From: an uncultured Paracoccaceae bacterium
Lineage (GTDB): Bacteria > Pseudomonadota > Alphaproteobacteria > Rhodobacterales > Rhodobacteraceae
Length of the DNA stretch: 64,000 bases
Assembly (NCBI GenBank): GCA_938092015.1
Contig: CALKOT010000031.1
Location: 1 to 64,000, forward strand
Reading direction: 5' to 3'
Shown: positions 1 through 64,000 of the stretch, in pieces
Numbering within the stretch: position 1 is the stretch's first letter
Layout of the letters: every line of letters begins with the position of its first letter
Program-made: the position numbers and the translations under genes
Notes under the pieces: model-generated
What the model saw: only the letters and a program-made list of their open reading frames with translations
Databases searched by the model: none
Told to the model about the DNA's origin: nothing

Positions 1-159
1 CAAATACAATTCCACGGTGAATATCCCAAAGCCCTCCCATCAGGTGAAAGGGCAAAAGTGGCCGACTTTTACGCCGCCCGCGACCGCATTGGGCCGCCGC
101 TACCGTGGTCGAGTATTGCTCCGCCGATTACAGCTTGGAGCGCCGGAACGATCCGTTGA
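1..159 (+). CDS. C-terminal end of an unidentified protein (partial)
   Basis: Frame 1 is open from the window edge to a TGA at 157-159, giving 52 residues that contain GERAKVADFYAARDRIGPPL and end SAGTIR. It lies just upstream of fliK and flgD on the same strand, so it probably belongs to the flagellar cluster extending leftwards, but I do not recognise the family from this fragment. The fliK frame is also open across this stretch, so codon use alone does not decide which frame is translated here. Confidence 0.45.
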   Translation, partial: QIQFHGEYPKALPSGERAKVADFYAARDRIGPPLPWSSIAPPITAWSAGTIR

Positions 160-235
160 AGGTGCGTCGACAGTTTTAAAGAAAAAGATCACCGCATCGG
201 CGATTTCTCAAAACACCAGTCCCTTGGGTCGTTCC

Positions 236-1732
236 ATGCAGCCCGACCAATCGGGCGGACGCGCAAACCATACAGGGCTGTTAACGTCTGGCGTGTTTTA
301 TAACTCGCCAAAGCAAATGGGTAGTTCCAACACCGACATCTCACCAGCGCAGCAACCTACACGCTCTGAGGCAAAGGGTGATGCGCAGATCATGTCACAG
401 GCCTCATTGCTGCCTGCAGATGAGACAGCAAACACGCCCCTTCAGTCCGAAGTGGAGGCGATAAAGTCGCCCAGCTCTGCGTCCGGACCGGATGGGCAAA
501 CCTCTGATTTTGAACGTGGAGCGGCTGCGAACGCAGAACATTCGGTTGGCGATGGCCCTGTTTTCAAAGATCAGAGCTTGCCAGGTACGACTGCACAAGG
601 TCTTGACGCGAATGCCATCCCAACCCCGCGCCAACCCGCTGGAACGCTTTCATCAGCTGATCAAATTGACTTCAATGACACGGACGCGTAGCCAACATCT
701 GCCCAAGTTGGCCCCAAGACGGATGCCGCGGAGATATTGGCTGGTGAGGCCGGGGAACTTCTCCCTGCGGAAGGCTCGCAACTGGTTTCACCAGTCGGCC
801 GGTCGGAAAAAGCTGTTCAACCAACGTCTCTTTTGCCACCTACCAAATCTGGATCCGACCCCAACTGGCTTGAATACACCACGGCTTCTTCTGCGTTCCT
901 GTTCGCCGATCAACAGTCGAACCAATTCGGGGCCAACGGTGTCTCAGAGGCCAACGTTGTTGAAGAATCGAACCCCTTCGCGACGCCGCAACGTGGCCCA
1001 GGCTCGCCGACCGCAAGCCAAAGCCTATCTTTGCCGAACGGTGAACTTGTCAGTGAGAATAAATCGCCCATTCCACAGACCCCGAAAACGTCTTCATCGG
1101 CCGACGATGGAACACAGACAGCGCCGCCTATCACCTCGCTAACGCTTTCAAATGCCGCTTATTTTGACTTTCGATCAGGCGGCGAAGTGGCGCCATCAGC
1201 AGTTGCTTCAAATCCGGTCTCAGTTGTTGAACCATTGCTGGGTACGGCGCCTCAGGGCGACCTTTCAGAAGCGAAGTTTGCAACCTCTGCACTATCGTCG
1301 TCTGCCATACAGTCGCGCGCAGGCGCTGCGATGGCCCTGACGCCAACCGCCGTCGCTGATGCCCGCACCGTTGCACACCAGATCAGTCAGGCCCTCATCC
1401 GAATGGATGGATCGCGAGTGGAAGTCACTTTGGATCCGGTAGAGCTTGGACGTGTCAGCCTGACGTTCGTTACAAAAGACGAAGGTGTCAGCGTTGTTGT
1501 AACGGCGGACCGCGCCGAGACTGCAGACCTTTTGAGGCACAACAGCGACCAACTTCAGTGTGATCTGGCGAACGCCGGGTACGAAAATGTCGACCTCGAT
1601 TTCGATCAGAATAATCAGGAAGCGGCCAGCCGCCAGCAGAACGAAACATCTGAAACGGTCCAGCCAGCTGAGGCGTTGCAGGTTTCCTACGGGTCGGCAA
1701 TCAACCCGTCTGGCCTTGATATTCGTCTTTAG
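236..1732 (+). pseudogene. fliK: Flagellar hook-length control protein FliK, split by an in-frame TAG
   Basis: FliK is an exported ruler protein whose C-terminal domain switches the flagellar export apparatus from hook to filament substrates. The conserved Flg_hook C-terminal domain is visible at about 1380-1620 (VEVTLDPVELGRVSLTF, then VVVTADRAETADLLR). Upstream is the usual low-complexity Ser/Pro/Gln/Ala-rich N-terminal part. The frame is interrupted by TAG at 689-691 and resumes in the same frame without an indel; a downstream TTG at 737 would give a 331-residue C-terminal piece. ATG 236 is the first ATG in frame, but no good Shine-Dalgarno precedes it and the frame is open further left, so the true start is uncertain. 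The terminal TAG sits inside the AGGAG ribosome site of flgD, so the two genes are coupled. A sequencing error at 689 would restore a full gene of about 498 residues. Confidence 0.7.
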
Positions 1733-1743
1733 GAGCACACGTT

Positions 1744-2412
1744 TTGGACAATTCAACCATTCCAACTTCATCAGCCAACACGCCTACACTGGCGACACAA
1801 ACCGCCGAAACCGCTGCGGATGCCCTGAAGGTCGATGCAAATTTTGATACATTTCTATCTTTGCTAACCGCCCAGCTGCGGAATCAGGATCCGTTGGAAC
1901 CTGTTGATTCAACCAATTTTGTCGCGCAGTTGGCGAAGTTCTCTGCAGTCGAACAGCAGGTTCAAACCAATACCGCATTAGGTGAAATACTTGGCGCTTT
2001 GGGAGGGGAGGACGCCAGCAGCCTAGCGCTATGGCTTGGGGCCGAAGTTCAGACACCTGGCCCTGTATTCTTTGGCGGAGACACCATCGACCTGACCAAA
2101 TCGCCAACACCGGACGCAACGCAGTCAACGTTGGTCGTCCGCAATCTTGCCGGCGACGTTATCGCCCGACAGGAAGTCAGCGGCCAGGATGGCAAAATCA
2201 CCTGGAACGGTTTGACCAACGCAGGCGGAGAGGCACCAGAAGGGTCCTACACGTTCATCGTTGAAAACATGAAAGGGACCACGAAGCTACCGACACAGGA
2301 CGCAGCAGGGTTCTCAAAAGTGGAAGAGGTGCGCCTAGACGGCGAGGCCCCGACCCTTTTGTTGCAGGGCCGTACGGCAATTGGGTTAGACGAGGTTTTG
2401 GCGGTGCGTTAA
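1744..2412 (+). CDS. flgD: Flagellar hook capping protein FlgD
   Basis: FlgD is the scaffold that caps the growing hook and lets FlgE subunits polymerise. The family signature is clear: FDTFLSLLTAQLRNQDPLEP followed by VDSTNFVAQLAKFSAVEQQVQTN at residues about 37-80, then the C-terminal Ig/tudor-like part (ITWNGLTNAGGEAPEGSYTF). At 222 residues it has the usual length. The start is TTG at 1744, chosen because AGGAG at 1732-1736 overlaps the fliK stop and lies about 8 bases upstream; no ATG is better placed. It follows fliK directly, the order seen in many alphaproteobacterial flagellar clusters. Confidence 0.93.
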   Translation: MDNSTIPTSSANTPTLATQTAETAADALKVDANFDTFLSLLTAQLRNQDPLEPVDSTNFVAQLAKFSAVEQQVQTNTALGEILGALGGEDASSLALWLGAEVQTPGPVFFGGDTIDLTKSPTPDATQSTLVVRNLAGDVIARQEVSGQDGKITWNGLTNAGGEAPEGSYTFIVENMKGTTKLPTQDAAGFSKVEEVRLDGEAPTLLLQGRTAIGLDEVLAVR

Positions 2413-2567
2413 AGGCGTCACCTGCATGATCGGTGGGCCTCGTCTTCTCAACGCAGCACGATCTCAAAACCCTATGCCGTTGCTGCTACGAGGGTAGACG
2501 AGCTGTCGACACTCAAGCGTGAAAGAAGGGGCCGCGGCTTACGACCTAAGTCGAATGCGGCATCAGA

Positions 2568-3740
2568 TCAGTCCTTTACATGTACCTCTCGCGGAAAGTT
2601 TGTAAGGCAAACTGCGTCATCGGCGCGAACATGGATGGTTTCACTAACCTCCATCCCCCAGTCATCCATCCACATGCCCAGAATGATGTGAACGACCGCG
2701 TTTTCTGGCACGGGCGTCGTGTCGCCGGGGCGGAAGCTCAGCGTATGCTCGCCCCAGTCAGGCGCATAATTTACGCCGATTGAATACCCAATCCGGCTTT
2801 TCTTCTCTAATCCGTAACGATCCAGCACTGCTTGCCACGTGGCATGAACATCCTGGCAGGGGACGCCCGCACGAAAGGTAGAAACGACAGCATCCATCCC
2901 CTCAAGAACTGCAGCTTCAGTTTTGCGCAATGCAGGGTTTGGTGGACCCAGACAAACTGTGCGGGCCAGACCGGCATTGTATCGTTTACGGCAGGCGCCC
3001 AGCTCGAACGCCACGATTTGGTCCGCTTCAAACGGTGCGTCTGTCCACATGGGATGGGCTGTGCTGGCAGCCTCCCCTGCCAGCACCAATGGATGGATCG
3101 CGGGCATGTCGCCGCCAAAATCAGGCGTTCCTCTGATCTGCGCGGCTGACACCTCAGCCATAAGATCGCACTGGCGAACGCCGGGATTGCACCCATCATA
3201 GGCGACCTGCATCGCCTTGCCTGCGATCACCGCCGCCTGACGCATATAGTCAAGCTCTGCCGGGGTTTTGACGACACGGACCCAGTTCACCAGCAAATCC
3301 GCGTCAATCCAGGTGGCATCCGGCAACCCAGCCTTTAGATGGTTCGTCGCAGCATAGCTGAGGTAGTAGACATCGCTTTCATGCCCGATCCGCTCACCCC
3401 CCAACCCGGCGGCTTTCATTTGGTCAGCCATGAAAACGGCAGGATGTGTATCTGGCCTTTGGACCAGTGGCTCTGGAAAGCCGACAATCTGTTCGGGGTT
3501 TAGATATGTCGTGAACTTCGCTGCACCGGCGTCCATTTCGCGGCCCATCCAGATAGGGTCCAGGTCAGTTCCCACAACCATGATTTGCGGGGTGTAGAAC
3601 GACCAGGCGTCATAGCCAGTCAGCCAATTGATGTTCGACGGATCGCCGATAACGATGGCGTCCAACCCTTTCGCCACCAAAGCCGTACGAACGCGGGCCA
3701 GTCGGTCATCGTATTCAGATTGCGGAAACGGCGGCGCCAT
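2568..3740 (-). CDS. M24-family hydrolase, ectoine hydrolase (DoeA)-like
   Basis: A pita-bread fold protein of the Xaa-Pro peptidase/creatinase superfamily, 390 residues. The N-terminal SEYDDRLARVRTALVAKGLDAIVIGDPSNINWLTGYDAWSF region (split: residues about 7-48) and the C-terminal GYSIGVNYAPDWGEHTLSFR with GMWMDDWGMEVSE strongly resemble ectoine hydrolase DoeA and relatives. Classical M24 metal ligands are not all present: the usual D-L-G...Y-x-x-D-x-x-R-T pattern reads FELGACRKRYNAGLART, so the second Asp is Gly. That fits the metal-independent creatinase/DoeA branch. The start is supported by GGGGAGG upstream. It is divergent from an M20 deacylase, which could act on an N-acetyl product. 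The exact substrate is inferred. Confidence 0.75.
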   Translation of the reverse strand: MAPPFPQSEYDDRLARVRTALVAKGLDAIVIGDPSNINWLTGYDAWSFYTPQIMVVGTDLDPIWMGREMDAGAAKFTTYLNPEQIVGFPEPLVQRPDTHPAVFMADQMKAAGLGGERIGHESDVYYLSYAATNHLKAGLPDATWIDADLLVNWVRVVKTPAELDYMRQAAVIAGKAMQVAYDGCNPGVRQCDLMAEVSAAQIRGTPDFGGDMPAIHPLVLAGEAASTAHPMWTDAPFEADQIVAFELGACRKRYNAGLARTVCLGPPNPALRKTEAAVLEGMDAVVSTFRAGVPCQDVHATWQAVLDRYGLEKKSRIGYSIGVNYAPDWGEHTLSFRPGDTTPVPENAVVHIILGMWMDDWGMEVSETIHVRADDAVCLTNFPREVHVKD

Positions 3741-3833
3741 TGCGAACCTCCCCTCACATTATTGTCTTTGTCACCAAGGTCGGTCATTCGTGTCTGAGAG
3801 GATTCAGATTGGCAAGCAAAACAGGGGATTGCG

Positions 3834-4991
3834 ATGACGGATAGATTGGCGAACGCCATCGACATTCTCGACCATCTGGTCGCTTTCCCGTCAATTTCCC
3901 GCCGCCCGAACAGTGACATCACCGGTTATATTCGGGGCGTTCTCGCCAGCCATGGAATTGATAGCACGCTCAGCTTTGAAGAGACGGGAGAGCGGGCGAA
4001 CGTCTTCGCCACAATCGGGCCGGCTGTAGACGGAGGCGTCGTTTTGAATGGACACACGGATGTCGTGCCGGTCGAAGGACAAGCCTGGCGTACCGATCCG
4101 TTCACCCTGACGCGTGATGGTGATCGACTTTATGGGCGCGGTTCTGTCGACATGAAGGGTTTTTTGGCATGCGTCCTCGCCTCAGCGCCCATGTTCAAAG
4201 CCGCCAATCTAACCCGCCCGATCCATATTGCCTTTTCGTTCGATGAAGAAATTGGCGGATATGGCATGCCGGTCCTCCTCGACTGGATGGCCGCCCACGC
4301 GCCCCGGCCCGAAGTCGTTATCGTGGGTGAACCGACCGAAATGCAGATCATCACCGGCCACAAGGGCGGCTACGAGATGCGCACTGAAGTCACGGGGCAC
4401 GCCGTACATTCAAGTGATCCTGGCCAAGGGGTCAACGCGATATCTTACGCAATGCGGCTGATCGCAAAAATTGAGGAAATGGGCCGTGCGCGCGCCGCAG
4501 CACCTTTCGCCACCTCACCTTTCTTGCCCCCGTTTTCGACCTTCAATGTCGGAATGATTGAAGGCGGCGCAGCACGCAACATGACTGCAGGCTGGTGCTC
4601 GTTTTACTGGGAATATCGCCCACTGCCCGGCGAAGACGGCGCAGCAATGATCGCTGAGATTGAAGGACACGCCGCAACGACCCTTACGCCCGAAATGCAG
4701 GCCATTGCGCCAGCAAGCGGGATCAAAGTCATCACAGAGGTTGCTGTTCCAGCGCTTGATGATCGCGATGCCGACAAGGCCGTCAGTCTGATATCTGAAG
4801 TGACCGGCCTGAACAGCCGCAACGTCGTCTCTTTCGGCACTGATGCTGGCTATTTCAGCGATGCAGGCCTGTCGGTGGCCGTCTTCGGGCCGGGCAGTAT
4901 CACCCGTGCCCATAAGCCCGATGAGTACATCACAACAGCCGAACTGGCTGAAGGCTTGAATTTCCTCAACAAATTGACCGAAAGACTATGA
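3834..4991 (+). CDS. M20 family deacylase, acetylornithine deacetylase (ArgE)-like
   Basis: A 385-residue zinc-dependent amidohydrolase. Metal-binding motifs are visible: GHTDVVPV (His and Asp, about residues 78-85), GRGSVDMKGF (bridging Asp, about 105), DEEIGGYG (Glu-Glu, about 139), and the late GPGSITRAHKPDEY His. AGGGG precedes the ATG. ArgE-type enzymes remove acetyl groups from N-acetylornithine or similar acyl amino acids. The divergent DoeA-like neighbour suggests deacylation of a catabolic intermediate such as N-acetyl-diaminobutyrate rather than arginine synthesis, but that is inference. A second paralogue lies at 27874-29028. Confidence 0.85.
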   Translation: MTDRLANAIDILDHLVAFPSISRRPNSDITGYIRGVLASHGIDSTLSFEETGERANVFATIGPAVDGGVVLNGHTDVVPVEGQAWRTDPFTLTRDGDRLYGRGSVDMKGFLACVLASAPMFKAANLTRPIHIAFSFDEEIGGYGMPVLLDWMAAHAPRPEVVIVGEPTEMQIITGHKGGYEMRTEVTGHAVHSSDPGQGVNAISYAMRLIAKIEEMGRARAAAPFATSPFLPPFSTFNVGMIEGGAARNMTAGWCSFYWEYRPLPGEDGAAMIAEIEGHAATTLTPEMQAIAPASGIKVITEVAVPALDDRDADKAVSLISEVTGLNSRNVVSFGTDAGYFSDAGLSVAVFGPGSITRAHKPDEYITTAELAEGLNFLNKLTERL

Positions 4992-5362
4992 CCACCTTTT
5001 AGGCTTCGCCTTGGTTTTCAGGGTCGTTCATAGGTATGAGCACGGAGAATCAACCAATCCTCAAGGAAGTCGTACGCAAAGACTGCAGACAACAGCGGCG
5101 ACACGTTTGGGATGGTTATGCTTTAAGGTCAGCGTAATAGCGCTTTGCCTGAAACCGGTCTGCCCGACAGTCGGGCGCTGGCCAGCATGCTGCAATAGCC
5201 CTGCCCAACGCATATTTCTGATGTCAGGCACGTCATCATCGGATGACCTAAAACCCAATAGCCGAACCCCAAACCATTGTCTTAGATCTTCAACGTATCT
5301 TTGGCCCTATGCCAAAGAAAGGGCTGCTTCGTTTTGAAGGTCACCCGACGATGTTCATTAGC
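4992..5362. other. Intergenic region without a recognisable gene
   Basis: This stretch lies between the M20 deacylase and the cytochrome c gene, which converge on it. Open frames here are short and match no family I know. A small hairpin, CTTTGGC at 5299-5305 and GCCAAAG at 5311-5317 with a 5-base loop, lies about 46 bases beyond the cytochrome c stop codon and could end transcription from either side, although no clear T-run follows it. Confidence 0.4.
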
Positions 5363-5782
5363 TCACAATGAGCCCAAATAGGCAGCAACAGCTGCGCGCT
5401 GGTCTTCTTTCTTCAGCTTGAAATTCATCTTGGACTTGGCTTTTTTGTTGTCGAGATAAACGCGCAGGTACTTTTTGGGACCTGCGAGAAAGGCAGCTAA
5501 CTGCTCTTCGTCCCAGACGAGGCCTTTTTCACCTGCCTGAGAAAGGCTTTTTCCGTACTTGAAACCTTCAATGGAGCCTGCGGGCCGACCTATAACGCCC
5601 CAAAGGTTTGGGCCAACTTTGCCGCCCTTCAGAACCACATTGTCACCGTCTGCGATCATATGGCAGGCTTTACAACGCTTTGCGACCAGCTTCTCGCCCT
5701 CGGCTATATGGCCATCAGCCAACGAGCTTGTCGCAACGATTGCAAAAGCGCCAAAAACCAGTGATCCCATTAACATCTTCAT
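5363..5782 (-). CDS. Periplasmic class I c-type cytochrome (c550/c2-like)
   Basis: A small soluble electron carrier. From the ATG at 5782 the protein begins with a signal peptide (MKMLMGSLVFGAFAIVATSSLADG), then the haem-attachment motif C37-KA-C40-H41 and a distal Met in KSKMNFKL. KVGPNLWGVIGRPAG is typical of cytochrome c2/c550. An earlier in-frame ATG at 5794 exists, but GGAGAA lies at the right distance before 5782, so that start is preferred. It is monocistronic. Likely partners are the bc1 complex and terminal oxidases, known for the family but not shown here. Confidence 0.88.
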   Translation of the reverse strand: MKMLMGSLVFGAFAIVATSSLADGHIAEGEKLVAKRCKACHMIADGDNVVLKGGKVGPNLWGVIGRPAGSIEGFKYGKSLSQAGEKGLVWDEEQLAAFLAGPKKYLRVYLDNKKAKSKMNFKLKKEDQRAAVAAYLGSL

Positions 5783-6080
5783 GATCTTCTCCATAACCAG
5801 TCTACTCGCTGATCGAGTACACTGTAACTTTCAACAAGGCATCAAAATCTTCGATTCTTCACCGAATTTTGACGCCGATGTCATCGCCAGAGGCGTTCTT
5901 CTCATTTCCGCTGAAGAGTATAGTGCTGGCGCCGACAATGTCACGTTCGGTGGATTTTGAAGTGATCCAAAAGGTCATTAATTCCTGAGCCAGAACGCAC
6001 GCGATGGCCAACGACGGATCGGCTAACGCAACCGCAAATCAAACTGATCCCGCGAAACAGAAACGCTAATAGAAGATTAA

Positions 6081-6148
6081 ATATTCATGTTTTCAATGAG
6101 ATAACACTATTTTCACGCGTGAGACCCTATGGGATTTCACACGTGAAA
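6081..6148 (-). repeat. Palindrome-headed intergenic repeat, copy C
   Basis: Read on the minus strand, this starts 25 bases after the stop of the broken hydrolase gene. It has two dyads, TTTCAC-AC-GTGAAA (6135-6148) and TTTCAC-GC-GTGAGA (6111-6124), followed by ATAGTG and then CATTGAAAAC. Aligned without gaps to copy B (48426-48496) it matches 25 of the first 35 positions. Like copies A and B it lies immediately 3' of a gene and points the same way as that gene. The rest of the 5783-6172 gap shows no gene. A TTGAAA followed after 17 bases by TCTATT could be a promoter reading towards the cytochrome c gene. Confidence 0.55.
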
Positions 6149-6172
6149 CGGGATAATCGTTCTTGATGACGA

Positions 6173-6915
6173 TTATCTATGCTTGGCGAGAAAATCCTTG
6201 ATGATCTGAGCGCCTTCAGCTGGGGCCTGACACATCCACCAATGTTTGTGACCCTCCATTACTGCCGTCTCAACGCCGACTTTGTCGGCAACCCGATGCG
6301 CCATCGCCACGCCGCCGGTATAGGCGTCCTCAGTCGCAATCAGGGCAAGGCCCGGCTTGGCTGCGCATTTCGCGATGTCCTTGCCGAGCTCAGCCACATA
6401 GGGTTGCGCCGCTTTGCGGTACAGCGGCAGGATCGCTTTGGCCATTGTTTCGTTCATGCCCTCAGCCACGCCTTGCGCCGCCGCTTCCGTCATGCCCGCG
6501 CCGACCAGTTGCGCCGCCTTCATTGCAGCTGGAGCCATCGCCATTGCACCGACGGTCTGCTCGCCCACTTTCGGGGTCTGCCAGGCCTGCGCCAGATCAT
6601 GCCACTTATAATCAGGATCGAAGACACCGATGATATCGCTGACCCAGCAACGGATCAGATCAGGCCGCTCCATTGCCAGCCGGATCACATGGATGCCGCC
6701 CCAATCATGGCCAACCAAATCAACGGGGCCGTCCAACGCCTCAACTTCTCCGATCAGCTAGTTCAGGTAGCCGTCGGACGAGATGTCGAAGTCATCGGGC
6801 AGCGGCGCTCCAAAGCCAGGGGCGGATAGGGCAACGGTGGGTTCTTAAATTCAGCGCCGATCAGATCCCAGATGGCGGCTGTCTCAGGCACTCCGTGAAC
6901 AAAGGCGATGGTCAT
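6173..6915 (-). pseudogene. Alpha/beta hydrolase, inactivated by frameshift and TAG
   Basis: The intact protein would begin MTIAFVHGVPETAAIWDLIG (ATG 6913-6915, GGGAGAG upstream) and contain LVGHDWGGIH, the haloalkane dehalogenase/epoxide hydrolase-type nucleophile elbow with Asp. Two lesions are visible. One C is missing in the C-run at 6839-6841: restoring it turns NPPLPYPPL into NPTVALSAPGFGAPLPDDFD. There is also a TAG at 6758-6760 in YLN-stop-LIGEVEAL, where TGG (Trp) is the likely original codon. The longest remaining frame starts at 6736 and keeps the GHDWGG motif but lacks the N-terminal strands and oxyanion-hole region, so it is unlikely to work. Confidence 0.8.
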
Positions 6916-6954
6916 GGCGGTCTCTCCCGTTGTTATGCGGCCACGCTAGCGCCT

Positions 6955-7377
6955 TTAGTCCTCATACAGAAGATGCGCTGCGACCTGACGTTGATGCGGG
7001 GCGTCCCGATGCTCCCACAGATACACGCCCTGCCAAGTACCTAGGGTGAGGCAACCGTCCATCAACGGGATAGACAGGGTGACGCCCGAAAGGACCGTAC
7101 GGATGTGGGCTGGCATGTCATCCGGCCCCTCTGCGCCATGGATATAGAGGCTGGGGTCGTGCGGCGAGATCCGATCCATCGCGTCCTGCAGATCAGTTTG
7201 CACATCAGGATCGGCATTTTCCTGGATGGTGAGGGAGGCAGAGGTGTGGCGGCACATGAGTGTCAGCACGCCCTCAACAGCCTCGGTTTCACGCGTGAAC
7301 ACCCGGATATCACGGGTGAAGTCATACATCCCCGGCCCACGGGTCTGTAACGTCAGGATACGGCTCGCCTGTTTCAT
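6955..7377 (-). CDS. yjbQ: YjbQ family protein (UPF0047)
   Basis: A 140-residue single-domain protein of the YjbQ/UPF0047 family. Diagnostic stretches are GVLTLMCRHTSASLTIQENAD (about residues 36-56), SHLYIHGAEGPDDMPAH-like text at about 96-112 (here SLYIHGAEGPDDMPAHIR), and the C-terminal LGTWQGVYLWEHRD. Some members show weak thiamine-phosphate synthase activity in E. coli, but the physiological role is unsettled. It is a single gene between the broken hydrolase and a divergent thioesterase. Confidence 0.9.
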   Translation of the reverse strand: MKQASRILTLQTRGPGMYDFTRDIRVFTRETEAVEGVLTLMCRHTSASLTIQENADPDVQTDLQDAMDRISPHDPSLYIHGAEGPDDMPAHIRTVLSGVTLSIPLMDGCLTLGTWQGVYLWEHRDAPHQRQVAAHLLYED

Positions 7378-7419
7378 GCGGCCATGTTAGCAGGGCCGCC
7401 GCTGAAAAGAGAGGGCGCT

Positions 7420-7836
7420 ATGGAATTCCGCGATGATTACGATTGGATCGACTACAACCCCAAGGGGTTCAACATCCACGCCGGTCCATTCAACATCGCC
7501 CGGCTCAGCGAAACTGAATTCTACATGTATCTGATGATCGAAGACCGTCATCTCAATCAGGGTGGCGTGGTGCATGGCGGCGTTTCGATGACGCTGGCTG
7601 ACAACGCAATGGGCATGGCAGCCCATTATGCAGGGGGGCAGCCCGCCTCTACCATCGAATTTGGTTGCAAGCTGATCGCCGCTGCAAAGGGTGGGATGCC
7701 GTTATACGGTAAGGCGTGGGTTGAGCGATCGACCAAGGACATCTGCTTTATGGCCGGAGAGCTCTGGTCAGACGGCCGCAAGACGATGACAGCGTCTGGC
7801 GTTTGGAAGTTCATTCAGCCGAAAACTTGGGGATAA
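7420..7836 (+). CDS. PaaI-type hotdog-fold thioesterase
   Basis: About 138 residues from ATG 7420 (MEFRDDYDWIDYNPKGFN), preceded by AGAGAGGG; an upstream in-frame start at 7384 is less likely. The hotdog active-site segment NQGGVVHGGVSMTLADNAMG at about residues 46-65 is diagnostic of the PaaI/4HBT family, which hydrolyses acyl-CoA thioesters such as hydroxyphenylacetyl-CoA. Substrate cannot be told from sequence. It lies upstream of the P450 gene, 97 bases away, on the same strand. Confidence 0.88.
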   Translation: MEFRDDYDWIDYNPKGFNIHAGPFNIARLSETEFYMYLMIEDRHLNQGGVVHGGVSMTLADNAMGMAAHYAGGQPASTIEFGCKLIAAAKGGMPLYGKAWVERSTKDICFMAGELWSDGRKTMTASGVWKFIQPKTWG

Positions 7837-7933
7837 GCCCCGCAGCTACGTCAGTCTTCGCTTTCTGTGCGAATCCTCCTAGGTTGAAGCGACAATAAGA
7901 GTAGTCGCTCAGCCCGCGCGAAGAGACGCCAGC

Positions 7934-10900
7934 ATGGTAAAAGAGAAGACAGTCAAGTCTATCCCCACCCCGCCAAAGACCCCCATCGTCGGCAATATGC
8001 TGAACGTCGACACCGGCGCGCCGCTGCAGAGCTTGATGGAAATTGGCCGCGATCTGGGTCCGATCTTCAAACTGGATATGATGGGCAAACCGCTGATCAT
8101 GGCCTGGGGCCATGAGATCGTGGATGAGCTGTGCAACGAAGAGCGGTTCGACAAGGCTGTCCGCGGCGCCCTTCGCAAGGTGCGCGCTATTGCTGGCGAT
8201 GGCCTCTTCACGGCCGACACTCAGCAAGAAAACTGGTAAAAAGCGCACAACATCCTGCTGCCGACGTTTTCACGCCAGGCAATGAACAACTACATGCCGA
8301 TCATGCTGGACGTCGCGGGTCAGCTAGTGACTAAGTGGGAGCGCCTGAACTACGACGACGACATCGACGTTGTCCACGACATGACCGCTGTGGCGTTGGA
8401 TACGATCGGCATCTGCGGCTTCGACTACCGCTTCAACAGCTTTTACCGCGAAGACTATCACCCATTCATCGACGCGCTGAACCGCAGCCTTGAGACTTGC
8501 ATGGTCCAGCGTGGTCTGCCGCTGGAAAACCAGCTTATGCGCGGGCGTCTCAACAAGCTGGACGAAGACACGCAGTACATGAACGACCTTGTTGACGACA
8601 TCATTCGTGAGCGTCGCAAGCACCCGACTGAAACGAATGACCTTCTGAACTATATGCTTCAGGGCGTGGACAAGGCGACGGGTGAAACGCTGCCGGATGA
8701 GAACATCCGTTACCAGATCAACACTTTCCTGATTGCTGGCCATGAGACGACGTCGGGCATGATGTCCTTCACGCTTTACTACCTTCTCAATCACCCCGAA
8801 GTGCTGGCGAAAGCCTATGAGGAAGTTGATCGCGTGCTGGGCCGCGACATCAGCGTTGAGCCAATCCTAAAGCAGGTCAACCAGCTGACCTATGTGCAGC
8901 AGATCCTGTTCGAAGCGCTGCGGCTGTGGCCAACCGCGCCAGCCTTCAGCGTCTATCCCTATGAGGATACGGTTCTGGAAAGCGGTCATGGCCTGCGCGC
9001 CAAGAACTTTGTCACTGTGCTGACCCTGATGCTCCACCGTGACAAGTCGGTCTGGGGTGAGAATGCTGAGGAATTTGATCCTGAGAACTTTTCTCGCGAA
9101 GCCGTCGCGGCGCGCCCGGTCAACGCCTACAAGCCGTTCGGCAACGGCCAGCGCGCCTGCATCGGGCGGCAGTTCGCCATGCAGGAAGCCACCCTTGTTC
9201 TGGGCATGATCCTGCAGCGGTTCGAACTGATCGACCACATGGACTATGAGTTGAAAATCAAAGAGAGCCTTTCGATTAAACCCGACGGGTTCAAAATGAA
9301 GGTGACGCTGCGCAAGGATATCAAACGCAGTCGTCTTGTTCCCGATAGCGCATCCGTCGAAGCACAGGCGGAAGGCTTCGCAACCTCCGCCCAGCGGCCA
9401 TCGCACGGCACGCCTGCCTATGTTCTCTATGGCTCAAACTTAGGCACGACTGAAGATTTCGCCCGCGCGTTGGCGCGAGAGGCTGAGTTAAACGGCTTTG
9501 AAACTGTTCTGGCCCCGCTGGACGATTTCGCAGGCAAATTGTCGAAAAAGGGCGCGGCGCTGATCGCTTGCGCCTCTTACAACGGCAAGGCGCCGGACAA
9601 CGCCGCCAAATTCCTCGATTGGCTGGGCGAGGCTGAGGACGGCGCTGCAGACGGCATGAAATACGCCTTGTTCGGCTGCGGTCACTCCGACTGGGCCGCC
9701 ACATTCCAGGATGTGCCGCGTGAGATAGACGATGCACTGACGCGTCTTGGTGGTACACGGATCGGCGAGCGCTGCGAAGGCGACGCGCAAGACGACATCG
9801 ATGACCAATTCTCTGGGTGGACCAAAGAACTTTGGCCTGAAATTGGCGCTGCGCTGGGGGTGGAGGACCTGGGATCAGGTGAAACTGCACCTCTCTATCA
9901 GGTAGAATTCCTTGAAGACGCCGCCGCACATGACCTGATTTCCGAGACTGGCGCGCAACCTGTTCGTATCGTTGAGAACCGTGAGTTGCAGGCTGAGGAC
10001 ACTGGCCGCTCAACCCGTCATATCGAAGTCGAACTGCCCGAAGGCATGACCTACACGACAGGTGATCATCTATGCGTCGTTCCAAAGAATGCGCCTGAAA
10101 TCGTCGCGCGGGTTGAAACACGCTTTGGTCTGACACCGCAAACGCAGGTAAAGCTTACCGCATCCGCAGGCGGTCACGATCAGCTGCCGACAGACACGCC
10201 GGTATCAACCCATCGCTTGCTTACAGAGATGCTGGAATTGCAAACCGTCGCCTCCCGCAAGGAAGTTGAAACGCTGGCGCGGGCGACAGAGTGCCCACAT
10301 TCCGGCCCTCAATTGCAGAAACTGGCAGGTGACGACTACAGAGCTGAGGTGTTCCTGAAGAAGGTCTCAGTGCTGGAGCTACTGGAAAAATTCCAGGCGT
10401 GTGAGTTGCCCTTCGCAATGTTCCTGGAAATGTGCCCGACCATGGCGCCGCGCTATTATTCCATCTCCTCCTCCGCACTGGGCGACGAATGCTGCACCGC
10501 CACCGTCGCTGTCGTCGATGATGAGGCAATGTCGGGTAATGGCAGGTTCAAGGGCGTCTGCTCCAACTACCTCGCCCGTGTTGGTGTGGGGATGGAAATG
10601 TTCGCTACGATCCGTGAGACCAAGGCCAACTTCCGCCTGCCCGCAGACGACACTCCTGTCATCATGATCGGCCCCGGCACAGGCGTCGCGCCCTTCAGAG
10701 GCTTCTTGGCTGAGCGGGCGATCCGCAAAGCCAAGGGTGACAGTCTGGGCGATGCGATCCTGTTCTTTGGCTGCCGTCATCCCGATCAAGACTTCCTCTA
10801 TCAGGAGCAATTGGAAGGCTGGGCCAAGGATGGCCTCTGCGACCTGCACGTCGCTTTCTCCCGCAAGGACAAGGAAAAGACTTACGTGCAGGACCATGTC

Positions 10901-11116
10901 CGCGAAAACCGAGATCGCGTTTGGTCACTGATCGAGGCAGGCGCCCGGATTTATGTTTGCGGCGATGGCGGACGGATGGAGCCAGACGTGCGCCGCGCCC
11001 TATCCCGCATCTATTCCGAGGAAAAGGATGTCAGCGCCGAAGTTGCGGACGCCTGGATCGACACTCTGGTCGTCGAAGGCCGGTATAATCTGGACGTCTG
11101 GGCCTCTGCCTCGGCT
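7934..11116 (+). pseudogene. P450-BM3-type fatty-acid hydroxylase/reductase fusion, broken by TAA
   Basis: A self-sufficient cytochrome P450 fused to a diflavin reductase (CYP102-like), about 1060 codons. Visible landmarks are the I-helix AGHETTSG, the haem loop FGNGQRACIGRQ with Cys at codon 409, the FMN domain (LYGSNLGTTEDFARAL), the FAD motif RYYSISSS and the NADPH motif GPGTGVAPFRGF. Codon 102 is TAA (8237-8239): ENW-stop-KAHNILLPTFSRQAM aligns with ENW/KNW-KKAHNILLPSF of the Bacillus enzyme, so a Lys or Gln codon became a stop. Translation from the next ATG (8282) lacks the N-terminal substrate-channel part. At the 3' end no stop codon separates it from the next gene: the reductase end (GRYNLDVW) reads in frame into ATG 11117. 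Confidence 0.82.
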
Positions 11117-11520
11117 ATGGCGCGGCGAAAACAAGATAACGGGCTGAGCCAATTCCTATTCAGCCTCTTTAGATCGTTCCTTGGCATCACCATCACCTTT
11201 CTTCTGGTGATTGGTGGCATGGCGCTGGCCGTTTGGGCGTTTGGGCGTTTGACAAAGGGTATGATGAGGTTGGTCTCGCCAGTTTCGCCGTGGCGGGATG
11301 CGCCTTTATCTGGTTGCTGGTTCTGCAGATGGTCTATGGCGCGTCCTTGTTCGGCGGAGACGATCCATCGCCCGCCCCCCTGATCGTCCTTGGCCTGATC
11401 GTCGTTGGCGGTGGGGCGGTGTCGTTTATGGGCTTTGGCTTGATCATGCTGGGTCTGGTCGCCTTGCCAATCCTTCTGATCTGGGGGTTGATCCCTGGCG
11501 GCCTTTCACTATTCGACTAG
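11117..11520 (+). pseudogene. Small multi-spanning membrane protein, frameshifted by 8-bp duplication
   Basis: It begins MARRKQDNGLSQFLFSLFRS at ATG 11117. Removing one 8-base copy at 11231-11246 gives a continuous frame in which AVWAF is followed by DKGYDEVGLASF and then AVAGCAFIWLLVLQMVYG, ending at TAG 11518-11520. Predicted membrane spans fall at about residues 20-42 and 54-76, with a hydrophobic Gly-rich C-terminal third. No family is recognised. As it stands, translation goes out of frame after about residue 41. The ATG is in frame with the P450 reductase upstream and no stop intervenes. Confidence 0.65.
11231..11246 (+). repeat. 8-bp tandem duplication GTTTGGGC x2 causing a frameshift
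   Basis: GTTTGGGC at 11231-11238 is repeated exactly at 11239-11246 and followed by GTTT. Deleting one unit restores a hydrophobic membrane-protein frame across the junction, which shows that the duplication is the lesion. The short period suggests replication slippage. Confidence 0.8.
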
Positions 11521-11527
11521 ATGAACA

Positions 11528-12322
11528 TCAGCCCCACGTTAGGCCTAGATTTGCCTGAAGCTGTGCGCGCGTCGTTTCTTCAAACTTGGTCGGCCACTCT
11601 ATATCAAGATCAGCCGCCATTCGCTTGGCGCGAGGAAAGAAAACGTCGGCGATGGCTTTATGCACCGCCAGGGCAGAGGCGCGTTCCGGCGCCGGGGTGG
11701 GCAAAGCCATCAACGTCGCGAAGTCGTCTGACGGAAGCAGTTTGCTTAGGTGCATAGCGCCGCCCTTGTCGGGTTTGCTTACTTCTTCCAGCATCAAGTT
11801 GATCAACATATCCCGGTTGAGGCCTGCGCCCTGAACGGCGGTGACCAGCTCCCTTCTTCCAAACACAACCGGGGCCATGCCAATCACACGAATGAATTCA
11901 TTGATCAGGCCAGCGATACGCGCCTTGTTTGGCACAGCGTCAAGCAATGTATCGGGAAGTCCGTTGTAGATATCGCCGGGGTCAATCAGCGGTCTAAGCG
12001 TGTTCTTCGCCCGACCAGAAAGCGCATCTGGCGCTATCAGGTAGAGGTCCCATCTGATTCAGTCTTTCGTGATTGCATTGATCAGAGGCGCGCTGGGGTA
12101 GGAGCGTTTCCACATGATCAGGAGAGCAAGGCTTTCCAGTGCGGCTCGCCAGGCTTGCATTAGACCGTCGTGATGGTCTGGCGCGGCCACGGCGACGAAA
12201 TCTACGTCACTGAATTCATCCTCTTCTCCACGCCCAAAACTTCCCGAAAGGAACAAGGCGTTAACGCGCTGGTCATCAGCAAGATGATCCGCAACGCCGT
12301 TGATGATTGCAGCTTGATCCAT
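11528..12322 (-). pseudogene. Nucleotidyltransferase-like protein, interrupted by TGA
   Basis: The N-terminal part, MDQAAIINGVADHLADDQRV then LFLSGSFGRGEEDEFSDVDF, carries the Pol-beta superfamily nucleotidyltransferase signature G-S-x-G-R-G...D-x-D (about residues 25-43), as in aminoglycoside adenylyltransferases. TGA at 12059-12061 stops it after AITKD. The same frame continues directly with IRWDLYLIAPDALSGRAKNT and a helical C-terminal domain to 11528, so one CGA-to-TGA change would explain the break. The intact protein would have about 264 residues. No indel is needed. The 5' fragment keeps the catalytic motif but lacks the C-terminal domain. Confidence 0.75.
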
Positions 12323-12344
12323 GCCGCAGACCTAGGCGCCCATC

Positions 12345-12385
12345 GAGCAAAAGAAAAGACCCGGTGTTTCCACCGGGCCTTTCCT
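12345..12385 (-). terminator. Rho-independent terminator of the phasin gene
   Basis: CCCGGTG (12360-12366) pairs with CACCGGG (12371-12377) around a 4-base loop. Read on the minus strand, the stem is followed by TCTTTTCTTTT. It sits 50 bases after the phasin stop and before the broken nucleotidyltransferase, so it isolates phasin transcription. Confidence 0.85.
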
Positions 12386-12426
12386 CACTCACTTGCTACA
12401 GTCTCGTTCGACTGCGATGTCCGCTA

Positions 12427-12891
12427 TTAGGCGGCTTTTTTGACGAATGGCAGCACGTCTGATGCGCCTTCGCGGATTGTTTCAACGCCTTCGTTGATCA
12501 TGTCACGGCCAGCAGCAACAACGGTCTGTGCGCGGTCGTAGTTGGTCGTCGCGTAGTCGCGGTAGAAGTCGACCTGTGTCTGTGCGGCTTCGGTGAACGA
12601 TTTGGCGGCTGCCATCTTCTCAACGGTTGTCAGCGCTTTGGCCAGGTCGTCGTGAGCGGCTTTGGCCATCTCACCCATCATGCCAACGTAACCGCCAACA
12701 AAGCGGGACATCGTTTTTTCGATGCCGGAATTCAATTTGGTGACGCCTTCGTAGGCGCTGTCGTTGCGCTCTTTCACGGAGGCGGCGGTGCGTGCGACGT
12801 ACTCACGAGCGCCTTTGGTCGTGTCTGCGTTCAGGATGCCAGATTCTTTGGCTTCAGTTTTCGGTGCGGCGGCTTTTTTAGTTGCGGTCAT
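12427..12891 (-). CDS. phaP: Phasin, PHA-granule-associated protein
   Basis: Phasins coat polyhydroxyalkanoate granules. From ATG 12891 the protein reads MTATKKAAAPKTEAKESG, an Ala/Lys-rich start, followed by a long amphipathic helical region (about residues 25-135, e.g. TKLNSGIEKTMSRFVGGYVGMM) that matches the phasin_2 family. An in-frame ATG at 12903 exists, but AAGGA is correctly spaced before 12891. It has its own terminator. A PHA depolymerase lies at 17949, consistent with carbon storage as PHB. The upstream near-palindrome at 12971 may be a regulator site. Confidence 0.85.
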   Translation of the reverse strand: MTATKKAAAPKTEAKESGILNADTTKGAREYVARTAASVKERNDSAYEGVTKLNSGIEKTMSRFVGGYVGMMGEMAKAAHDDLAKALTTVEKMAAAKSFTEAAQTQVDFYRDYATTNYDRAQTVVAAGRDMINEGVETIREGASDVLPFVKKAA

Positions 12892-12970
12892 GTCTAGGTC
12901 CATCCTTGGTTCAAGCTATGGGTTTCGGTGCCGGTCATGTTCGACCCGGTAATTGGAATATGGCGATCTT

Positions 12971-12985
12971 GTTCGCATGTGCAAC
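12971..12985. promoter_or_regulatory. Imperfect dyad upstream of phaP
   Basis: GTTCGCATGTGCAAC is an imperfect inverted repeat with TGC/GCA cores about 80 bases before the phasin start. PhaR, the usual phasin repressor in this group, binds TGC-rich sites, so this is a possible operator; the assignment is a guess from position and TGC content. The rest of the 12892-13193 gap is AT-rich (12995-13090) and contains the divergent promoter for the DUF445 gene, with no further gene. Confidence 0.3.
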
Positions 12986-13193
12986 ATGTATTGACGTTAA
13001 CGTAAAGCAAAACTCGGCTTTATCCAATCAAACCATTGATTTTAATGGAAAATAAAATCGAAAAATCATTATATTTTTTCCAAAAAACACCCATCAGCCT
13101 TGTTTTAGGGGCACTATTGTTGCGCTGCGTCAGGGCCTTTAGCCCATCTGCCGCCTATATAACCGCGGAATCACCCATCAAGGGAAACACGCA

Positions 13194-14549
13194 ATGGCAG
13201 TCAGCCTTAACCCGCAAGACCGACGCAAACTCGATGAACTGCGCCGCATCAAGTTTCTGGCGACCACTGTCCTTGTTGTTTGCTTCTTCACATTGATCAT
13301 CACCAAACTATTGGCGGCGAACTATCCCAGCCTCGCCATCATCGCCGCGTTCGCCGAGGCCGCGACCATAGGTGGGTTGGCCGACTGGTACGCGGTCGTC
13401 GCCTTGTTCAAGCGCCCTATGGGACTGCCAATCCCCCACACAGCGATCATCCCGCGTAACCAAGACCGGATTGCAGATAATCTTGGCGCCTTTATTGAAG
13501 AGAACTTCCTGGCGGCGGGACCTGTTCGCCAGAAACTGCAGGAAGTCGATTTTGCAGATGAAATGATCAAATGGTTAAGCGATCGGGGACGATCTGCTTC
13601 GCTTGCCAGTTTTGTCGCCAAACTGGCCCCGCAAATGCTGCACGCAGTCGAGGAAACTGGACTAAAAGGCTTCGCGTCCGAGCGTGTGACGACGCAGCTA
13701 AAACAAACTGACATGTCCCCCGTTGTGATGGAGGTTCTCAGCGGCCTTACGAAGGATGGTCGCCATCAACAGTTAATGGATGAACTGGTCGACGCCCTTC
13801 ACCGTTTCCTCAGCAACGAAGACGCCATCGAAGCAATCCGTAAGCGGGTGGCGGAAGAGATGCCATCCGCCCTCATCATCTTTCGGGCTGACGAAGCGAT
13901 TCTGCGTCGCATTCTGAAAACGGCAGGTGCGTTGCTGGAAGAGGTGAAAGCCAACAAAGGCCACGAGCTGCGTGACGAGTTTGAGAGCTTCTTCAAGAAA
14001 TATGTCCGCCGACTGAAACGCTCAAAGACTTTCGCCAAGCGAATAGATACCATGAAAAGCCAGCTGCTTGGACGGCCAGAAGTTACCGGAATGGCCGATC
14101 AGCTATGGGCGACACTGGTCGAATTTGTTGAAACTGATGTGGCAGCTGACGATTCCATCCTGATCGAACGCCTCACTGACTTACTTGTCGATGTCGCCCA
14201 GAACCTGAAGGGCGAAGACCAACTGCGTAGCGATATCAATGCCGGAATGGCGACCGCCTTTTCAACGTTCGTCGATGCGCAGAAACACAACCTTTCAAAG
14301 TTCGTAGCTGAGCAGGTGAAAAGCTGGGATTTCAACCAAATGACCCTGCTCATCGAGGCGATTGATCTGGTGCAGACATCCTGCGGCACCGGCGTACCAG
14401 TCATGCGGTTCGAAAAGGAGCGCGTGGCGAGAGAGTTGGCGCCTTTTTACGCCGACATGGGGCCGGAAGGTGTGAAGGAATATTGGGGGCGGAAAAATGT
14501 AGAGACGATTGATGGAGCGCCGACGGGGATATTTGATGTAGAGAGTTGA
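13194..14549 (+). CDS. DUF445 family membrane-anchored protein
   Basis: A 451-residue DUF445 protein (relative of YjiN). There is one membrane span at about residues 24-50 (FLATTVLVVCFFTLIITKLL) and a second hydrophobic stretch, AIIAAFAEAATIGGLADWYAVVALF, leading into the family motif PMGLPIPHTAIIP. A long helical and charged C-terminal region follows (about 95-450). The function is not established; members sit in the inner membrane. It is divergent from phaP and followed by a hairpin. Length and motifs are normal. Confidence 0.88.
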   Translation: MAVSLNPQDRRKLDELRRIKFLATTVLVVCFFTLIITKLLAANYPSLAIIAAFAEAATIGGLADWYAVVALFKRPMGLPIPHTAIIPRNQDRIADNLGAFIEENFLAAGPVRQKLQEVDFADEMIKWLSDRGRSASLASFVAKLAPQMLHAVEETGLKGFASERVTTQLKQTDMSPVVMEVLSGLTKDGRHQQLMDELVDALHRFLSNEDAIEAIRKRVAEEMPSALIIFRADEAILRRILKTAGALLEEVKANKGHELRDEFESFFKKYVRRLKRSKTFAKRIDTMKSQLLGRPEVTGMADQLWATLVEFVETDVAADDSILIERLTDLLVDVAQNLKGEDQLRSDINAGMATAFSTFVDAQKHNLSKFVAEQVKSWDFNQMTLLIEAIDLVQTSCGTGVPVMRFEKERVARELAPFYADMGPEGVKEYWGRKNVETIDGAPTGIFDVES

Positions 14550-14573
14550 CCCATCGCACTGTTTACGATGGGT
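14549..14573 (+). terminator. Hairpin after the DUF445 gene
   Basis: ACCCATCG (14549-14556) pairs exactly with CGATGGGT (14566-14573) over a 9-base loop, beginning at the last base of the stop codon. No T-run follows, so it may be a weak or Rho-assisted terminator, or an mRNA 3'-end stabiliser. Confidence 0.5.
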
Positions 14574-14717
14574 AGCAGACCAATCGCTATGCCGGCTTTC
14601 TCTCGTCACAGTGTGCAAAGTTTGATGCAAAGCTGAGAATACTGATGCCAGTCCCCTCACCTCTTTTGAGCGCCAGTGTAGCTCGCGAGATCTCTGTCGG
14701 CAGGCAGTGACAACGAT

Positions 14718-15146
14718 ATGATTGCCTACATTGGTCTCTTCGGTTCTGCATTCATTGCGGCGACAATCCTGCCTTTGCAGTCAGAAGCAGTCTTGGTGAC
14801 GCTATTGGTTGCTGGCGCTCACCCAGTCTCCGTCTTGATCATTGTCGCCACAGTAGGAAACGTACTTGGATCAGTGGTTAACTGGTGCCTGGGACGGTTT
14901 CTTCTTCGCTTCAAGGAAAAGCCCTGGTTTCCAACTTCAAAAGGCCAACTTGAGCGTGCTCAAAATTGGTACCGGCGCTATGGGCGCTGGTCGCTTTTGG
15001 GCAGTTGGCTACCTGTCGTGGGCGATCCATTGACCGTTGTCGCAGGCGTAATGCGAGAGCCTCTTGTGCCGTTTCTTGTGCTTGTCACGATTGCAAAGGG
15101 GACAAGATACTTGGTTTTAGCGGCGCTCACGCTGGCCTGGCTTTAG
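14718..15146 (+). CDS. YqaA family (DedA/SNARE-associated) membrane protein
   Basis: A 142-residue integral membrane protein. Features are SAFIAATILPLQSEAVL at the N-terminus, GNVLGSVVNWCLGRFL at about residues 56-70, the amphipathic WYRRYGRWSLLGSWLPVVGDPLTVVAG segment (about 92-118) and a final hydrophobic helix. This is the pattern of YqaA proteins in the DedA superfamily, which are linked to membrane lipid or ion homeostasis. Single gene, convergent with the transporter at 15196. Confidence 0.85.
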   Translation: MIAYIGLFGSAFIAATILPLQSEAVLVTLLVAGAHPVSVLIIVATVGNVLGSVVNWCLGRFLLRFKEKPWFPTSKGQLERAQNWYRRYGRWSLLGSWLPVVGDPLTVVAGVMREPLVPFLVLVTIAKGTRYLVLAALTLAWL

Positions 15147-15195
15147 TGTGGCATCGACAACAACGCGAAAACTCAGCACTTGTTCGACGCCACAC

Positions 15196-15987
15196 CTAAT
15201 TCCGCCAGCGCAGCAAATACCGCTCAATGGCGCCGATAGCGGCGCTCACCCCGATCCCCAACAGCGACAGGATTGCGACGCCAACAAACAGCCGCTCCAG
15301 ATCGTACAACGATCCGGCCTCAAGGATGTAGGCGCCAATGCCATACTCAGCCCCCAGCATCTCTGCGGCCACCAGCAAGATGATCGCAATCGCCAGACTA
15401 ATCCTTAGACCTGAAAGTATTCCCGGCATTGCGCCGGGCAGCACGATCTTGCGAACAATTGACCACCATGACAGCCCAAAGCTTTGCCCCATGCGGATCA
15501 GCGTGCGATCAACATTGTCGACGGCGCCGTATGTCGCGACGACGGTTGGCGTGAACGTACCAAAGGCGATCAGGGCGTATTTTGACCCTTCGTCGATACC
15601 GAACCAGATCACGAATAGCGGCAGTAATGCGATCTTGGGGATCGGGAAGATCGCGGCAACCAATGGGACCAGCCCAGATCGGATATAGGAAAAGAGGCCG
15701 ATCAAAACCCCAACCGATATGCCAACGCTGACGCCCAATAGTGCCCCGACCAGTAGGCGGGTGAGCGATGGCGTTAGGTGCTTCCACAGCAACCCCGATT
15801 GATAGAGCTGCACAAAGGTGTCCAGCACGTCCGACGGTTTGGGCAGCGTCAGGGCGCTGATCCAGCCGGTTTGTGTGCCGATCTCTGCAACTGCGATCAA
15901 CGCAATGAAAACCACCGCCCCGATCCAGCGCACGGATTTTGGCGCAAAGCCGCCGCCACGAAAGGATACCGGGCGCGGTTCAGACAT
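15196..15987 (-). CDS. ABC transporter permease, SsuC/TauC family
   Basis: A 263-residue inner-membrane permease. It has six predicted spans and the EAA-loop motif GQSFGLSWWSIVRKIVLPGAMPGILSGLRIS at about residues 155-187, typical of nitrate/sulfonate/taurine-type importers. Its start overlaps the end of the ATPase gene by 8 bases, so the two are translationally coupled. It forms a three-gene operon with the ATPase and the NMT1-type binding protein. The substrate could be a sulfonate, a thiamine precursor or another small organic compound, and cannot be fixed from sequence. Confidence 0.88.
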   Translation of the reverse strand: MSEPRPVSFRGGGFAPKSVRWIGAVVFIALIAVAEIGTQTGWISALTLPKPSDVLDTFVQLYQSGLLWKHLTPSLTRLLVGALLGVSVGISVGVLIGLFSYIRSGLVPLVAAIFPIPKIALLPLFVIWFGIDEGSKYALIAFGTFTPTVVATYGAVDNVDRTLIRMGQSFGLSWWSIVRKIVLPGAMPGILSGLRISLAIAIILLVAAEMLGAEYGIGAYILEAGSLYDLERLFVGVAILSLLGIGVSAAIGAIERYLLRWRN

Positions 15988-16747
15988 GGATCAGCTCTGC
16001 ATCCGCCGCCCGCGCCTCTTCACGCATCAGGTCCCAGAGGTGGCGTTGGGGGGCCTCCAGATCGGGGTCTCCGAAGGTACGCTCTGACAGGGGTTTGTCG
16101 ATTTCTACGATCTCGCGGATCTCGCCGGGGCGGCGTGAGAGGACGACGATCTGGTGGCCCAGCCGTACAGCCTCCGCCAGGTTATGGGTCACATAAACGG
16201 CGGTGAAGGGCGTGCGGGTCCATAGCGCGATGAGGTCGTCCATCAGCAGCTCGCGCGTCTGGCTGTCGAGGGCGGACAGTGGCTCATCCATCAGCATGAC
16301 GGCAGGGTTCACCACCAGCGCACGGGCGATGGCGACGCGCTGTTTCATGCCGCCGGACAGTTGTTTCGGCAGCGCCTTGGCGAAGTCGCTAAGTTTGGTC
16401 CGGGCTAGAACATCAGCGATGATCGACTGCTTCTTTGCCCCGTCGATACCGTGATCCTCCAAGACCAGCGAGATGTTGCCTTCAACGGTCCGCCACGGCA
16501 GCAGCGCGAAGTCCTGAAAGACGTAGGTGAGAGGATTTAGGCAGCCTTCGGGCGGGTCGCCAATCTGGCCCACCTCACCGGCGCTGGGCCGCTCCAACCC
16601 GCCGATGATCCGCAACAGCGTGGACTTCCCACATCCGGACGGGCCGACAATACAAAGGATGCGGCTCGACGGAATCTCAAGTGAGATGTCACGCATGACC
16701 TCAGTCGCGTCATAGCGGTGGGAAATGTTGGAAAGATGGATGTCCAT
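15980..16747 (-). CDS. ABC transporter ATPase, SsuB/TauB family
   Basis: A 255-residue nucleotide-binding subunit. Walker A GPSGCGKST is at about residues 34-42, the Q-loop at VFQDFALLPW, the signature LSGGMKQR at about 127-134, Walker [13 protein letters not shown] at about 149-160, and the switch His in YVTHNLAEAV. It energises the permease at 15196 and overlaps it by 8 bases. A stem-loop separates it from the upstream binding-protein gene. Confidence 0.9.
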   Translation of the reverse strand: MDIHLSNISHRYDATEVMRDISLEIPSSRILCIVGPSGCGKSTLLRIIGGLERPSAGEVGQIGDPPEGCLNPLTYVFQDFALLPWRTVEGNISLVLEDHGIDGAKKQSIIADVLARTKLSDFAKALPKQLSGGMKQRVAIARALVVNPAVMLMDEPLSALDSQTRELLMDDLIALWTRTPFTAVYVTHNLAEAVRLGHQIVVLSRRPGEIREIVEIDKPLSERTFGDPDLEAPQRHLWDLMREEARAADAELIHV

Positions 16748-16754
16748 GGCGTTG

Positions 16755-16778
16755 GCCGGGGCGATATTGCGCCCCGGC
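16755..16778 (-). other. Stem-loop between binding-protein and ATPase genes
   Basis: GCCGGGGC (16755-16762) pairs with GCCCCGGC (16771-16778). It lies 8 bases after the binding-protein stop and just before the ATPase. Comparable stem-loops follow three other binding-protein genes in this window (20753, 51133, 59702). They probably stabilise or partly terminate the message so that binding protein is made in excess. Confidence 0.6.
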
Positions 16779-16786
16779 GCAGTGCT

Positions 16787-17791
16787 TTAAGCGGTTTCGA
16801 CGTAGGACGTGTCGAGCAGCGTATCGAGGGTGATGTCGCCATCAACCAGTCCCTCGGATTTGAACCAGTTCAGCTGATCTTCCACGGACGTGACGTTCAA
16901 CGCCGCGCCCTGATTGATCCGCATCGACCCGGCGCGGATGGATTTCTCGGCCTTGGCGAATTCGCGGTCGGCGTAGACGTACTTATGAACCAACTTGACC
17001 ATATCCGTCCCGTCACCCGCCGTTTTATCCACCAGCGCGGCGTTGAAATCGGCGGCCCCGGCTGAGAACGCCTTGACGAAGCCTTCGGTCGCGGCGCGTT
17101 CGTTCGCCGCGTTATCGGCGGAGGTGAACACTGTCGTGACCTGATAGTTCGGGATGTAATCCGCAACATCGCCGATGATCTGCACCGCGCCTGCGCCACC
17201 AAGGCCCTTGGCGATGTGCGGGACGATGGACCAGGCGTCGACCTGGCTGGATTTCAGCGCGCCGATGATCGCGCCGACCTTTTGCAGCGGTTTGTATTTC
17301 AGCGTCGCGCCTTCTGCTGCTGAGATTTTTGAGCCCATGTAATGGAACGACGACCCGGCCTGCGTTACAGCCCAAGTCTTGCCGTCCAAGGCTGCCGGGG
17401 ACGTCAGCCCAGCCGCATGGGCGTCATTTGAGGCGAGAATTTTCTGGCCGTCGATACCCTTTTCTTCGCTGAGCGCCCCGCCGATCACCTTGATCGCGCC
17501 CTTCTGGGCGAGTGAGACGAGGCCACCGGAAATCGCGGTCACCGCGTAGTCGATGTCTTTGGAGGCGATAGCGACGGCCATCGGCTGGGCAGCCTGAAAG
17601 AACTTGAACTCCACATCCAGGCCCACGTCGGCGAAATAGCCCCGCTCTAGCGCTACAAAGCTGGCCGAATGGCTGGTGAAACGCAGGGCGCCGACGGTGA
17701 TCTTGCGTTTGGCGGCGATGGCAGGGGTCGCGAGCGCCAGCGCGCCTGCGCCGGCCAGCTGCAGGGTCCGGCGTCTGGTGAAAGTGGTCAT
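16787..17791 (-). CDS. ABC transporter substrate-binding protein, NMT1/SsuA-like
   Basis: A 334-residue periplasmic binding protein. The N-terminus MTTFTRRRTLQLAGAGALAL has a twin-arginine-type RRR motif and hydrophobic core, and cleavage is likely after TPAIA. The mature part (KITVGALRFTSHSASFVALERGYFADVGLDVEFKFF) has the NMT1/SsuA/TauA fold. The ribosome site AAAGGAGA is strong. It is first gene of the operon with the ATPase and permease. Ligand unknown; sulfonates, thiamine precursors or aromatic acids are usual for this family. Confidence 0.88.
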   Translation of the reverse strand: MTTFTRRRTLQLAGAGALALATPAIAAKRKITVGALRFTSHSASFVALERGYFADVGLDVEFKFFQAAQPMAVAIASKDIDYAVTAISGGLVSLAQKGAIKVIGGALSEEKGIDGQKILASNDAHAAGLTSPAALDGKTWAVTQAGSSFHYMGSKISAAEGATLKYKPLQKVGAIIGALKSSQVDAWSIVPHIAKGLGGAGAVQIIGDVADYIPNYQVTTVFTSADNAANERAATEGFVKAFSAGAADFNAALVDKTAGDGTDMVKLVHKYVYADREFAKAEKSIRAGSMRINQGAALNVTSVEDQLNWFKSEGLVDGDITLDTLLDTSYVETA

Positions 17792-17948
17792 CTCAGGTCT
17801 CCTTTACCTTTTGTTATGCGCGCCAAGGTGAGGGGAAAGCAGCGCCTCGACAAGCCCCCAGTTGACGTTGGCGCCAGTTACGCAGCGTTTGGGGTGCATC
17901 GGCGCTTGATCTGCGGTTCTGTTCTTAAGAGAGATGATGGAGGCGGCA

Positions 17949-18776
17949 ATGGGCGCAGCGGAAGAGATTGAGATGGATAACATCGAAATCCGGATGTTTG
18001 AGGTCGATGGACAGGTCCTTAAGGTCGCGCTGAAGGACGGGCCTGCGGATACGCCCCCGCTGCTGATGTTCAACGGCATAGGCGCCAATCTTGAACTGGG
18101 CTTTCCTTTCCTGCGGGAACTGCAGGGTCGCCGCGCGATCATCTTTGACGTGCCCAGCGTTGGCGGATCACCGATCCCAGCGCTGCCCTATCGCCCTGGC
18201 ACGCTGGCACGCTGGGCCAAGCGGCTTTGCGAGATTTTGGGCCACGATCAGGTCGATGTATCCGGCGTTAGCTGGGGTGGCGGTATGGCCCAGCAGTTTG
18301 CGCGCCAATATCCGAAACTGTGCCGCAAGCTGGTGTTGGCGGCGACGTCGGCGGGGTTCGTGATGAAGCCGGGAAAGCCTGCGGTGCTGTCCAAGATGGC
18401 GAGCTTCAAGCGCTACACCGACAAATCATACATGCGATCGATTGCGGCTGAGATCTATGGCGGGGATTTCCGCCATGGGACAGGACATATCGAGGCGCAT
18501 GCGGCAGGCGTAAAACCGCAAAGCCAGAAGGGATATGTCTATCAATTGCTGGCGATGACCGGCTGGACGTCGGTGCATTGGCTTTGGATGCTGCGCCAGC
18601 CGACGTTGATCATGTCAGGCAACGATGATCCGCTTATTCCGGTTGAGAATGCGAAATTGCTGGCGAAGCTGATCCCGAATGCTCGGTTGGAGCTGTTGGA
18701 CAACGGCCACCTCTTCCTTGCGACGCGGCCGCGCGAAACGGCTGAGACGATAGAGGCGTTCCTCGATGAGGCTTAG
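17949..18776 (+). CDS. phaZ: Intracellular poly(3-hydroxyalkanoate) depolymerase (PhaZ-like)
   Basis: An alpha/beta hydrolase that closely follows pseudomonad PhaZ: PPLLMFNGIGANLELGFPFL, the nucleophile elbow GVSWGGGMAQQFA, LVLAATSAGFVMKPGKPAVL, TLIMSGNDDPLIP (acid) and DNGHLFL (His). It releases hydroxyacid monomers from PHA granules. ATG 17949 is preferred because GGAGG lies just upstream; in-frame ATGs at 17934 and 17937 lack such a site. The last 4 bases overlap the convergent amidase gene. Together with the phasin it suggests PHA storage, although family neighbours also hydrolyse other esters. Confidence 0.78.
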   Translation: MGAAEEIEMDNIEIRMFEVDGQVLKVALKDGPADTPPLLMFNGIGANLELGFPFLRELQGRRAIIFDVPSVGGSPIPALPYRPGTLARWAKRLCEILGHDQVDVSGVSWGGGMAQQFARQYPKLCRKLVLAATSAGFVMKPGKPAVLSKMASFKRYTDKSYMRSIAAEIYGGDFRHGTGHIEAHAAGVKPQSQKGYVYQLLAMTGWTSVHWLWMLRQPTLIMSGNDDPLIPVENAKLLAKLIPNARLELLDNGHLFLATRPRETAETIEAFLDEA

Positions 18777-19618
18777 CTGCTGATCGCACCATACCGCTCA
18801 GGCCGCCGATCCCGGAAAATGCCCCAAGCAGCGCGCGTTTTGCGGATCGCTTCGAGGTCAAATGATGCGAGCGCGACCCCCTCGTCCGTATCCATGTCCG
18901 CAACCATCCCGCCGGTTTCATCCACGATGAAACTACCGCCATAGAACGTCAGCTCGTGGCCGACCTTTTCGACGCCAACCCGGTTGCTGGCCGCCAGAAC
19001 CGCCATGTTAGCCGCCGCGTGTCCCTGCATGGTCCGGCGCCAGTGATCGCGAGAGTTTAGCGTTGGGTCCTGCGGTTCTGACCCGATAGCGGTCGGATAC
19101 AGCAAAACATCTGCCCCCATCAGCGACATCGCGCGGGCGGTTTCGGGGAACCACTGGTCCCAGCAGATGCCGACGCCAATGCGTCCGACGGCGGTGTCCC
19201 AGACCCGGAAACCGGTGTCGCCGGGGGTGAAGTAGAACTTTTCCTGATAACCGTTGCCATCGGGAATGTGGGTTTTGCGGTAGATACCGAGGACCGAACC
19301 GTCAGCATCGGCGATGGCTATGGAGTTGAAAAACTGGCGTTCGGTTCGCTCAAAAAAGCTGATTGGCAGGACAACGCCCAGCTCATGCGCCAAAGCGGCG
19401 AAATGGGCGATCAGCTTATTACCTTCGAAGGGCTGTGCGAGGTCCAGATGCTCGGCGTTTTGCTCGGAGCAGAAGTAGGGCGTCTCAAACAGTTCCTGCA
19501 ACAAGATCAGGTTTGCGCCTTTATCCGCAGCTTCGCGCACCAGCGCCTCGGCCTTGGCGATGTTCGCGTCGATGTCCCAGCTGCATTTCATCTGGGTGAT
19601 GCCGAGGGTCAGGGTCAT
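18773..19618 (-). CDS. aguB: N-carbamoylputrescine amidase (AguB-like)
   Basis: A 281-residue nitrilase-superfamily amidase. The catalytic Glu-Lys-Cys triad is visible in LLQELFETPYFC, YRKTHIPDG and GICWDQWFPE. The ICWDQWFPE and YQEKFYFTPGD stretches are typical of N-carbamoylputrescine amidase, which yields putrescine, CO2 and ammonia. It overlaps the upstream nitrilase by 4 bases. It is the last gene of an operon that starts with a polyamine-type importer, which supports a polyamine or related amide substrate. Confidence 0.8.
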   Translation of the reverse strand: MTLTLGITQMKCSWDIDANIAKAEALVREAADKGANLILLQELFETPYFCSEQNAEHLDLAQPFEGNKLIAHFAALAHELGVVLPISFFERTERQFFNSIAIADADGSVLGIYRKTHIPDGNGYQEKFYFTPGDTGFRVWDTAVGRIGVGICWDQWFPETARAMSLMGADVLLYPTAIGSEPQDPTLNSRDHWRRTMQGHAAANMAVLAASNRVGVEKVGHELTFYGGSFIVDETGGMVADMDTDEGVALASFDLEAIRKTRAAWGIFRDRRPERYGAISS

Positions 19619-20385
19619 TTGGGCGGCTCCACCGGGCGGTAGTCTTCGAATTGGGTTGATAGCGGGATGCCGTTTTCACCGGGCTGATCGGTCGCCTCGG
19701 CCACGGCCAAACCTTCGCCAAACCCCTTGCCGCCCAAAAGGTAACCGTCAGGGGCAAAGATTGCGCTGTGGCCGACATAATCGAGATCGCCTTCGACACC
19801 GGTATAGTTAGCGTAAACGATGTTAAGGCGGCTTTCCAAGGCGCGGGCGGGGACGGTGATCTGATTAACGTTGATGAACGGCTTCATGTTCGCCGTCGGC
19901 ACGATGATCGTTTGCACCCCGGCGCGGGCGAGAGCGCGGGTGTGTTCAGGGAATTCGACGTCGTAACAGATCAGAATGCCAAACTTGTGCCCGCGATAGG
20001 TGAAGGTCGAATGCTTGTCGCCGAATGCAAAGATCGACTGTTCGCCCGGGCCGAACAGCTGGATTTTGCGAAACCGGGCCAGTTCGGCGCCGTCGTCACC
20101 GTAAACGAAAGCGGAGTTATAGGCGGTTCCGCCCTCATACTCAGCCAGTCCGATGCATAGCGCGACGCCGTGCTTGGCGGCGAGGGCTGCGACCTTGCCT
20201 TCGACCCCCTCCCAGCCATCCGGCGGGGTGGAGGTGGTGGAATTGTAACCGGGTAGAAAAAGCTCTGGCATCGTAAGCATCTCGACACCTGCCGCAGCCG
20301 CCTTGCCCAACGCGTCGTCTATGACGGCGAGGCCAGCGGCGATGTCGCCTGCCGGGGATGCACATTGATAGAGGCCGAGGATCAT
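19615..20385 (-). CDS. Nitrilase-superfamily amidohydrolase
   Basis: A 256-residue C-N hydrolase. The triad appears as MPELFLPGYN (Glu), RKIQLFGPGE (Lys) and LICYDVEFPEHTR (Cys). The Cys-Tyr-Asp context resembles amide hydrolases of the (R)-amidase/omega-amidase type rather than true nitrilases. It is coupled by ATGA-type overlaps to the cupin upstream and the AguB-like amidase downstream. Two successive amidases in one operon suggest stepwise hydrolysis of a diamide or of an imported amide followed by a carbamoyl amine. Confidence 0.82.
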   Translation of the reverse strand: MILGLYQCASPAGDIAAGLAVIDDALGKAAAAGVEMLTMPELFLPGYNSTTSTPPDGWEGVEGKVAALAAKHGVALCIGLAEYEGGTAYNSAFVYGDDGAELARFRKIQLFGPGEQSIFAFGDKHSTFTYRGHKFGILICYDVEFPEHTRALARAGVQTIIVPTANMKPFINVNQITVPARALESRLNIVYANYTGVEGDLDYVGHSAIFAPDGYLLGGKGFGEGLAVAEATDQPGENGIPLSTQFEDYRPVEPPK

Positions 20386-20732
20386 ATCTCCTCCGCACCT
20401 GGCAGGTAGACCACCAGCGTGCAGCCGTTCTTGGAATAGGAATTGTGCTTGGTGCCGTCGGACAGGCAGATAATGTCGCCGGGCTTGTATTCGTATCCGT
20501 CGTGATCGGTAAGGTCGCCTTCGATCAGGAAAAACTCCTCATCGCCAAGATGGGTGTGCGCCTCAGTAGTCATGCCCGGGGCCATACGGTAAATGTGAAA
20601 GCCGTAGCCTCGCTTGCCGCAATTAACCTGCAGAACCTCGCCATCAGGTTTGCCGTCATCTGTCAGGAAGGGCTGAAACTGTCCGTCAGCGATATTGGCG
20701 ACTTTGCGCCTGTCGGGTCCAATCGGGTCCAT
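20382..20732 (-). CDS. Small cupin-domain protein
   Basis: A 116-residue single-domain cupin. Metal-binding residues are visible in APGMTTEAHTHLGDEEFFLIEGD (motif 1) and, in the second motif, GDIICLSDGTKHNSY. Roles of such cupins range from isomerase to metal-dependent dioxygenase. GGAGG precedes the ATG. It lies between the binding-protein gene and two amidases in the same operon, so it may process the imported substrate or sense it. No exact function can be assigned. Confidence 0.78.
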   Translation of the reverse strand: MDPIGPDRRKVANIADGQFQPFLTDDGKPDGEVLQVNCGKRGYGFHIYRMAPGMTTEAHTHLGDEEFFLIEGDLTDHDGYEYKPGDIICLSDGTKHNSYSKNGCTLVVYLPGAEEI

Positions 20733-20752
20733 GGCGTGCCTCCGTGAAAGAA

Positions 20753-20776
20753 GGGGCCGCGCGCAAACGCAGCCCC
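20753..20776 (-). other. Stem-loop after the PotF-like gene
   Basis: GGGGC (20753-20757) pairs with GCCCC (20772-20776), with an inner GCG/CGC pairing, right after the binding-protein stop codon and before the cupin. The position matches the stem-loops at 16755, 51133 and 59702. Confidence 0.5.
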
Positions 20777-20784
20777 TGTTCGTA

Positions 20785-21822
20785 TTACTGCTTCAGACGG
20801 GTCCAGATCTGGTCGTAGACCTTCTGGGTCGCTTCATCACAGACCTGAACAAATGTGCCTGCGGGTGCATCAGCCGGTGGGTTCTGCTCTGGCGATGTCT
20901 GCAGTTCTGGGTCCAGCAGTGGGCCAACACCTTTTACGCCAGCGGTGTAGCGGGCAAAGTTGGTGACAGCTGCGGCGTTCTCGGGAACCAGCAGAAAGTC
21001 CATGAACTTGATCGCGGCGTCACGGTTTGGCGCATCTTTCAAGAGAACAACATTGTCCATCCATACAATGTAGCCCTGTTTTGGATAGGCGTATTCAACA
21101 TTCGCGCCTTCCAGACGGGCCTTCTGGCCAAACCCGTTCCAAATCATGCCAACGGCTGCATCACCGGACACAAGCACGTCCTTTGCGCCATCTGAGTTGA
21201 ACGAGGCCCAGCTGCCCTTGGCGTTCTGCACCAGCTCATCCAGCGCTTTCAACTGATCGCGGTCAGTCGAACACTGCGGGATGCCGAGGTGGATGGAAGC
21301 GAAGACCAGCGTCTCACCCGCCGTGTCCAGAACGTTGATCTTGCCGGCCAGTTCTGCAGGCGGCTCAAACAACATGCTGGTGTCGCGGATATCACCCGAA
21401 TACGCATCGCGGTTCACCATAAAGCTGGTTGAACCCCACTGGTATGGGATCGAGTGCATACGGCCATTGTCGAAATCAACATTCAGCCATTTATCTTCGA
21501 TGTTGCCTTTGTTCTTCAGCTCACCATCGGCGATGGTGTCGAGCATGCCTTCATTTTTCAGGATCGAAACCATGTAATCGCCCGGTACGGCGACGTCGTA
21601 AGAGCCGAGTTTACCGGCCTTGAGGTTGGCCAGCATCGCCTCGTTGGAATCGAAGGTGTCCATCACAACCTCGATGCCGGTCTCAGCAGTGAACTTGTCC
21701 AGCAGTTCCTGCGGGATGTATTCGAACCAGTGGTAGAGCGACAGCTTGCCTTCAGCGGCGGCGCCGCCTGCAGTGAGCATGAGCGCGACAGTAGCCGCCC
21801 CCAGTGTTTTCATGAACTTCAT
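20785..21822 (-). CDS. Polyamine-type ABC transporter binding protein (PotD/PotF-like)
   Basis: A 345-residue periplasmic protein with a signal peptide (MKFMKTLGAATVALMLTAGGAAA). LSLYHWFEYIPQELLDKF is the PotD/PotF family start, where the usual WSEY/WADY is WFEY here. YDVAVPGDYMVSILKNEGML and IPYQWGSTSFMVNRDAY are further family signatures. The changed aromatic box means that the ligand may be a polyamine or another cationic amine. It is expressed from the pot-type operon running leftwards from 24684, after both permease genes. Confidence 0.88.
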   Translation of the reverse strand: MKFMKTLGAATVALMLTAGGAAAEGKLSLYHWFEYIPQELLDKFTAETGIEVVMDTFDSNEAMLANLKAGKLGSYDVAVPGDYMVSILKNEGMLDTIADGELKNKGNIEDKWLNVDFDNGRMHSIPYQWGSTSFMVNRDAYSGDIRDTSMLFEPPAELAGKINVLDTAGETLVFASIHLGIPQCSTDRDQLKALDELVQNAKGSWASFNSDGAKDVLVSGDAAVGMIWNGFGQKARLEGANVEYAYPKQGYIVWMDNVVLLKDAPNRDAAIKFMDFLLVPENAAAVTNFARYTAGVKGVGPLLDPELQTSPEQNPPADAPAGTFVQVCDEATQKVYDQIWTRLKQ

Positions 21823-21867
21823 AGTATTCTCCTCTGTTGGTCGTACGGCACTTTTTCTGCTGCGCCT

Positions 21868-22680
21868 TTACTCTGGGTTCTTCGCGTCCCCTGTGCGGCC
21901 GATCAGATATGACAGTGTCACGATCAGGATCGAAAACAATAATAATAGCGTGGAAAGCGCCATGATATCGGGCTTGATGCCCTGTTTCACAGCGCCAAAG
22001 ATGGCGGTCGGCAGGGTTTCGACACCGGCGCCTTTGACGAAGTTCGTGATGATGAAATCGTCGAGGCTGATGATGAATGCCAGCAGAAAGCCGGACATGA
22101 TGCCGGGCGCCATGATCGGCGCCAGTACATAGCGGAATGCGTTCCAGCGGCTGGCATAAAGGTCCTGCGCCGCCTCTTCAAACGTCGCCTCGATTCCTTG
22201 CAGCCGGGCTGAGATTGGCAGGTAAGCAAAGGGGATGCAGAAGACGATGTGGGCGACCAGGATCGAGACGTAGCCCAGCGAAAACCCGATAGCGGAAAAG
22301 AAGATCAGCGTCGCGACGGCGGTGACAATCTCAGGCACCATGATAGGCATGGAAATCAGGGCGAAACTGGCCGGTTTGCCTTTGAAATTCCCGCCTCTGA
22401 CCATGCCGATGGCGGCGGCGGTCGCGATCATCGTGGCGGCGGTGGCGGCCATGATGGCAATCGTAAAACTGTTCCAGGCTGCGGTGCGGAACTTGCCAGC
22501 CTCAAGGCCAAAGAAGACGTCCTGGTACCAGCGCAGCGAGACGCCCTCGAACCGTGTGATCGAAAGGCTGTCGTTGAAGGAGTAGACCGCGACGACGGCC
22601 AATGGGGCATAGAGGATGAAAAGGCACGCGAGCGTGATCGTGAAGAACCCGGTATAGCGACGGGGGTCGAAGGTGCGCAT
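21868..22680 (-). CDS. Polyamine-type ABC permease (PotC/PotI-like)
   Basis: A 270-residue inner-membrane permease with about six spans and the EAA loop [36 protein letters not shown] (about residues 166-200). [11 protein letters not shown] is typical of PotC/PotI. Its ATG overlaps the stop of the other permease gene. It pairs with the 22680-23594 product. Confidence 0.9.
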
Positions 22681-23594
22681 CAGACCTGCTCCCTCGCCTG
22701 AGATCTCGCATAGAAGAACAGGACCACCAGAACCATGGACAACAGGATCATCGACGCCGCCGCCCCGAACGGCCAGTTGCCCGCTTGTCCCTTGAACTGT
22801 TCTTCGATCAGCGAGCCGATCATGAAGTTCTTGGCCCCGCCCAGAAGGTCGGGCGCGAGGAAGGCGCCGAGCGAGGGGACAAAGACCAGAATGCAGCCAG
22901 CGATGATGCCGGGTTTGACCACCGGCAACACGATGGACCGCATGATCGTCCAGTGGCTGGCGTAAAGGTCAGCGGCAGCTTCAGAGAGCGCGAAGTTATA
23001 GCGCTCAACCGCCGCGTAGATCGGCAGCACCATGAACGGCAGGTAGCTGTAAAAGAGGCCCAGCTGCACAGCGAAGTCGGTGTTGATCAGTTGCAGGGGC
23101 GCATCAAGGATACCTGTGCCAAGCAGCGCCTCATTCATCGGGCCGTTTTCGCGGATCAGGAACTTCATCGACACGGTGCGGATCAGAAGGTTCACCCAGT
23201 AGGGCACGGTGACGAGGAACAGCCAGACGGCGCGTGATGATGCTGGGCGGGTCGCGATGTACCAGGCAGTCGGAAAGCCAATCAGCAGGCACATGATCGT
23301 CGCAATTGTCGCCTGAATGATCGAGCGGGCAAAGATGGTTATGTACGTCCACTGGATCGTCGGCGGGTCATCGCCAAAAAGGCCCCGGTCGAACAGAAAC
23401 TGGTCGTAGGCGGCTAAGGAAAACTCCCAAATCACCCCGCCGCGAAATTCCTTGGTGAGGAAGGAATAGACCAGCATCAGCAATACAGGGATCAGCAAGA
23501 AGAAACCGATCGTCAGCCATGATGGTAACAGCAGCCACAAACGGATCGGCGCAAATGCGCTGGAAACCGTTCTGCCACCGCCAACCGCCGCCAT
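22680..23594 (-). CDS. Polyamine-type ABC permease (PotB/PotH-like)
   Basis: About 304 residues from ATG 23594 ([20 protein letters not shown]). That start is preferred over 23633 because GGAGTAAGG immediately precedes it and the longer form would overlap the ATPase gene. Membrane spans and the loop [28 protein letters not shown] (about residues 205-235) identify the PotB/PotH family. It forms a heterodimeric channel with the 21868 permease. Confidence 0.9.
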
Positions 23595-23598
23595 CGCC

Positions 23599-24684
23599 TT
23601 ACTCCACCAGGAATCGCGCCGCGCCGGGCGCAACGGTGAGGTGGATGTCGGCGCCTTCAGTCAGGCGATCAGCGCCAGCCAATGTGTTCTGCATCCGCGC
23701 ACCAAGCGTCGCGCCGCCTTCGAGATGCGCCATGACCTGCGTATCGGTGCCCAAATAAACGGTCTGGCCGATCCTGGCGGGGATACTGCCTTCACCGAGG
23801 GCAGTGCCGATGGTCAGGCGCTCGGGACGGATGGAAAGCCACCCTTTCTGGCCCGGCGCGACGGCGCCTGTCGTTGTGGCTGAGATTGATGAGCCGCCGA
23901 ATTGGCACATCACCGACTGGCCATCGACGGTGCCTGCCTCAGCCTCCAATAGGTTCGTCTCGCCAATAAAATCGGCGACAAACCGATTGGCGGGATGCTC
24001 GTACACATCCTCTGGCGTGCCGATCTGCTGCACTTCGCCCGCCGACATCACGGCGATGCGGTCGGACATGGACAGCGCTTCTTCCTGATCATGCGTGACG
24101 AAGATGAAGGTGATGCCGGTCTCACGCTGCAGCGATTTCAGCTCCGCCCGCATTTCCTGACGCAGTTTCAGATCCAACGCGGACAGCGGCTCATCCAGCA
24201 GCAGCACCTTTGGTTTCGGCGCCATCGCACGGGCCAGCGCGACGCGCTGTTGCTGGCCGCCGGACATCTGGCTGGGCTTGCGGTGAACGAACTGGCCAAG
24301 CTGAACCATCTGGATCATCTCAGCGACCCGCGCGTCGATATCCGCCTTGGACCAGCCGAGCATTTTCAGGCCGAACCCGATGTTTTCCGCGACGTTCATG
24401 TGCGGGAAGAGGGCGTAGTTCTGGAAAACCGTGTTCACCGGACGCTTGTCCGGCGGCAGCGTTTCTATTTCATCACCGAACAGGTGGATCGTGCCCGCCG
24501 TCGTCGCCTCAAACCCCGCAATCATGCGGAGCAGCGTGGTTTTCCCGCAACCAGATGGGCCGAGGAGAGTGAAGAACTCATTATCCCCAATATCGAACGT
24601 GACGTCTTTGAGCGCAGTGAAATCACCAAAATCCTTACCGACAGAGCGCAGTGCGACGGCTGCAATGGGGGTTTGGTTCGTCAC
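23599..24684 (-). CDS. Polyamine-type ABC ATPase (PotA/PotG-like)
   Basis: A 361-residue ATPase. It has Walker [10 protein letters not shown], signature [14 protein letters not shown], Walker [13 protein letters not shown] and the switch [12 protein letters not shown]-terminal TOBE regulatory domain (about residues 275-350, [11 protein letters not shown]) is present as expected for PotA/PotG. It is the first gene of the transporter operon. The palindromic operator candidate lies 43-101 bases upstream, between this gene and luxR. Confidence 0.92.
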
Positions 24685-24726
24685 GTGTGGCTCGTCTCCG
24701 GTCGTGTGGGATAAGGCATTAAGCCA

Positions 24727-24785
24727 TATACCCCCGATATCGTCGAGTCCCAGACTAGTGCGCTTATCTGGGGGGTATATACCCC
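24727..24785. promoter_or_regulatory. Candidate operator of the pot-type operon
   Basis: GGGGTATATACCCC (24772-24785) is a perfect 14-base palindrome. A further copy of the half-site, TATACCCCC, is at 24727-24735. Both lie in the 117-base gap between the LuxR-type regulator stop and the ATPase start. Dimeric LuxR-type HTH proteins bind such dyads, so the adjacent regulator is the likely ligand. Binding is inferred. Confidence 0.6.
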
Positions 24786-24801
24786 TAGTGCGGTATGCAG
24801 G

Positions 24802-25635
24802 CTAAGCATACGCTGGTTCCTCAGCACCAATGAGGGGAAGGAGAAGGGCGAAAAGCTCTGCCTGAGATGAAACCTCACAGCGGGCGTATAGCTGTTTGCG
24901 GAACACCTTTACCGTCTGCCAACTGATGTCCAACCGCAGCGCGATCGAGCGGGAGGAATGGCCCTGCAAGATAAGCAGTCCAACCTCCAATTGCCGACGT
25001 GTCAGCTCAATTCCGCTGCTTGCTTTCAGCTGTACAGCCAGCCCGTCAATCATGTCGCCTGAGTTTGCTTCGGTGGGCGCTTTCACGGGGTCAAATTCCG
25101 CCCAGTGACGCTCCATCAACGCGCAGATCACCTCGGCGATCTTACCAAGTTCTGCCAGCTGCCTACGCTCAAACCGGCGGTCAGAGATATGATCGCGGCC
25201 AAAGCAAGCCGTGATCGTCCAGCCGGTGCGCGTGTAAGCGAACAGCGCAATCTCATCGACCAGCGTGGTCTTGGCGTAATATTCTAGAAAGTAGGTCGTG
25301 CTTTTGAATTTGTCCGGCGCGAGGTCATCGATCCGATAGAGGCCCCGCGGCACTTTCTTCTGATGCCCGGTGTAGAACGGGTCGAGGACATAGTGCGAAG
25401 ACAGATATGTCTCGCCAATCTGCGCATAGCAGATCGGGCTGTCGCACTGGCGGAACAGCTCTTTCGGCGTCGCGGCGCCGGAATATACAAGGATGATGAA
25501 ATTGTCGTAATCTAGGCAGCCAGACACAACGCCCGCCAGGGCCTCGCAAAACTTCAGGTCATCAACGCAATCCACCAGATGGGCGAGGCCGCCTATCGCA
25601 GCCGCGGAACTTATGTTTTGCGCTGCTTCGCCCAT
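24802..25635 (-). CDS. LuxR-type HTH transcriptional regulator
   Basis: A 277-residue protein with a C-terminal LuxR-type HTH at about residues 208-262 (LTRRQLEVGLLILQGHSSRS then IALRLDISWQTVKVFRKQLY). The N-terminal 190 residues form a sensory domain I do not recognise; the autoinducer-binding signature is not apparent. It starts 2 bases after the TMADH-like gene, so both are co-transcribed. Its product is well placed to control the pot-type operon directly downstream. Confidence 0.85.
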   Translation of the reverse strand: MGEAAQNISSAAAIGGLAHLVDCVDDLKFCEALAGVVSGCLDYDNFIILVYSGAATPKELFRQCDSPICYAQIGETYLSSHYVLDPFYTGHQKKVPRGLYRIDDLAPDKFKSTTYFLEYYAKTTLVDEIALFAYTRTGWTITACFGRDHISDRRFERRQLAELGKIAEVICALMERHWAEFDPVKAPTEANSGDMIDGLAVQLKASSGIELTRRQLEVGLLILQGHSSRSIALRLDISWQTVKVFRKQLYARCEVSSQAELFALLLPLIGAEEPAYA

Positions 25636-25637
25636 GT

Positions 25638-27707
25638 TTAGTCGGCCAGCTCAGCGATTTCGCGGCGGAACGGAAGGGCATCGCCAATGTCTTCGCCGTC
25701 CAGTTCTCGCGCGAACCGGTGCCCGGCGTATGTCGCCCATGCGATCGGGCCGGGGGCGTTGGCGTCGCCGATCAGGCGCACAGAGTTAATCCCAGCGTCA
25801 GCCCAGTCTGCCTCTCGCGCTTTCAGCGCCTCATAGACGGCATCGTTCGGCAGGCGAGAGGCGACCATGACCACCGCATCAGCCGCCTGTTCGCGTGTTT
25901 GGTCAGTGTAAGTGCAGTTCGTTGTAATCGCCCCGTTTCCAACCGCGACAACACCCCGATTGAGCTGAATATCGACGCCCATCTCAACCAGCCGTTTGTG
26001 GATCGTCACCTGCTCAAGCGTGTTGTTCGTCCAGTCTGAAACATAGGCGCAGGGCGTGACCAGCGTGACGGCGCAGCCAGCCTCAACCAGCCGTTCAGCG
26101 ATCACACCGCCCATATAATAGTGGTCGTCATCATAAACAGTGACGGCGCCGGTCGGCAGGCGACCGGCCATGATATCGTCAGGTGTAAAGATCGGCATCG
26201 CAGCATCGATAGGCATTGGGACAACATGCTGGCGCGACACGCCATCAGCCCGCCATGCCGCACCGGTAGCGATGCAGATGTTCTCAAATCCGAATTCAAG
26301 CACCTGTTCGGCGGTCAGTTCTGACCCGAAATACGTCTCTACATTTGGTTTCTGGCTAAGCTGATATTCGCGATAATCGGCAACCCGGCCCCAGGCTGAA
26401 AGTCCCGGCAAGGCCCGCTCACGCTTCACGCGGCCACCAAGCACATCGCCCGCCTCAGCCAGCGCAACGTCATAGCCGCGCTTGGCGCAGGCTAGCGCCG
26501 CCTCAAGCCCCGCAGGGCCGGACCCGAGGATCAGCACGTTGGAAGATCCGCCCTTTTCGTTCATCCGTTCGGGGTGCCAGCCTTTGCGCCATTCTTCCAT
26601 GAACGACGGGTTTTGCGTGCAACGACTGATCGACATGGTCATGTCGCCAGTGATGCAGATGTTGCACCCAATGCATTCGCGAATGTCCTCAATCCGCCCT
26701 TCCTCAACCTTCTTCGGCAAGAACGGATCAGCGATGGACGGGCGTGCACAACCAATCAGATCCAGTGTGCCGCTGGTCAGCTGCCGCGCCATGACATCCG
26801 GGCTGGTAAAGCGACCCACGCCGACGACGGGTTTGGTGGTGAGCGATTTGATCCCCCGCACAAGATCCTCTTGCGCCGCCTCTTCCTTGAACCGGGACGG
26901 TCCAGAGCAATCCTCCCACGCGCCATGTGCGAGGTCCCATAGGTCGGGCAAATCAGCGTGCATTTCGATGAAATCGCGAACTTCGGAATTGGCGAAACCG
27001 AGGTCCCCAACCATTTCATCCAACGACAACCGCAGGGTCAAGCCCATCGTATCGCCGACCTCATCGCGCACGTCAGCAACGACTTCGCGCACAAACCGGG
27101 CGCGGTTTTCCAGACTGCCACCGTATTCGTCGGTGCGATGGTTCGTAGCTGTGGACAGAAAGTGCTGGAAAATACCGAACCCATGCGCGCCATAAAGGCA
27201 GATCAGATTGAAACCAGCCGTCCGGCTGCGTTTGGCGGCGATGACGAACCAGCGACGCAGATCCTTGATGTCCTGCTTGTCCAAAGCCCGCGCCTGAACC
27301 GGGTCGTTCGTGAACGTGCGGATCGGCATGGCAGACGGCGCCAGTGGCACCTCTTTGGTATAAAGATTAGGCCCGTTAATGCCTGAATACGCCAACTGAA
27401 TGCCCGCCAGCGCGCCATGGCTTCTAATCTTGTCCGCCATCTTGGCGATCATCGGAATGTCGCCATCATCCCAGAGGCGCAGTTCAATATAGGGCGCAAT
27501 CTCAGACGAATGGTGCATCTCGCATTGTTCGGTAAAGACAACGCCCCAGCCGCCTTCGGCCTTGATCCCGCGCATTTCAGCGGCCGATGACGGATCGCGA
27601 TAGCCGCCGCCATTGCAGTGTGGCACCTGATAAAAGCGGTTCTTTGCCGTGACCGGGCCAATGTCGAGGGGCTGGAAAAGAACGTCGTATCGGCTGTCTC
27701 GCGTCAT
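25638..27707 (-). CDS. TMADH/dimethylamine-dehydrogenase-like FMN, 4Fe-4S flavoenzyme
   Basis: A 689-residue protein made of an N-terminal old-yellow-enzyme barrel (1-370) and C-terminal nucleotide-binding domains (LILGSGPAGLEAALACAKRG, about 388-407). Cys31 in FYQVPHCNGGG matches the Cys that holds 6-S-cysteinyl-FMN in trimethylamine dehydrogenase. The 4Fe-4S motif is ECIGCNICITGDMTM...RCTQN. At the position of TMADH Tyr60 the sequence has Gln (TEQCE), as I recall for dimethylamine dehydrogenase, and the Trp264 region differs (AHGAWEDCSGPSRF). The reaction is probably oxidative N-demethylation of a secondary or tertiary amine; StcD-type N-methylproline demethylases are an alternative. The gene is divergent from an M20 deacylase. 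Confidence 0.82.
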   Translation of the reverse strand: MTRDSRYDVLFQPLDIGPVTAKNRFYQVPHCNGGGYRDPSSAAEMRGIKAEGGWGVVFTEQCEMHHSSEIAPYIELRLWDDGDIPMIAKMADKIRSHGALAGIQLAYSGINGPNLYTKEVPLAPSAMPIRTFTNDPVQARALDKQDIKDLRRWFVIAAKRSRTAGFNLICLYGAHGFGIFQHFLSTATNHRTDEYGGSLENRARFVREVVADVRDEVGDTMGLTLRLSLDEMVGDLGFANSEVRDFIEMHADLPDLWDLAHGAWEDCSGPSRFKEEAAQEDLVRGIKSLTTKPVVGVGRFTSPDVMARQLTSGTLDLIGCARPSIADPFLPKKVEEGRIEDIRECIGCNICITGDMTMSISRCTQNPSFMEEWRKGWHPERMNEKGGSSNVLILGSGPAGLEAALACAKRGYDVALAEAGDVLGGRVKRERALPGLSAWGRVADYREYQLSQKPNVETYFGSELTAEQVLEFGFENICIATGAAWRADGVSRQHVVPMPIDAAMPIFTPDDIMAGRLPTGAVTVYDDDHYYMGGVIAERLVEAGCAVTLVTPCAYVSDWTNNTLEQVTIHKRLVEMGVDIQLNRGVVAVGNGAITTNCTYTDQTREQAADAVVMVASRLPNDAVYEALKAREADWADAGINSVRLIGDANAPGPIAWATYAGHRFARELDGEDIGDALPFRREIAELAD

Positions 27708-27784
27708 GCGGTGGCTTTCTTATGCTGCGTTCGACGAATGCTTGCTGGGGCTGAGCTTAAGGAAAAGAACCGGTTGGGGAAGCC

Positions 27785-27807
27785 CTGATTAGTGCCTCGC
27801 TAATCAG
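27785..27807. promoter_or_regulatory. Dyad operator in the TMADH/M20 divergent promoter
   Basis: CTGATTAG (27785-27792) and CTAATCAG (27800-27807) are exact inverted repeats separated by 7 bases. The core ATTAG-N7-CTAAT has the T-N11-A form bound by LysR-type regulators. It lies between the two divergent genes at 27707 and 27874. The LysR gene at 29050-29976 is the obvious candidate regulator, by inference. Confidence 0.6.
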
Positions 27808-27873
27808 AGTATCGGTGAGGGAGGCTGGTCCTGCCCGCAGCTTGTGCTAGGCAAGGACGAACAAGGAGACACC

Positions 27874-29028
27874 ATGAGCACCACCGACATCCTGCGCGAC
27901 CTGATCGCCTTTCCAACCGTCAGCGTGAATCCGAACCGCGATCTGATCGACTATTGCGCTGGAATACTGGAAGGTATCGGCGCCGAGGTTACGATCATCG
28001 AAGATGAGACCGGCACCAAAGCAAACCTCTACGCCACCATTGGCCCCCGTGATCGGCCCGGCGTGCTTTTGTCAGGGCATACGGATGTTGTGCCGATCGA
28101 CGGGCAGGACTGGACCGTGCCCGCATTCGAACTGACTGAGGCGGACGGCAAGCTCTATGGACGCGGCACGGCAGACATGAAGGGCTTTGTCGCCAGCGCA
28201 TTGAACGCGGCCATCGATGCATCGAAACGCGACATCCAAACGCCGCTACATCTGGCGTTGTCCTATGACGAGGAACTCGGCTGTGTCGGCGTGCATTCCA
28301 TGATCGACATGCTCGCCGCCGCGCCGTTCCGCCCAATGTTCTGCATCGTGGGGGAGCCGACCTTGCTGTCCGTCGCAACCGGCCACAAAGGTAAAACCGG
28401 CTGTCAGGCAGTTTGCAAGGGGCAAGAGGGGCATTCTGCGCTGGCGCCATTTGCGCTGAACGCGATCTATCTGGCGAATGACCTGATATTGGCGATCCGG
28501 GATCTGCAGGTAGATGTCATTGAGACCTGCGGCCATGACGATGGTTATGACGTGCCCTACACGACGCTGCATGTCGGCGTCATTCAGGGCGGCGTGGCCC
28601 TGAATATCGTCCCGAACGTCTGCACGTTCCGGTTTGAAATCAGAAACATTGTTGAGGATGATCCTGAGCCTATTCTGGATCGCATACGCGCAGCTGCGGC
28701 TGAGATCTTGGCCAAGGCCCAGGCTGAGTTCCCAGAGGCGGATATCGAGATTGAAGTGACGAACCGCTATCCTTCTCTCGGCACACCTGAGAATGCTGAG
28801 GTCGTGAGTTTTGTTAAGTCTTTGAGTGGGTCCAATGGGACGATGAAGGTCGCATTCGGAACTGAGGGCGGGCTGTTCGATCAAAAACTGGGTGTACCTA
28901 CAGTGGTCTGCGGACCGGGATCGATGATGCAAGGACACAAGCCAGATGAGTTTGTGAGCGTTGAGCAACTGGCAAAGTGCGATGAGATGCTGACGAAACT
29001 GGTGGAGCGGTTGGAGGCGGGGATCTAA
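27874..29028 (+). CDS. M20 family deacylase, ArgE-like (second copy)
   Basis: About 384 residues from ATG 27874 (MSTTDILRDLIAFPTVSVNP), with AAGGAGA directly upstream; the earlier GTG at 27844 lacks a site. Metal-ligand motifs are GHTDVVPI, GRGTADMKGF, DEELGCVG and the late GPGSMMQGHKPDEF His. It is a paralogue of the 3834 gene. Placement opposite the TMADH-like gene and near the LysR gene suggests deacylation of a catabolic intermediate rather than arginine biosynthesis. Confidence 0.87.
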   Translation: MSTTDILRDLIAFPTVSVNPNRDLIDYCAGILEGIGAEVTIIEDETGTKANLYATIGPRDRPGVLLSGHTDVVPIDGQDWTVPAFELTEADGKLYGRGTADMKGFVASALNAAIDASKRDIQTPLHLALSYDEELGCVGVHSMIDMLAAAPFRPMFCIVGEPTLLSVATGHKGKTGCQAVCKGQEGHSALAPFALNAIYLANDLILAIRDLQVDVIETCGHDDGYDVPYTTLHVGVIQGGVALNIVPNVCTFRFEIRNIVEDDPEPILDRIRAAAAEILAKAQAEFPEADIEIEVTNRYPSLGTPENAEVVSFVKSLSGSNGTMKVAFGTEGGLFDQKLGVPTVVCGPGSMMQGHKPDEFVSVEQLAKCDEMLTKLVERLEAGI

Positions 29029-29049
29029 CGCTGCAGTGAGAAAGGTGCA

Positions 29050-29976
29050 TTAGCTGTCCAGCCCTGGCAGATCACCTGCTTCAACTCGCCCTTTCACATG
29101 GTCATGAAACGCCGAGACGATCCGGGAACGATGCTCTGACCGCTTTGTCGCCAACCCAACAACTAGATGTCGGTGATCGCCCGATAGCGGCAGATATGCG
29201 AGTTCCTCACCGTCCGGCGCGGTGGTTGTAGTGGGCCGCATGTTGATGAGGCAAAACCCAAAGCCATTTGCGACCAAACTGCGCGCAACCGACAATGATG
29301 CGGTTCTTTCCGAAATTGTGGGACGAAATCCTTCATTTTGAAATGTAGAAAGGAAATATTCCCGACTTAGCGGCAAGTCGAGCAACACCATTGGCTCTGC
29401 CGCTAACTCTTCAAGCGTCACTTCGCCCTTCTGAACCAGCGCATGATCATGCCGGATCATCACATAGGGCGGTAACGCGGACAGCGCCTCAAACGCGATG
29501 TCTTTCGGGATTTCGAGGTCGTAAGTAATCGCAACGTCAATCTCAGCGCGTCCCAGCATTCGCAGCAGGTCCGCCTGATGCGCTTCGCGAAGGGTCACGC
29601 TTGCATCAGGGTAAACACTTTCAAACGAACGCCGCACCGCCGCACTGACCATCGGCGCAATCGTCGATAGCGCCCCAACAGCAATCGGCCCGCGCGCTGT
29701 ATCTGCGATGTCATTCGCAAGATCGTTCAGCGCCCCAGCGCTATCCAGAATTCGCTTCGCCTCAATGAAAATCCGCTGCCCGCCTGGAGTCAGCGACAGG
29801 CCTTGCGCATGCTGGCGAACAAACAACTGCGCGCCAAATTCAGCCTCCAACTGGCTGATCGCGGCTGAGATTGACGGCGACGAGACGTTCAGCCGCTTGG
29901 ACGCCAGCGCAATTGTGCCAGCATCACCCACTGCAACAAGGTATTCTAGCTGCCGAAAGGTGAAGCGCAGCGGCAT
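29050..29976 (-). CDS. LysR-type transcriptional regulator
   Basis: A 308-residue LysR protein. The N-terminal winged HTH is FRQLEYLVAVGDAGTIALASKRLNVSSPSISAAISQLEAEFG (residues about 6-47), followed by the periplasmic-binding-like effector domain. The ATG overlaps the stop of the Rieske oxygenase (TGATG), so it is the last gene of a five-gene operon (33329 to 29050). It may control that operon and the dyad at 27785. Confidence 0.92.
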   Translation of the reverse strand: MPLRFTFRQLEYLVAVGDAGTIALASKRLNVSSPSISAAISQLEAEFGAQLFVRQHAQGLSLTPGGQRIFIEAKRILDSAGALNDLANDIADTARGPIAVGALSTIAPMVSAAVRRSFESVYPDASVTLREAHQADLLRMLGRAEIDVAITYDLEIPKDIAFEALSALPPYVMIRHDHALVQKGEVTLEELAAEPMVLLDLPLSREYFLSTFQNEGFRPTISERTASLSVARSLVANGFGFCLINMRPTTTTAPDGEELAYLPLSGDHRHLVVGLATKRSEHRSRIVSAFHDHVKGRVEAGDLPGLDS

Positions 29977-31112
29977 CAGGTGGCGGCGTCTTGTCGGGCG
30001 AGCCAGAGGAGGAAATCGCGGACCGTCCCCTCATAATCTTCACCCGCCAACGGCCCGCCAGTGGCATGGCGCGACCCAAGCGCAGTTTGCATCTTTTCCA
30101 GCTTTTCGCGATCTTCTGTGTTCACATCTTCCCAGAGCTTGATGCGGGCCTTCAGTGTATCCTCATCCAGATCATCGCCATAGGTCGAAACGGTCCAGCG
30201 GACATCAATACTGTCCACGGTCAGTGGCAGGATTGATAGCGAGACCAACAACGTGGCCGCCTGACTGGCGACCTGACAGGGGAAAACGGAATAGAGAGAT
30301 GACCGGCGACGTTCCGCATCGCTCAGCCCCGACGACCCGTAACCGCGTGTCGGAGCATCTTCAGGATACTTGGCGTTATAGCTGGTGAAACCGGGGCCAG
30401 AGACGGCCTTTTTGCTAAGGCCCGTTGGGGTGTACCCGTGCAGCGTTTGCGGATGGACGACCGAAAGGTGATAGCCTTCCATGAAGTTCTCAACGAGGCA
30501 TTTCCAGTTGGTGCGCCAGATCTCTTGCGCGGAATGTACGAGGCGAAACTGGTCCGGCTCATACGCCCCGACCAGCGAATTCAGACCGGTAAGTTCTGCG
30601 TCGAGATCGGAAGGCGTATCGCTGAGTGAGACGTAGATGAACCCCATCCGCTCTTCACACGGAAAACTGGGCAGGCCGCAATTCGCCATATCGAATCCGG
30701 CATTCTTCATACGCGCGGCGCGTTTCAACTCTCCGTCCAGCGCATATGTCCAGGCGTGATACGAGCAGATGAAGCGTTTCGCCGTGCCCGCGCCCTCCGC
30801 AACTGGCATTCCGCGATGGCGGCAGACGTTGGACAAAACGCGGATTTCGCCGCCGGTACGAACGATAATCAGCGGCTCGTTCAGGATCTGAATCGTGTAA
30901 TAGTCGCCCTCTTCCGGGATTTCATCCGCTCTGCCGAGGCATTGCCAGCCCTGCCGAAGGATTGTCTGGCATTCGTATTCGAAAAAGGAAGGGTCCGTGT
31001 AAAACACCCCAGGCAGCCCCTGCGGAGCGTCCGCGGGCAGCGCAGCAATCCGCTGCAACTCTGCCCGCATGTCGGCGATCAACGCCGCGCTACTCGTCGC
31101 CGGGTACGCCAT
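29976..31112 (-). CDS. Rieske non-haem iron oxygenase, alpha subunit (1)
   Basis: About 378 residues from ATG 31112 (MAYPATSSAALIADMRAELQ). The frame is open to 31226, but the extra N-terminus would overlap the DUF1028 gene by 137 bases and looks non-native. The Rieske 2Fe-2S motif is CRHRGMPVAEG...CSYHAWTYALDG and the mononuclear iron site is NWKCLVENFMEGYHLSVVHP. The family hydroxylates aromatic acids or N-demethylates quaternary amines such as stachydrine, glycine betaine and carnitine. No reductase or ferredoxin gene is in the operon, so electrons must come from elsewhere. Confidence 0.88.
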   Translation of the reverse strand: MAYPATSSAALIADMRAELQRIAALPADAPQGLPGVFYTDPSFFEYECQTILRQGWQCLGRADEIPEEGDYYTIQILNEPLIIVRTGGEIRVLSNVCRHRGMPVAEGAGTAKRFICSYHAWTYALDGELKRAARMKNAGFDMANCGLPSFPCEERMGFIYVSLSDTPSDLDAELTGLNSLVGAYEPDQFRLVHSAQEIWRTNWKCLVENFMEGYHLSVVHPQTLHGYTPTGLSKKAVSGPGFTSYNAKYPEDAPTRGYGSSGLSDAERRRSSLYSVFPCQVASQAATLLVSLSILPLTVDSIDVRWTVSTYGDDLDEDTLKARIKLWEDVNTEDREKLEKMQTALGSRHATGGPLAGEDYEGTVRDFLLWLARQDAAT

Positions 31113-31764
31113 AGGAAGGTGCTTCTCGCGGGTCGAGCGCGCGTTGGATGTAGGCGTCCATCTGGGGTTTGTAGACCTCCCACGCTGCTGCGATGGCTTC
31201 GATGGGGCAGTCTTCTGTCCAGTCACAGCGGAGGTCTGCGGCTGGCCATTGAACCTTGTCGCAAATCTGCATGCCAGCGGAGTGGACGGGCCCAGCCTCT
31301 CCCCCCGCCGCCAGCCCGGCGCGCATGGCTGCGATCAGCCGGTCGCCGAGGTGGCCGGTCGTTCGCTCAAACCCGTCCACGATGGCCTGCGGCACATCTT
31401 CATTGGCAAGCATATTGCCAGCCGCGATGACGTCTTTACCCGCTGCATCCGTCCAGACGCCCAGCGAGTTCGGGCCAGAATGGATCGCCGTGCCGCCCTT
31501 TGCGTCAATCGCCAGAACCTGCCGGTATTCGATGAAACGGCCCTGATCGCGGACGCCTGCAACAGCCTCTGCCGCCGACATGCCGCCCTGCATCAGGTCC
31601 AGCGCGAACGGCCCCAGCGTCGGGTCAGTGATGTTCTGGCTGGCGACGGCGCCAACTCCCGCCCGCGTATACGCGCAGCGCGCGGCAACGGCGGGAGAGG
31701 ATGATGACACCGCAATGCCGAACATGCCCGTTTCGGCGCATCGGGCGACCAGTGAAAAAGTCAT
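31090..31764 (-). CDS. DUF1028 family putative Ntn-hydrolase
   Basis: About 224 residues. The start at 31764 (MTFSLVARCAETGMFGIAVSSS) overlaps the RidA stop as ATGA, the same coupling used elsewhere in the operon; the longer frame to 31815 runs into ridA. Sequence features are the N-terminal SLVARC, GVGAVASQNITDPTLGP and AGGEAGPVHSAGMQI of DUF1028. The family resembles Ntn hydrolases, and I know of no assigned reaction. It lies between RidA and a Rieske oxygenase. Confidence 0.87.
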   Translation of the reverse strand: MTFSLVARCAETGMFGIAVSSSSPAVAARCAYTRAGVGAVASQNITDPTLGPFALDLMQGGMSAAEAVAGVRDQGRFIEYRQVLAIDAKGGTAIHSGPNSLGVWTDAAGKDVIAAGNMLANEDVPQAIVDGFERTTGHLGDRLIAAMRAGLAAGGEAGPVHSAGMQICDKVQWPAADLRCDWTEDCPIEAIAAAWEVYKPQMDAYIQRALDPREAPSYGVPGDE

Positions 31765-32189
31765 TTCGAATACCCCGCTGGGATCACGGCAGTTCCGTCG
31801 ATTTCCACCAGCCATTCGGGTCGCGCCAAAGCCTGCACCACCAACCCCGTTGAAACGGGATGCACGCCTTTGATGTACTCGCCCATCGTCCGGTAGACCG
31901 CCTCGCGGTGCCGCACATCGGTGATGTAGACGACGACCTTCACAAGATGCGCCATCTCACCGCCCACTTCTTCGATCAGCTGGCGGATATTCTGCATCAC
32001 CTTGTGGGTTTGGGCGACCGGATCATGGCTGTCGAGATTGACAGCGTCATCGAGGTTCTGCGGGCACTGGCCGCGCAGCCAGACCGTTTTGCCGCCCTCT
32101 GTCACCACAGCCTGACAGAGATCATTGTCGAGGTTCTGTTCCGGATAGGTGTCAGAGGTATTGAATGTGCGGATGCGAGTATGAGCCAT
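31761..32189 (-). CDS. RidA/YjgF family enamine/imine deaminase-like protein
   Basis: A 142-residue member of the RidA (YjgF/YER057c) family. LCQAVVTEGGKTVWLRGQCPQNLD (about 25-48), DPVAQTHKVMQNIRQLIEEVGG (about 56-77) and the C-terminal RPEWLVEIDGTAVIPA are typical. RidA proteins hydrolyse reactive imines released by PLP enzymes or amine oxidation. In an operon with oxygenases that may act on amines, it could clear an imine intermediate. That coupling is inferred. Confidence 0.88.
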   Translation of the reverse strand: MAHTRIRTFNTSDTYPEQNLDNDLCQAVVTEGGKTVWLRGQCPQNLDDAVNLDSHDPVAQTHKVMQNIRQLIEEVGGEMAHLVKVVVYITDVRHREAVYRTMGEYIKGVHPVSTGLVVQALARPEWLVEIDGTAVIPAGYSK

Positions 32190-32204
32190 GTTCGTGTCCT
32201 CAGA

Positions 32205-33329
32205 TCAGGCGCCGCTGCGCACTTTGCCATAGATATACTGGGCGAAATCGTAGTTCGGACGCTCAAGATGGCTGAGATGGCCAGGCTCCGCATGGCCTGA
32301 GCACAAGCCTTTGTAGACTTTTTCGGTGCAGCCACGATCCTCGATGTTCACATCATCAAGAAGCGTTTTCAGCGCCGCAAAATGCTTCTGCGCATCTGGG
32401 TCGTTCACATAGTCAGGCGACATACCGCCGCCAAAGCCGATCTGCACCTGCCCGACACCGTTCGGGTGCAGGCAGAGGTACCAGAAATATCCGGGTGTCA
32501 GCGTGATCAGCAGGCTGGGGTAGATCGCCAACAGATAGGTCATGCGGCGGCGGTCGCCTTCCAGCGTCGTGTTGCTGGGATGCGCCAGCGCGATCTTCAG
32601 CGTGTCGTCCTTCAGGATCGTGTGGTAGTTGAACGCCGCCTCGCCGGGCGGGCAGATCATTTCTTCCAGCTTGGAAAGCCCGCCGATCGTGCCCGCATGG
32701 CAGACCGGCAGGTGGTAGCTTTCCATAAAGTTCTCGGCCAGCACCTTCCAGTTCGTGTCCCAAAGGTGCGTCTCGTAAAACGTCTCAGTATAGGCGCCCA
32801 TGTTGTAGTCGCCGACGAGATCTTCGACCGATTTCAGCTGCGTCGCCACGGCGGGTGCATCAGGGTTTAGCGAGACGAAGATCCAGCCCTGCCATTCCTC
32901 ACAGCGGATATCGGGGAGGGCATAGTCACCTTTACAGAACCCTTCGTTCTGCGTCATCGCCGGTGCGCCGCGGAGGGAGCCATCGAGGTTGTAGGTCCAG
33001 GCATGATACGGACAGACGATGGATTTGGCGTTGCCGCGCCCTTCAAGAAGGGTCGACATGCGGTGGCGGCAGACATTGGACATGGCACGCAGGTCGCCTG
33101 AGCCGTCGCGCAGTACGATGATTGGCTGGTTCGCCAATTCCAGCGTCGTGTAATCGCCCGCTTTCGACAGCGCATCGGCGCGTCCGGCGCAGAACCAGTC
33201 CTGCGCGAAGATATGATCCAGCTCTGATTTCAGAAATTCGTCTGAGGTGTAGACTGAGGGCGGCATCGCCCGCGCCTCTTCAAACCGCACCGCGACATTC
33301 GCCGCCAATTCCCGAACCGCTTTGTTCAT
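32205..33329 (-). CDS. Rieske non-haem iron oxygenase, alpha subunit (2)
   Basis: About 374 residues from ATG 33329 (MNKAVRELAANVAVRFEEAR), preceded by AAAGGCGGCGAG; the longer frame to 33440 has no support. The Rieske motif is CRHRMSTLLEGRGNAKSIVC-PYHAWTYNLDG and the iron site NWKVLAENFMESYHLPVCHA. The pattern resembles quaternary-amine demethylating oxygenases (GbcA/Stc2 type). It is first gene of the operon that also encodes a second alpha-type oxygenase; the two may form a mixed oligomer or act in sequence. Confidence 0.88.
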   Translation of the reverse strand: MNKAVRELAANVAVRFEEARAMPPSVYTSDEFLKSELDHIFAQDWFCAGRADALSKAGDYTTLELANQPIIVLRDGSGDLRAMSNVCRHRMSTLLEGRGNAKSIVCPYHAWTYNLDGSLRGAPAMTQNEGFCKGDYALPDIRCEEWQGWIFVSLNPDAPAVATQLKSVEDLVGDYNMGAYTETFYETHLWDTNWKVLAENFMESYHLPVCHAGTIGGLSKLEEMICPPGEAAFNYHTILKDDTLKIALAHPSNTTLEGDRRRMTYLLAIYPSLLITLTPGYFWYLCLHPNGVGQVQIGFGGGMSPDYVNDPDAQKHFAALKTLLDDVNIEDRGCTEKVYKGLCSGHAEPGHLSHLERPNYDFAQYIYGKVRSGA

Positions 33330-33758
33330 TTCTCGCCGCCTTTCCGATCTCGTCAGTGGTGTTGTCGCTGTTTTGACATGAGTCGCGCAACTCTCACCCT
33401 TATCGCGATCAATATCAGCGATCTGATAAGGTGAAAGCAAACTTTTGTGCAGCTTTAGTTAGGTGTGGACTAAGATGATGTAGGACTAACATCCGCCAAG
33501 CAGAACCGTTGGGGCGAGCGACCAGCTCGGCCCGCGCCCAGCCACCCCCCGGGCGGGCGCACTGCAGCGCTGCAAGTTATTTATAAGTAGGATGTACTCG
33601 GCCCGATAAACCACCAGGCAAATAAGACATCGTTTGCCCACCTGTGGCTGGCCGCGGGCCTTAGTGCTTTATGGCAAAGCCTGTCCTTCCCACGCGAACC
33701 GCTTGCGCCTTGCCATTCCCTCCCCCATCCTCGCCAAAACGACCCAAGGGAGGCCCCG
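33330..33758. promoter_or_regulatory. Divergent promoter region between the Rieske operon and the gentisate-dioxygenase-like gene
   Basis: No gene is visible. TTAGT (33455-33459) and ACTAA (33469-33473) form an inverted repeat with a 9-base spacer, close to the LysR-type TTAG...CTAA pattern at 27785. This suggests, weakly, shared control by the operon's LysR protein. AGGGAGG at about 33747-33753 is the ribosome site of the plus-strand gene. Confidence 0.45.
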
Positions 33759-34880
33759 ATGGCCAAAGTCCGTGAAAACCACCGCGAAAACGTCGCTGGC
33801 CGCGCCAATGTCGAGGACACGCCAGAACTGCTCGCCTACTACGATGAATTGGAAAAGTTCGAAGCAGGCGCCCTCTGGACCGTCGCCAACAAGATCGAAC
33901 CGTGGGAGCCTGTCAGCCAGTCCATCCCCGTCGTCTGGCGCTACAAGGACTTGCGCGAACACGTCCTGAAATCGCTCGAACTGGTCACCGCCGAAAAGGC
34001 GGGCCGCCGCGTGATCTACATGAACAACCCCGGCCGTACTGATGTGGCCGCCGCCGTCGGTTGGATCTACGCAGGCCTGCAGGTGATGAACCCCGGTGAG
34101 GTTGCGACGGCCCACCGCCACTCCGCCTCCGCCATCCGTTTCATCATGGAGGGGACGGGCGCCTACACCGTCGTCGACGGCCACAAGATGACGCTGGGCG
34201 AGAACGACTTTGTGCTCACCCCCAATGGCACATGGCACGAGCATGCCGTCGAAGCCGATGGCAGCGTCTGCATCTGGCAAGACGGCCTCGATATCCCCTT
34301 TGTGAATGCGATGGAGGCAAATTTCTTTCAGGTCCACCCCGACCTGAGCGAGCCTGTCGCCTTCCCGGTCGATGACATGACCAAAACATGGGGCAACGCG
34401 GGCCTGACGCCGTCGAGCGGCGATTGGGACAAGGGCTATAGCCCGATGTTCAAATACGAATGGGCGCCAACTTATGAGGCGCTGACAAAATACGCCTCAT
34501 GCTCCGATGGATCGCCCTATGACGGGATCATGATGGAGTACGTGAACCCCACAAACAACGGCCCGGTGATGAAGACGATGGGCGCCTCAATGCAGATGCT
34601 CCGCCCTGGTGAGCATACAAAAGCGCACCGCCACACCGGCAGTTATCTCTATCACTGCGCCAAAGGGTCGGGCCATTCGATCATCAACGGGAAGCGCTAT
34701 GACTGGTCCGAACGGGACATCTTCTGCGTGCCGTCCTGGGCGTGGCACGAGCACGTAAACGCCTCCGCCACCGACGATGCCTGCCTCTTCTGCCTGAACG
34801 ACCTGCCTGTGATGCGGGCACTTGGACTGTATCGCGAAGAGGCTTTGGGCGAAAACAATGGCAACCAGCCAATAGTTTGA
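33759..34880 (+). CDS. Gentisate 1,2-dioxygenase-like bicupin
   Basis: A 373-residue bicupin ring-cleavage dioxygenase. Cupin 1 (about residues 105-180) has EVATAHRHSASAIRFIMEG with the HxH pair, and GTWHEHA. Cupin 2 (about 280-350) has EHTKAHRHTGSYLYHC and WAWHEHV. The family includes gentisate and 1-hydroxy-2-naphthoate dioxygenases, which cleave between a carboxyl- and a hydroxyl-bearing carbon using Fe(II). It is followed after 7 bases by an FAH hydrolase, the usual next enzyme. The substrate is probably gentisate or a substituted salicylate. Confidence 0.83.
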   Translation: MAKVRENHRENVAGRANVEDTPELLAYYDELEKFEAGALWTVANKIEPWEPVSQSIPVVWRYKDLREHVLKSLELVTAEKAGRRVIYMNNPGRTDVAAAVGWIYAGLQVMNPGEVATAHRHSASAIRFIMEGTGAYTVVDGHKMTLGENDFVLTPNGTWHEHAVEADGSVCIWQDGLDIPFVNAMEANFFQVHPDLSEPVAFPVDDMTKTWGNAGLTPSSGDWDKGYSPMFKYEWAPTYEALTKYASCSDGSPYDGIMMEYVNPTNNGPVMKTMGASMQMLRPGEHTKAHRHTGSYLYHCAKGSGHSIINGKRYDWSERDIFCVPSWAWHEHVNASATDDACLFCLNDLPVMRALGLYREEALGENNGNQPIV

Positions 34881-34887
34881 GGGTCAC

Positions 34888-35808
34888 ATGAAACTAGTCA
34901 CATACCGCGCCTCGGTTGAGGCGGAGGCGCGATTGGGCGTCATCGTTGGCAATCAGGTGCTGGACGCCGAAGCGCTGGGCGACGTCTATGGCGAGGATAT
35001 CCCGTCATCGATGCTCGACCTGATCGACACAGGCCGCGCGGGCGTCGATGCGTTGCGCGAGATTGTGGAGGAGGCCGGCGATAACCCGCCGATCCATACC
35101 TCCACCGCCCTCGCAAACGTAAAACTGCTCGCCCCCATCCCGCGCCCCCGCAAAAACATCTTCGGGATTGGTTTGAACTATCTCGACCACATCACCGAAA
35201 GCGCCAAGGCCCTCGACACCGACGACGCGCTGCCGAAAGAGCCGGTCGTGTTTTCCAAGCCCCCGACCGCCGTCATCGGCCCGGGCGACGCGATCCGCCA
35301 CGACAGCTCCATGACCCAGCAGCTGGATTGGGAGGTTGAACTGGCCGTCATCATAGGTCGGCAAGCAACACGGGTCAGCCACGAAGACGCGCTCAGCTGC
35401 GTGTTCGGCTATTCGGTGATGATCGATGTCTCCGCCCGCGACAACCGCCGGGCCGGGCAGTGGATTTTTTCCAAAGGCATGGACACCTTCGCGCCCTTCG
35501 GGCCGTGCATCGTGACGGCGGACGAGATCACCGATCCACAGTCGCTGGACCTATGGCTGACGGTGAACGGGGTTGAAAAGCAACGCTCCAACACCTCGCA
35601 CATGCTGTTCAAGGTTGATGAGCTGATCTCAGACATCTCAACCGGCATCACGCTGGAGCCGGGCGACATCATCGCCTCAGGCACCCCCAAAGGCGTCGGC
35701 GCCGGGCGTGACCCGCAGGAATGGATGTGGCCCGGCGATCGGGTTGTTGCCTGCGTCGAGGGCATCGGCATGATTGAACATCACGTGGTGGATGGGACGC
35801 CGAAGTAA
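34888..35808 (+). CDS. Fumarylacetoacetate hydrolase family protein
   Basis: A 306-residue FAH-fold hydrolase. Motifs are IFGIGLNYLDHITESAK (about residues 91-107), VVFSKPPTAVIGPGDAIRH, the metal-binding DWEVELAVIIG (E-x-E) and the C-terminal LEPGDIIASGTPKGVGAG. It would hydrolyse the acylpyruvate (fumaryl- or maleylpyruvate) formed after gentisate-type ring cleavage. It forms a two-gene operon with the upstream dioxygenase, with GAGGG upstream. Confidence 0.88.
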   Translation: MKLVTYRASVEAEARLGVIVGNQVLDAEALGDVYGEDIPSSMLDLIDTGRAGVDALREIVEEAGDNPPIHTSTALANVKLLAPIPRPRKNIFGIGLNYLDHITESAKALDTDDALPKEPVVFSKPPTAVIGPGDAIRHDSSMTQQLDWEVELAVIIGRQATRVSHEDALSCVFGYSVMIDVSARDNRRAGQWIFSKGMDTFAPFGPCIVTADEITDPQSLDLWLTVNGVEKQRSNTSHMLFKVDELISDISTGITLEPGDIIASGTPKGVGAGRDPQEWMWPGDRVVACVEGIGMIEHHVVDGTPK

Positions 35809-35820
35809 GGAGGACTTCTT

Positions 35821-36209
35821 ATGAAGCTGATATTAGATTGACCGCTGCAGTGCTCGCTTTGCCGCTTACTGCTACGGCTGACCCAGCGATGGAGTGCGGC
35901 GACGCAGGCAGTTAGGTCGAAATCGCTGAGTGCGTTTCAAAGGCTGAAACTGCAGTGAGTGACGCGTTGGAACTATCGCTCAGCTTTGCGATGAGTTCTG
36001 CGGCTGAGCTTGACGAAATAACCCAACGAGATGTCGCTGTGCCCGCACTGGAACAGGCTCAGGCCGCCTGGTCCACCTATCGCGATGGCCATTGCGAGTA
36101 TGTTGGGACGACCTTTGGCGGGGGATCCGGTACACGCATAGCCATCACGTCTTGCCGGATGGAGATTGGTCGAGCGCGCGTTAGAGAGCTTATGAAGTTT
36201 GTGCGGTAG
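35821..36209 (+). pseudogene. LprI/DUF1311-like secreted protein, broken by frameshift and TAG
   Basis: The reconstructed protein is MKLIL, then LTAAVLALPLTATADPAMEC, GDAGS-stop-VEIAECVSKAETAVSDALEL, and LEQAQAAWSTYRDGHCEYVG with GTRIAITSCRMEIGRARVREL. This is the LprI (lysozyme-inhibitor-like) domain with its conserved Trp and Cys residues behind a signal peptide. Two lesions are visible: a one-base shift near 35836 (ATG frame ends at TGA after MKLILD) and TAG at 35913-35915, most simply CAG to TAG. A remaining frame from 35955 lacks the signal peptide. Confidence 0.75.
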
Positions 36210-36221
36210 CGCGCACCGTTA

Positions 36222-36361
36222 GCCGGGCCAGCGACAGGCCGGGGGCTGACGCACCGTCGATAATTCAACACACTTTATGGCAGCCAAATACATCCAACCT
36301 CAGAAGGAGGCGTTCCGTTGCAAAAGCGTCAGACCGCGGGACGGCCTGCCGCTGGCCCGGC
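36222..36361. repeat. 20-bp inverted repeat flanking a 100-bp spacer
   Basis: The 20 bases at 36222-36241 (starting GCCGGGCCAGCG) match the reverse complement of 36342-36361 (ending GCTGGCCCGGC) at 19 of 20 positions. Pairing resumes further inside with CTGACGC at about 36246-36252 and GCGTCAG at about 36326-36332. It could form a long hairpin or be the ends of a small non-autonomous element. It lies between the broken LprI gene and the AT-richer desaturase region. Confidence 0.6.
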
Positions 36362-36402
36362 GGCTTCGCCTTGATTCCGGGCTGAGGAAGATCTGAAGAA
36401 GG

Positions 36403-37341
36403 TCACTGGACCCGGATCAAGCCTTGCCGTTCGGCCTCATCACCGGGCTGCTTAACGTCCCAAGCAAGCCCAAGCTTTTGAAGTACCGAGATGAATACGA
36501 AGCCGGGATCGGTCTGACCTTCTTCCACCCCTAGTTTCGCCGAGTATGGAAAGGCATGATGATTTCCGTGCCAATTCTCACCAAACGTAATCAATCCCAA
36601 GTGAGGTATGTTATAGCCTTGAACTGGCAGGCCTGTGATCTTCCAGCCCTGTTGGCCTTGCCGATGAGCGAAATGCCCCACTATCCAATGACCAGACAGC
36701 GAAACAAATACCCTCAGACAGCACCCCCAAAGAACCCAAGCCCAGCCCCCTAGAGCGAACAATAGCAAAGCCAGTGGTAGCTGCTGCGGCATCCAAGTCG
36801 CTTCTGAGAATGTGTAGAACCGGTCACGACTAACCCGACTTTCCAGAACTAACTTCGGTGCACTGCGAAGTTTGAATTCACAACACAGCTGCCAAAACGC
36901 ATCTTTGAAGAAACCTGCTCGATGAGACGGATGGTCAGGGCACTGTTTCTGGCGTTGATGCCAATCTCGCAAGTCATGAATGCGGATCATGCCAATTGGT
37001 CCAGCCATGCCAACAAGTGTCCCGAGCCATACAAGAATGTATTTCAGCCAAGTAGGCGTGGAAAAACTGCGATGAATCAGAAGACGGTGCATCCCAACAG
37101 AATGCCCCGCGCAAATCGTCAACGCTGTGAGTGTAAGGAAGACCAAGAGAGCATCCACTTGCGGGAACAGGAATACACCTGCAATCCCAAGCAAGCCATT
37201 GCTCAAAAGCCAAAGTGATTTGGTGGGCAAAACAGCAATTCGCCCATCCTCCGCTGAAACTTCAGGCCCGACTATGAAACGTTCGAAGGAAACTAAATCA
37301 CTCATCCTAGCTGAGTTGTATATGTTCGCTGTGGATTGCAA
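36403..37341 (-). CDS. Membrane fatty-acid desaturase
   Basis: A 312-residue integral membrane di-iron desaturase. Histidine boxes are HSVGMHRLLIHRSF, HDLRDWHQRQKQCPDH and HGNHHAFPYSAKLG, between hydrophobic segments (about 50-100 and 185-215). This is the acyl-CoA/acyl-lipid delta-9-type family. ATG 37341 gives the listed length; an in-frame ATG at 37305 (MSDLVSFERFIVG) is equally possible, as neither has a clear ribosome site. The base composition is visibly more AT-rich than its neighbours, which suggests later acquisition. Confidence 0.83.
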   Translation of the reverse strand: MQSTANIYNSARMSDLVSFERFIVGPEVSAEDGRIAVLPTKSLWLLSNGLLGIAGVFLFPQVDALLVFLTLTALTICAGHSVGMHRLLIHRSFSTPTWLKYILVWLGTLVGMAGPIGMIRIHDLRDWHQRQKQCPDHPSHRAGFFKDAFWQLCCEFKLRSAPKLVLESRVSRDRFYTFSEATWMPQQLPLALLLFALGGWAWVLWGCCLRVFVSLSGHWIVGHFAHRQGQQGWKITGLPVQGYNIPHLGLITFGENWHGNHHAFPYSAKLGVEEGQTDPGFVFISVLQKLGLAWDVKQPGDEAERQGLIRVQ

Positions 37342-37396
37342 ACGAAACCGTTTGAAATGCGGATTGGCATCATAGGTTTTTGGCCAGAGCGGATGT

Positions 37397-37664
37397 TTAG
37401 TGAGTGACGATCTTCGCCAGAAGCATCGTTGACCCGATCACGAATATAACTGCGCCTGCTATACGAAGTATCAAGCGTCCAAATTTGACCGAAAGCCTGT
37501 CAAATTCTGGATGTTTCGCTTTAGAAGAGCGGGCAATGGGATTTTGCTGCAAGCTGCAGTGTCCGCAGTTTTTCCCACTTTTTTGAGGACGTAAAGGCAA
37601 TGAGTACTAGGCCGAGGCAGACAAGGACCGTGGCTAACGAAGCTGAGAAGTACTGAGCAATCAT
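37397..37664 (-). pseudogene. Small two-span membrane protein, probably frameshifted
   Basis: ATG 37664 opens a frame MIAQYFSASLATVLVCLGLV that contains one membrane span and stops at 37521. In another frame, KFGRLILRIAGAVIFVIGS and MLLAKIVTH* give a second span ending at 37397. Runs such as AAAAAAG and GGAAAAAC lie between the two. Two membrane spans in adjacent frames suggest one broken gene, but they could be two small proteins or chance. The family is not recognised. This lies in the AT-richer patch. Confidence 0.3.
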
Positions 37665-37838
37665 AGTTTCACCAGCGAGCGTTGGATCGATCCCATTTCC
37701 AAAATTAAAGACCTAATCACTCGCCATGTTAGACGTTCTCGCATCTCATTGGTAATCCAAACTCAATTCAGTTGACTTCTTAGCCCATTTCGCCAAAAAT
37801 TTAACCCACCAGTTAAGTTTTCCGGGAACCCCTCTGCC

Positions 37839-38885
37839 ATGCTCCAAGAACGCATCGAAGGCAAATGGCTCGCCTGCTTCCGGCGGGTCTTTGCGCTCAA
37901 CGGCATCAAAACGAAAACCACCGTCGCCGTCATCTCGGAAACGCAGTCGCGCCCCGTTCTGATCCACCTGTCAGAGCTTGCCCTCTACGACCTCGGCGCG
38001 GATTTCTGCATGATCCAGATGCCAACCCCACCGCAGACCGCGCCTGTTCCGGTCAAAGGCACCGGCACGTCGATGGCCGTCCAGCAGAACCGCGCCGCCA
38101 TTGAGGCGATGAAGCAGTGCGAGGTGATCGTCGACTGCACCGTCGAAGGCATGATCCACGCCGCTGAGTGGCCAGAGATTGAAGCCGCCGGCGCCCGCAT
38201 CCTCGTCGTCACCAACGAGCACCCGGAAATTCTGGAACGGACGGAGCCAAAAGCCGAACTCGCCCCCAAAGTCGATCTCGGCGTCCAGATGCTGAGCGAA
38301 GCGAAAGAAATGCGCATCACCTCCGCCGCTGGCACGGACTTAACCGTCGACCTGACCGATGCGCCCTGCGGCGGTACGCCGGGCTTTGGCACGAACCCGG
38401 GCCATGTCGCGCATTGGCCCGGCGGCCTCTGCCTCGCCTTCCCCGGACCAAACACCGTCAACGGCCGCATCGTCATGGACGTGGGCGACATGAACCTCAC
38501 GTTCAAAACCTATCTCGCGTCCCCAATCGACTTCACCGTGGAAAACGACTTCGTCACCGAAATCAAGGGCGACGGCCTCGATGCCGAACTATTCCGGGAA
38601 TACATGGCCGCGTGGAAGGATCCGCTCGCCTACGGCTTTTCCCATGTCGGCTGGGGCATGAACCCCGACGCCCGCTGGGTATCGGGCGCGCTTTATGACA
38701 AGCGCGATATGCAAGCCGTCGAATTCCGCGCCTGGGCCGGAAACTTCCTCTGGTCCACCGGCGCCAACCAATACGCAGGCCGCTTCACAGAAGGCCATTT
38801 TGACTTGCCCATGCGCCGCTGCACCATCGCACTTGATGGTCAGATCGTCGTGAAAGAGGGCGTTTTACAAGGGGATCTCGCCTGA
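37839..38885 (+). CDS. NicX-like (2,5-dihydroxypyridine 5,6-dioxygenase family) protein
   Basis: A 348-residue protein similar along its length to pseudomonad NicX: AHWPGGLCLAFPGPNTVNGR, IVMDVGDMNLTFKTYL, then AYGFSHVGWGMNPDARW and GHFDLPMRRC. The three iron ligands known for NicX (His, His, Asp) match His269, His320 and Asp322. NicX opens 2,5-dihydroxypyridine to N-formylmaleamate. The N-terminal 100 residues are less conserved, so the substrate may be a different heterocycle. The TGA overlaps the next ATG (TGATG), making it the first gene of a tightly coupled four-gene operon. Confidence 0.78.
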   Translation: MLQERIEGKWLACFRRVFALNGIKTKTTVAVISETQSRPVLIHLSELALYDLGADFCMIQMPTPPQTAPVPVKGTGTSMAVQQNRAAIEAMKQCEVIVDCTVEGMIHAAEWPEIEAAGARILVVTNEHPEILERTEPKAELAPKVDLGVQMLSEAKEMRITSAAGTDLTVDLTDAPCGGTPGFGTNPGHVAHWPGGLCLAFPGPNTVNGRIVMDVGDMNLTFKTYLASPIDFTVENDFVTEIKGDGLDAELFREYMAAWKDPLAYGFSHVGWGMNPDARWVSGALYDKRDMQAVEFRAWAGNFLWSTGANQYAGRFTEGHFDLPMRRCTIALDGQIVVKEGVLQGDLA

Positions 38886-40204
38886 TGAGCGTTCCAGCCG
38901 ACTACTACGACATGACCCGCGTCCGCCCAGAGGTCGCTAAAGTCCTGACCCGGATCAACGAACTAGGCCCGACCTTCGCCGAGCGCGCTGTTGGCATCGA
39001 CATCGACGCGAGTTTCCCGGTCGAGAACTACAAGGATCTGGCGGCTGAGGGCTTCATGACCCTGACCGTGCCAAAAGAACACGGCGGCCACGAATTCAGC
39101 CTCGGTGAATACGCCATGGTTGGTGCCGAGATCGGCAAATATTGCGGCGCTACGGCGCTGACGTTCAACATGCACAACTCGACCATGATGTGGTCGCGCT
39201 TCATGTACGAGATGCCCCATCTTACGGACGAAGACTGCGCCGCCTTCGCCCCTCTTCGCGCCCGTCAGTTCAAACGAGCCGTCGCCGAACAGGGGATCTA
39301 TTCGCAGCCGATTTCCGAGGCCGGCAACAACTGGACGTCAAAGCCGATCCAGACCAACTGCGTGAAGGTCGATGGCGGCTGGAAGATCAACGGCTTCAAG
39401 AAATTCGCCTCGCTGGCGGGGTACTGCGACTACTACTCCATCGTCTGCACGGAACATTTTGCAGGCGAGGAACCGCGCCACGAAGACACGATGATCTTCG
39501 TCGTTCACAAGGACGCTGTTGGCCTGTCCGTAAAGGGCGAATGGGACCCCCTCGGCATGCGCGGCACCAACAGCCGCGACCTTATCCTGAAGGACGTTTT
39601 CGTCACAGAAGATGACCTTCTGATGCCCCCCGGCCTCTTCATCAAAACGCTGCCCTACTGGCCCCACATGATGGCGACGCTCAGCCCAACCTATATGGGT
39701 GTCGCGCAAGGCGCCTATGATTTCACGGTCGGATATCTAAGCGGCAAACTTCCCGGCATGCCGCCAATCGACCGGCGCATGTTCGCCACCAAACGCCACG
39801 CCGTCGGCCAGATGTACGCGCGCCTGTCCTCAATGCGCGCCCTTTGGTGGCAAGCGTTTATGGAGGCTCAAGGCCTGCCGACCCAGGCGCAGGTCCTGCG
39901 CATGTATTCGGCCCAGTACAACGTGATGGAAGGGGTGCAGGAAATCGCTGCACTGGCCATCCGCACCTGCGGCGGTCAATCGATGCTTAAGTCGCTGCCC
40001 TTAGAACGCATGTACCGCGACAGCCGTTGCGGCGCGCTGATGCTGCCCTACACGACCGAGATTATGGAAGACTACATGTCTGTCCTCACCCTCTATGATG
40101 AGGATGAGCTGGACGAGCTTCCGGGTGACGAAGGCGGCGCGCGATCCTCCCTCTGGCGCGGCAATAAGGCTGCGTGGGACGGCGACCAGATCGCGGCGGA
40201 ATAA
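38885..40204 (+). CDS. Acyl-CoA-dehydrogenase-fold flavoprotein
   Basis: A 439-residue member of the acyl-CoA dehydrogenase superfamily. GFMTLTVPKEHGGHEFSLGEY, WKINGFKKFASLAGYCDYYS, DPLGMRGTNSRDLILKDVFV and a C-terminal helical domain (RTCGGQSMLKSLPLERMYRD) are visible. The usual catalytic Glu is not obvious to me. Given the NicX-like neighbour it could be a flavin monooxygenase of the DszC/HpaB-related branch instead of a dehydrogenase. It is coupled at both ends (TGATG and TAATG). Confidence 0.8.
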   Translation: MSVPADYYDMTRVRPEVAKVLTRINELGPTFAERAVGIDIDASFPVENYKDLAAEGFMTLTVPKEHGGHEFSLGEYAMVGAEIGKYCGATALTFNMHNSTMMWSRFMYEMPHLTDEDCAAFAPLRARQFKRAVAEQGIYSQPISEAGNNWTSKPIQTNCVKVDGGWKINGFKKFASLAGYCDYYSIVCTEHFAGEEPRHEDTMIFVVHKDAVGLSVKGEWDPLGMRGTNSRDLILKDVFVTEDDLLMPPGLFIKTLPYWPHMMATLSPTYMGVAQGAYDFTVGYLSGKLPGMPPIDRRMFATKRHAVGQMYARLSSMRALWWQAFMEAQGLPTQAQVLRMYSAQYNVMEGVQEIAALAIRTCGGQSMLKSLPLERMYRDSRCGALMLPYTTEIMEDYMSVLTLYDEDELDELPGDEGGARSSLWRGNKAAWDGDQIAAE

Positions 40205-41478
40205 TGCGCCAGCAGGTGCAAAGCGTCGCCGTATCCAAGGCGTCACCGGATGCGATTTGGGCTGTTGCGGGCGATTTCTTCACCCCGTGGCATCCCGCGA
40301 TTGCGACGATGGCGGCAGAGGCCGGGCAGGTGCGTGCTTTCACCGTGGCGGGGGAAGGTAAGACATATCGTGAACGGCTTACCTATCTCAGCAACAGCGA
40401 CCGTACGTATGCCTATACCCATGTCGAAGGAATCGAGGGCGTGCATCGCTATGATGCGCGGCTGACAGTCAGTGAAGGGCAAAGTGGTGGCAGCGTGATC
40501 AAGATGTCCGCCGATCTCTCAGCGCCAGCCGGGCGGGCGGAAGAGATTGCCAGCGGTACGCAGGCGATTTTTGATGATGGCGTCACCACGCTGGCAAAAC
40601 TGGTGGAGGCCACTTCGCCTACTGCGGCGATCGCAAGGGCCTTGGGAACGTCGCCAATCGAAACGCTGCTTCTAGACGATCTTCCCCAACTCGCCCTATC
40701 CGTCACTCCGCCGAAACCCGGCCCGCTGTGCCTCTTCCTTCACGGTATCGGCGGCGCCCGCACCAACTGGGCAGCCCAACTTCCCGCCGCTGGCGCCGTA
40801 ACTCAAGCCGCCGCGCTGGATCTGCGCGGATATGGCGACAGTACGCTTGGCGCGGACCAGACGACCATCGACGACTACTGCGCCGACATCCTGCGCATTC
40901 GTGAGGCTTTAGGCGCAGATAAGCTGATCCCTTGCGGCCTTTCCTACGGCTCATGGATCGCAACGTCCTTTGCGATGCGCCATCCTGATCTGCTTTCTGG
41001 TCTCATCCTATCCGGTGGTTGCACGGGCATGTCCGAGGCTGGGCCAGATGAACGGGACGCCTTCCGCCTGTCACGCGAAACCCCGCTAAACGCTGGCCAG
41101 ACACCGGCCGATTTCGCATCAGCTGTGGTCGATGTGATCGCCGGGCCGGATGCGGATGAAACCGCGCGCAATGACCTCCACGCCTCCATGTCCGCAATCC
41201 CCACGGCGACCTACCGTGATGCGCTGACCTGTTTTACCAACCCGCTAGAAAGATTTGATTTTACCAAACTGACCATGCCCGTCCTTATGATGACGGGCGA
41301 ACATGACCGTCTTGCCCCGCCTGCCGAAATTCGAACGGTCGCTGGCCGCATCTATGACAGCGCATCGCGGCCCGATGTGCAGTTTGAAGTCATTGGAAAT
41401 GCTGGACATGTTTGCAATCTTGAGGCGCCAGATCCTTATAACCGCCACCTCATAGCGTTCCTCAAACGCCTCGCATGA
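40204..41478 (+). CDS. SRPBCC domain fused to alpha/beta hydrolase
   Basis: About 424 residues from ATG 40204, which overlaps the previous stop as TAATG; the longer frame from 40174 lies inside that gene. Residues 1-145 form an SRPBCC/polyketide-cyclase-like domain (SVAVSKASPDAIWAVAGDFF, then RLTYLSNSDRTYAYTHVEG). Residues about 175-420 form an alpha/beta hydrolase with CGLSYGSWIA (Ser247), MTGEHDRLAP (Asp) and GNAGHVCNLEAP (His). In nicotinate catabolism the NicX product is deformylated by an alpha/beta hydrolase (NicD), so the C-terminal domain may do the same here. The fused binding domain is unusual. Confidence 0.8.
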   Translation: MRQQVQSVAVSKASPDAIWAVAGDFFTPWHPAIATMAAEAGQVRAFTVAGEGKTYRERLTYLSNSDRTYAYTHVEGIEGVHRYDARLTVSEGQSGGSVIKMSADLSAPAGRAEEIASGTQAIFDDGVTTLAKLVEATSPTAAIARALGTSPIETLLLDDLPQLALSVTPPKPGPLCLFLHGIGGARTNWAAQLPAAGAVTQAAALDLRGYGDSTLGADQTTIDDYCADILRIREALGADKLIPCGLSYGSWIATSFAMRHPDLLSGLILSGGCTGMSEAGPDERDAFRLSRETPLNAGQTPADFASAVVDVIAGPDADETARNDLHASMSAIPTATYRDALTCFTNPLERFDFTKLTMPVLMMTGEHDRLAPPAEIRTVAGRIYDSASRPDVQFEVIGNAGHVCNLEAPDPYNRHLIAFLKRLA

Positions 41479-42158
41479 CCGCGCTTCCCCGCCGCCAGCA
41501 GAACCGGATCGCCAAGAAAAAGCGCATATTGGAAGCGGCGCAAACCGTCTTCGCCAGCGAAGGCTATTCCGGGGCGACGATGGATGCCGTGGCGACGAAG
41601 GCGGGCCTGACGAAGCCGACGCTCTACCAGTATTTCGCAAGCAAAGAGGCGCTGTTCGCCGCCATGATGACGGCCCGCCGCGATGATATGTTGTTGGCAT
41701 TCGAAGCGCCGAAGCAGGCATCGATGGTCGCACAGCTATACGCATTCGCCTGGGCCTACGCCGACACAGTGATGCGTCCCGATCTGCTGTCCCTCGCCCG
41801 ACTGATCATAGGTGAGGCGCAGCGCTTTCCTGAGATTGGCCAGACCTATCAGGCATCCGGCCCCGACCGGGTACTGGCGGGAATGATGGACTATCTCACC
41901 ACCCAGCGCGACGCCGGACGATTGGTGTTCGAGGATGCTGAACTTGCGGCGCAGGACCTGTGGGGCTTGATCCTGTCCGCGCCCCGGACGCTGGCGTTGT
42001 ATCAGCCTGATGATCCGCCTGCCCGGACAGAGGTCGCGCGGTATCTTGAGAACGGCTTACGGATGTTTTTGCGGGCATATTCGGTAGATGCAGCGGGGGA
42101 TGTCGCAGAGTTGGATAAGGTTATCGCAGCGTCTCAAAGCACGCGTCCGCGGACTTGA
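41475..42158 (+). CDS. TetR family transcriptional regulator
   Basis: A 227-residue TetR protein. The N-terminal HTH reads AKKKRILEAAQTVFASEGYSG, then ATMDAVATKAGLTKPTLYQYFASKEALFAAMM (about residues 12-65). The AefR-like C-terminal ligand domain spans about 75-210. The ATG overlaps the hydrolase stop (ATGA). It is the last gene of the NicX-like operon and probably autoregulates it with a pathway metabolite as inducer (inference). Confidence 0.9.
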   Translation: MTALPRRQQNRIAKKKRILEAAQTVFASEGYSGATMDAVATKAGLTKPTLYQYFASKEALFAAMMTARRDDMLLAFEAPKQASMVAQLYAFAWAYADTVMRPDLLSLARLIIGEAQRFPEIGQTYQASGPDRVLAGMMDYLTTQRDAGRLVFEDAELAAQDLWGLILSAPRTLALYQPDDPPARTEVARYLENGLRMFLRAYSVDAAGDVAELDKVIAASQSTRPRT

Positions 42159-42291
42159 TCCCAGACCGCGTTGTGGTGGGGTAAACTGCTGAGAGAGGCC
42201 CCCATCTGGCGGTTGCAACGCACCCTTTGGCAGGCTGTGAGAGCAGGTCAGGGCGTTAGAGAAGGTGAAGCCATAAAATAGATCAAACAGG

Positions 42292-42362
42292 GAACAAATT
42301 GCGGCATAGAACTGCGTTAATTATGTATTTCAATAACTTATGCATACTTTCATATGTGAAAG
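42292..42362 (-). repeat. Palindrome-headed intergenic repeat, copy A
   Basis: On the minus strand it begins with CTTTCACATATGAAAG (arms CTTTCA/TGAAAG, 42347-42362), only 3 bases after the stop of the hydrolase at 42366. ATAAGTTATTGAAATA follows. Aligned without gaps to copy B, 38 of the first 43 positions are identical and both end in TTTGTTC 71 bases on. Its direction follows that of the upstream gene. Confidence 0.65.
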
Positions 42363-42365
42363 CTT

Positions 42366-43199
42366 TTACAAACCACCCACAAACCCACTCACCATCCCCA
42401 CCACGATCGGTCCAACACCGCCATCCAGATCATGTCCCATACCGGCAATTTCTTCATATTTTGCCCCGGGCACGCGATCAGCGATGTCCCGTCCATGCTC
42501 AACTGACAGCAGCGCATCTGAATCGCCATGGATCACCAGCGTCGGTGTCGTTATCTCACTCAGCCGCCCGGCCATCCCGTCGCCCGCCATCACCGCCATG
42601 CCCTGCCTCATCACCCCATCAGGGCGATAAGACCGCTCAATCGCGCGGATGATGAACGCCCGCCGCTCTGCCTCATCAAACGGAAAGCCGGGGCTGCCCC
42701 AGACGTGGTCACAATGGAGGATGTGATCGACCACTCCGTCCAGATCCTTCGCCGGATCACCGGGGTCGGCGAAGAGAAGCGCCTCCATCTCTGGCGAGCG
42801 GCCCGGCAGCCCCTCCGCTCGTGACGAGGACATGATGATAGTGGCGCTCAGCAGCCGGTCGCGATGGTCCAGCAGCATCGATTGCAGGATCATGCCGCCC
42901 ATCGAAATGCCAAGAACATGGGCGCGGGCAATCCCCAGCGTATCCAGCGCCCCGATCCCATCAGCGGCCATGTCAGCGACAGTGTAGGGCGGCGCATCGT
43001 TGAACATCTGGCTCAGCCCGGCGTCGCGGTTGTCATAAGTGATGACGTGAAACCCGGCGGCAATAAACCCGTCAATCATGTCTTGAGGCCAGTGAATGAT
43101 CTGCGAGCCCAGCCCCCGGATCATCAACAGCGGCGCCCCGGTCGGATCGCCGTGACGCTCAACCTCAATATCGATTCCGTTCGCCTTGATTTGCGCCAT
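42366..43199 (-). CDS. Alpha/beta hydrolase (esterase-like)
   Basis: A 277-residue alpha/beta hydrolase. Oxyanion-hole region MIRGLGSQIIHWPQDM, nucleophile elbow GISMGGMILQ (Ser), acid in HGDSDALLSVEHG, and His in GMGHDLDGG. GGAGGG precedes the ATG. It lies between the TetR gene and the divergent peptide-type importer, so it could hydrolyse an imported ester, amide or lactone. The exact substrate is unknown. Repeat copy A begins 3 bases after its stop. Confidence 0.85.
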   Translation of the reverse strand: MAQIKANGIDIEVERHGDPTGAPLLMIRGLGSQIIHWPQDMIDGFIAAGFHVITYDNRDAGLSQMFNDAPPYTVADMAADGIGALDTLGIARAHVLGISMGGMILQSMLLDHRDRLLSATIIMSSSRAEGLPGRSPEMEALLFADPGDPAKDLDGVVDHILHCDHVWGSPGFPFDEAERRAFIIRAIERSYRPDGVMRQGMAVMAGDGMAGRLSEITTPTLVIHGDSDALLSVEHGRDIADRVPGAKYEEIAGMGHDLDGGVGPIVVGMVSGFVGGL

Positions 43200-43379
43200 A
43201 GTTGAACCCTCCGCTTTGCCGCGACCGTAGTCACAGCGATCACTGCTGTCACCTTGCCGTTATCTACTGCCATTTTCACCCAGCGTAAGACATGATCGCG
43301 CTTGCCGCGTCAGCATTGGTCAGCTTAACGTGAATGCTAACGCGCCAGAGAGCGCGCTAAACCTCAGGGGAGATTTCCA

Positions 43380-44963
43380 ATGGATGAACTGAAATATCTT
43401 GGCCGCAAGGTCGCAACCGGCGCGTTGAACCGCCGTGACTTCATGGGCCGCGCTTCCGCGCTAGGCCTGACTGCTACTGCAGCATCTTCGATGATGGCGG
43501 GCGCTGCCAAAGCCGCCGGACCGCAAAGAGGCGGCACATTGCGCGCGGGCGTTCAGGGCGGTGAAAGCACCAACAGCCTTGATCCAGCGACCTTCGCTTC
43601 GTCTGTACCTTACATGCTGGGCCGCTGCTGGGGCGACACCTTGGTCGGCGTAGACGCGGGCGGCAATGTCGTCGGGCGCCTAGCTGAAAGCGTTGAAGCA
43701 TCCGATGACGCGACCTCATGGCGCTTCAAGATGCGCCAGGGCGTTGAGTTCCACAACGGCAAGACTGTGACAGCCGAAGATGCGCTGAAGACCATGCAGC
43801 GCCATTCCGGCGAAGATACGAAGTCCGGCGCACTGGGCATCATGCGCGGCATCGAAAGCATGTCCACCGACGGCGATACGCTGGTCGTGAACCTGTCCAG
43901 CGGCAACGCTGACCTTCCCTATCTGATGGCGGACTACCACCTGATCATTCAGCCCGATGGCGGCATGGATAATCCGGCGGCAGGCATCGGTACCGGCGCC
44001 TATAAGGTCGAAGTTGATGAGCCAGGCGTGCGCCATTCAGCCGTCCGCAATGAAAACGACTGGGATCCGGATCGCGGTTATGCTGATTCAGTTGAGATCC
44101 TGGTGATCAACGACGCAACGGCCCGCACTGCTGCGCTGCAGGGCGGCCAGGTCGACATGATCAACCGGGTTGAGCCGAAGATCGTTGATCTTGTGAAACG
44201 CGTCCCAGGCGTCACGATCCAGAACGTTGCGGGCCGCGGTCACTACGTCATGATCATGCACACCAACACAGGACCGTTCGACAACAACGACCTGCGCATG
44301 TCGCTGAAATACGCGATTGATCGTCAGGAAATGGTCGACAAGATCCTGCGTGGGTACGGCACTATCGGTAACGACCTGCCAATCAACGCGTCGTACCCGC
44401 TGTTCGACGCCTCGATCCCACAGCGTGAGCATGACCTCGATAAGGCCGCCTTCCACTACAAGAAATCCGGCCACGACGGATCACCGATTGTTCTGCGCAC
44501 TGCAGACGCGGCGTTCCCGGGCGCTGTCGACGCCTCTGCCCTGTTGCAGCAGAGCGCAGCGAAAGCTGGCATTCCGCTTGAAGTCAAGCGTGAGCCTAAT
44601 GACGGCTACTGGTCTGAGGTCTGGAACAAACAGCCGTTCTGCTGTTCTTACTGGGGCGGCCGGCCAACGCAGGACCAGATGTATTCGACAGCCTATCTGT
44701 CGAGCGCTGACTGGAACGACACCCGGTTCAATAACCCGGCTTTCGACGACCGTCTCGTTCAGGCGCGGGCTGAGCTGGATCTGGACAAACGCAAAGGCAT
44801 GTATTCCGAAATGGCCTACATGTTGCGCGATGAAGGCGGTCTGATCTGCCCGATGTTCAACGACTTTATCGACGCGCGCGGCGATCGGGTCGGCGGGTTC
44901 GAAAATGACCCGAATGGCGAGCTGATGAACGGCTACGCCCTTGCGAAGTGCTGGGTGGCTTAA
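43380..44963 (+). CDS. Peptide-type ABC transporter binding protein (SBP_bac_5), Tat-exported
   Basis: A 527-residue periplasmic protein of the DppA/OppA family. The N-terminus has a twin-arginine motif (NRRDFMGRASALGLTATAAS), cleavage likely near AKAA. RGGTLRAGVQGGESTNSLDP, WRFKMRQGVEFHNGKTVTAEDAL (split around residue 120) and LRMSLKYAIDRQEMVDKILRG are family signatures. AGGGGAGA precedes the ATG. First gene of a four-gene importer operon. In this group such systems import di- and oligopeptides but also opines, cyclic amides and other non-peptides. Confidence 0.9.
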   Translation: MDELKYLGRKVATGALNRRDFMGRASALGLTATAASSMMAGAAKAAGPQRGGTLRAGVQGGESTNSLDPATFASSVPYMLGRCWGDTLVGVDAGGNVVGRLAESVEASDDATSWRFKMRQGVEFHNGKTVTAEDALKTMQRHSGEDTKSGALGIMRGIESMSTDGDTLVVNLSSGNADLPYLMADYHLIIQPDGGMDNPAAGIGTGAYKVEVDEPGVRHSAVRNENDWDPDRGYADSVEILVINDATARTAALQGGQVDMINRVEPKIVDLVKRVPGVTIQNVAGRGHYVMIMHTNTGPFDNNDLRMSLKYAIDRQEMVDKILRGYGTIGNDLPINASYPLFDASIPQREHDLDKAAFHYKKSGHDGSPIVLRTADAAFPGAVDASALLQQSAAKAGIPLEVKREPNDGYWSEVWNKQPFCCSYWGGRPTQDQMYSTAYLSSADWNDTRFNNPAFDDRLVQARAELDLDKRKGMYSEMAYMLRDEGGLICPMFNDFIDARGDRVGGFENDPNGELMNGYALAKCWVA

Positions 44964-44974
44964 GGGCCACTTTA

Positions 44975-45931
44975 ATGCACCCCATATTGAAACTGGTGGC
45001 TCAGCGCGTTGCGCTGAGCCTCCTCCTCCTCTCCGCCGCGTCTGCGCTGATCTTCATTGGCACGAACATTCTGCCGGGCGACGTCGCGCAATCCATTCTT
45101 GGCCAATCCGCAACGCCTGAGGCGCTGGCGAACCTTCGCCGCGTTCTGGGCCTGAACGAACCGGCCATCACCCGCTATTTCGACTGGCTGTTTGGCGCGC
45201 TACAGGGTGACCTTGGCACAGCGCAGACAAATGGCCGGGATATCGCCGAAAGCCTTAGCAAGCGCCTGACCAATACACTGTTCCTAGCCTTCTGGGCCGC
45301 CATCGTCTCAGTCCCACTGGCGATCTTGCTGGGCCTATTGGCCGTTCGGTACAAAGACCGCTGGCCTGACAAATTGATATCCGGCGCAACGCTCGCTTCG
45401 ATCTCGATCCCAGAATTCCTCATCGGCTATGTGCTGATGTTTTACCTCGGCGTACAGCTGCGCTGGTTCCCTTCGGTCGCTGCAATCCGCGATGGGATGA
45501 GCCTTGGCGACAAGCTTGAGGTGATCGCCCTGCCCGTCATGGTGCTGACGTTGGTGGTCCTCGCTCACATGATGCGCATGACCCGCGCGGCCATCCTGAA
45601 CGTGATGCAGTCAGCTTACATCGAAACGGCTGAGCTGAAGGGCCTTAGCGGCCTCCAGATTATCTGGCGACACGCGTTTCCTAACGCCATCGCACCGATC
45701 GTAAACGTGGTTATGTTGAACCTGGCTTATCTGGTCGTCGGTGTCGTCGTGGTGGAGGTGGTCTTCATCTATCCCGGCATGGGGCAGTATCTGGTGGATC
45801 ATGTATCCAAGCGCGACATCCCGGTCGTTCAGGCCTGCGGCCTGATCTTCGCGGCTGTCTATATCGGCCTGAACCTGATTGCAGACCTTGTCTCAATCCT
45901 CGCCAACCCGCGCTTGCGGCACCCGAAATAG
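44975..45931 (+). CDS. Peptide-type ABC permease (DppB-like)
   Basis: About 318 residues from ATG 44975 (MHPILKLVAQRVALSLLLLS); an earlier in-frame start at 44948 lies inside the previous gene. It has six predicted spans, ILPGDVAQSILGQSATPEAL in the first periplasmic loop and ELKGLSGLQIIWRHAFPNAIAPI as EAA loop. It forms the channel with the 45944 product. Confidence 0.9.
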   Translation: MHPILKLVAQRVALSLLLLSAASALIFIGTNILPGDVAQSILGQSATPEALANLRRVLGLNEPAITRYFDWLFGALQGDLGTAQTNGRDIAESLSKRLTNTLFLAFWAAIVSVPLAILLGLLAVRYKDRWPDKLISGATLASISIPEFLIGYVLMFYLGVQLRWFPSVAAIRDGMSLGDKLEVIALPVMVLTLVVLAHMMRMTRAAILNVMQSAYIETAELKGLSGLQIIWRHAFPNAIAPIVNVVMLNLAYLVVGVVVVEVVFIYPGMGQYLVDHVSKRDIPVVQACGLIFAAVYIGLNLIADLVSILANPRLRHPK

Positions 45932-45943
45932 GAGGAGGGAGCG

Positions 45944-46762
45944 ATGCGAAACATACCTATCAGCGCCCTCATCGGGCTGTTCTTCACCGGGCTTTACTTT
46001 CTGGGCGCGATTTTCGCCCAGCTGATCGCCCCCTACGGCGTCGCCGAAGTCGTCGGCGATGTGTGGGAGCCTTCTTCGGCCAAGTTTTGGCTGGGCACCG
46101 ACAACATTGGCCGTGATCTCCTCAGCCGTATGATCTTTGGCGGGCAAACGACGATCTTCATCGCCGCTTCAGCCACGCTCTTGTCATTTACCACCGGCTC
46201 AATCCTTGGGTTCACGGCGGCGGTGACGGGCGGTTGGGTCGATCAGGCGCTGAGCCGGTTCATCGACCTCATCATCTCGCTGCCGACGCTGATCTTCGCC
46301 CTCGTGGTCCTGTCGGTCATGCCTGTGACGGTGTTCGTGCTGATCGTCCTGATGGGCCTTCTGGACAGCACCCGCGTCTTCCGTTTGGCCCGCGCCGTTG
46401 CGGTCGATATCAACGTGATGGACTACGTCGAAGCGGCGCGCCTGCGGGGCGAGAAAACCGCCTGGATCATCTTCCGTGAGATCCTGCCGAACGCGCTGTC
46501 ACCGCTGGTCGCCGAAATGGGCCTTCGTTTCATCTTCATGGTACTCTTCGTCTCAACTCTCTCGTTCCTCGGTCTCGGCATCCAGCCGCCCGCCGCGGAC
46601 TGGGGCGGGATCGTGAAAGAGAACAAGGACGGCATCGTTTATGGCATCCCGGCCGCGCTGGTCCCGGCTATCGCCATCGCGACGCTGGCGATCTCGGTCA
46701 ATCTGGTAGCCGACTGGATCCTGAACCGCACGACTTCACTGAAAGGGGGCCGGGGTGGCTGA
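45944..46762 (+). CDS. Peptide-type ABC permease (DppC-like)
   Basis: A 272-residue permease. WLGTDNIGRDLLSRMIFGGQ (about residues 48-67) is the DppC hallmark, and AARLRGEKTAWIIFREILPNALSPL is the EAA loop. GGAGGAGGGAG is a strong ribosome site. Its end overlaps the GTG start of the ATPase gene by 8 bases. Confidence 0.92.
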   Translation: MRNIPISALIGLFFTGLYFLGAIFAQLIAPYGVAEVVGDVWEPSSAKFWLGTDNIGRDLLSRMIFGGQTTIFIAASATLLSFTTGSILGFTAAVTGGWVDQALSRFIDLIISLPTLIFALVVLSVMPVTVFVLIVLMGLLDSTRVFRLARAVAVDINVMDYVEAARLRGEKTAWIIFREILPNALSPLVAEMGLRFIFMVLFVSTLSFLGLGIQPPAADWGGIVKENKDGIVYGIPAALVPAIAIATLAISVNLVADWILNRTTSLKGGRGG

Positions 46763-48392
46763 TATTCTGCTCGACGTCACCGGCCTGAAGATCGAAGCGA
46801 CGGCGTACCCTCCGGGTGAGCCGCCGCAGGATATCACCATTGTTGAGGACGTGTCCTTTCAGGTCGAAAAGGGCAAAGTGCTTGGCCTGATCGGAGAGTC
46901 TGGCGCTGGCAAGTCCACCATTGGCCTCAGCGCTATGGCCTATGGCCGGGGCGGGGTGCGGATCACTGGCGGCGTAATCAATATCAATGGCCGCGATATC
47001 CGGGTTGAGGGCACCGGTGGCCTGCGCAAATTGCGGGGCGCCGAGGTGACCTATGTCGCCCAGTCCGCCGCCGCCGCGTTCAACCCCGCCAAACGGCTGA
47101 TGGAGCAGATCGTTGAGGCGACGCTGGCCCATGGGCGGCATTCGCGAAAAGAGGCTGAAAGCCGCGCGGTTGAGCTGTTTGGCAAGCTTGGCCTGCCGGA
47201 ACCAGAGACATTCGGCTCTCGCTTCCCACATCAGGTCTCTGGCGGACAGTTGCAACGGGCGATGACGGCCCTCGCGCTTTGCCCTGAGCCTGATCTGGTG
47301 GTGTTTGATGAGCCGACTACGGCGCTGGATGTCACCACCCAGATCGACGTGCTGGCGGCGATCAAGGAAGCGATCCGTGATACTGGGGTAGCCGCGCTTT
47401 ACATCACACATGACCTCGCTGTTGTGGCGCAGGTCAGCGACCACATCATGGTGCTGCGGCATGGCAAGATGGTTGAGTACGGCGACACTGATCAGATCAT
47501 CAACCGACCCGCGATGGACTATACGCAGGCGCTGGTCTCGGTCCGGTCCACCGACCATGAAGAAAAAACGCCTTCGCCTCAGCCGATCTTGACTGTGGAA
47601 GGCGTTACTGCCCGCTACAAGAACGCCCCAGCGGATGTGCTTCGAAACGTGAATGTCGAAATTCATCCCGGCCAGACACTGGCGGTTGTAGGCGAGTCTG
47701 GTTCAGGCAAATCCACACTGGCCCGCGTCATCACCGGGCTGCTTCCTCCTAGTGCTGGCAAGACGGTGTTTGATGGGCGGACCCTTCCGCCATCTCTGCC
47801 TGAACGAACCAAGGAAGAACTGCGCGAACTGCAGATGATCTACCAGATGGCCGACGTCGCGATGAACCCGCGCCAGACCATCCGCACGATCATTGGCCGC
47901 CCGTTGGAATTCTACTTTGGCCTGCGCGGCGCTGAAAAGACCCGCCGCATTCAGGAACTGCTGGATGAGATTGAGCTGGGCGACGGCTATATCGACCGCT
48001 ACCCGGCTGAGTTATCGGGTGGTCAGAAACAACGTGTCTGCATCGCCCGCGCGCTGGCGGCAAAACCGAAACTGATCATCTGCGATGAGGTGACCTCAGC
48101 CCTTGACCCATTGGTGGCCGATGGCATCCTGAAGCTGCTGCTGGACCTGCAAAAACGGGAAGATGTTGCGTACCTCTTCATCACCCACGATCTGGCGACG
48201 GTGAAGGCCATTGCGGATAGCATTGCGGTGATGTTCCAGGGTGAAGTCGTTCGATACGGACCGAAATCCCAGGTCCTTAGCCCACCCTTTGATGACTATA
48301 CCGATCTGTTGCTGTCATCAGTCCCGGAAATGCGGCTTGGGTGGCTGGAAGATGTCATTGAAAACCGCAAGATGGAGAGTGCGGGGAATTAG
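46755..48392 (+). CDS. Fused double ABC ATPase (DppD-DppF-like)
   Basis: A 545-residue protein with two complete ATPase halves. Half 1 (1-265) has GESGAGKST, VSGGQLQR and VVFDEPTTALD. Half 2 (about 275-535) has GESGSGKST, LSGGQKQR and IICDEVTSALD. A GTG start at 46755 with GGGGGCC upstream is used. Most Opp/Dpp systems have two separate ATPases; single-chain fusions are known for YejF/GsiA-type systems. It completes the importer operon. Repeat copy B lies 34 bases after its stop. Confidence 0.9.
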   Translation: MADILLDVTGLKIEATAYPPGEPPQDITIVEDVSFQVEKGKVLGLIGESGAGKSTIGLSAMAYGRGGVRITGGVININGRDIRVEGTGGLRKLRGAEVTYVAQSAAAAFNPAKRLMEQIVEATLAHGRHSRKEAESRAVELFGKLGLPEPETFGSRFPHQVSGGQLQRAMTALALCPEPDLVVFDEPTTALDVTTQIDVLAAIKEAIRDTGVAALYITHDLAVVAQVSDHIMVLRHGKMVEYGDTDQIINRPAMDYTQALVSVRSTDHEEKTPSPQPILTVEGVTARYKNAPADVLRNVNVEIHPGQTLAVVGESGSGKSTLARVITGLLPPSAGKTVFDGRTLPPSLPERTKEELRELQMIYQMADVAMNPRQTIRTIIGRPLEFYFGLRGAEKTRRIQELLDEIELGDGYIDRYPAELSGGQKQRVCIARALAAKPKLIICDEVTSALDPLVADGILKLLLDLQKREDVAYLFITHDLATVKAIADSIAVMFQGEVVRYGPKSQVLSPPFDDYTDLLLSSVPEMRLGWLEDVIENRKMESAGN

Positions 48393-48739
48393 CGCCGATA
48401 TCAAACCGGACAAGTCACCCAAAACCTTTCACATGTGAAAGTAGGGATAAGTTATTGAAATATATAGTATGACGCTGCGAAATCCACATTTTGTTCACTT
48501 TATGTTCCAATTTTTAACTGGACTCGGCTGTGAAAGTCATGACGTTAAACAGTCGGGTCAGTCTTCAGATGTCAGTTTCGCGCAGGTAGGTGAGCCGACC
48601 ATTCGTCTACGAGCAAGGGCGGTGATTTCGATTATTTCTGAAATTACCATCTATCAATTTGAGAAAGCACAACCCAAAAGGCTTCGTACAGAATACATCT
48701 GCCGTTTATGCCCTTGCCCTAACACCCGAATGACCGCCC
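48393..48739. other. Intergenic region holding repeat copy B
   Basis: The region lies between convergent transporter operons. Apart from the repeat at 48426-48496 no gene is convincing. A 107-codon frame from 48469 starts inside the repeat, has no ribosome site, matches no family known to me and runs into the opposite-strand ATPase gene. The base composition is AT-richer than the neighbours. Confidence 0.5.
48426..48496 (+). repeat. Palindrome-headed intergenic repeat, copy B
   Basis: CTTTCACATGTGAAAG (48426-48441) is a perfect 16-base palindrome, followed by TAGGGATAAG and TTATTGAAATATATAG. It is 34 bases beyond the stop of the plus-strand ATPase and points the same way. Copies A (42292-42362) and C (6081-6148) have the same layout. 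Confidence 0.7.
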
Positions 48740-49486
48740 CTAAAGGATCTGGCCAAGAAATTCCTGTGTGCGGGGATCTTTCGCATCAGTGAAGAATGTC
48801 GATGGCGGCCCGTGTTCAACGATGACGCCGCGATCAGTGAAATAGATATGATCGGCCACTTCGCGCGCAAACCCCATCTCGTGGGTGACAAGCATGCAGG
48901 TCATACCTTCCTCAGCGAGCTCTCGAATGGTCACGAGCACTTCTTTCACGGTTTCGGGGTCAAGTGCGGCAGTGACCTCATCGAAAAGCATCACGTCGGG
49001 GTTCATCGCCAGACTGCGCGCAATGGCGACACGCTGTTGCTGGCCGCCTGATAGCTCGCCCGGATAACTGTCTTCCTTGCCTTGCAATCGAACCTTCGCC
49101 AGCAGGGCACGCGCACGCCGTTCCACTTCCGCCTTGTCTTCTTTCAGAACCAGAACAGGCGCCATCATCACGTTTTGCAGCGCTGTTTTATGGGGAAACA
49201 GATTGTACTGTTGAAAGACCATCCCGACCTTTTTGCGCAGTTCCAGCTTGTCCAGCTTTGGATCGTGAACCTCTTGCCCTTCCACCGTGATTGACCCAGC
49301 CTGAATATCATTGAGGCCGTTGATGCAGCGGATCAGCGTCGATTTGCCCGAACCTGAGGGGCCAATGATGCAGATCACCTCACCCTTCATGACGTCGAAA
49401 CTGACGCCTTTCAGAACCTCAAGATCGCCAAAAGATTTTCGGACGTCTTTGAGTGAGACGATGGGTTGGTCTGGGGTCCAGGTCAT
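48740..49486 (-). CDS. Amino-acid-type ABC ATPase (GlnQ/AapP-like)
   Basis: A 248-residue ATPase. Walker A GPSGSGKST, Q-loop VFQQYNLFPH, signature LSGGQQQR, Walker B VMLFDEVTAALD and MLVTHEMGFAREVADH mark the polar amino-acid transporter family. It starts with a 4-base overlap with the permease upstream. It is the last gene of the four-gene operon from 52009. Confidence 0.92.
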   Translation of the reverse strand: MTWTPDQPIVSLKDVRKSFGDLEVLKGVSFDVMKGEVICIIGPSGSGKSTLIRCINGLNDIQAGSITVEGQEVHDPKLDKLELRKKVGMVFQQYNLFPHKTALQNVMMAPVLVLKEDKAEVERRARALLAKVRLQGKEDSYPGELSGGQQQRVAIARSLAMNPDVMLFDEVTAALDPETVKEVLVTIRELAEEGMTCMLVTHEMGFAREVADHIYFTDRGVIVEHGPPSTFFTDAKDPRTQEFLGQIL

Positions 49487-50370
49487 AGCTTCACCGCATA
49501 TTTCTTTTCTAGCCGCATGGTGAACCGCGCGATTGGATAACAGTACGCGAAGAACAAGATCAGGATGAAGCCATAGAAAGGCACCAACAGTTCAGGGTGA
49601 TTATCTTCGGCTTCCATCGCTTGCCGGCTTAAGGTGATTACTTCTTCAATGCCCAAAAGCGTACACAGTGGTGTGGCCATGGTCAGGATGGCGTACCAAT
49701 TCATCCAGGGTGGCAGCATGCGTTTGTAGCATTGTGGCAGAATGATCTGCCACAGGATCTGACGGCGTGAGAACGCCAGGCTTTCAGCCGCCTCCCACTG
49801 CGCCGTTGGCACAGATTGCACCGCGCCGCGCACCACCTCTGAGATGTTGGCCATGATCGGTAACGACAGGCCGATGACGCCCTTCATCCAGTCGGGGATC
49901 GGGATGGTGACGCCAAAAACCTTTACCTGGAACGGGAACGCCAGCAGCACAATGAACAGGATCACCAGCCACGGTGAATTTCGGAACAGTTGGGTAAAGA
50001 ACCATGCCGCCAGTCGCAGCACTCGATTTGGGGAAATCTGACCAAGGCCCAGCGCTGCGCCAAAGACAGTTCCAATCGCCATTGCAAAGACAGAGATCAG
50101 GACATTGAAAAAGAACCCCGACCAAAGAAGGAAGGGCGACCAGCGCCACAAGGCGTCAAAGGCGTCGTAAACCGTATACCCACTTTGCGCAGAGGCGATC
50201 AGCGGCCAAAGAAGGGCGGCCAATACGACCAACGCAGGGGTCCACCATGGCAGGGTCGCAACCCAGCGGGTGAAGATGTATCCATCAGGCGTCACCGCCT
50301 TCACATCATATGGTTTAAGGACGGGCAGGTCCGTGCGACCCGGGGCGTTGACGCCCGCAACGCGCCTCAT
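49483..50370 (-). CDS. Amino-acid-type ABC permease (HisM/AapM-like)
   Basis: About 295 residues from ATG 50370, which overlaps the upstream stop as ATGA; the longer frame to 50406 would lie inside that gene. It has an N-terminal soluble stretch (about 50 residues), then spans and the EAA loop WEAAESLAFSRRQILWQIILPQC. FRNSPWLVILFIVLLAFP is typical of the HisMQ family. Confidence 0.88.
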   Translation of the reverse strand: MRRVAGVNAPGRTDLPVLKPYDVKAVTPDGYIFTRWVATLPWWTPALVVLAALLWPLIASAQSGYTVYDAFDALWRWSPFLLWSGFFFNVLISVFAMAIGTVFGAALGLGQISPNRVLRLAAWFFTQLFRNSPWLVILFIVLLAFPFQVKVFGVTIPIPDWMKGVIGLSLPIMANISEVVRGAVQSVPTAQWEAAESLAFSRRQILWQIILPQCYKRMLPPWMNWYAILTMATPLCTLLGIEEVITLSRQAMEAEDNHPELLVPFYGFILILFFAYCYPIARFTMRLEKKYAVKL

Positions 50371-51113
50371 GTCCCGTACCCCGGAATTTTCATCGCTCGT
50401 TCCCACTTTGACATGCCGAAGACGAGGATCGCGACCAGAACGATGTAAGAGACAAACACCAGCAGCATTGTCGGATATTGGGCAGATGGATAGTCGTTCC
50501 AGATGGTGACAGAGTGATACAGCAGCTCAGGCACCGCGATGGCGTAGGCTTGCGTTGTCGTCTTCACCAGATTGACGAGATTGTTGTTCAGCGCGGGCAA
50601 GCAAACCCGAAAAGCAAGTGGCAGAACGACGTAGATGTAAGTCTGCAGGCGCGAAAACCCCAGACTTTCGGTCGCTTCAACCGTGCTTTCAGGCACCGCT
50701 TCGATTCCAGCACGAAAAATTTCAACATTGAAGGCACCAGCAAAGAACGACAGCGAAATGACGGCCCAGCCGACGTTCGAAATAATCGGCTCAACCGTCC
50801 ATCCATCAGGTCCAGTGACCACGGGGGTGAATTGGCCAAGCGCAAAATAGAAGAAGAGAAGCTGCACCAAAGGCGGCGTATTGCGAAAGAACTGGATGTA
50901 ACCCTGCACGATGGCGCGGGTGATGCGCGATTTTGCGCCCTGCATCCAGGCCCCGACAAGGCCGATGATGACCGAGAAGATCAGGCACAAAATGCTAAGC
51001 TTGATCGTCATCCAGAGACCCGCAAGGATTTTCCCCTGCTGGCGGTCTTCATACATCCAGATAAAATTCCAGCGCGGCGCATCATCTGCCAGCTGGCGGA
51101 AGAAGTCTTCCAT
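50367..51113 (-). CDS. Amino-acid-type ABC permease (HisQ/AapQ-like)
   Basis: About 248 residues from ATG 51113 (MEDFFRQLADDAPRWNFIWM), with GAGGGGACGAG upstream; the frame open to 51233 runs across the stem-loop at 51133 and is not credible. IQFFRNTPPLVQLLFFYFAL and ESTVEATESLGFSRLQTYIY are family motifs. It pairs with the 49483 permease. Confidence 0.88.
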   Translation of the reverse strand: MEDFFRQLADDAPRWNFIWMYEDRQQGKILAGLWMTIKLSILCLIFSVIIGLVGAWMQGAKSRITRAIVQGYIQFFRNTPPLVQLLFFYFALGQFTPVVTGPDGWTVEPIISNVGWAVISLSFFAGAFNVEIFRAGIEAVPESTVEATESLGFSRLQTYIYVVLPLAFRVCLPALNNNLVNLVKTTTQAYAIAVPELLYHSVTIWNDYPSAQYPTMLLVFVSYIVLVAILVFGMSKWERAMKIPGYGT

Positions 51114-51132
51114 CTCGTCCCCTCGACAGCGA

Positions 51133-51159
51133 TTGGGCGCCCCGGTCTGGGGCGCCCAA
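51133..51159 (-). other. Strong stem-loop after the amino-acid-binding-protein gene
   Basis: TTGGGCGCCCC (51133-51143) pairs perfectly with GGGGCGCCCAA (51149-51159) over a 5-base loop, between the binding-protein stop (51167) and the permease start (51113). An 11-base GC-rich stem is likely to act as a processing or stability element that raises binding-protein levels. Confidence 0.75.
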
Positions 51160-51166
51160 CACCAGA

Positions 51167-52009
51167 TTACTTGATCCAGTCTGAGTGCGTGTCCGCCTGT
51201 TTCTTCAGGTACGCAGTTGGCTTGATGCCCCACTTGGCTTCAAGCTCAATCAGGCGACCAGACCGGTGCCAGTTGTACTGCATGCCGGACATGAAGTTAC
51301 CAAACACGCAGCTCTGCTCAGCCAATGGAACAGCTAGGCCCCATGGGTTGTCGTCTTCGCTGTCCAGCGGCATCTCAAACTCTTCCCAGTTGCCCGAAGA
51401 CAGATCTGACCCGATGGAGCTGTCATCATACACCCATGCAGTACATTTGCGGTCGCGAAGGGCTTGCTTAGCTTCGGCATTGCCGGTGAACGCGACGATT
51501 TCAACGCCATAGCGTTCCTCGACGACCGAGTTGTAGAAAGCACCCTGCTTACCGCAGACTTTCTTGCCGCGCAGATCTTCCCATTTCTTAAAGCCCAGCG
51601 CTTTTGGCGCCATGATGTTGGTGCCCGATGTATAGTAGTTCGGGCCAGGGATACCGACGATTTCGCGGCGGTCTGCCCGGTCGGACATCGTCGCGATCAT
51701 CATGTCGATCTTGCCCTGCTCAAGGAACTGCATCCGGTTGGATGACTGTACAGGGACCAGTTCCGCTTCGACGCCCATGGCGGCGGCGACGTCCATCGCC
51801 ATGTCGATTTCCATGCCGACAAGCTTGCCGCTTTCATCGCGGAAACCCCATGGCTTGTAGTCAGCCTTAACGCCGATGACGATTTTGCCCTTTTCCATGA
51901 CGCTGTTCCAAACGTCGTTGGTGCAGGCGGCATGCCCGGCGGCCATCGCGGCTGTACCGATTGCGGACAGCGCAAGCGCGCCCAGTGTGGATTTCAGAAG
52001 TGATTTCAT
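51167..52009 (-). CDS. Amino-acid-type ABC transporter binding protein
   Basis: About 280 residues from ATG 52009 (MKSLLKSTLGALALSAIGTA), with a signal peptide and cleavage near AMA-AGH. It has the SBP_bac_3 fold: GKIVIGVKADYKPWGFRDES and GMEIDMAMDVAAAMG. Several Cys residues occur in the mature part (CTND, KVCGKQG, RKCTAW, QSCVFG). It is first gene of the operon and lies next to an RpiR regulator and a dimethylglycine-type dehydrogenase, so an N-methylated amino acid is a reasonable ligand guess. Confidence 0.88.
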   Translation of the reverse strand: MKSLLKSTLGALALSAIGTAAMAAGHAACTNDVWNSVMEKGKIVIGVKADYKPWGFRDESGKLVGMEIDMAMDVAAAMGVEAELVPVQSSNRMQFLEQGKIDMMIATMSDRADRREIVGIPGPNYYTSGTNIMAPKALGFKKWEDLRGKKVCGKQGAFYNSVVEERYGVEIVAFTGNAEAKQALRDRKCTAWVYDDSSIGSDLSSGNWEEFEMPLDSEDDNPWGLAVPLAEQSCVFGNFMSGMQYNWHRSGRLIELEAKWGIKPTAYLKKQADTHSDWIK

Positions 52010-52034
52010 TGGTTCGTTTCCCTGTTTGCGACGG

Positions 52035-52883
52035 CTAATCCCGCCAATACTCTTCAAGATCGCGGCAGCGCCGCGCGGTTTCGACGATGCGTCGTTGCGC
52101 TTCGTCTCCTTTCTCCCTCACGACCATGCCGACCAGTGTCTCGATGACAAGCGCGGCGACGACATAAGAGGGGAAGAAAAGCGGGCTTCTCTCAGACACC
52201 AGCAGAACATGCTTCGCAGAACTGGTGACCGGAGAAAGACGACTATCCGTGATTGCGATCAGCGGCGCGCCTGATTTGGCGACCAGCCGCGCCGTTTCGA
52301 CAGACCGTGTCGCATAGGGCGACATCGTCAGCACCAGCGCAGCGTCACCCGGGCCAAGATCGCGTGTTTCAGCCGCCAGACTGACTGCGGCGTGGCCGAT
52401 CACGCCCCATCCATCCAGCGACATGTCAGAAAGATAGGACGCGTAATCGACGAAGGCGCGCGCACGCATTTCACCAATCAAAACGACCCGGCGCGCGTTG
52501 GCTAAAACCTTCGCCGCCGCGACCATCTCTGCTTCATCCACATCATGGAGAAGGGCCGTGATGCCCTGAATGGACAATCCGGCGTGACGGGTCAGGATGG
52601 ATTCGTTGCCCGCATCGACCCCGGGCGCGCCCAATGAGGCGGCGTAATCCACCCGGCCGCGCACCAGCGAGGCGCGGCACCGATCCTTCAGCGCCTCATA
52701 GCTTTCAAACCCTACAGCGCGGGCGAGGCGCGAAAAGGTCGGCGGCGGCAAGTTCGAAATCTCTGCAATATGGCGCAAGGACCGTGTCGCCACCTCGTCG
52801 GGATTATCCACGACAAATCGCGCCGCACGGCGCAGCTGCGGGCTAAGCGCCTCAATCCGATCAGGCGCCAGCGCTTCCGCCAT
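52035..52883 (-). CDS. MurR/RpiR family transcriptional regulator
   Basis: About 282 residues from ATG 52883 (MAEALAPDRIEALSPQLRRA); the frame extends to 52952 but runs into the divergent promoter. The N-terminal RpiR HTH (LRHIAEISNLPPPTFSRLARAVGFESY) is followed by a SIS domain (about 130-270, VVLIGEMRARAFVDY). SIS domains bind phosphosugars or other small effectors. It is divergent from the dehydrogenase and upstream of the importer, so it probably controls both. Confidence 0.85.
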   Translation of the reverse strand: MAEALAPDRIEALSPQLRRAARFVVDNPDEVATRSLRHIAEISNLPPPTFSRLARAVGFESYEALKDRCRASLVRGRVDYAASLGAPGVDAGNESILTRHAGLSIQGITALLHDVDEAEMVAAAKVLANARRVVLIGEMRARAFVDYASYLSDMSLDGWGVIGHAAVSLAAETRDLGPGDAALVLTMSPYATRSVETARLVAKSGAPLIAITDSRLSPVTSSAKHVLLVSERSPLFFPSYVVAALVIETLVGMVVREKGDEAQRRIVETARRCRDLEEYWRD

Positions 52884-52983
52884 TTCAGCCTGCACGGCGA
52901 AACCGAGAAGAAAGTTGTTGCGTTTGTTCCACCAGGTGTAAATCTGAAACAAACGAATCTATCGCTGTCAAGGAAAGATCAAA

Positions 52984-55374
52984 GTGACAGAACAAGGACT
53001 TCCCGCGCACGCCTCTGTCGTGGTCATCGGCGGCGGCGTCATGGGCTGCTCAACCCTCTACCATCTGGCGGAAATGGGCGTGACTGATGCGGTGCTTCTG
53101 GAACGCAACAAGCTGACCTCTGGCACAACGTGGCATTCGGCGGCGCAGGTTCGTGCCCTCCGCCATTCGCGGAACCTGACGCGGATGATCCAGTATTCGG
53201 TCGACCTCTATTCGCGGCTGGAAGAGGAAACCGGTCAGGCTGTTGGCTGGATCCAGAAAGGGTCTCTGTCCATCGCTACGACGCCTGATCGGTTAACTCA
53301 TATCCGGCGACAGGAGGCATTGGCCCAAGGGTTCGGCGTCAAAGCGCAATCAATCAGCAAAGATGAGGCGAAGGAACGTTGGCCACTGATGAACGCCGAT
53401 GATGTCATTGGCGCTGTCTGGTCGCCGGATGATGGGCGTGTGTCGCCGTCTGACGTCTGCGCGGCGTTGGTGAAAGGCGCAAAGACGCGCGGGGCGACGA
53501 TTTTTGAGGATACGCCTGTCACTGGCATTCTGACTGAAGGCGGACGTGTTGTGGGCGTCGATGTGGACGGTCACCGGATCAGCTGCGACGCGATCGCGGT
53601 TTGCGCCGGTCTCTGGTCGCGCGATGTCGCTGCAATGGCCGGGGCTAAGGCGCCGCTGCTGGCGTGTGAGCATTTCTATCTGCTGACAAAACCGGTCAAA
53701 GGCATCACCGGCAACATGCCGACGCTGTCAGATCACGATTCTCACCTTTATATCCGCGACGACAGTGGCGGGCTGCTGGTCGGCTGCTTTGAGCCGATGG
53801 GGAAGCCCATAGCCCCCGGAACACTTGCCGAAGATTTCGCCTTTGGTCTGTTGCCAGAAGATTGGGATCATTTTGAACCCATGATGAAAAACGCCCTCCA
53901 CCGCCTGCCCCCACTGGAAACGGCAGAGGTAAAGATGCTTCTGAATGGCCCGGAAAGCTTCACCCCCGACGGCATGTTCATACTGGGTGAGACTGCGGAA
54001 ACGCAAGGTTTGTATCTTGGCTGCGGTATGAATTCAGTCGGTCTGGCGTCTGGCGGCGGCGCGGGAATGAACCTTGCTCATCTGATCACCAAAGGCCGCA
54101 CGGCTTATGATCTGGGGGAGGCTGACGCCAAACGGTTCGCGCCGGTCTTTGACAATGTTGAACACCTGATGGCCCGCGCGCCTGAAATTTTGGGGACCCA
54201 TTACGAAATCGCTTATCCCGGCAAACAGTTGAAAACGGCGCGCAGCCTGCGGCGGGGTCCGCTAGCAGCGATGCACAAATCCGCAGGCGCTGTCACCGGC
54301 CAGTTCTACGGATGGGAAAGGCCCCTTTACTATGGCGAAGCACCCAAAGAACTGACGTTTGACCGACCTGACTGGCACGACGCTGTCGATGCAGAAGTTC
54401 GTGCGGCGCATGAAGCTGCTGCGGTCTTTGATCTGTCACCGTTCGGCAAGATCGATGTCCAGGGTCCCGATGCTGAGGCGTTCATGCGCCATGTCTGCGC
54501 AGGGTTCATGTCCCAGCCCGCAGGTTCGGTGATCTATTCCGCCGTGCTCAATGAGCGTGGTTGTTTTGAAAGCGACATCACCGCCCAGCGGATCGCACAC
54601 GATCACTATCGGGTTTTCACCGGCGTCGCCGCAATCGCACGTGATCTTGCATGGTTCACCCGGCAGCAAAATGGCTTTGACGTCAGCCTGCGCGACACGA
54701 CCGAGACCTACGCGCAGATCGCGCTGATGGGCCCTGATGCCGCGTGTATTGTATCGGAATGTGGCGCAGGAGAACTGGTGGATCTACGCTATTTTCAGGT
54801 CGGACCAGCGTATATCGCAGGCAAGCATGTTCGCGCTACACGAATGTCCTATGTCGGCGAAGCTGGCTGGGAAATCACCATGAAGGCGGAAAATGCCGAG
54901 GCCATCGTGCGCGCCTTATGCCAAGCTGGCGCGCAGCTTGCCGGCCTATATGCCCAAACTTCGATGCGCATCGAAAAAGGCTATCGCGCTATGGGCCATG
55001 AGCTTGATAGCGATGTTACGCCAGTCGATGTTGGCCTTGATGGCGCCGTTTCGAAGACAAGGGAATTTGTCGGTTCAAAAACGCTTACCGAACGTCGGAA
55101 AAGCGCTTCCGACAAGAAGGTCGTTACGTTGGTATTTGCTGATCTGAATGCAAATCCGCTTGGCCACGAACCCATTTTTCTGGACGGAATGATCATTGGT
55201 CAGACGACTTCTGCCGCATTTGGGCGGCGTATCAATGCGCCCATCGCGCTGGCGTTCGTTGAAACAACGGCCGATGAGGCAGCGGTGGAAGTCAGCATCG
55301 CTGGCGTAAAGCACCTTGCCCAAATGCAATCACAGCCAGCATTTGATCCAGATGGTCTGAGGATGAAAAGTTAA
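52984..55374 (+). CDS. Dimethylglycine/sarcosine dehydrogenase family protein (FAD-GcvT)
   Basis: A 796-residue two-part enzyme. Residues about 8-400 form a DAO-type FAD domain: VVVIGGGVMGCSTLYHLAEMG, and GTTWHSAAQVRAL whose His is the FAD-linking residue in dimethylglycine dehydrogenase. Residues about 430-790 form a GcvT/aminomethyltransferase domain (SYVGEAGWEITM, RIEKGYRAMGHEL) that passes the released one-carbon unit to folate. The reaction is oxidative demethylation of dimethylglycine, sarcosine or a related N-methyl amino acid. It is divergent from the RpiR gene. Confidence 0.9.
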   Translation: MTEQGLPAHASVVVIGGGVMGCSTLYHLAEMGVTDAVLLERNKLTSGTTWHSAAQVRALRHSRNLTRMIQYSVDLYSRLEEETGQAVGWIQKGSLSIATTPDRLTHIRRQEALAQGFGVKAQSISKDEAKERWPLMNADDVIGAVWSPDDGRVSPSDVCAALVKGAKTRGATIFEDTPVTGILTEGGRVVGVDVDGHRISCDAIAVCAGLWSRDVAAMAGAKAPLLACEHFYLLTKPVKGITGNMPTLSDHDSHLYIRDDSGGLLVGCFEPMGKPIAPGTLAEDFAFGLLPEDWDHFEPMMKNALHRLPPLETAEVKMLLNGPESFTPDGMFILGETAETQGLYLGCGMNSVGLASGGGAGMNLAHLITKGRTAYDLGEADAKRFAPVFDNVEHLMARAPEILGTHYEIAYPGKQLKTARSLRRGPLAAMHKSAGAVTGQFYGWERPLYYGEAPKELTFDRPDWHDAVDAEVRAAHEAAAVFDLSPFGKIDVQGPDAEAFMRHVCAGFMSQPAGSVIYSAVLNERGCFESDITAQRIAHDHYRVFTGVAAIARDLAWFTRQQNGFDVSLRDTTETYAQIALMGPDAACIVSECGAGELVDLRYFQVGPAYIAGKHVRATRMSYVGEAGWEITMKAENAEAIVRALCQAGAQLAGLYAQTSMRIEKGYRAMGHELDSDVTPVDVGLDGAVSKTREFVGSKTLTERRKSASDKKVVTLVFADLNANPLGHEPIFLDGMIIGQTTSAAFGRRINAPIALAFVETTADEAAVEVSIAGVKHLAQMQSQPAFDPDGLRMKS

Positions 55375-55422
55375 GAAGCAGCCGCGACGCCCGGCTACAC
55401 GAATGGTTCTAGCACATGCCAC

Positions 55423-55887
55423 TCACCCGCTGAGACGATCCACCAGTTTAGCGTGCGGGCCGACCAACGTCGCATTGTGTTCAGTGGAATCTGTTATGGC
55501 GTACTCGCTGTGCCGGACACGCCAAACACCATTTGTTTCCGCAAGAACGGACAGTACATCGAAGGGCTGCTGAACCAGTTCTTCGCCAGAAAACACATGC
55601 GTTTGATGCGTTGAAACGATGCAGGTCGGATTGCGATACTCAGCATCAACGATATGCCGATCCACCCGGGTCATGCCTATCTTCTGATAGTAGGCGCGCA
55701 CGTCGTTAAAGACGGCCTCCAATTCGGCACGGGTTTCTATTACGCGGCGACCGTCGAACGTTTCCATCTCTTTTGGCAGGGTAAAACAGTCTGCAAACAG
55801 GTCGAAATCACCAGAGGTTAGCCCTCGGCCACTGCGATCCAGAAGGTCTTCGGCGACCTCTCACGCGATCTTTTCAGGTTTTGACAT
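55423..55887 (-). pseudogene. SnoaL/NTF2-like protein with TGA at codon 9
   Basis: The frame from ATG 55887 reads MSKPEKIA-stop-EVAEDLLDRSGRGLTSGDFDLF and continues to METFDGRRVIETRAELEAVF and the rest of a small SnoaL-type cone domain. TGA is at 55861-55863, most simply from CGA. A shorter product could start at 55767 (114 residues) but would lack the first helix of the fold. No specific function is known. Confidence 0.65.
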
Positions 55888-55998
55888 ACGCCTCCGCAAC
55901 CTAAACCGATGCCGCCACAGCAATTGGTTTTACAATGCATTCGACGATTGGCGGGTTCAAGAGATAAAACCACAGGATGAATCAAGATTTGTAGAAAA

Positions 55999-56661
55999 TT
56001 ACCTTAAATTGACTCGCAACGCCGCGGCTGCAGCGAAGGGCGTGATCGCCAGCGCCGCCAGGGTGACGGCGCCCTGCAGCGCCAGTGGCGACAGATAATC
56101 TAGGTCAATTGACGCCCGTTCTATTGCGCGAGCGCCCAGAACCATCGTCGGCAGATAAAGCGGCATCACGAGAAGGGATAAGAGCAGCCCGCCGCGTCTG
56201 ACCCCAACGGTCAACGCCGCCCCAATGGCGCCAATAAGCGATAAGGCAGGTGTGCCGATCAGAAGGGACGCCATCAGCGCGACATAGGCGCCCGGCGCCA
56301 AATTCAGGGTGATCGCAAGCAAAGGCGCAACAATGATCAGTGGCACGCCCGTTGTGACCCAATGCGCTGCAGCCTTGGCCAGTACCGACATTTCCAGTGG
56401 CGCAGGGGCGAGCATAATGTGGTCCAGCGAACCATCCTCAAAATCTGCCTGAAACAAGCGGTCGAGCGATAGGAGGCAGGCAAGCAACGCTGACACCCAC
56501 AAAACCCCGCCTGCCACCCGTGCCAACACGTCAAGTGAGCCACCCACGCCAATGGGAATCATCGTCACCGCCATGACGAAAAACGCGCCGGCCATCAGAC
56601 CGCCACCGCCGATGCGAAAAGCGAGGCGAAGGTCGCGCCGGAACAAGGCAAACACGCTCAT
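55999..56661 (-). CDS. ccmB: Haem exporter membrane subunit CcmB
   Basis: A 220-residue membrane protein with six spans. LFRRDLRLAFRIGGGGLMAG, DFEDGSLDHIMLAPAPLEM and LPLYLPTMVLGARA are CcmB signatures. With CcmA it forms the ABC part of system I cytochrome c maturation, releasing haem-CcmE from CcmC. The expected ccmC, ccmD and thioredoxin-like genes do not follow; a broken SnoaL gene comes next. Confidence 0.93.
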   Translation of the reverse strand: MSVFALFRRDLRLAFRIGGGGLMAGAFFVMAVTMIPIGVGGSLDVLARVAGGVLWVSALLACLLSLDRLFQADFEDGSLDHIMLAPAPLEMSVLAKAAAHWVTTGVPLIIVAPLLAITLNLAPGAYVALMASLLIGTPALSLIGAIGAALTVGVRRGGLLLSLLVMPLYLPTMVLGARAIERASIDLDYLSPLALQGAVTLAALAITPFAAAAALRVNLR

Positions 56662-56671
56662 GATGCCACCT

Positions 56672-57334
56672 TCACGACCACGCGCCGGTCAAGAAGGGAT
56701 CGCCTTCGTCAGCGGTGCGCTCAGACGGTGGTGCGATTTCAATTCTTGGTCCTTCGGGCAGGCCAATTTCGATATGCGTGGCGGCGAGGGCGATGCCGCC
56801 AGCCGCACAATGGATTGAGACCGCCTCAGCGAACAGAGCGACCGAGGCCGCATCAAGCGACACCGTCGGTTCATCCAGCAACCAGACAGAGCGGTTCATG
56901 ACCAAAAGCCGCGACAGGCCCAGGCGCCGCTTTTGCCCGGCGGAACAATACCCCGCTGGCGTGCCGGCGATGACAGTGAGATCGAATGCTGCGAGCGCAG
57001 GCTCAACCCCAACAGCGGGTGTTTCGTATAGCGCAGCCCAGGACGCGAGGTTTTCGCGAACTGACAATGCAGGCTTTACTGCGTCCAAATGGCCTGCATA
57101 GGCGATGTGCGAAGTGAACTCTTCGCGGTCACCCTTCAGGCTTAGGTCATCCAACCGCGCGTCGCCTGTCGTCATCGGCAACAGTCCTGCCAAGGCGCGC
57201 AGAAGTGTTGATTTGCCAGCCCCGTTAGGCCCACGCAGCACGCCCGCCTGTCCGGCTGCAACGGCGAAACCCGGGGCGGACAGGGCCAGCCGCCCGCCAC
57301 GCTCAACTTCAATTGGGTCCGCCTGCAAGATCAT
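56672..57334 (-). CDS. ccmA: Haem exporter ATPase CcmA
   Basis: A 220-residue ATPase. Walker A GPNGAGKST, the CcmA-type CSAGQKRRLGLSRL signature (in place of LSGGQ) and VWLLDEPTVSLD are clear. GAGG precedes the ATG. The CcmB gene follows directly, 10 bases away. It is required for c-type cytochromes such as the one at 5363. Confidence 0.93.
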   Translation of the reverse strand: MILQADPIEVERGGRLALSAPGFAVAAGQAGVLRGPNGAGKSTLLRALAGLLPMTTGDARLDDLSLKGDREEFTSHIAYAGHLDAVKPALSVRENLASWAALYETPAVGVEPALAAFDLTVIAGTPAGYCSAGQKRRLGLSRLLVMNRSVWLLDEPTVSLDAASVALFAEAVSIHCAAGGIALAATHIEIGLPEGPRIEIAPPSERTADEGDPFLTGAWS

Positions 57335-57406
57335 GCATCCTCTTTATCCGGTTCACCCGGCGGGTCAAATCCAGAGGGTAGGATCTGATGGGCGTGTTGG
57401 AATAGA

Positions 57407-57434
57407 AAAAGGCGGGCCCGGGGGTCCGCCTTTT
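57407..57434 (-). terminator. Rho-independent terminator after tauC
   Basis: AAAAGGCGG (57407-57415) pairs with CCGCCTTTT (57426-57434). On the minus strand it is followed by TTTTTCTATT. It lies about 100 bases after the tauC stop and before ccmA. A second hairpin, GCGGCGC/GCGCCGC (57489-57511), lies between the stop and this terminator. Confidence 0.85.
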
Positions 57435-57535
57435 GGGTTGGTTCAGCGCAGGCTCTCGATGTTTCTGTGAAACATCTGCCGCGATGATGCGGCGCCTTGG
57501 TGAAGCGCCGCACGTCTTTCGCGTTGCGAAAAACT

Positions 57536-58858
57536 TTAGCCCTTACCCTTCCAAGGGATCAGCCGGTTCTCAGCTTTGCGCATCAGAATATCGATGCCGT
57601 AGCCAATGATGCCGATGATTATGATGCCGACGATGACGATGTCGGTCAGCTGGAACTTCGACGCCGCGATGATCATCTTACCGGCGCCTTTCTCAGCGGC
57701 CACCAGTTCGGCGGCGACCACTGTGCCCCAACAAACCCCCATTGCAACCCGCGCGCCGGTGAAGATCTCAGGCAGCGAGTTGGGCAGGATCACCTTGCGC
57801 AGCAACTGAGACTTGGACGCCCCCAGCGAATACGCCGCGTGAACCTTCGAGATGTTCACACCGGACACCCCGGCCCGTGCAGCAATTGTCATGATCCAGA
57901 GCGAGGCCAGGAACAGCAGGGATATTTTACCCTGCTCCCAGATCCCGAACCAGATGATGATCAGCGGGATCAGGGCCAGCGGCGGAACGGGTCGCATGAA
58001 CTCCACCAGCGGATCGAACCAGCCGCGTAGCCAGCCGTTCAGGCCCATCGCAAAGCCCAGCGGAATGCCAAAGAGCGCGCCGAGGGCAAAGCCGATGACA
58101 ACGCGGGACAGGGACCAAAAGACGTTCTCCCAAAGACCGACGTTCTGATAGCCGTTGGCGTTTAGATCGAGAAACGTGCTCCACACCTGCTCTGGTGGGG
58201 GCAGATACAACGCCTCCATCGTCATGCCGGGGTACGGCGCGATGGAAAGTGAGCCCTTCTTGGTCATCTTTAGTGAGCCGCCATCGTAGTCGACCGTCTG
58301 ATCCGCCTCGATGGGCTGGCTATTGATGTGCGTGACACGGAAGCCGTCTTCCTTGCCGCCCTCGTCGTTGTTCTGCGCTTTCAGCAGTTTTGACCGGCGG
58401 ACTTTCACTTGCACGACATCATCCACAGCAAACCCGTCTGCGGCGCCGATTTCGGTCAGCGTTGGCGTGTCGCCTTCTTCATGCGTGTGCACGAAAACGG
58501 TGCCAGTGTCAGATTGGCCTGCAGCGTTGACGGCGGTGTACTCAAACGTCGCCACACCCTGATGCGGGCCGGGCAGGATGGGGGGCGCGAACTTCGACCC
58601 TGTTGCGATGCCCCAGAGAAGGAAGATCGCAATGACGCCCAGCACGGACGCCAGGCGGTTTGCAGAGACAGAGCTTTCGTCGCCAAAGGTGACGGTCTTG
58701 AGGGAATTGAAGCCCTCTTCTTTTTTCCGGCCCTGCAGGATCAGCTTAGCGACGAACGCACAGCTAGCCGCGATGGCCACGTAAAGTAGGAAAATACCCG
58801 TGATGCCGATGGCCATCCACAGGGTCGTTACGATCAGTTCGCCAACTTCTTCCAACAT
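57536..58858 (-). CDS. tauC: Taurine-type ABC permease TauC with long N-terminal extension
   Basis: A 440-residue permease. Residues about 230-435 are the usual TauC/SsuC core (spans plus AAYSLGASKSQLLRKVILPNSLPEIFTG as EAA loop). The first 230 residues are extra: a membrane span (about 8-38), a cytoplasmic linker, a second span (about 68-86) and a roughly 130-residue hydrophilic, probably periplasmic, segment with FEYTAVNAAGQSDTGTVFV. Typical TauC has about 260-280 residues. The start follows tauB closely, with GGAGGG upstream. Confidence 0.85.
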   Translation of the reverse strand: MLEEVGELIVTTLWMAIGITGIFLLYVAIAASCAFVAKLILQGRKKEEGFNSLKTVTFGDESSVSANRLASVLGVIAIFLLWGIATGSKFAPPILPGPHQGVATFEYTAVNAAGQSDTGTVFVHTHEEGDTPTLTEIGAADGFAVDDVVQVKVRRSKLLKAQNNDEGGKEDGFRVTHINSQPIEADQTVDYDGGSLKMTKKGSLSIAPYPGMTMEALYLPPPEQVWSTFLDLNANGYQNVGLWENVFWSLSRVVIGFALGALFGIPLGFAMGLNGWLRGWFDPLVEFMRPVPPLALIPLIIIWFGIWEQGKISLLFLASLWIMTIAARAGVSGVNISKVHAAYSLGASKSQLLRKVILPNSLPEIFTGARVAMGVCWGTVVAAELVAAEKGAGKMIIAASKFQLTDIVIVGIIIIGIIGYGIDILMRKAENRLIPWKGKG

Positions 58859-58860
58859 GA

Positions 58861-59661
58861 TCAGCCCTCCTTCCGGCCCATAATTTCTTCTTCCATGTCC
58901 CAGATCATGTTGAGGATCTCATCACGTTTGGGACCGAAATCGGGGTGTTTCTTGACTTCGCGAAGGTCGGCGCCAGCGCCGATTTCAGCAAAGGGAAGGC
59001 GGTATTCCTTGTGGACGCGGCCGGGGCGCGGGGCCATGACCAGCAGGCGCTCACCCAGCAACAGCGCCTCTTCAACCGAGTGGGTGATCAGGATGATCGT
59101 CTTGCCGGTTTCTTTCCACAGCTTCAAAACCAGCGCCTGCATTTTCTCGCGGGTCAGCGCGTCGAGGGCGCCAAGCGGCTCGTCCATCAGAACCACATCA
59201 GGCTCATTCGCTAGGCAGCGGGCCAGGGCCACACGCTGCTGCATGCCGCCGGAAAGCTCATAGATCATTTTCTTCGAGAATTCCTGCAGACCGACGATGT
59301 CGAGCAGTTCTTCGACGATCTTGTCGATCTCAGCCTGCGGCGTGCCCTTCATCTTGGGGCCGAAGCCGATGTTGTCAGAAACGCTCATCCATTCGAACAG
59401 GGCGCCTTTCTGGAACACCATACCGCGCGCTGGATGCGGGCCAGTCACAACGTCTTCGCCCAATCGGCTGTGACCGCTGGTCGGCGCCAGAAAACCTGCA
59501 AGGATGTTCAGCAATGTCGTCTTTCCGCAGCCCGAAGGGCCCAGAACCGACATCAGCTCACCTTCCTTGATATCCAGATTGATGTTTTTCAGCGCCTCGA
59601 CGGACCCGCCGCCCGGCAACTGAAAGGTCATTGAAATATCGTCAATGATTAGGCCTGACAT
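58861..59661 (-). CDS. tauB: Taurine-type ABC ATPase TauB
   Basis: A 266-residue ATPase. Walker [10 protein letters not shown], signature LSGGMQQR, Walker B VVLMDEPLGALD and LITHSVEEALLLGERL are as in TauB/SsuB. It lies between the tauA stem-loop and tauC. Confidence 0.9.
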   Translation of the reverse strand: MSGLIIDDISMTFQLPGGGSVEALKNINLDIKEGELMSVLGPSGCGKTTLLNILAGFLAPTSGHSRLGEDVVTGPHPARGMVFQKGALFEWMSVSDNIGFGPKMKGTPQAEIDKIVEELLDIVGLQEFSKKMIYELSGGMQQRVALARCLANEPDVVLMDEPLGALDALTREKMQALVLKLWKETGKTIILITHSVEEALLLGERLLVMAPRPGRVHKEYRLPFAEIGAGADLREVKKHPDFGPKRDEILNMIWDMEEEIMGRKEG

Positions 59662-59701
59662 TCGCGCCGCCTCTGGTGAATTGGTGTTTCTTTACGCAAA
59701 A

Positions 59702-59729
59702 GGCGCGGCCATCTTTCGATAGCCACGCC
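59702..59729 (-). other. Stem-loop after tauA
   Basis: GGCG-C-GGC (59702-59709) pairs with GCC-A-CGCC (59722-59729) with one internal mismatch, between tauA and tauB. The placement matches the stem-loops that follow three other binding-protein genes here. Confidence 0.45.
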
Positions 59730-59808
59730 CCATTGCTTTCGAACCTCACCACTAAGCGGCGGTTAAGCTTTGGTTGCAAGCCAAACCAGCGCTTTGAGTG
59801 AGAACCGC

Positions 59809-60798
59809 TTACATTTTGGAAGCGGCTTCGAGGTAGCTGCTGTCGATCACAGTGTTGTAGTCAGCCAATGCTTTGATCTGGCCAGCTTCTTCCAATGCTG
59901 CTGCGCTGGAAGCAAGCGAACCGGCAAGGTACTCGCCGAACCACTCGTTGCTCAGCTGATCTTTGACCGACGGGAAGCCGAAGACGTCGATGATCGCCGT
60001 CGTGGTTTCCAGATCCATGCCTGCTTCTTTGGAAATCGCAGCCATCATCGGGCCACGGTCCGCAGCGTAAGCATCGTTCATGTCAGCGGTGACTTTCAGG
60101 AACTTGGCGAGAAGCTCAGCATTCTCTTCAGCCCACTGGGAAGGAACAGAGGTGACGTCGTAAACTTTACCGACAACCTGCTCTTTTTCAGCGCCAGAAA
60201 TCAGCACGTTGCCGTGCTCTTTCATGCGACGCAGCGCGCCGCCCCAGCCGCAAACCATGTCGAGGTTGCCTGATGCGAAGGCAGCAGCAGAATCAACCGG
60301 CGCCATGTCGACGATTTTCAGCGAATTTACGTCCACACCGAAGTATTTCATCTGCGCCAGGAAGCCAGAGTGTGCAGCAGTGCCGAGAGGCACGCCAACT
60401 TCTTTGCCGGCAAGCTCAGATGCGTTTTCTTTTGTGATTTCCAGGTCAGAACGAACAACGCAGTTGTCGTTGTCTGAATAGGTCACAGCGATGTCGACGA
60501 CTTTCAGGTCTTGCCCTGCAGCAGTCGCAACCAGGAACGGCGTGACGCCCTGTGAGAAGGAAATCTGAATATCGCCAGACGCCATAGCGGCGGACATTGC
60601 GGTACCGGCGTCGAAGCTGACCCAGTTTACTTTCATGCCCAGAGCTTCGTCATAAGCTTTGGTGTTCTGAGCGAACTGGTTTGGCGTTGGCCATTCCAGG
60701 AAGTAAGCGACGGTCAGTTCATGACCGGCGGCGTTGGCGGCAGTGCCTGATACGGCGAAAGCAGCGCCTGCGAGCAGTGTCGCGATTGTTTTTTTCAT
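59809..60798 (-). CDS. tauA: Taurine-type ABC transporter binding protein TauA
   Basis: About 329 residues from ATG 60798 (MKKTIATLLAGAAFAVSGTA), with AGGAGA upstream; the frame to 60912 is not needed. Signal peptide with cleavage near ANA-AGH. LTVAYFLEWPTPNQFAQNTK, MSAAMASGDIQISFSQGVTP and VCGWGGALRRM match alphaproteobacterial taurine-binding proteins. It is first gene of tauABC. Taurine is the likely ligand by similarity. Confidence 0.88.
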   Translation of the reverse strand: MKKTIATLLAGAAFAVSGTAANAAGHELTVAYFLEWPTPNQFAQNTKAYDEALGMKVNWVSFDAGTAMSAAMASGDIQISFSQGVTPFLVATAAGQDLKVVDIAVTYSDNDNCVVRSDLEITKENASELAGKEVGVPLGTAAHSGFLAQMKYFGVDVNSLKIVDMAPVDSAAAFASGNLDMVCGWGGALRRMKEHGNVLISGAEKEQVVGKVYDVTSVPSQWAEENAELLAKFLKVTADMNDAYAADRGPMMAAISKEAGMDLETTTAIIDVFGFPSVKDQLSNEWFGEYLAGSLASSAAALEEAGQIKALADYNTVIDSSYLEAASKM

Positions 60799-60963
60799 GA
60801 AGTCTCTCCTGTCGAGGGGTCGTCTTTTGATGGACGTCTTGATGACGCGCGAATGTCTGACAGATGTCAAACGATACCTCATGCTATTTGCGGCATCTGA
60901 GGCGTCGTCCAAGACCTATCGGACGGTTTATGGGACAATAAATACCATATTTTACCCAGACAG

Positions 60964-61009
60964 GGGACCAAACCGCCAAACTGGCCTCATTTCCTGCGAA
61001 TCTGGTCCC
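60964..61009. promoter_or_regulatory. Inverted repeat in the tauA/aminotransferase divergent region
   Basis: GGGACCA (60964-60970) and TGGTCCC (61003-61009) are exact inverted repeats 32 bases apart, between tauA and the divergent aminotransferase gene. The spacing suggests two half-sites for a MocR/GntR-type (TauR-like) or LysR-type regulator. No such regulator is encoded nearby, so the link is speculative. Confidence 0.35.
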
Positions 61010-61085
61010 ATTGTAACGCTGTGACTTTACGGCGTTGGATGGCCTGCTAACGTTTTAACTGAACTTTCGGGAAAGAACGCCAATA

Positions 61086-62165
61086 ATGATCGCACCTAAA
61101 CCCCATATCGCCGCCATGCAGTCATTTGCTTTGGCGGATCTGTCGGCAGAGCCAGGCGTGAAGGTAATTTCGCTGGCCCAGAACGAAAGCTTGTCGCCGC
61201 CCAGTCCGAAAGCGCTTGAAGCGGCTAAGCACGCCATGACCGACGCCTCACTCTACCCAGATCCGGATTGGGCGGATCTGCCCGCAGCTATTGCTGAACG
61301 TCATGGCCTGGATGCTGACGACATCCTGTGCAGTGCAGGGTCGATGGATGTGATCGCGGCGCTGATCATGGCGTTTTGCGGGCCCGGCGATAGGGTCCTG
61401 TCTACAGCGCATGGCTACGGCTATTTTCGCACATCAGCCCAGTTTGTGCAGGCTGACTATGACGCCGCGCCAGAAACAGATCTGACAGTGGATGTTGATG
61501 CGCTGCTTGCAATGATCCAGCCCACAACCCGGATCGTCTGTGTCGCCAACCCCGGCAACCCAACCGGCACGCGTATCATCCGGGCTGAGTTAATCCGACT
61601 GCGTGATGCTATGCCAGCGGACGTGATCCTGCTGATTGATGAGGCGTATGCAGAATTTACGGATCATTTGGGTGAACAAATGTTTGACCTGGTGGAACGG
61701 GGCGACACAGTTGTCACCCGCAGCTTTTCCAAGGCACATGCACTTGCAGGTCAGCGCATCGGCTGGGGCTTGTTCCCCCCAAGTATCGGCAAGCACGCTC
61801 GCAAACTGCTGACTGCTGGCGGTGTGACGGCGGTATCCTGCGCCGCAGCTGCCGCCTCGATGCGCGATCCCGGTCATGTCGCCGCCGCCGTTACAAAAAC
61901 ATCGGCAATTCGGGATCGGTTCATCGCATCGATGAACGCTATCGGGATCAAAACTGCGCCAAACCACACGAACTTTGCGCTGCTGCAATTTTCCGACGTG
62001 GCTGAAAGAGAACGCGCGGATGCGGCCTTCCGCGCACGCGGCGTCATCATGCGCCCGATGGGCGGGTATGGCTTGCCGCACACTCTGAGGGCGACGATTG
62101 CAGCCGATGAAACCATGGAAATGGTCGCCAGCATTCTGACCGCATGGCGAACGACGGAAAGCTAG
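61086..62165 (+). CDS. Class I/II aminotransferase, histidinol-phosphate-aminotransferase-like
   Basis: A 359-residue PLP enzyme. VANPGNPTGTRI, LLIDEAYAEFTDH and the PLP-lysine motif SFSKAHALAGQRIGWG are those of HisC-like aminotransferases. HisC homologues serve histidine, aromatic amino acid or catabolic transamination. It is divergent from tauA; taurine-pyruvate aminotransferase belongs to another class, so a direct taurine role is doubtful. Confidence 0.85.
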   Translation: MIAPKPHIAAMQSFALADLSAEPGVKVISLAQNESLSPPSPKALEAAKHAMTDASLYPDPDWADLPAAIAERHGLDADDILCSAGSMDVIAALIMAFCGPGDRVLSTAHGYGYFRTSAQFVQADYDAAPETDLTVDVDALLAMIQPTTRIVCVANPGNPTGTRIIRAELIRLRDAMPADVILLIDEAYAEFTDHLGEQMFDLVERGDTVVTRSFSKAHALAGQRIGWGLFPPSIGKHARKLLTAGGVTAVSCAAAAASMRDPGHVAAAVTKTSAIRDRFIASMNAIGIKTAPNHTNFALLQFSDVAERERADAAFRARGVIMRPMGGYGLPHTLRATIAADETMEMVASILTAWRTTES

Positions 62166-62224
62166 CGCAACTTCTACTCATCGCTACTGACCAGCGCATG
62201 ATACCAAAATTTGAGAAGACCTAT

Positions 62225-62299
62225 TGGAGCGGGCGAGGCGATTCGAACGCCCGACCCTAACCTTGGCAAGGTTATGCTCTACCCCTGAGCTACGCCCGC
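62225..62299 (-). tRNA. tRNA-Gly(GCC)
   Basis: Read on the minus strand: acceptor GCGGGCG pairs with CGCCCGC, D-arm GCTC/GAGC, anticodon arm TAACC-TTGCCAA-GGTTA with anticodon GCC, and T-loop TTCGAAT. The discriminator is T and the CCA end is encoded. Total length is 75 bases. Confidence 0.95.
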
Positions 62300-62411
62300 A
62301 TCCTTTAGGTTTGGGTGCTTATAAAGATTCGTTTCGGCGGCGCAAGACGGTTTTTGCATCTTTTCCAGCGGTCGTGATAGGTCGCCACAGATCGCATTTC
62401 AGGACAACGAC

Positions 62412-63935
62412 ATGACCGCCCCGCCCCCTGCTGCTGAAACCGCCCTTCTGACCTTTTTGAATGAGATCGGCGTTGACCATAAATTGCACCGTCACGTCCC
62501 TCTGTTCACCGTTGAGGACAGCAAGGCCGCGACCGCCCACCTGCCTGGCGCGCACACCAAGAATTTCTTTCTGAAGCAAAAAAAGGGCGGCTTTGTGCTG
62601 GTCACCTGCCTCGCAGATCGGCAGATCAAGATCAAGCACCTGGAAAAGATGATCGAAGCGAAACGGCTGAGCTTTGGATCGGTGGATGATTTGCTGTCTG
62701 TGCTGGGTGTCATTCCCGGCTCGGTCACGCCCTTCGCCGCATTCAATGATCGCGAGGCGCCCTCTGTGCGCATCATCCTCGACAAACAGATGATGGAGTA
62801 CGCGGTGCAGAATTTTCACCCCCTGCATAATGCGGCGACAATTACTGTATCGAACGCAGGCCTGCGCACATTCTTTGCAGCAACGGGACATCAACCGTTG
62901 GAAGTCGACTTTGACGCGCTTGAAGATCAGGCTGCTGAGGAAAAAAAACAACTGACCATTGCCCATTCGGGTCAGAACGCACTACATCGAACAAAACCAA
63001 CGAACGGAGCCGAGCAAATGCTGGGAATGGATGGCGGCGCAGCGGCGCCAGCAGCGGACCTGATAAAAGTCGGCACGGACGCCAGTTTCATGGCCGATGT
63101 GATCGAGGCGTCGAAAGAGGCCGCGGTCATCGTCGACTTTCAGGCTGAATGGTGCGGCCCCTGCAAAACTTTGGGCCCAGCGATTGAAGCTGCAGTCACT
63201 CAGGCGGGTGGCGCGGTCAAGTTGGTGAAGATCGATATCGACAAGAACCCGCAGTTTGCCGGTCAGCTGCGCGTACAGTCGATCCCGGCTGTCTTCGCCT
63301 TTGTCGACGGTCAGCCGGTCGATGGCTTCATGGGCAACATCGCACCGTCCGAAGTGCAGGCGTTCGTTGATAAGGTCGCCGCTTTGGGTGGCGGCGGTGC
63401 CGCTGGCGCTGCTATGGACGAAGCGTTGGATATGGCCGATCAGATGCTTGAAGAGGGTGCCGCTGCAGACGCCACCCAGACCTATGGCGCGATCCTGGGC
63501 GAAGAACCTGGCAATGCTCGCGCCGTAGCAGGACTTGCGAAGGCCTTTACCGCCGTCGGGCAGCTTGAAGAGGCGACAGCAGCATTGGAAGCAGCGCCCG
63601 AAGAGATCGCAAATGACCCAGCCATCGTCGCAGCCAAGGCTCAGATCGAGTTGGCAGAGCAGGCCGCAAGCGCTGGCCCACTGGATGAATTGTGCGCCGC
63701 GCTTGAGGCTGATGCTGACAATCATCAGGCCCGCCTTGATCTCGCCACCGCGCTGATGGCGTCAAACGACACCGAAGGTGCGATTGATGAGCTGTTGGAG
63801 CTGTTTCGGCGGGACCGTGAGTGGAATGATGGCGCAGCCAAAGCTCAGCTGTTCACGATCTTTGACAGTCTCGGCGACAAGGATCCGGTTAGCCTGAAAG
63901 GCCGCCGCCGTCTGTCCTCCATGATTTTCGCGTAG
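62412..63935 (+). CDS. ProX-type prolyl-tRNA editing domain fused to thioredoxin/CnoX-like protein
   Basis: A 507-residue frame. Residues 1-180 are a YbaK/ProX aminoacyl-tRNA deacylase domain (HRHVPLFTVEDSKAATAHLP, KNFFLKQKKGG, VRIILDKQMM), which clears Ala-tRNA(Pro). Residues about 203-507 are a thioredoxin domain with W247-C248-GP-C251 and a TPR-like tail (EAT, AALEAAPEE repeats), as in co-chaperone CnoX/YbbN. The linker (SGQNALHRTKPTNGAEQ) reads like translated intergenic sequence, and ATG 63018, with CGGAGCCGAG upstream, is in frame. Either a true fusion or two genes whose separating stop was lost; the second could still be made from 63018. Confidence 0.8.
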   Translation: MTAPPPAAETALLTFLNEIGVDHKLHRHVPLFTVEDSKAATAHLPGAHTKNFFLKQKKGGFVLVTCLADRQIKIKHLEKMIEAKRLSFGSVDDLLSVLGVIPGSVTPFAAFNDREAPSVRIILDKQMMEYAVQNFHPLHNAATITVSNAGLRTFFAATGHQPLEVDFDALEDQAAEEKKQLTIAHSGQNALHRTKPTNGAEQMLGMDGGAAAPAADLIKVGTDASFMADVIEASKEAAVIVDFQAEWCGPCKTLGPAIEAAVTQAGGAVKLVKIDIDKNPQFAGQLRVQSIPAVFAFVDGQPVDGFMGNIAPSEVQAFVDKVAALGGGGAAGAAMDEALDMADQMLEEGAAADATQTYGAILGEEPGNARAVAGLAKAFTAVGQLEEATAALEAAPEEIANDPAIVAAKAQIELAEQAASAGPLDELCAALEADADNHQARLDLATALMASNDTEGAIDELLELFRRDREWNDGAAKAQLFTIFDSLGDKDPVSLKGRRRLSSMIFA

Positions 63936-63941
63936 ATCCGG

Positions 63942-64000
63942 ATGTCGCGTCATTTTGGTATCGCTGACCTGCCAGAGATCATTCCGGTCTTTCCCCTGAC
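63942..64000 (+). CDS. N-terminus of a LON-substrate-binding-domain protein (partial)
   Basis: ATG 63942 starts MSRHFGIADLPEIIPVFPL at the window edge. The PxxIPxFPL pattern is the usual start of LON-domain (peptidase S16 N-terminal) proteins, which often follow the thioredoxin gene in this group. Only 19 codons are visible. Confidence 0.6.
   Translation, partial: MSRHFGIADLPEIIPVFPL

Follow-up and report, generated by a model that had tools for sequence, protein, structure and literature searches.

A conserved four-gene operon with a NicX-like dioxygenase, a candidate ring-opening core for N-heterocycles

Described routes and the layout of the locus

The Aqd route for 2-alkyl-4-quinolones leads by an oxygenase, a ring opening and further steps to anthranilate. 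The iif and iad routes for indole and auxin also end in anthranilate (PMC12538310, PMC11630574), and the parts of these two papers that were consulted mention no NicX-type enzyme. Anthranilate itself may pass via 5-hydroxyanthranilate and gentisate (PMC4539516); the formation of gentisate from indole has been reported as well, the responsible genes being unknown in 2018, and acyl-CoA-dehydrogenase-like proteins are described as oxidising indole (PMC6221969). The closest described relative of the dioxygenase treated here is NicX, the 2,5-dihydroxypyridine 5,6-dioxygenase of Pseudomonas putida KT2440 (7cn3). Its sole reported substrate is 2,5-dihydroxypyridine, its Fe(II) is bound by His265, Ser302, His318 and Asp320, and the substrate is held by hydrogen bonds from His105, Glu177 and His189, of which Glu177 contacts the pyridone nitrogen and oxygen (PMC7910607).

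We analysed a stretch of 64,000 nucleotides, in the following called the window, in which an earlier note had proposed an undescribed operon for heterocycle degradation. The four genes all lie on the forward strand (Table 1), and the stop/start overlaps said to join them are present in the sequence as the junctions TGATG, TAATG and ATGA. For the third gene the mechanical open reading frame begins at a GTG at 40174, and the start that overlaps the second gene is the ATG at 40204. PDB and Pfam matches agreed with the proposed identities, that is a NicX relative, a protein of acyl-CoA-dehydrogenase fold, a fusion of a Polyketide_cyc2 domain with an alpha/beta hydrolase, and a TetR protein. The four genes are real, overlapping and linked, and a search of the genome at E ≤ 0.001 found a single NicX relative and no second copy. 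Pfam or NCBIfam scans of 28 window proteins revealed no counterpart of NicA, NicB, NicC, NicE or NicF.

Table 1. Features of the locus, with positions in the window
Feature	Position	Strand	Basis
Gentisate 1,2-dioxygenase family (bicupin), recurrent cluster member	33759..34880	+	PDB 3bu7, NCBIfam, relatives
Fumarylacetoacetate/fumarylpyruvate-hydrolase (FAH) family, recurrent cluster member	34888..35808	+	homology to FAH genes of relatives
NicX-like mononuclear Fe(II) ring-cleaving dioxygenase (NicX fold), predicted	37839..38885	+	PDB 7cn3 match, metal ligands
Acyl-CoA-dehydrogenase-fold flavoprotein, probably two-component flavin monooxygenase	38885..40204	+	Pfam Acyl-CoA_dh, PDB neighbours
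SRPBCC (Polyketide_cyc2) + alpha/beta hydrolase, probable N-formyl/N-acyl amide hydrolase	40204..41478	+	Pfam, invariant Ser, Asp and His, AlphaFold
TetR-family regulator, AefR-like C-terminal domain	41475..42158	+	Pfam TetR_N, TetR_C_7
Peptide/nickel-type ABC importer (binding protein, two permeases, double ATPase), operon membership uncertain	43380..48392	+	Pfam/NCBIfam

For the comparison with relatives we used 94 distinct sources, namely 93 loci and the window (96 sources before removal of duplicates), and counted the presence of genes by tblastn. The distant-relative loci L046-L054 were kept out of the counts over the 94 sources. Because 80 of the loci are the best 80 of 202, the sample leans to close relatives. 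All four genes are held by 86 of the 94 distinct sources, in all 86 in the same order, on one strand and within 6 kb, which is a linkage far beyond chance. The gene cluster is kept across many soil and marine bacteria, and the conserved linkage which the earlier note had named as a check was found.

Other genes of the surroundings were considered and rejected. The two Rieske oxygenases at 29976-31226 and 32205-33440 are GbcA-like (below the cut-off) and, the window aside, had a weak match (25-26%) in only one of the 96 sources, L126. None of the 95 sources besides the window gave a match to the desaturase-like gene at 36403-37341. For the hydrolase at 42366-43199, which lies on the opposite strand between the operon and the importer announced by the earlier note, there was just one match, of 25%, in L033. 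Since they are absent or nearly absent from the other sources, the desaturase-like gene and this hydrolase were not counted as parts of the operon.

The four proteins

At E ≤ 1 the NicX-like protein matched one distinct PDB sequence, that of NicX (7cn3, 7cnt, 7cup), with near full-length homology and 187 bits (E 5.4e-54) for 7cn3. The iron ligands expected for it, His269, His320 and Asp322, are present together with Ser306 in the remaining ligand position, and His107 and His192 are kept too. Among 82 aligned sequences including that of the window, the equivalents of NicX His265, Ser302, His318 and Asp320 are kept in 82, 82, 82 and 81, respectively, and those of His105 and His189 in all 82. The pocket is altered. 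At the position of Glu177 there is a threonine in 80 and a valine in 2 of the 82 sequences (T180 in the window protein), Glu308 is replaced by tyrosine in 80/82 (Y312) and Cys76 by glycine in the window protein. In a phylogenetic tree with long branches flagged, NicX stands apart from the window clade (100/100) and a second subfamily, which join each other at 100/99. The protein looks like a member of a sister subfamily of NicX and is probably not a 2,5-dihydroxypyridine dioxygenase. As for NicX in P. putida KT2440, a hydrolase gene is found in the same operon; the NicX-like gene differs in its linkage to gentisate and anthranilate-type genes.

Plasmid records name homologues of the first gene 'peptidase M29' or 'leucyl aminopeptidase', and a peptide-type importer lies downstream in the window, so that gene 1 might be read as an M29-type aminopeptidase in an operon processing peptides from the ABC transporter. 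This is disfavoured, and in our view most improbable, given that the NicX iron ligands including Ser302 are retained in the family with the one Asp320 exception, that the PDB sequence match is to NicX alone, and that the importer stands beside the cluster in only 2/94 sources. These are the window and the SAR116 locus L062, where permeases 53-58% identical to those of the window importer follow the cluster. It is possible that the importer serves as uptake system for the pathway in the genome studied here.

The flavoprotein carries Pfam Acyl-CoA_dh domains, and its nearest PDB entries are 5gj7 and 5z8t, for which a look-up found no publication; 5z8t is titled flavin-containing monooxygenase. 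The best structural neighbours include this flavin-containing monooxygenase, nitrososynthases and indole-bound TdsC, and true acyl-CoA dehydrogenases also rank among the best fold matches. The C-terminal motif RDSRCG[AS]LMLP[YFW]T is present in 26/26 aligned rows and has no glutamate at what we take to be the usual site of the catalytic glutamate of acyl-CoA dehydrogenases. From a by-eye reading against a reference sequence, the helix-G catalytic glutamate of acyl-CoA dehydrogenases is presumably missing as well. A flavin reductase of either type was detected in 74/94 distinct sources; the window has none near the operon, and three flavin-reductase-domain genes are located elsewhere in the genome, outside the vicinity of the operon. 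The protein shares with two-component flavin monooxygenases (5z8t, TdsC/DszC, IacA-type indole oxygenases) the fold, the missing dehydrogenase glutamate and, in most relatives, a nearby reductase, whereas its model has only 26% identity to 5gj7/5z8t, its own reductase partner is not adjacent and IacA is likened by description only. It is probably a two-component flavin monooxygenase.

In the SRPBCC-hydrolase Ser247, Asp368 and His402 are invariant in 23/23 aligned rows. Its AlphaFold model (mean pLDDT 90.8) has esterases and enol-lactonases as fold neighbours, with 3kxp at rank 39, and a function as N-formyl/N-acyl amide hydrolase is probable. The gene of the TetR regulator was found in 86/94 distinct sources.

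Recurrent neighbours in the relatives

A glutamine-synthetase-like (GS-like) gene accompanies the cluster in 78/94 and an APC permease in 57/94 distinct sources; neither has a firm role in a scheme built on a benzo-fused ring. The substrate might be an aromatic amine of the tryptamine, serotonin or tyramine type, which would be imported by the permease and gamma-glutamylated by the GS-like enzyme, the ring genes acting on the conjugate or the derived acid. GS-like enzymes are reported to glutamylate aniline (PMC4539516). Furthermore, in six sources another GS-like gene is found near the cluster together with a P450; the two of these that were read further, L160 and L163, also have a PLP-dependent decarboxylase and an HpaD-like ORF (81% and, partial, 84% to the HpaD of L091). 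However, the window has no GS-like gene near the operon, the best homologue in its genome reaches 30% with none close, and 16/96 sources, among them a few short contigs, are without the gene, which is therefore not needed for the core reaction. We consider the amine proposal quite unlikely; it overlaps with a benzo-fused substrate and does not exclude it.

The gentisate dioxygenase and FAH genes lie about 2 kb upstream of the operon, and this pair at 33759-35808 is outside the operon as described in the earlier note. The gentisate dioxygenase matched PDB 3bu7 with 554 bits and the NCBIfam model gentisate_1_2 with 301 bits (under the cut-off of 442), and is 81% identical to the copy in the Aminobacter cluster. 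The FAH protein falls into the same family cluster as those of the relatives (73-77% to several). FAH genes are present in 38/94 distinct sources, and gentisate dioxygenase was detected in 35, all among these 38. A nitrilase-family gene occurs in 23/94 distinct sources, always together with FAH (24/24 before removal of duplicates), and as it is never found without FAH it goes with the gentisate branch. Two of the 96 sources, both Mesorhizobium (L072, L081), have a gene which we take to be maleate-isomerase-like; NCBIfam gives only sub-cut-off matches to EutA and arylmalonate decarboxylase. The nitrilase and maleate-isomerase-like genes of some loci would fit a pyridine route too.

In 10/94 sources, belonging to Shinella, Mesorhizobium and Rhodobacteraceae, an anthranilate/benzoate-CoA-type ligase is encoded downstream, at a distance of 7.8-8.9 kb from the start of the NicX-like gene, in nine of them on the same strand. 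Its best PDB match is anthranilate-CoA ligase (274 bits vs 254 for benzoate-CoA ligase). In Shinella, genes for tryptophan 2,3-dioxygenase and kynureninase, which both exceed the NCBIfam cut-offs, come after the ligase, and the stretch also holds a homologue of a PRK08255-type monooxygenase (aminobenzoyl/salicylyl-CoA type) of our genome. There, the ligase (79%) and this monooxygenase lie within 4 kb, compared with about 11-12 kb in Shinella. The monooxygenase passes the cut-off for salicylyl-CoA 5-hydroxylase/oxidoreductase, and both enzymes could serve salicylate rather than anthranilate. Ligase and FAH occur together in only 2 loci, so that either is possibly a neighbour rather than a partner. 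At the genome level ligase and cluster are weakly associated (8/12 carrier genomes vs 58/186 others, one-sided p 0.016, kinship ignored). Taken together, the ties to gentisate dioxygenase and FAH and the CoA ligase of some relatives point to a benzo-fused ring.

A monocyclic dihydroxypyridine, or a pyrrole, was weighed against this. Here the flavoprotein would hydroxylate, the NicX-like enzyme would form an N-formyl amide, and the hydrolase would deformylate; the last steps would fall, as in the nic pathway, to the nitrilase-family enzyme and maleate isomerase of some relatives. NicX as the only PDB sequence relative of gene 1 speaks for such a route, as do the nitrilase-family and maleate-isomerase-like genes themselves. 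Against it stand the threonine in place of the pyridone-contacting glutamate, the association of the nitrilase gene with the gentisate branch, and the gentisate and anthranilate-type ties, which it leaves unexplained. Moreover, the molybdenum-hydroxylase-like large subunit expected upstream was found in only 1/96 sources (L086, with two query ORFs named by eye). We regard this route as rather unlikely. Homarine degradation was considered as well and dropped, a literature search having returned nothing usable.

A possible pathway and its meaning

A role of the operon in ring opening is well supported by sequence. The original proposal stands in so far as it sees an operon for the opening of an N-heterocycle, with a predicted Fe(II) dioxygenase of NicX fold, a flavoprotein in the position of a monooxygenase, a hydrolase and a TetR gene. 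Its suggestion of a pyridine, pyrrole or lactam as substrate is weakened by the loss of the lactam-contacting glutamate and by the neighbouring genes. Tentatively, and at somewhat less than an even chance, we favour the operon as the ring-opening core for a benzo-fused N-heterocycle of the indole or 4-quinolone type, derived from aromatic amino-acid metabolism and converted to anthranilate or 5-hydroxyanthranilate.

From the gene content we infer the following substrate, order of steps, products and regulation. The flavoprotein, supplied by a flavin reductase encoded near the cluster in most relatives and elsewhere in the genome studied here, would hydroxylate the nitrogen ring. The NicX-like Fe(II) enzyme would then insert O2 into the bond that joins the hydroxylated carbon to the carbon beside the nitrogen, giving a product of the N-formyl (or N-acyl) anthranilate type, from which the SRPBCC-hydrolase would take off the formyl or acyl group. 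Anthranilate would be activated by the 2-aminobenzoate-CoA-ligase-like enzyme; alternatively the product, as 5-hydroxyanthranilate or gentisate, may enter the gentisate dioxygenase-FAH branch. The TetR protein would repress the operon in the absence of substrate.

This sequence of oxygenase, ring opening and further steps to anthranilate resembles the Aqd and iif/iad routes, for which other proteins are described; it is by these descriptions that the cluster is set apart from them. With gentisate dioxygenase and FAH the cluster also resembles the gentisate branch of anthranilate and indole degradation (Cain 1968 and Claus and Kutzner 1983, cited after PMC4539516 and PMC6221969), with the difference that the account of 2018 (PMC6221969) assigns no genes and that the link in this cluster is a genomic one only. 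A literature search found no publication naming this gene set, and the cluster is not named in the titles and abstract openings, among the matches listed, on NicX, indole, anthranilate, gentisate, 5-hydroxyanthranilate and serotonin. A broader proposal, unlikely in our estimate, is an undescribed catabolism of indole- or tryptophan-derived rings that relies on the NicX-fold Fe(II) dioxygenase for opening the pyrrole or quinolone ring. In it, the full version of the cluster, where 5-hydroxyanthranilate would be processed by gentisate dioxygenase, FAH and a nitrilase-family amidase, would represent the missing genes of the old gentisate branch.

A widespread sister subfamily of NicX with the same iron site, a remodelled pocket and a fixed operon would add further rings to the range of a rare class of enzymes. 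Should anthranilate or 5-hydroxyanthranilate prove to be the product, derivatives of aromatic amino acids would be linked by the cluster to gentisate, both in rhizobia and in marine Rhodobacteraceae, and a branch known from metabolites only would gain its genes.

The four-gene operon and its probable dioxygenase

The earlier note had described four genes joined by stop/start overlaps, and re-reading of the ORF coordinates and junctions in the window bore this out, the start of gene 3 being best placed at the ATG at 40204. The identities claimed for genes 2 to 4 were matched by their Pfam domains: acyl-CoA-dehydrogenase domains in the flavoprotein, Polyketide_cyc2 plus alpha/beta hydrolase in the SRPBCC-hydrolase, and TetR in gene 4. 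Gene 1 matched nothing in Pfam or NCBIfam at E 0.001; its designation as NicX-like is upheld by a phmmer search against the PDB, which retrieved NicX of Pseudomonas putida KT2440 alone (7cn3; E 5.4e-54). Within the genome itself (4.59 Mb, 138 contigs) gene 1 is the only NicX relative at E 0.001.

According to PMC7910607, NicX binds iron through His265, Ser302, His318 and Asp320 and contacts its substrate through His105, Glu177 and His189. Across 82 aligned sequences including the window the iron site is intact with one exception at Asp320 (the earlier note had claimed three of the ligands for the window protein), and His105 and His189 are invariant, whereas NicX Glu177 and Glu308 are mostly replaced by Thr (80/82; Val in 2) and Tyr (80/82; Phe in 2). 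A second subfamily of relatives (L013-L018) has Val or Ile at the Glu177 position and Phe at the Glu308 position; L019-L022 keep both glutamates, and Phe replaces His105. In a maximum-likelihood tree, which carries a long-branch warning, the window clade (100/100) joins the second subfamily at 100/99 apart from NicX. With the iron site intact and the pocket residues changed, the family probably shares the chemistry of NicX and probably acts on a different substrate.

Second-subfamily loci (L013-L018, L048-L051) have a short stand-alone hydrolase, and four a flavoprotein. At about 260-267 aa, the hydrolase of L048-L050 leaves no room for a fused SRPBCC domain; the flavoprotein gene is followed there by one of the AMP-ligase family (family confirmed for L048). 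L051 continues with three ORFs (286, 159 and 748 aa), the largest of which matches part of L086 at 62% identity and was judged by eye to be a molybdenum hydroxylase subunit.

The flavoprotein is nearest in sequence to 5gj7 and 5z8t (130 bits; acyl-CoA dehydrogenases at most 87), the latter titled a flavin-containing monooxygenase. Against its AlphaFold model (mean pLDDT 81.9) these two, nitrososynthases, indole-bound TdsC and genuine acyl-CoA dehydrogenases all come within some two orders of magnitude of one another, and with monooxygenase-type and dehydrogenase matches ranking so close the fold alone is not decisive. The catalytic Glu, at the position which we take to be that of acyl-CoA dehydrogenases, is missing in 26/26 aligned rows; the putative assignment as a monooxygenase is based on this absence and the reductase neighbours, not on the fold. 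For the SRPBCC-hydrolase model (mean pLDDT 90.8) the closest structures are esterases and an enol-lactonase; an amide hydrolase, 3kxp (E-2-(acetamidomethylene)succinate hydrolase), comes 39th. All 23/23 aligned rows keep the Ser, Asp and His.

Conservation and surroundings of the operon

The conservation expected of the four genes was recovered by tblastn: the full core occurs in 86/94 sources, with order and single strand kept in all 86. The set comprised 96 sources (window, L031-L045, L055-L134) less two duplicates, the distant L046-L054 being excluded.

Genes found by tblastn among 94 sources (lower bounds: identity thresholds vary by gene and some loci lie on short contigs)
Gene	Sources
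NicX-like	94
Flavoprotein	93
SRPBCC-hydrolase	92
TetR	86
Glutamine-synthetase-like (GS-like)	78
Flavin reductase type C	69
APC permease	57
Fumarylacetoacetate/fumarylpyruvate hydrolase family (FAH)	38
GntR	37
Flavin reductase type N	36
Gentisate dioxygenase	35
Nitrilase-family	23
CoA ligase	10
Tryptophan dioxygenase	3
Maleate-isomerase-like	2

The fullest layout runs GntR, gentisate dioxygenase, FAH, nitrilase-family, reductase, NicX-like, flavoprotein, SRPBCC-hydrolase, TetR, GS-like, reductase, APC. The window retains gentisate dioxygenase (81% identical to an Aminobacter cluster copy; 554 bits against 3bu7) and FAH; between them and the operon lies a desaturase-like gene without a match in any of the other 95 sources, and at its site L060, L065 and similar relatives have a flavin reductase. 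GS-like and flavin reductase neighbours are absent at the window operon. Among the matches listed in the open-access literature the conserved cluster is undescribed.

Elsewhere in the window, 20785-33440 resembles, by its gene content, a locus for betaine or N-methyl compounds, and the sarcosine-oxidase/GcvT-type fusion is perhaps another methylated-amine gene.

Features of the window
Feature	Position	Strand	Remark
Cytochrome P450 fused to flavodoxin/FAD reductase domains	8282-11383		BM3-like
Polyamine-importer-type binding protein	within 20785-33440
Acetylornithine-deacetylase-family protein	within 20785-33440
OYE/FadH-like flavoprotein	25638-27707
GbcA-like Rieske oxygenases, two	29976-31226, 32205-33440
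Gentisate dioxygenase and FAH	33759-35808
Fatty-acid-desaturase-like	36403-37341	-	between FAH and operon
Sarcosine-oxidase/GcvT-type fusion	52984-55374		under model cut-offs

Possible substrates

The iron site, partner genes and linkage make ring opening the likely function of the operon. Nitrilase-family genes were seen solely in company of FAH. This suggests that the gentisate dioxygenase acts on a nitrogen-bearing ring, such as that of 5-hydroxyanthranilate. Nocardia opaca converts anthranilate via 5-hydroxyanthranilate to gentisate according to PMC4539516, and a 2018 indole review (PMC6221969) gives the gentisate-branch genes as unknown.

The distance from the NicX-like start to the CoA ligase downstream is 7.8-8.9 kb; 9 of its 10 sources have it on the same strand. 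Its top PDB match is anthranilate-CoA ligase (274 bits), followed by benzoate-CoA ligase (254), and its NCBIfam scores of 353 and 359 bits fall slightly below the benzoate-CoA-ligase-family cut-off of 375. Beyond it, two Shinella loci (L157, L158) carry genes for tryptophan 2,3-dioxygenase, importer components, kynureninase (other strand) and a homologue (54-55%) of the PRK08255-type enzyme of our genome; these families were verified on L157 proteins. On contig 1 of our genome the ligase lies near a protein exceeding the NCBIfam cut-off for salicylyl-CoA 5-hydroxylase/oxidoreductase, a family that presumably also takes in 2-aminobenzoyl-CoA monooxygenase/reductase. The ligase occurs in 8/12 cluster carriers vs 58/186 other genomes (p 0.016, one-sided, kinship ignored). 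The best single reading, which we hold tentatively, is a benzo-fused substrate with anthranilate or a hydroxylated form as end product; a monocyclic pyridine, the substrate class of NicX, is a less likely candidate.

Six sources have, close to the cluster, both a P450 and a further GS-like gene. Extended reading of L160 and L163 gave PLP-dependent decarboxylase and HpaD-like ORFs, in L160 also a LigB-type dioxygenase, a set that resembles a route for DOPA or tyramine. It would agree with an aromatic amine upstream, but assigns the main GS-like gene no direct role. Beside the relatives L160 (4685-18425), L163, L159 and L162 there is a second cluster of GS-like, P450 and class-I amidotransferase genes, joined in L160 and L163 by the PLP decarboxylase and HpaD-like genes and in L159 and L162 by a 2Fe-2S ferredoxin; it may possibly encode a route for gamma-glutamylated aromatic amines.

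Spread of the cluster

A scan of named genomes yielded 80 loci (the best 80 of 202), in Sulfitobacter, Shinella, Mesorhizobium, Rhizobium, Gemmobacter, Tabrizicola, SAR116 and others, and plasmid records of Ensifer, Shinella, Sinorhizobium and Aminobacter carry the cluster at 79-86%. Within the family some NicX relative occurs in 27/198 genomes. Since a relative of at least 69% identity is present in only 12/198 (own genome counted), and the only further member of the genus in the sample lacks any NicX relative, the cluster is a patchy accessory of the family.
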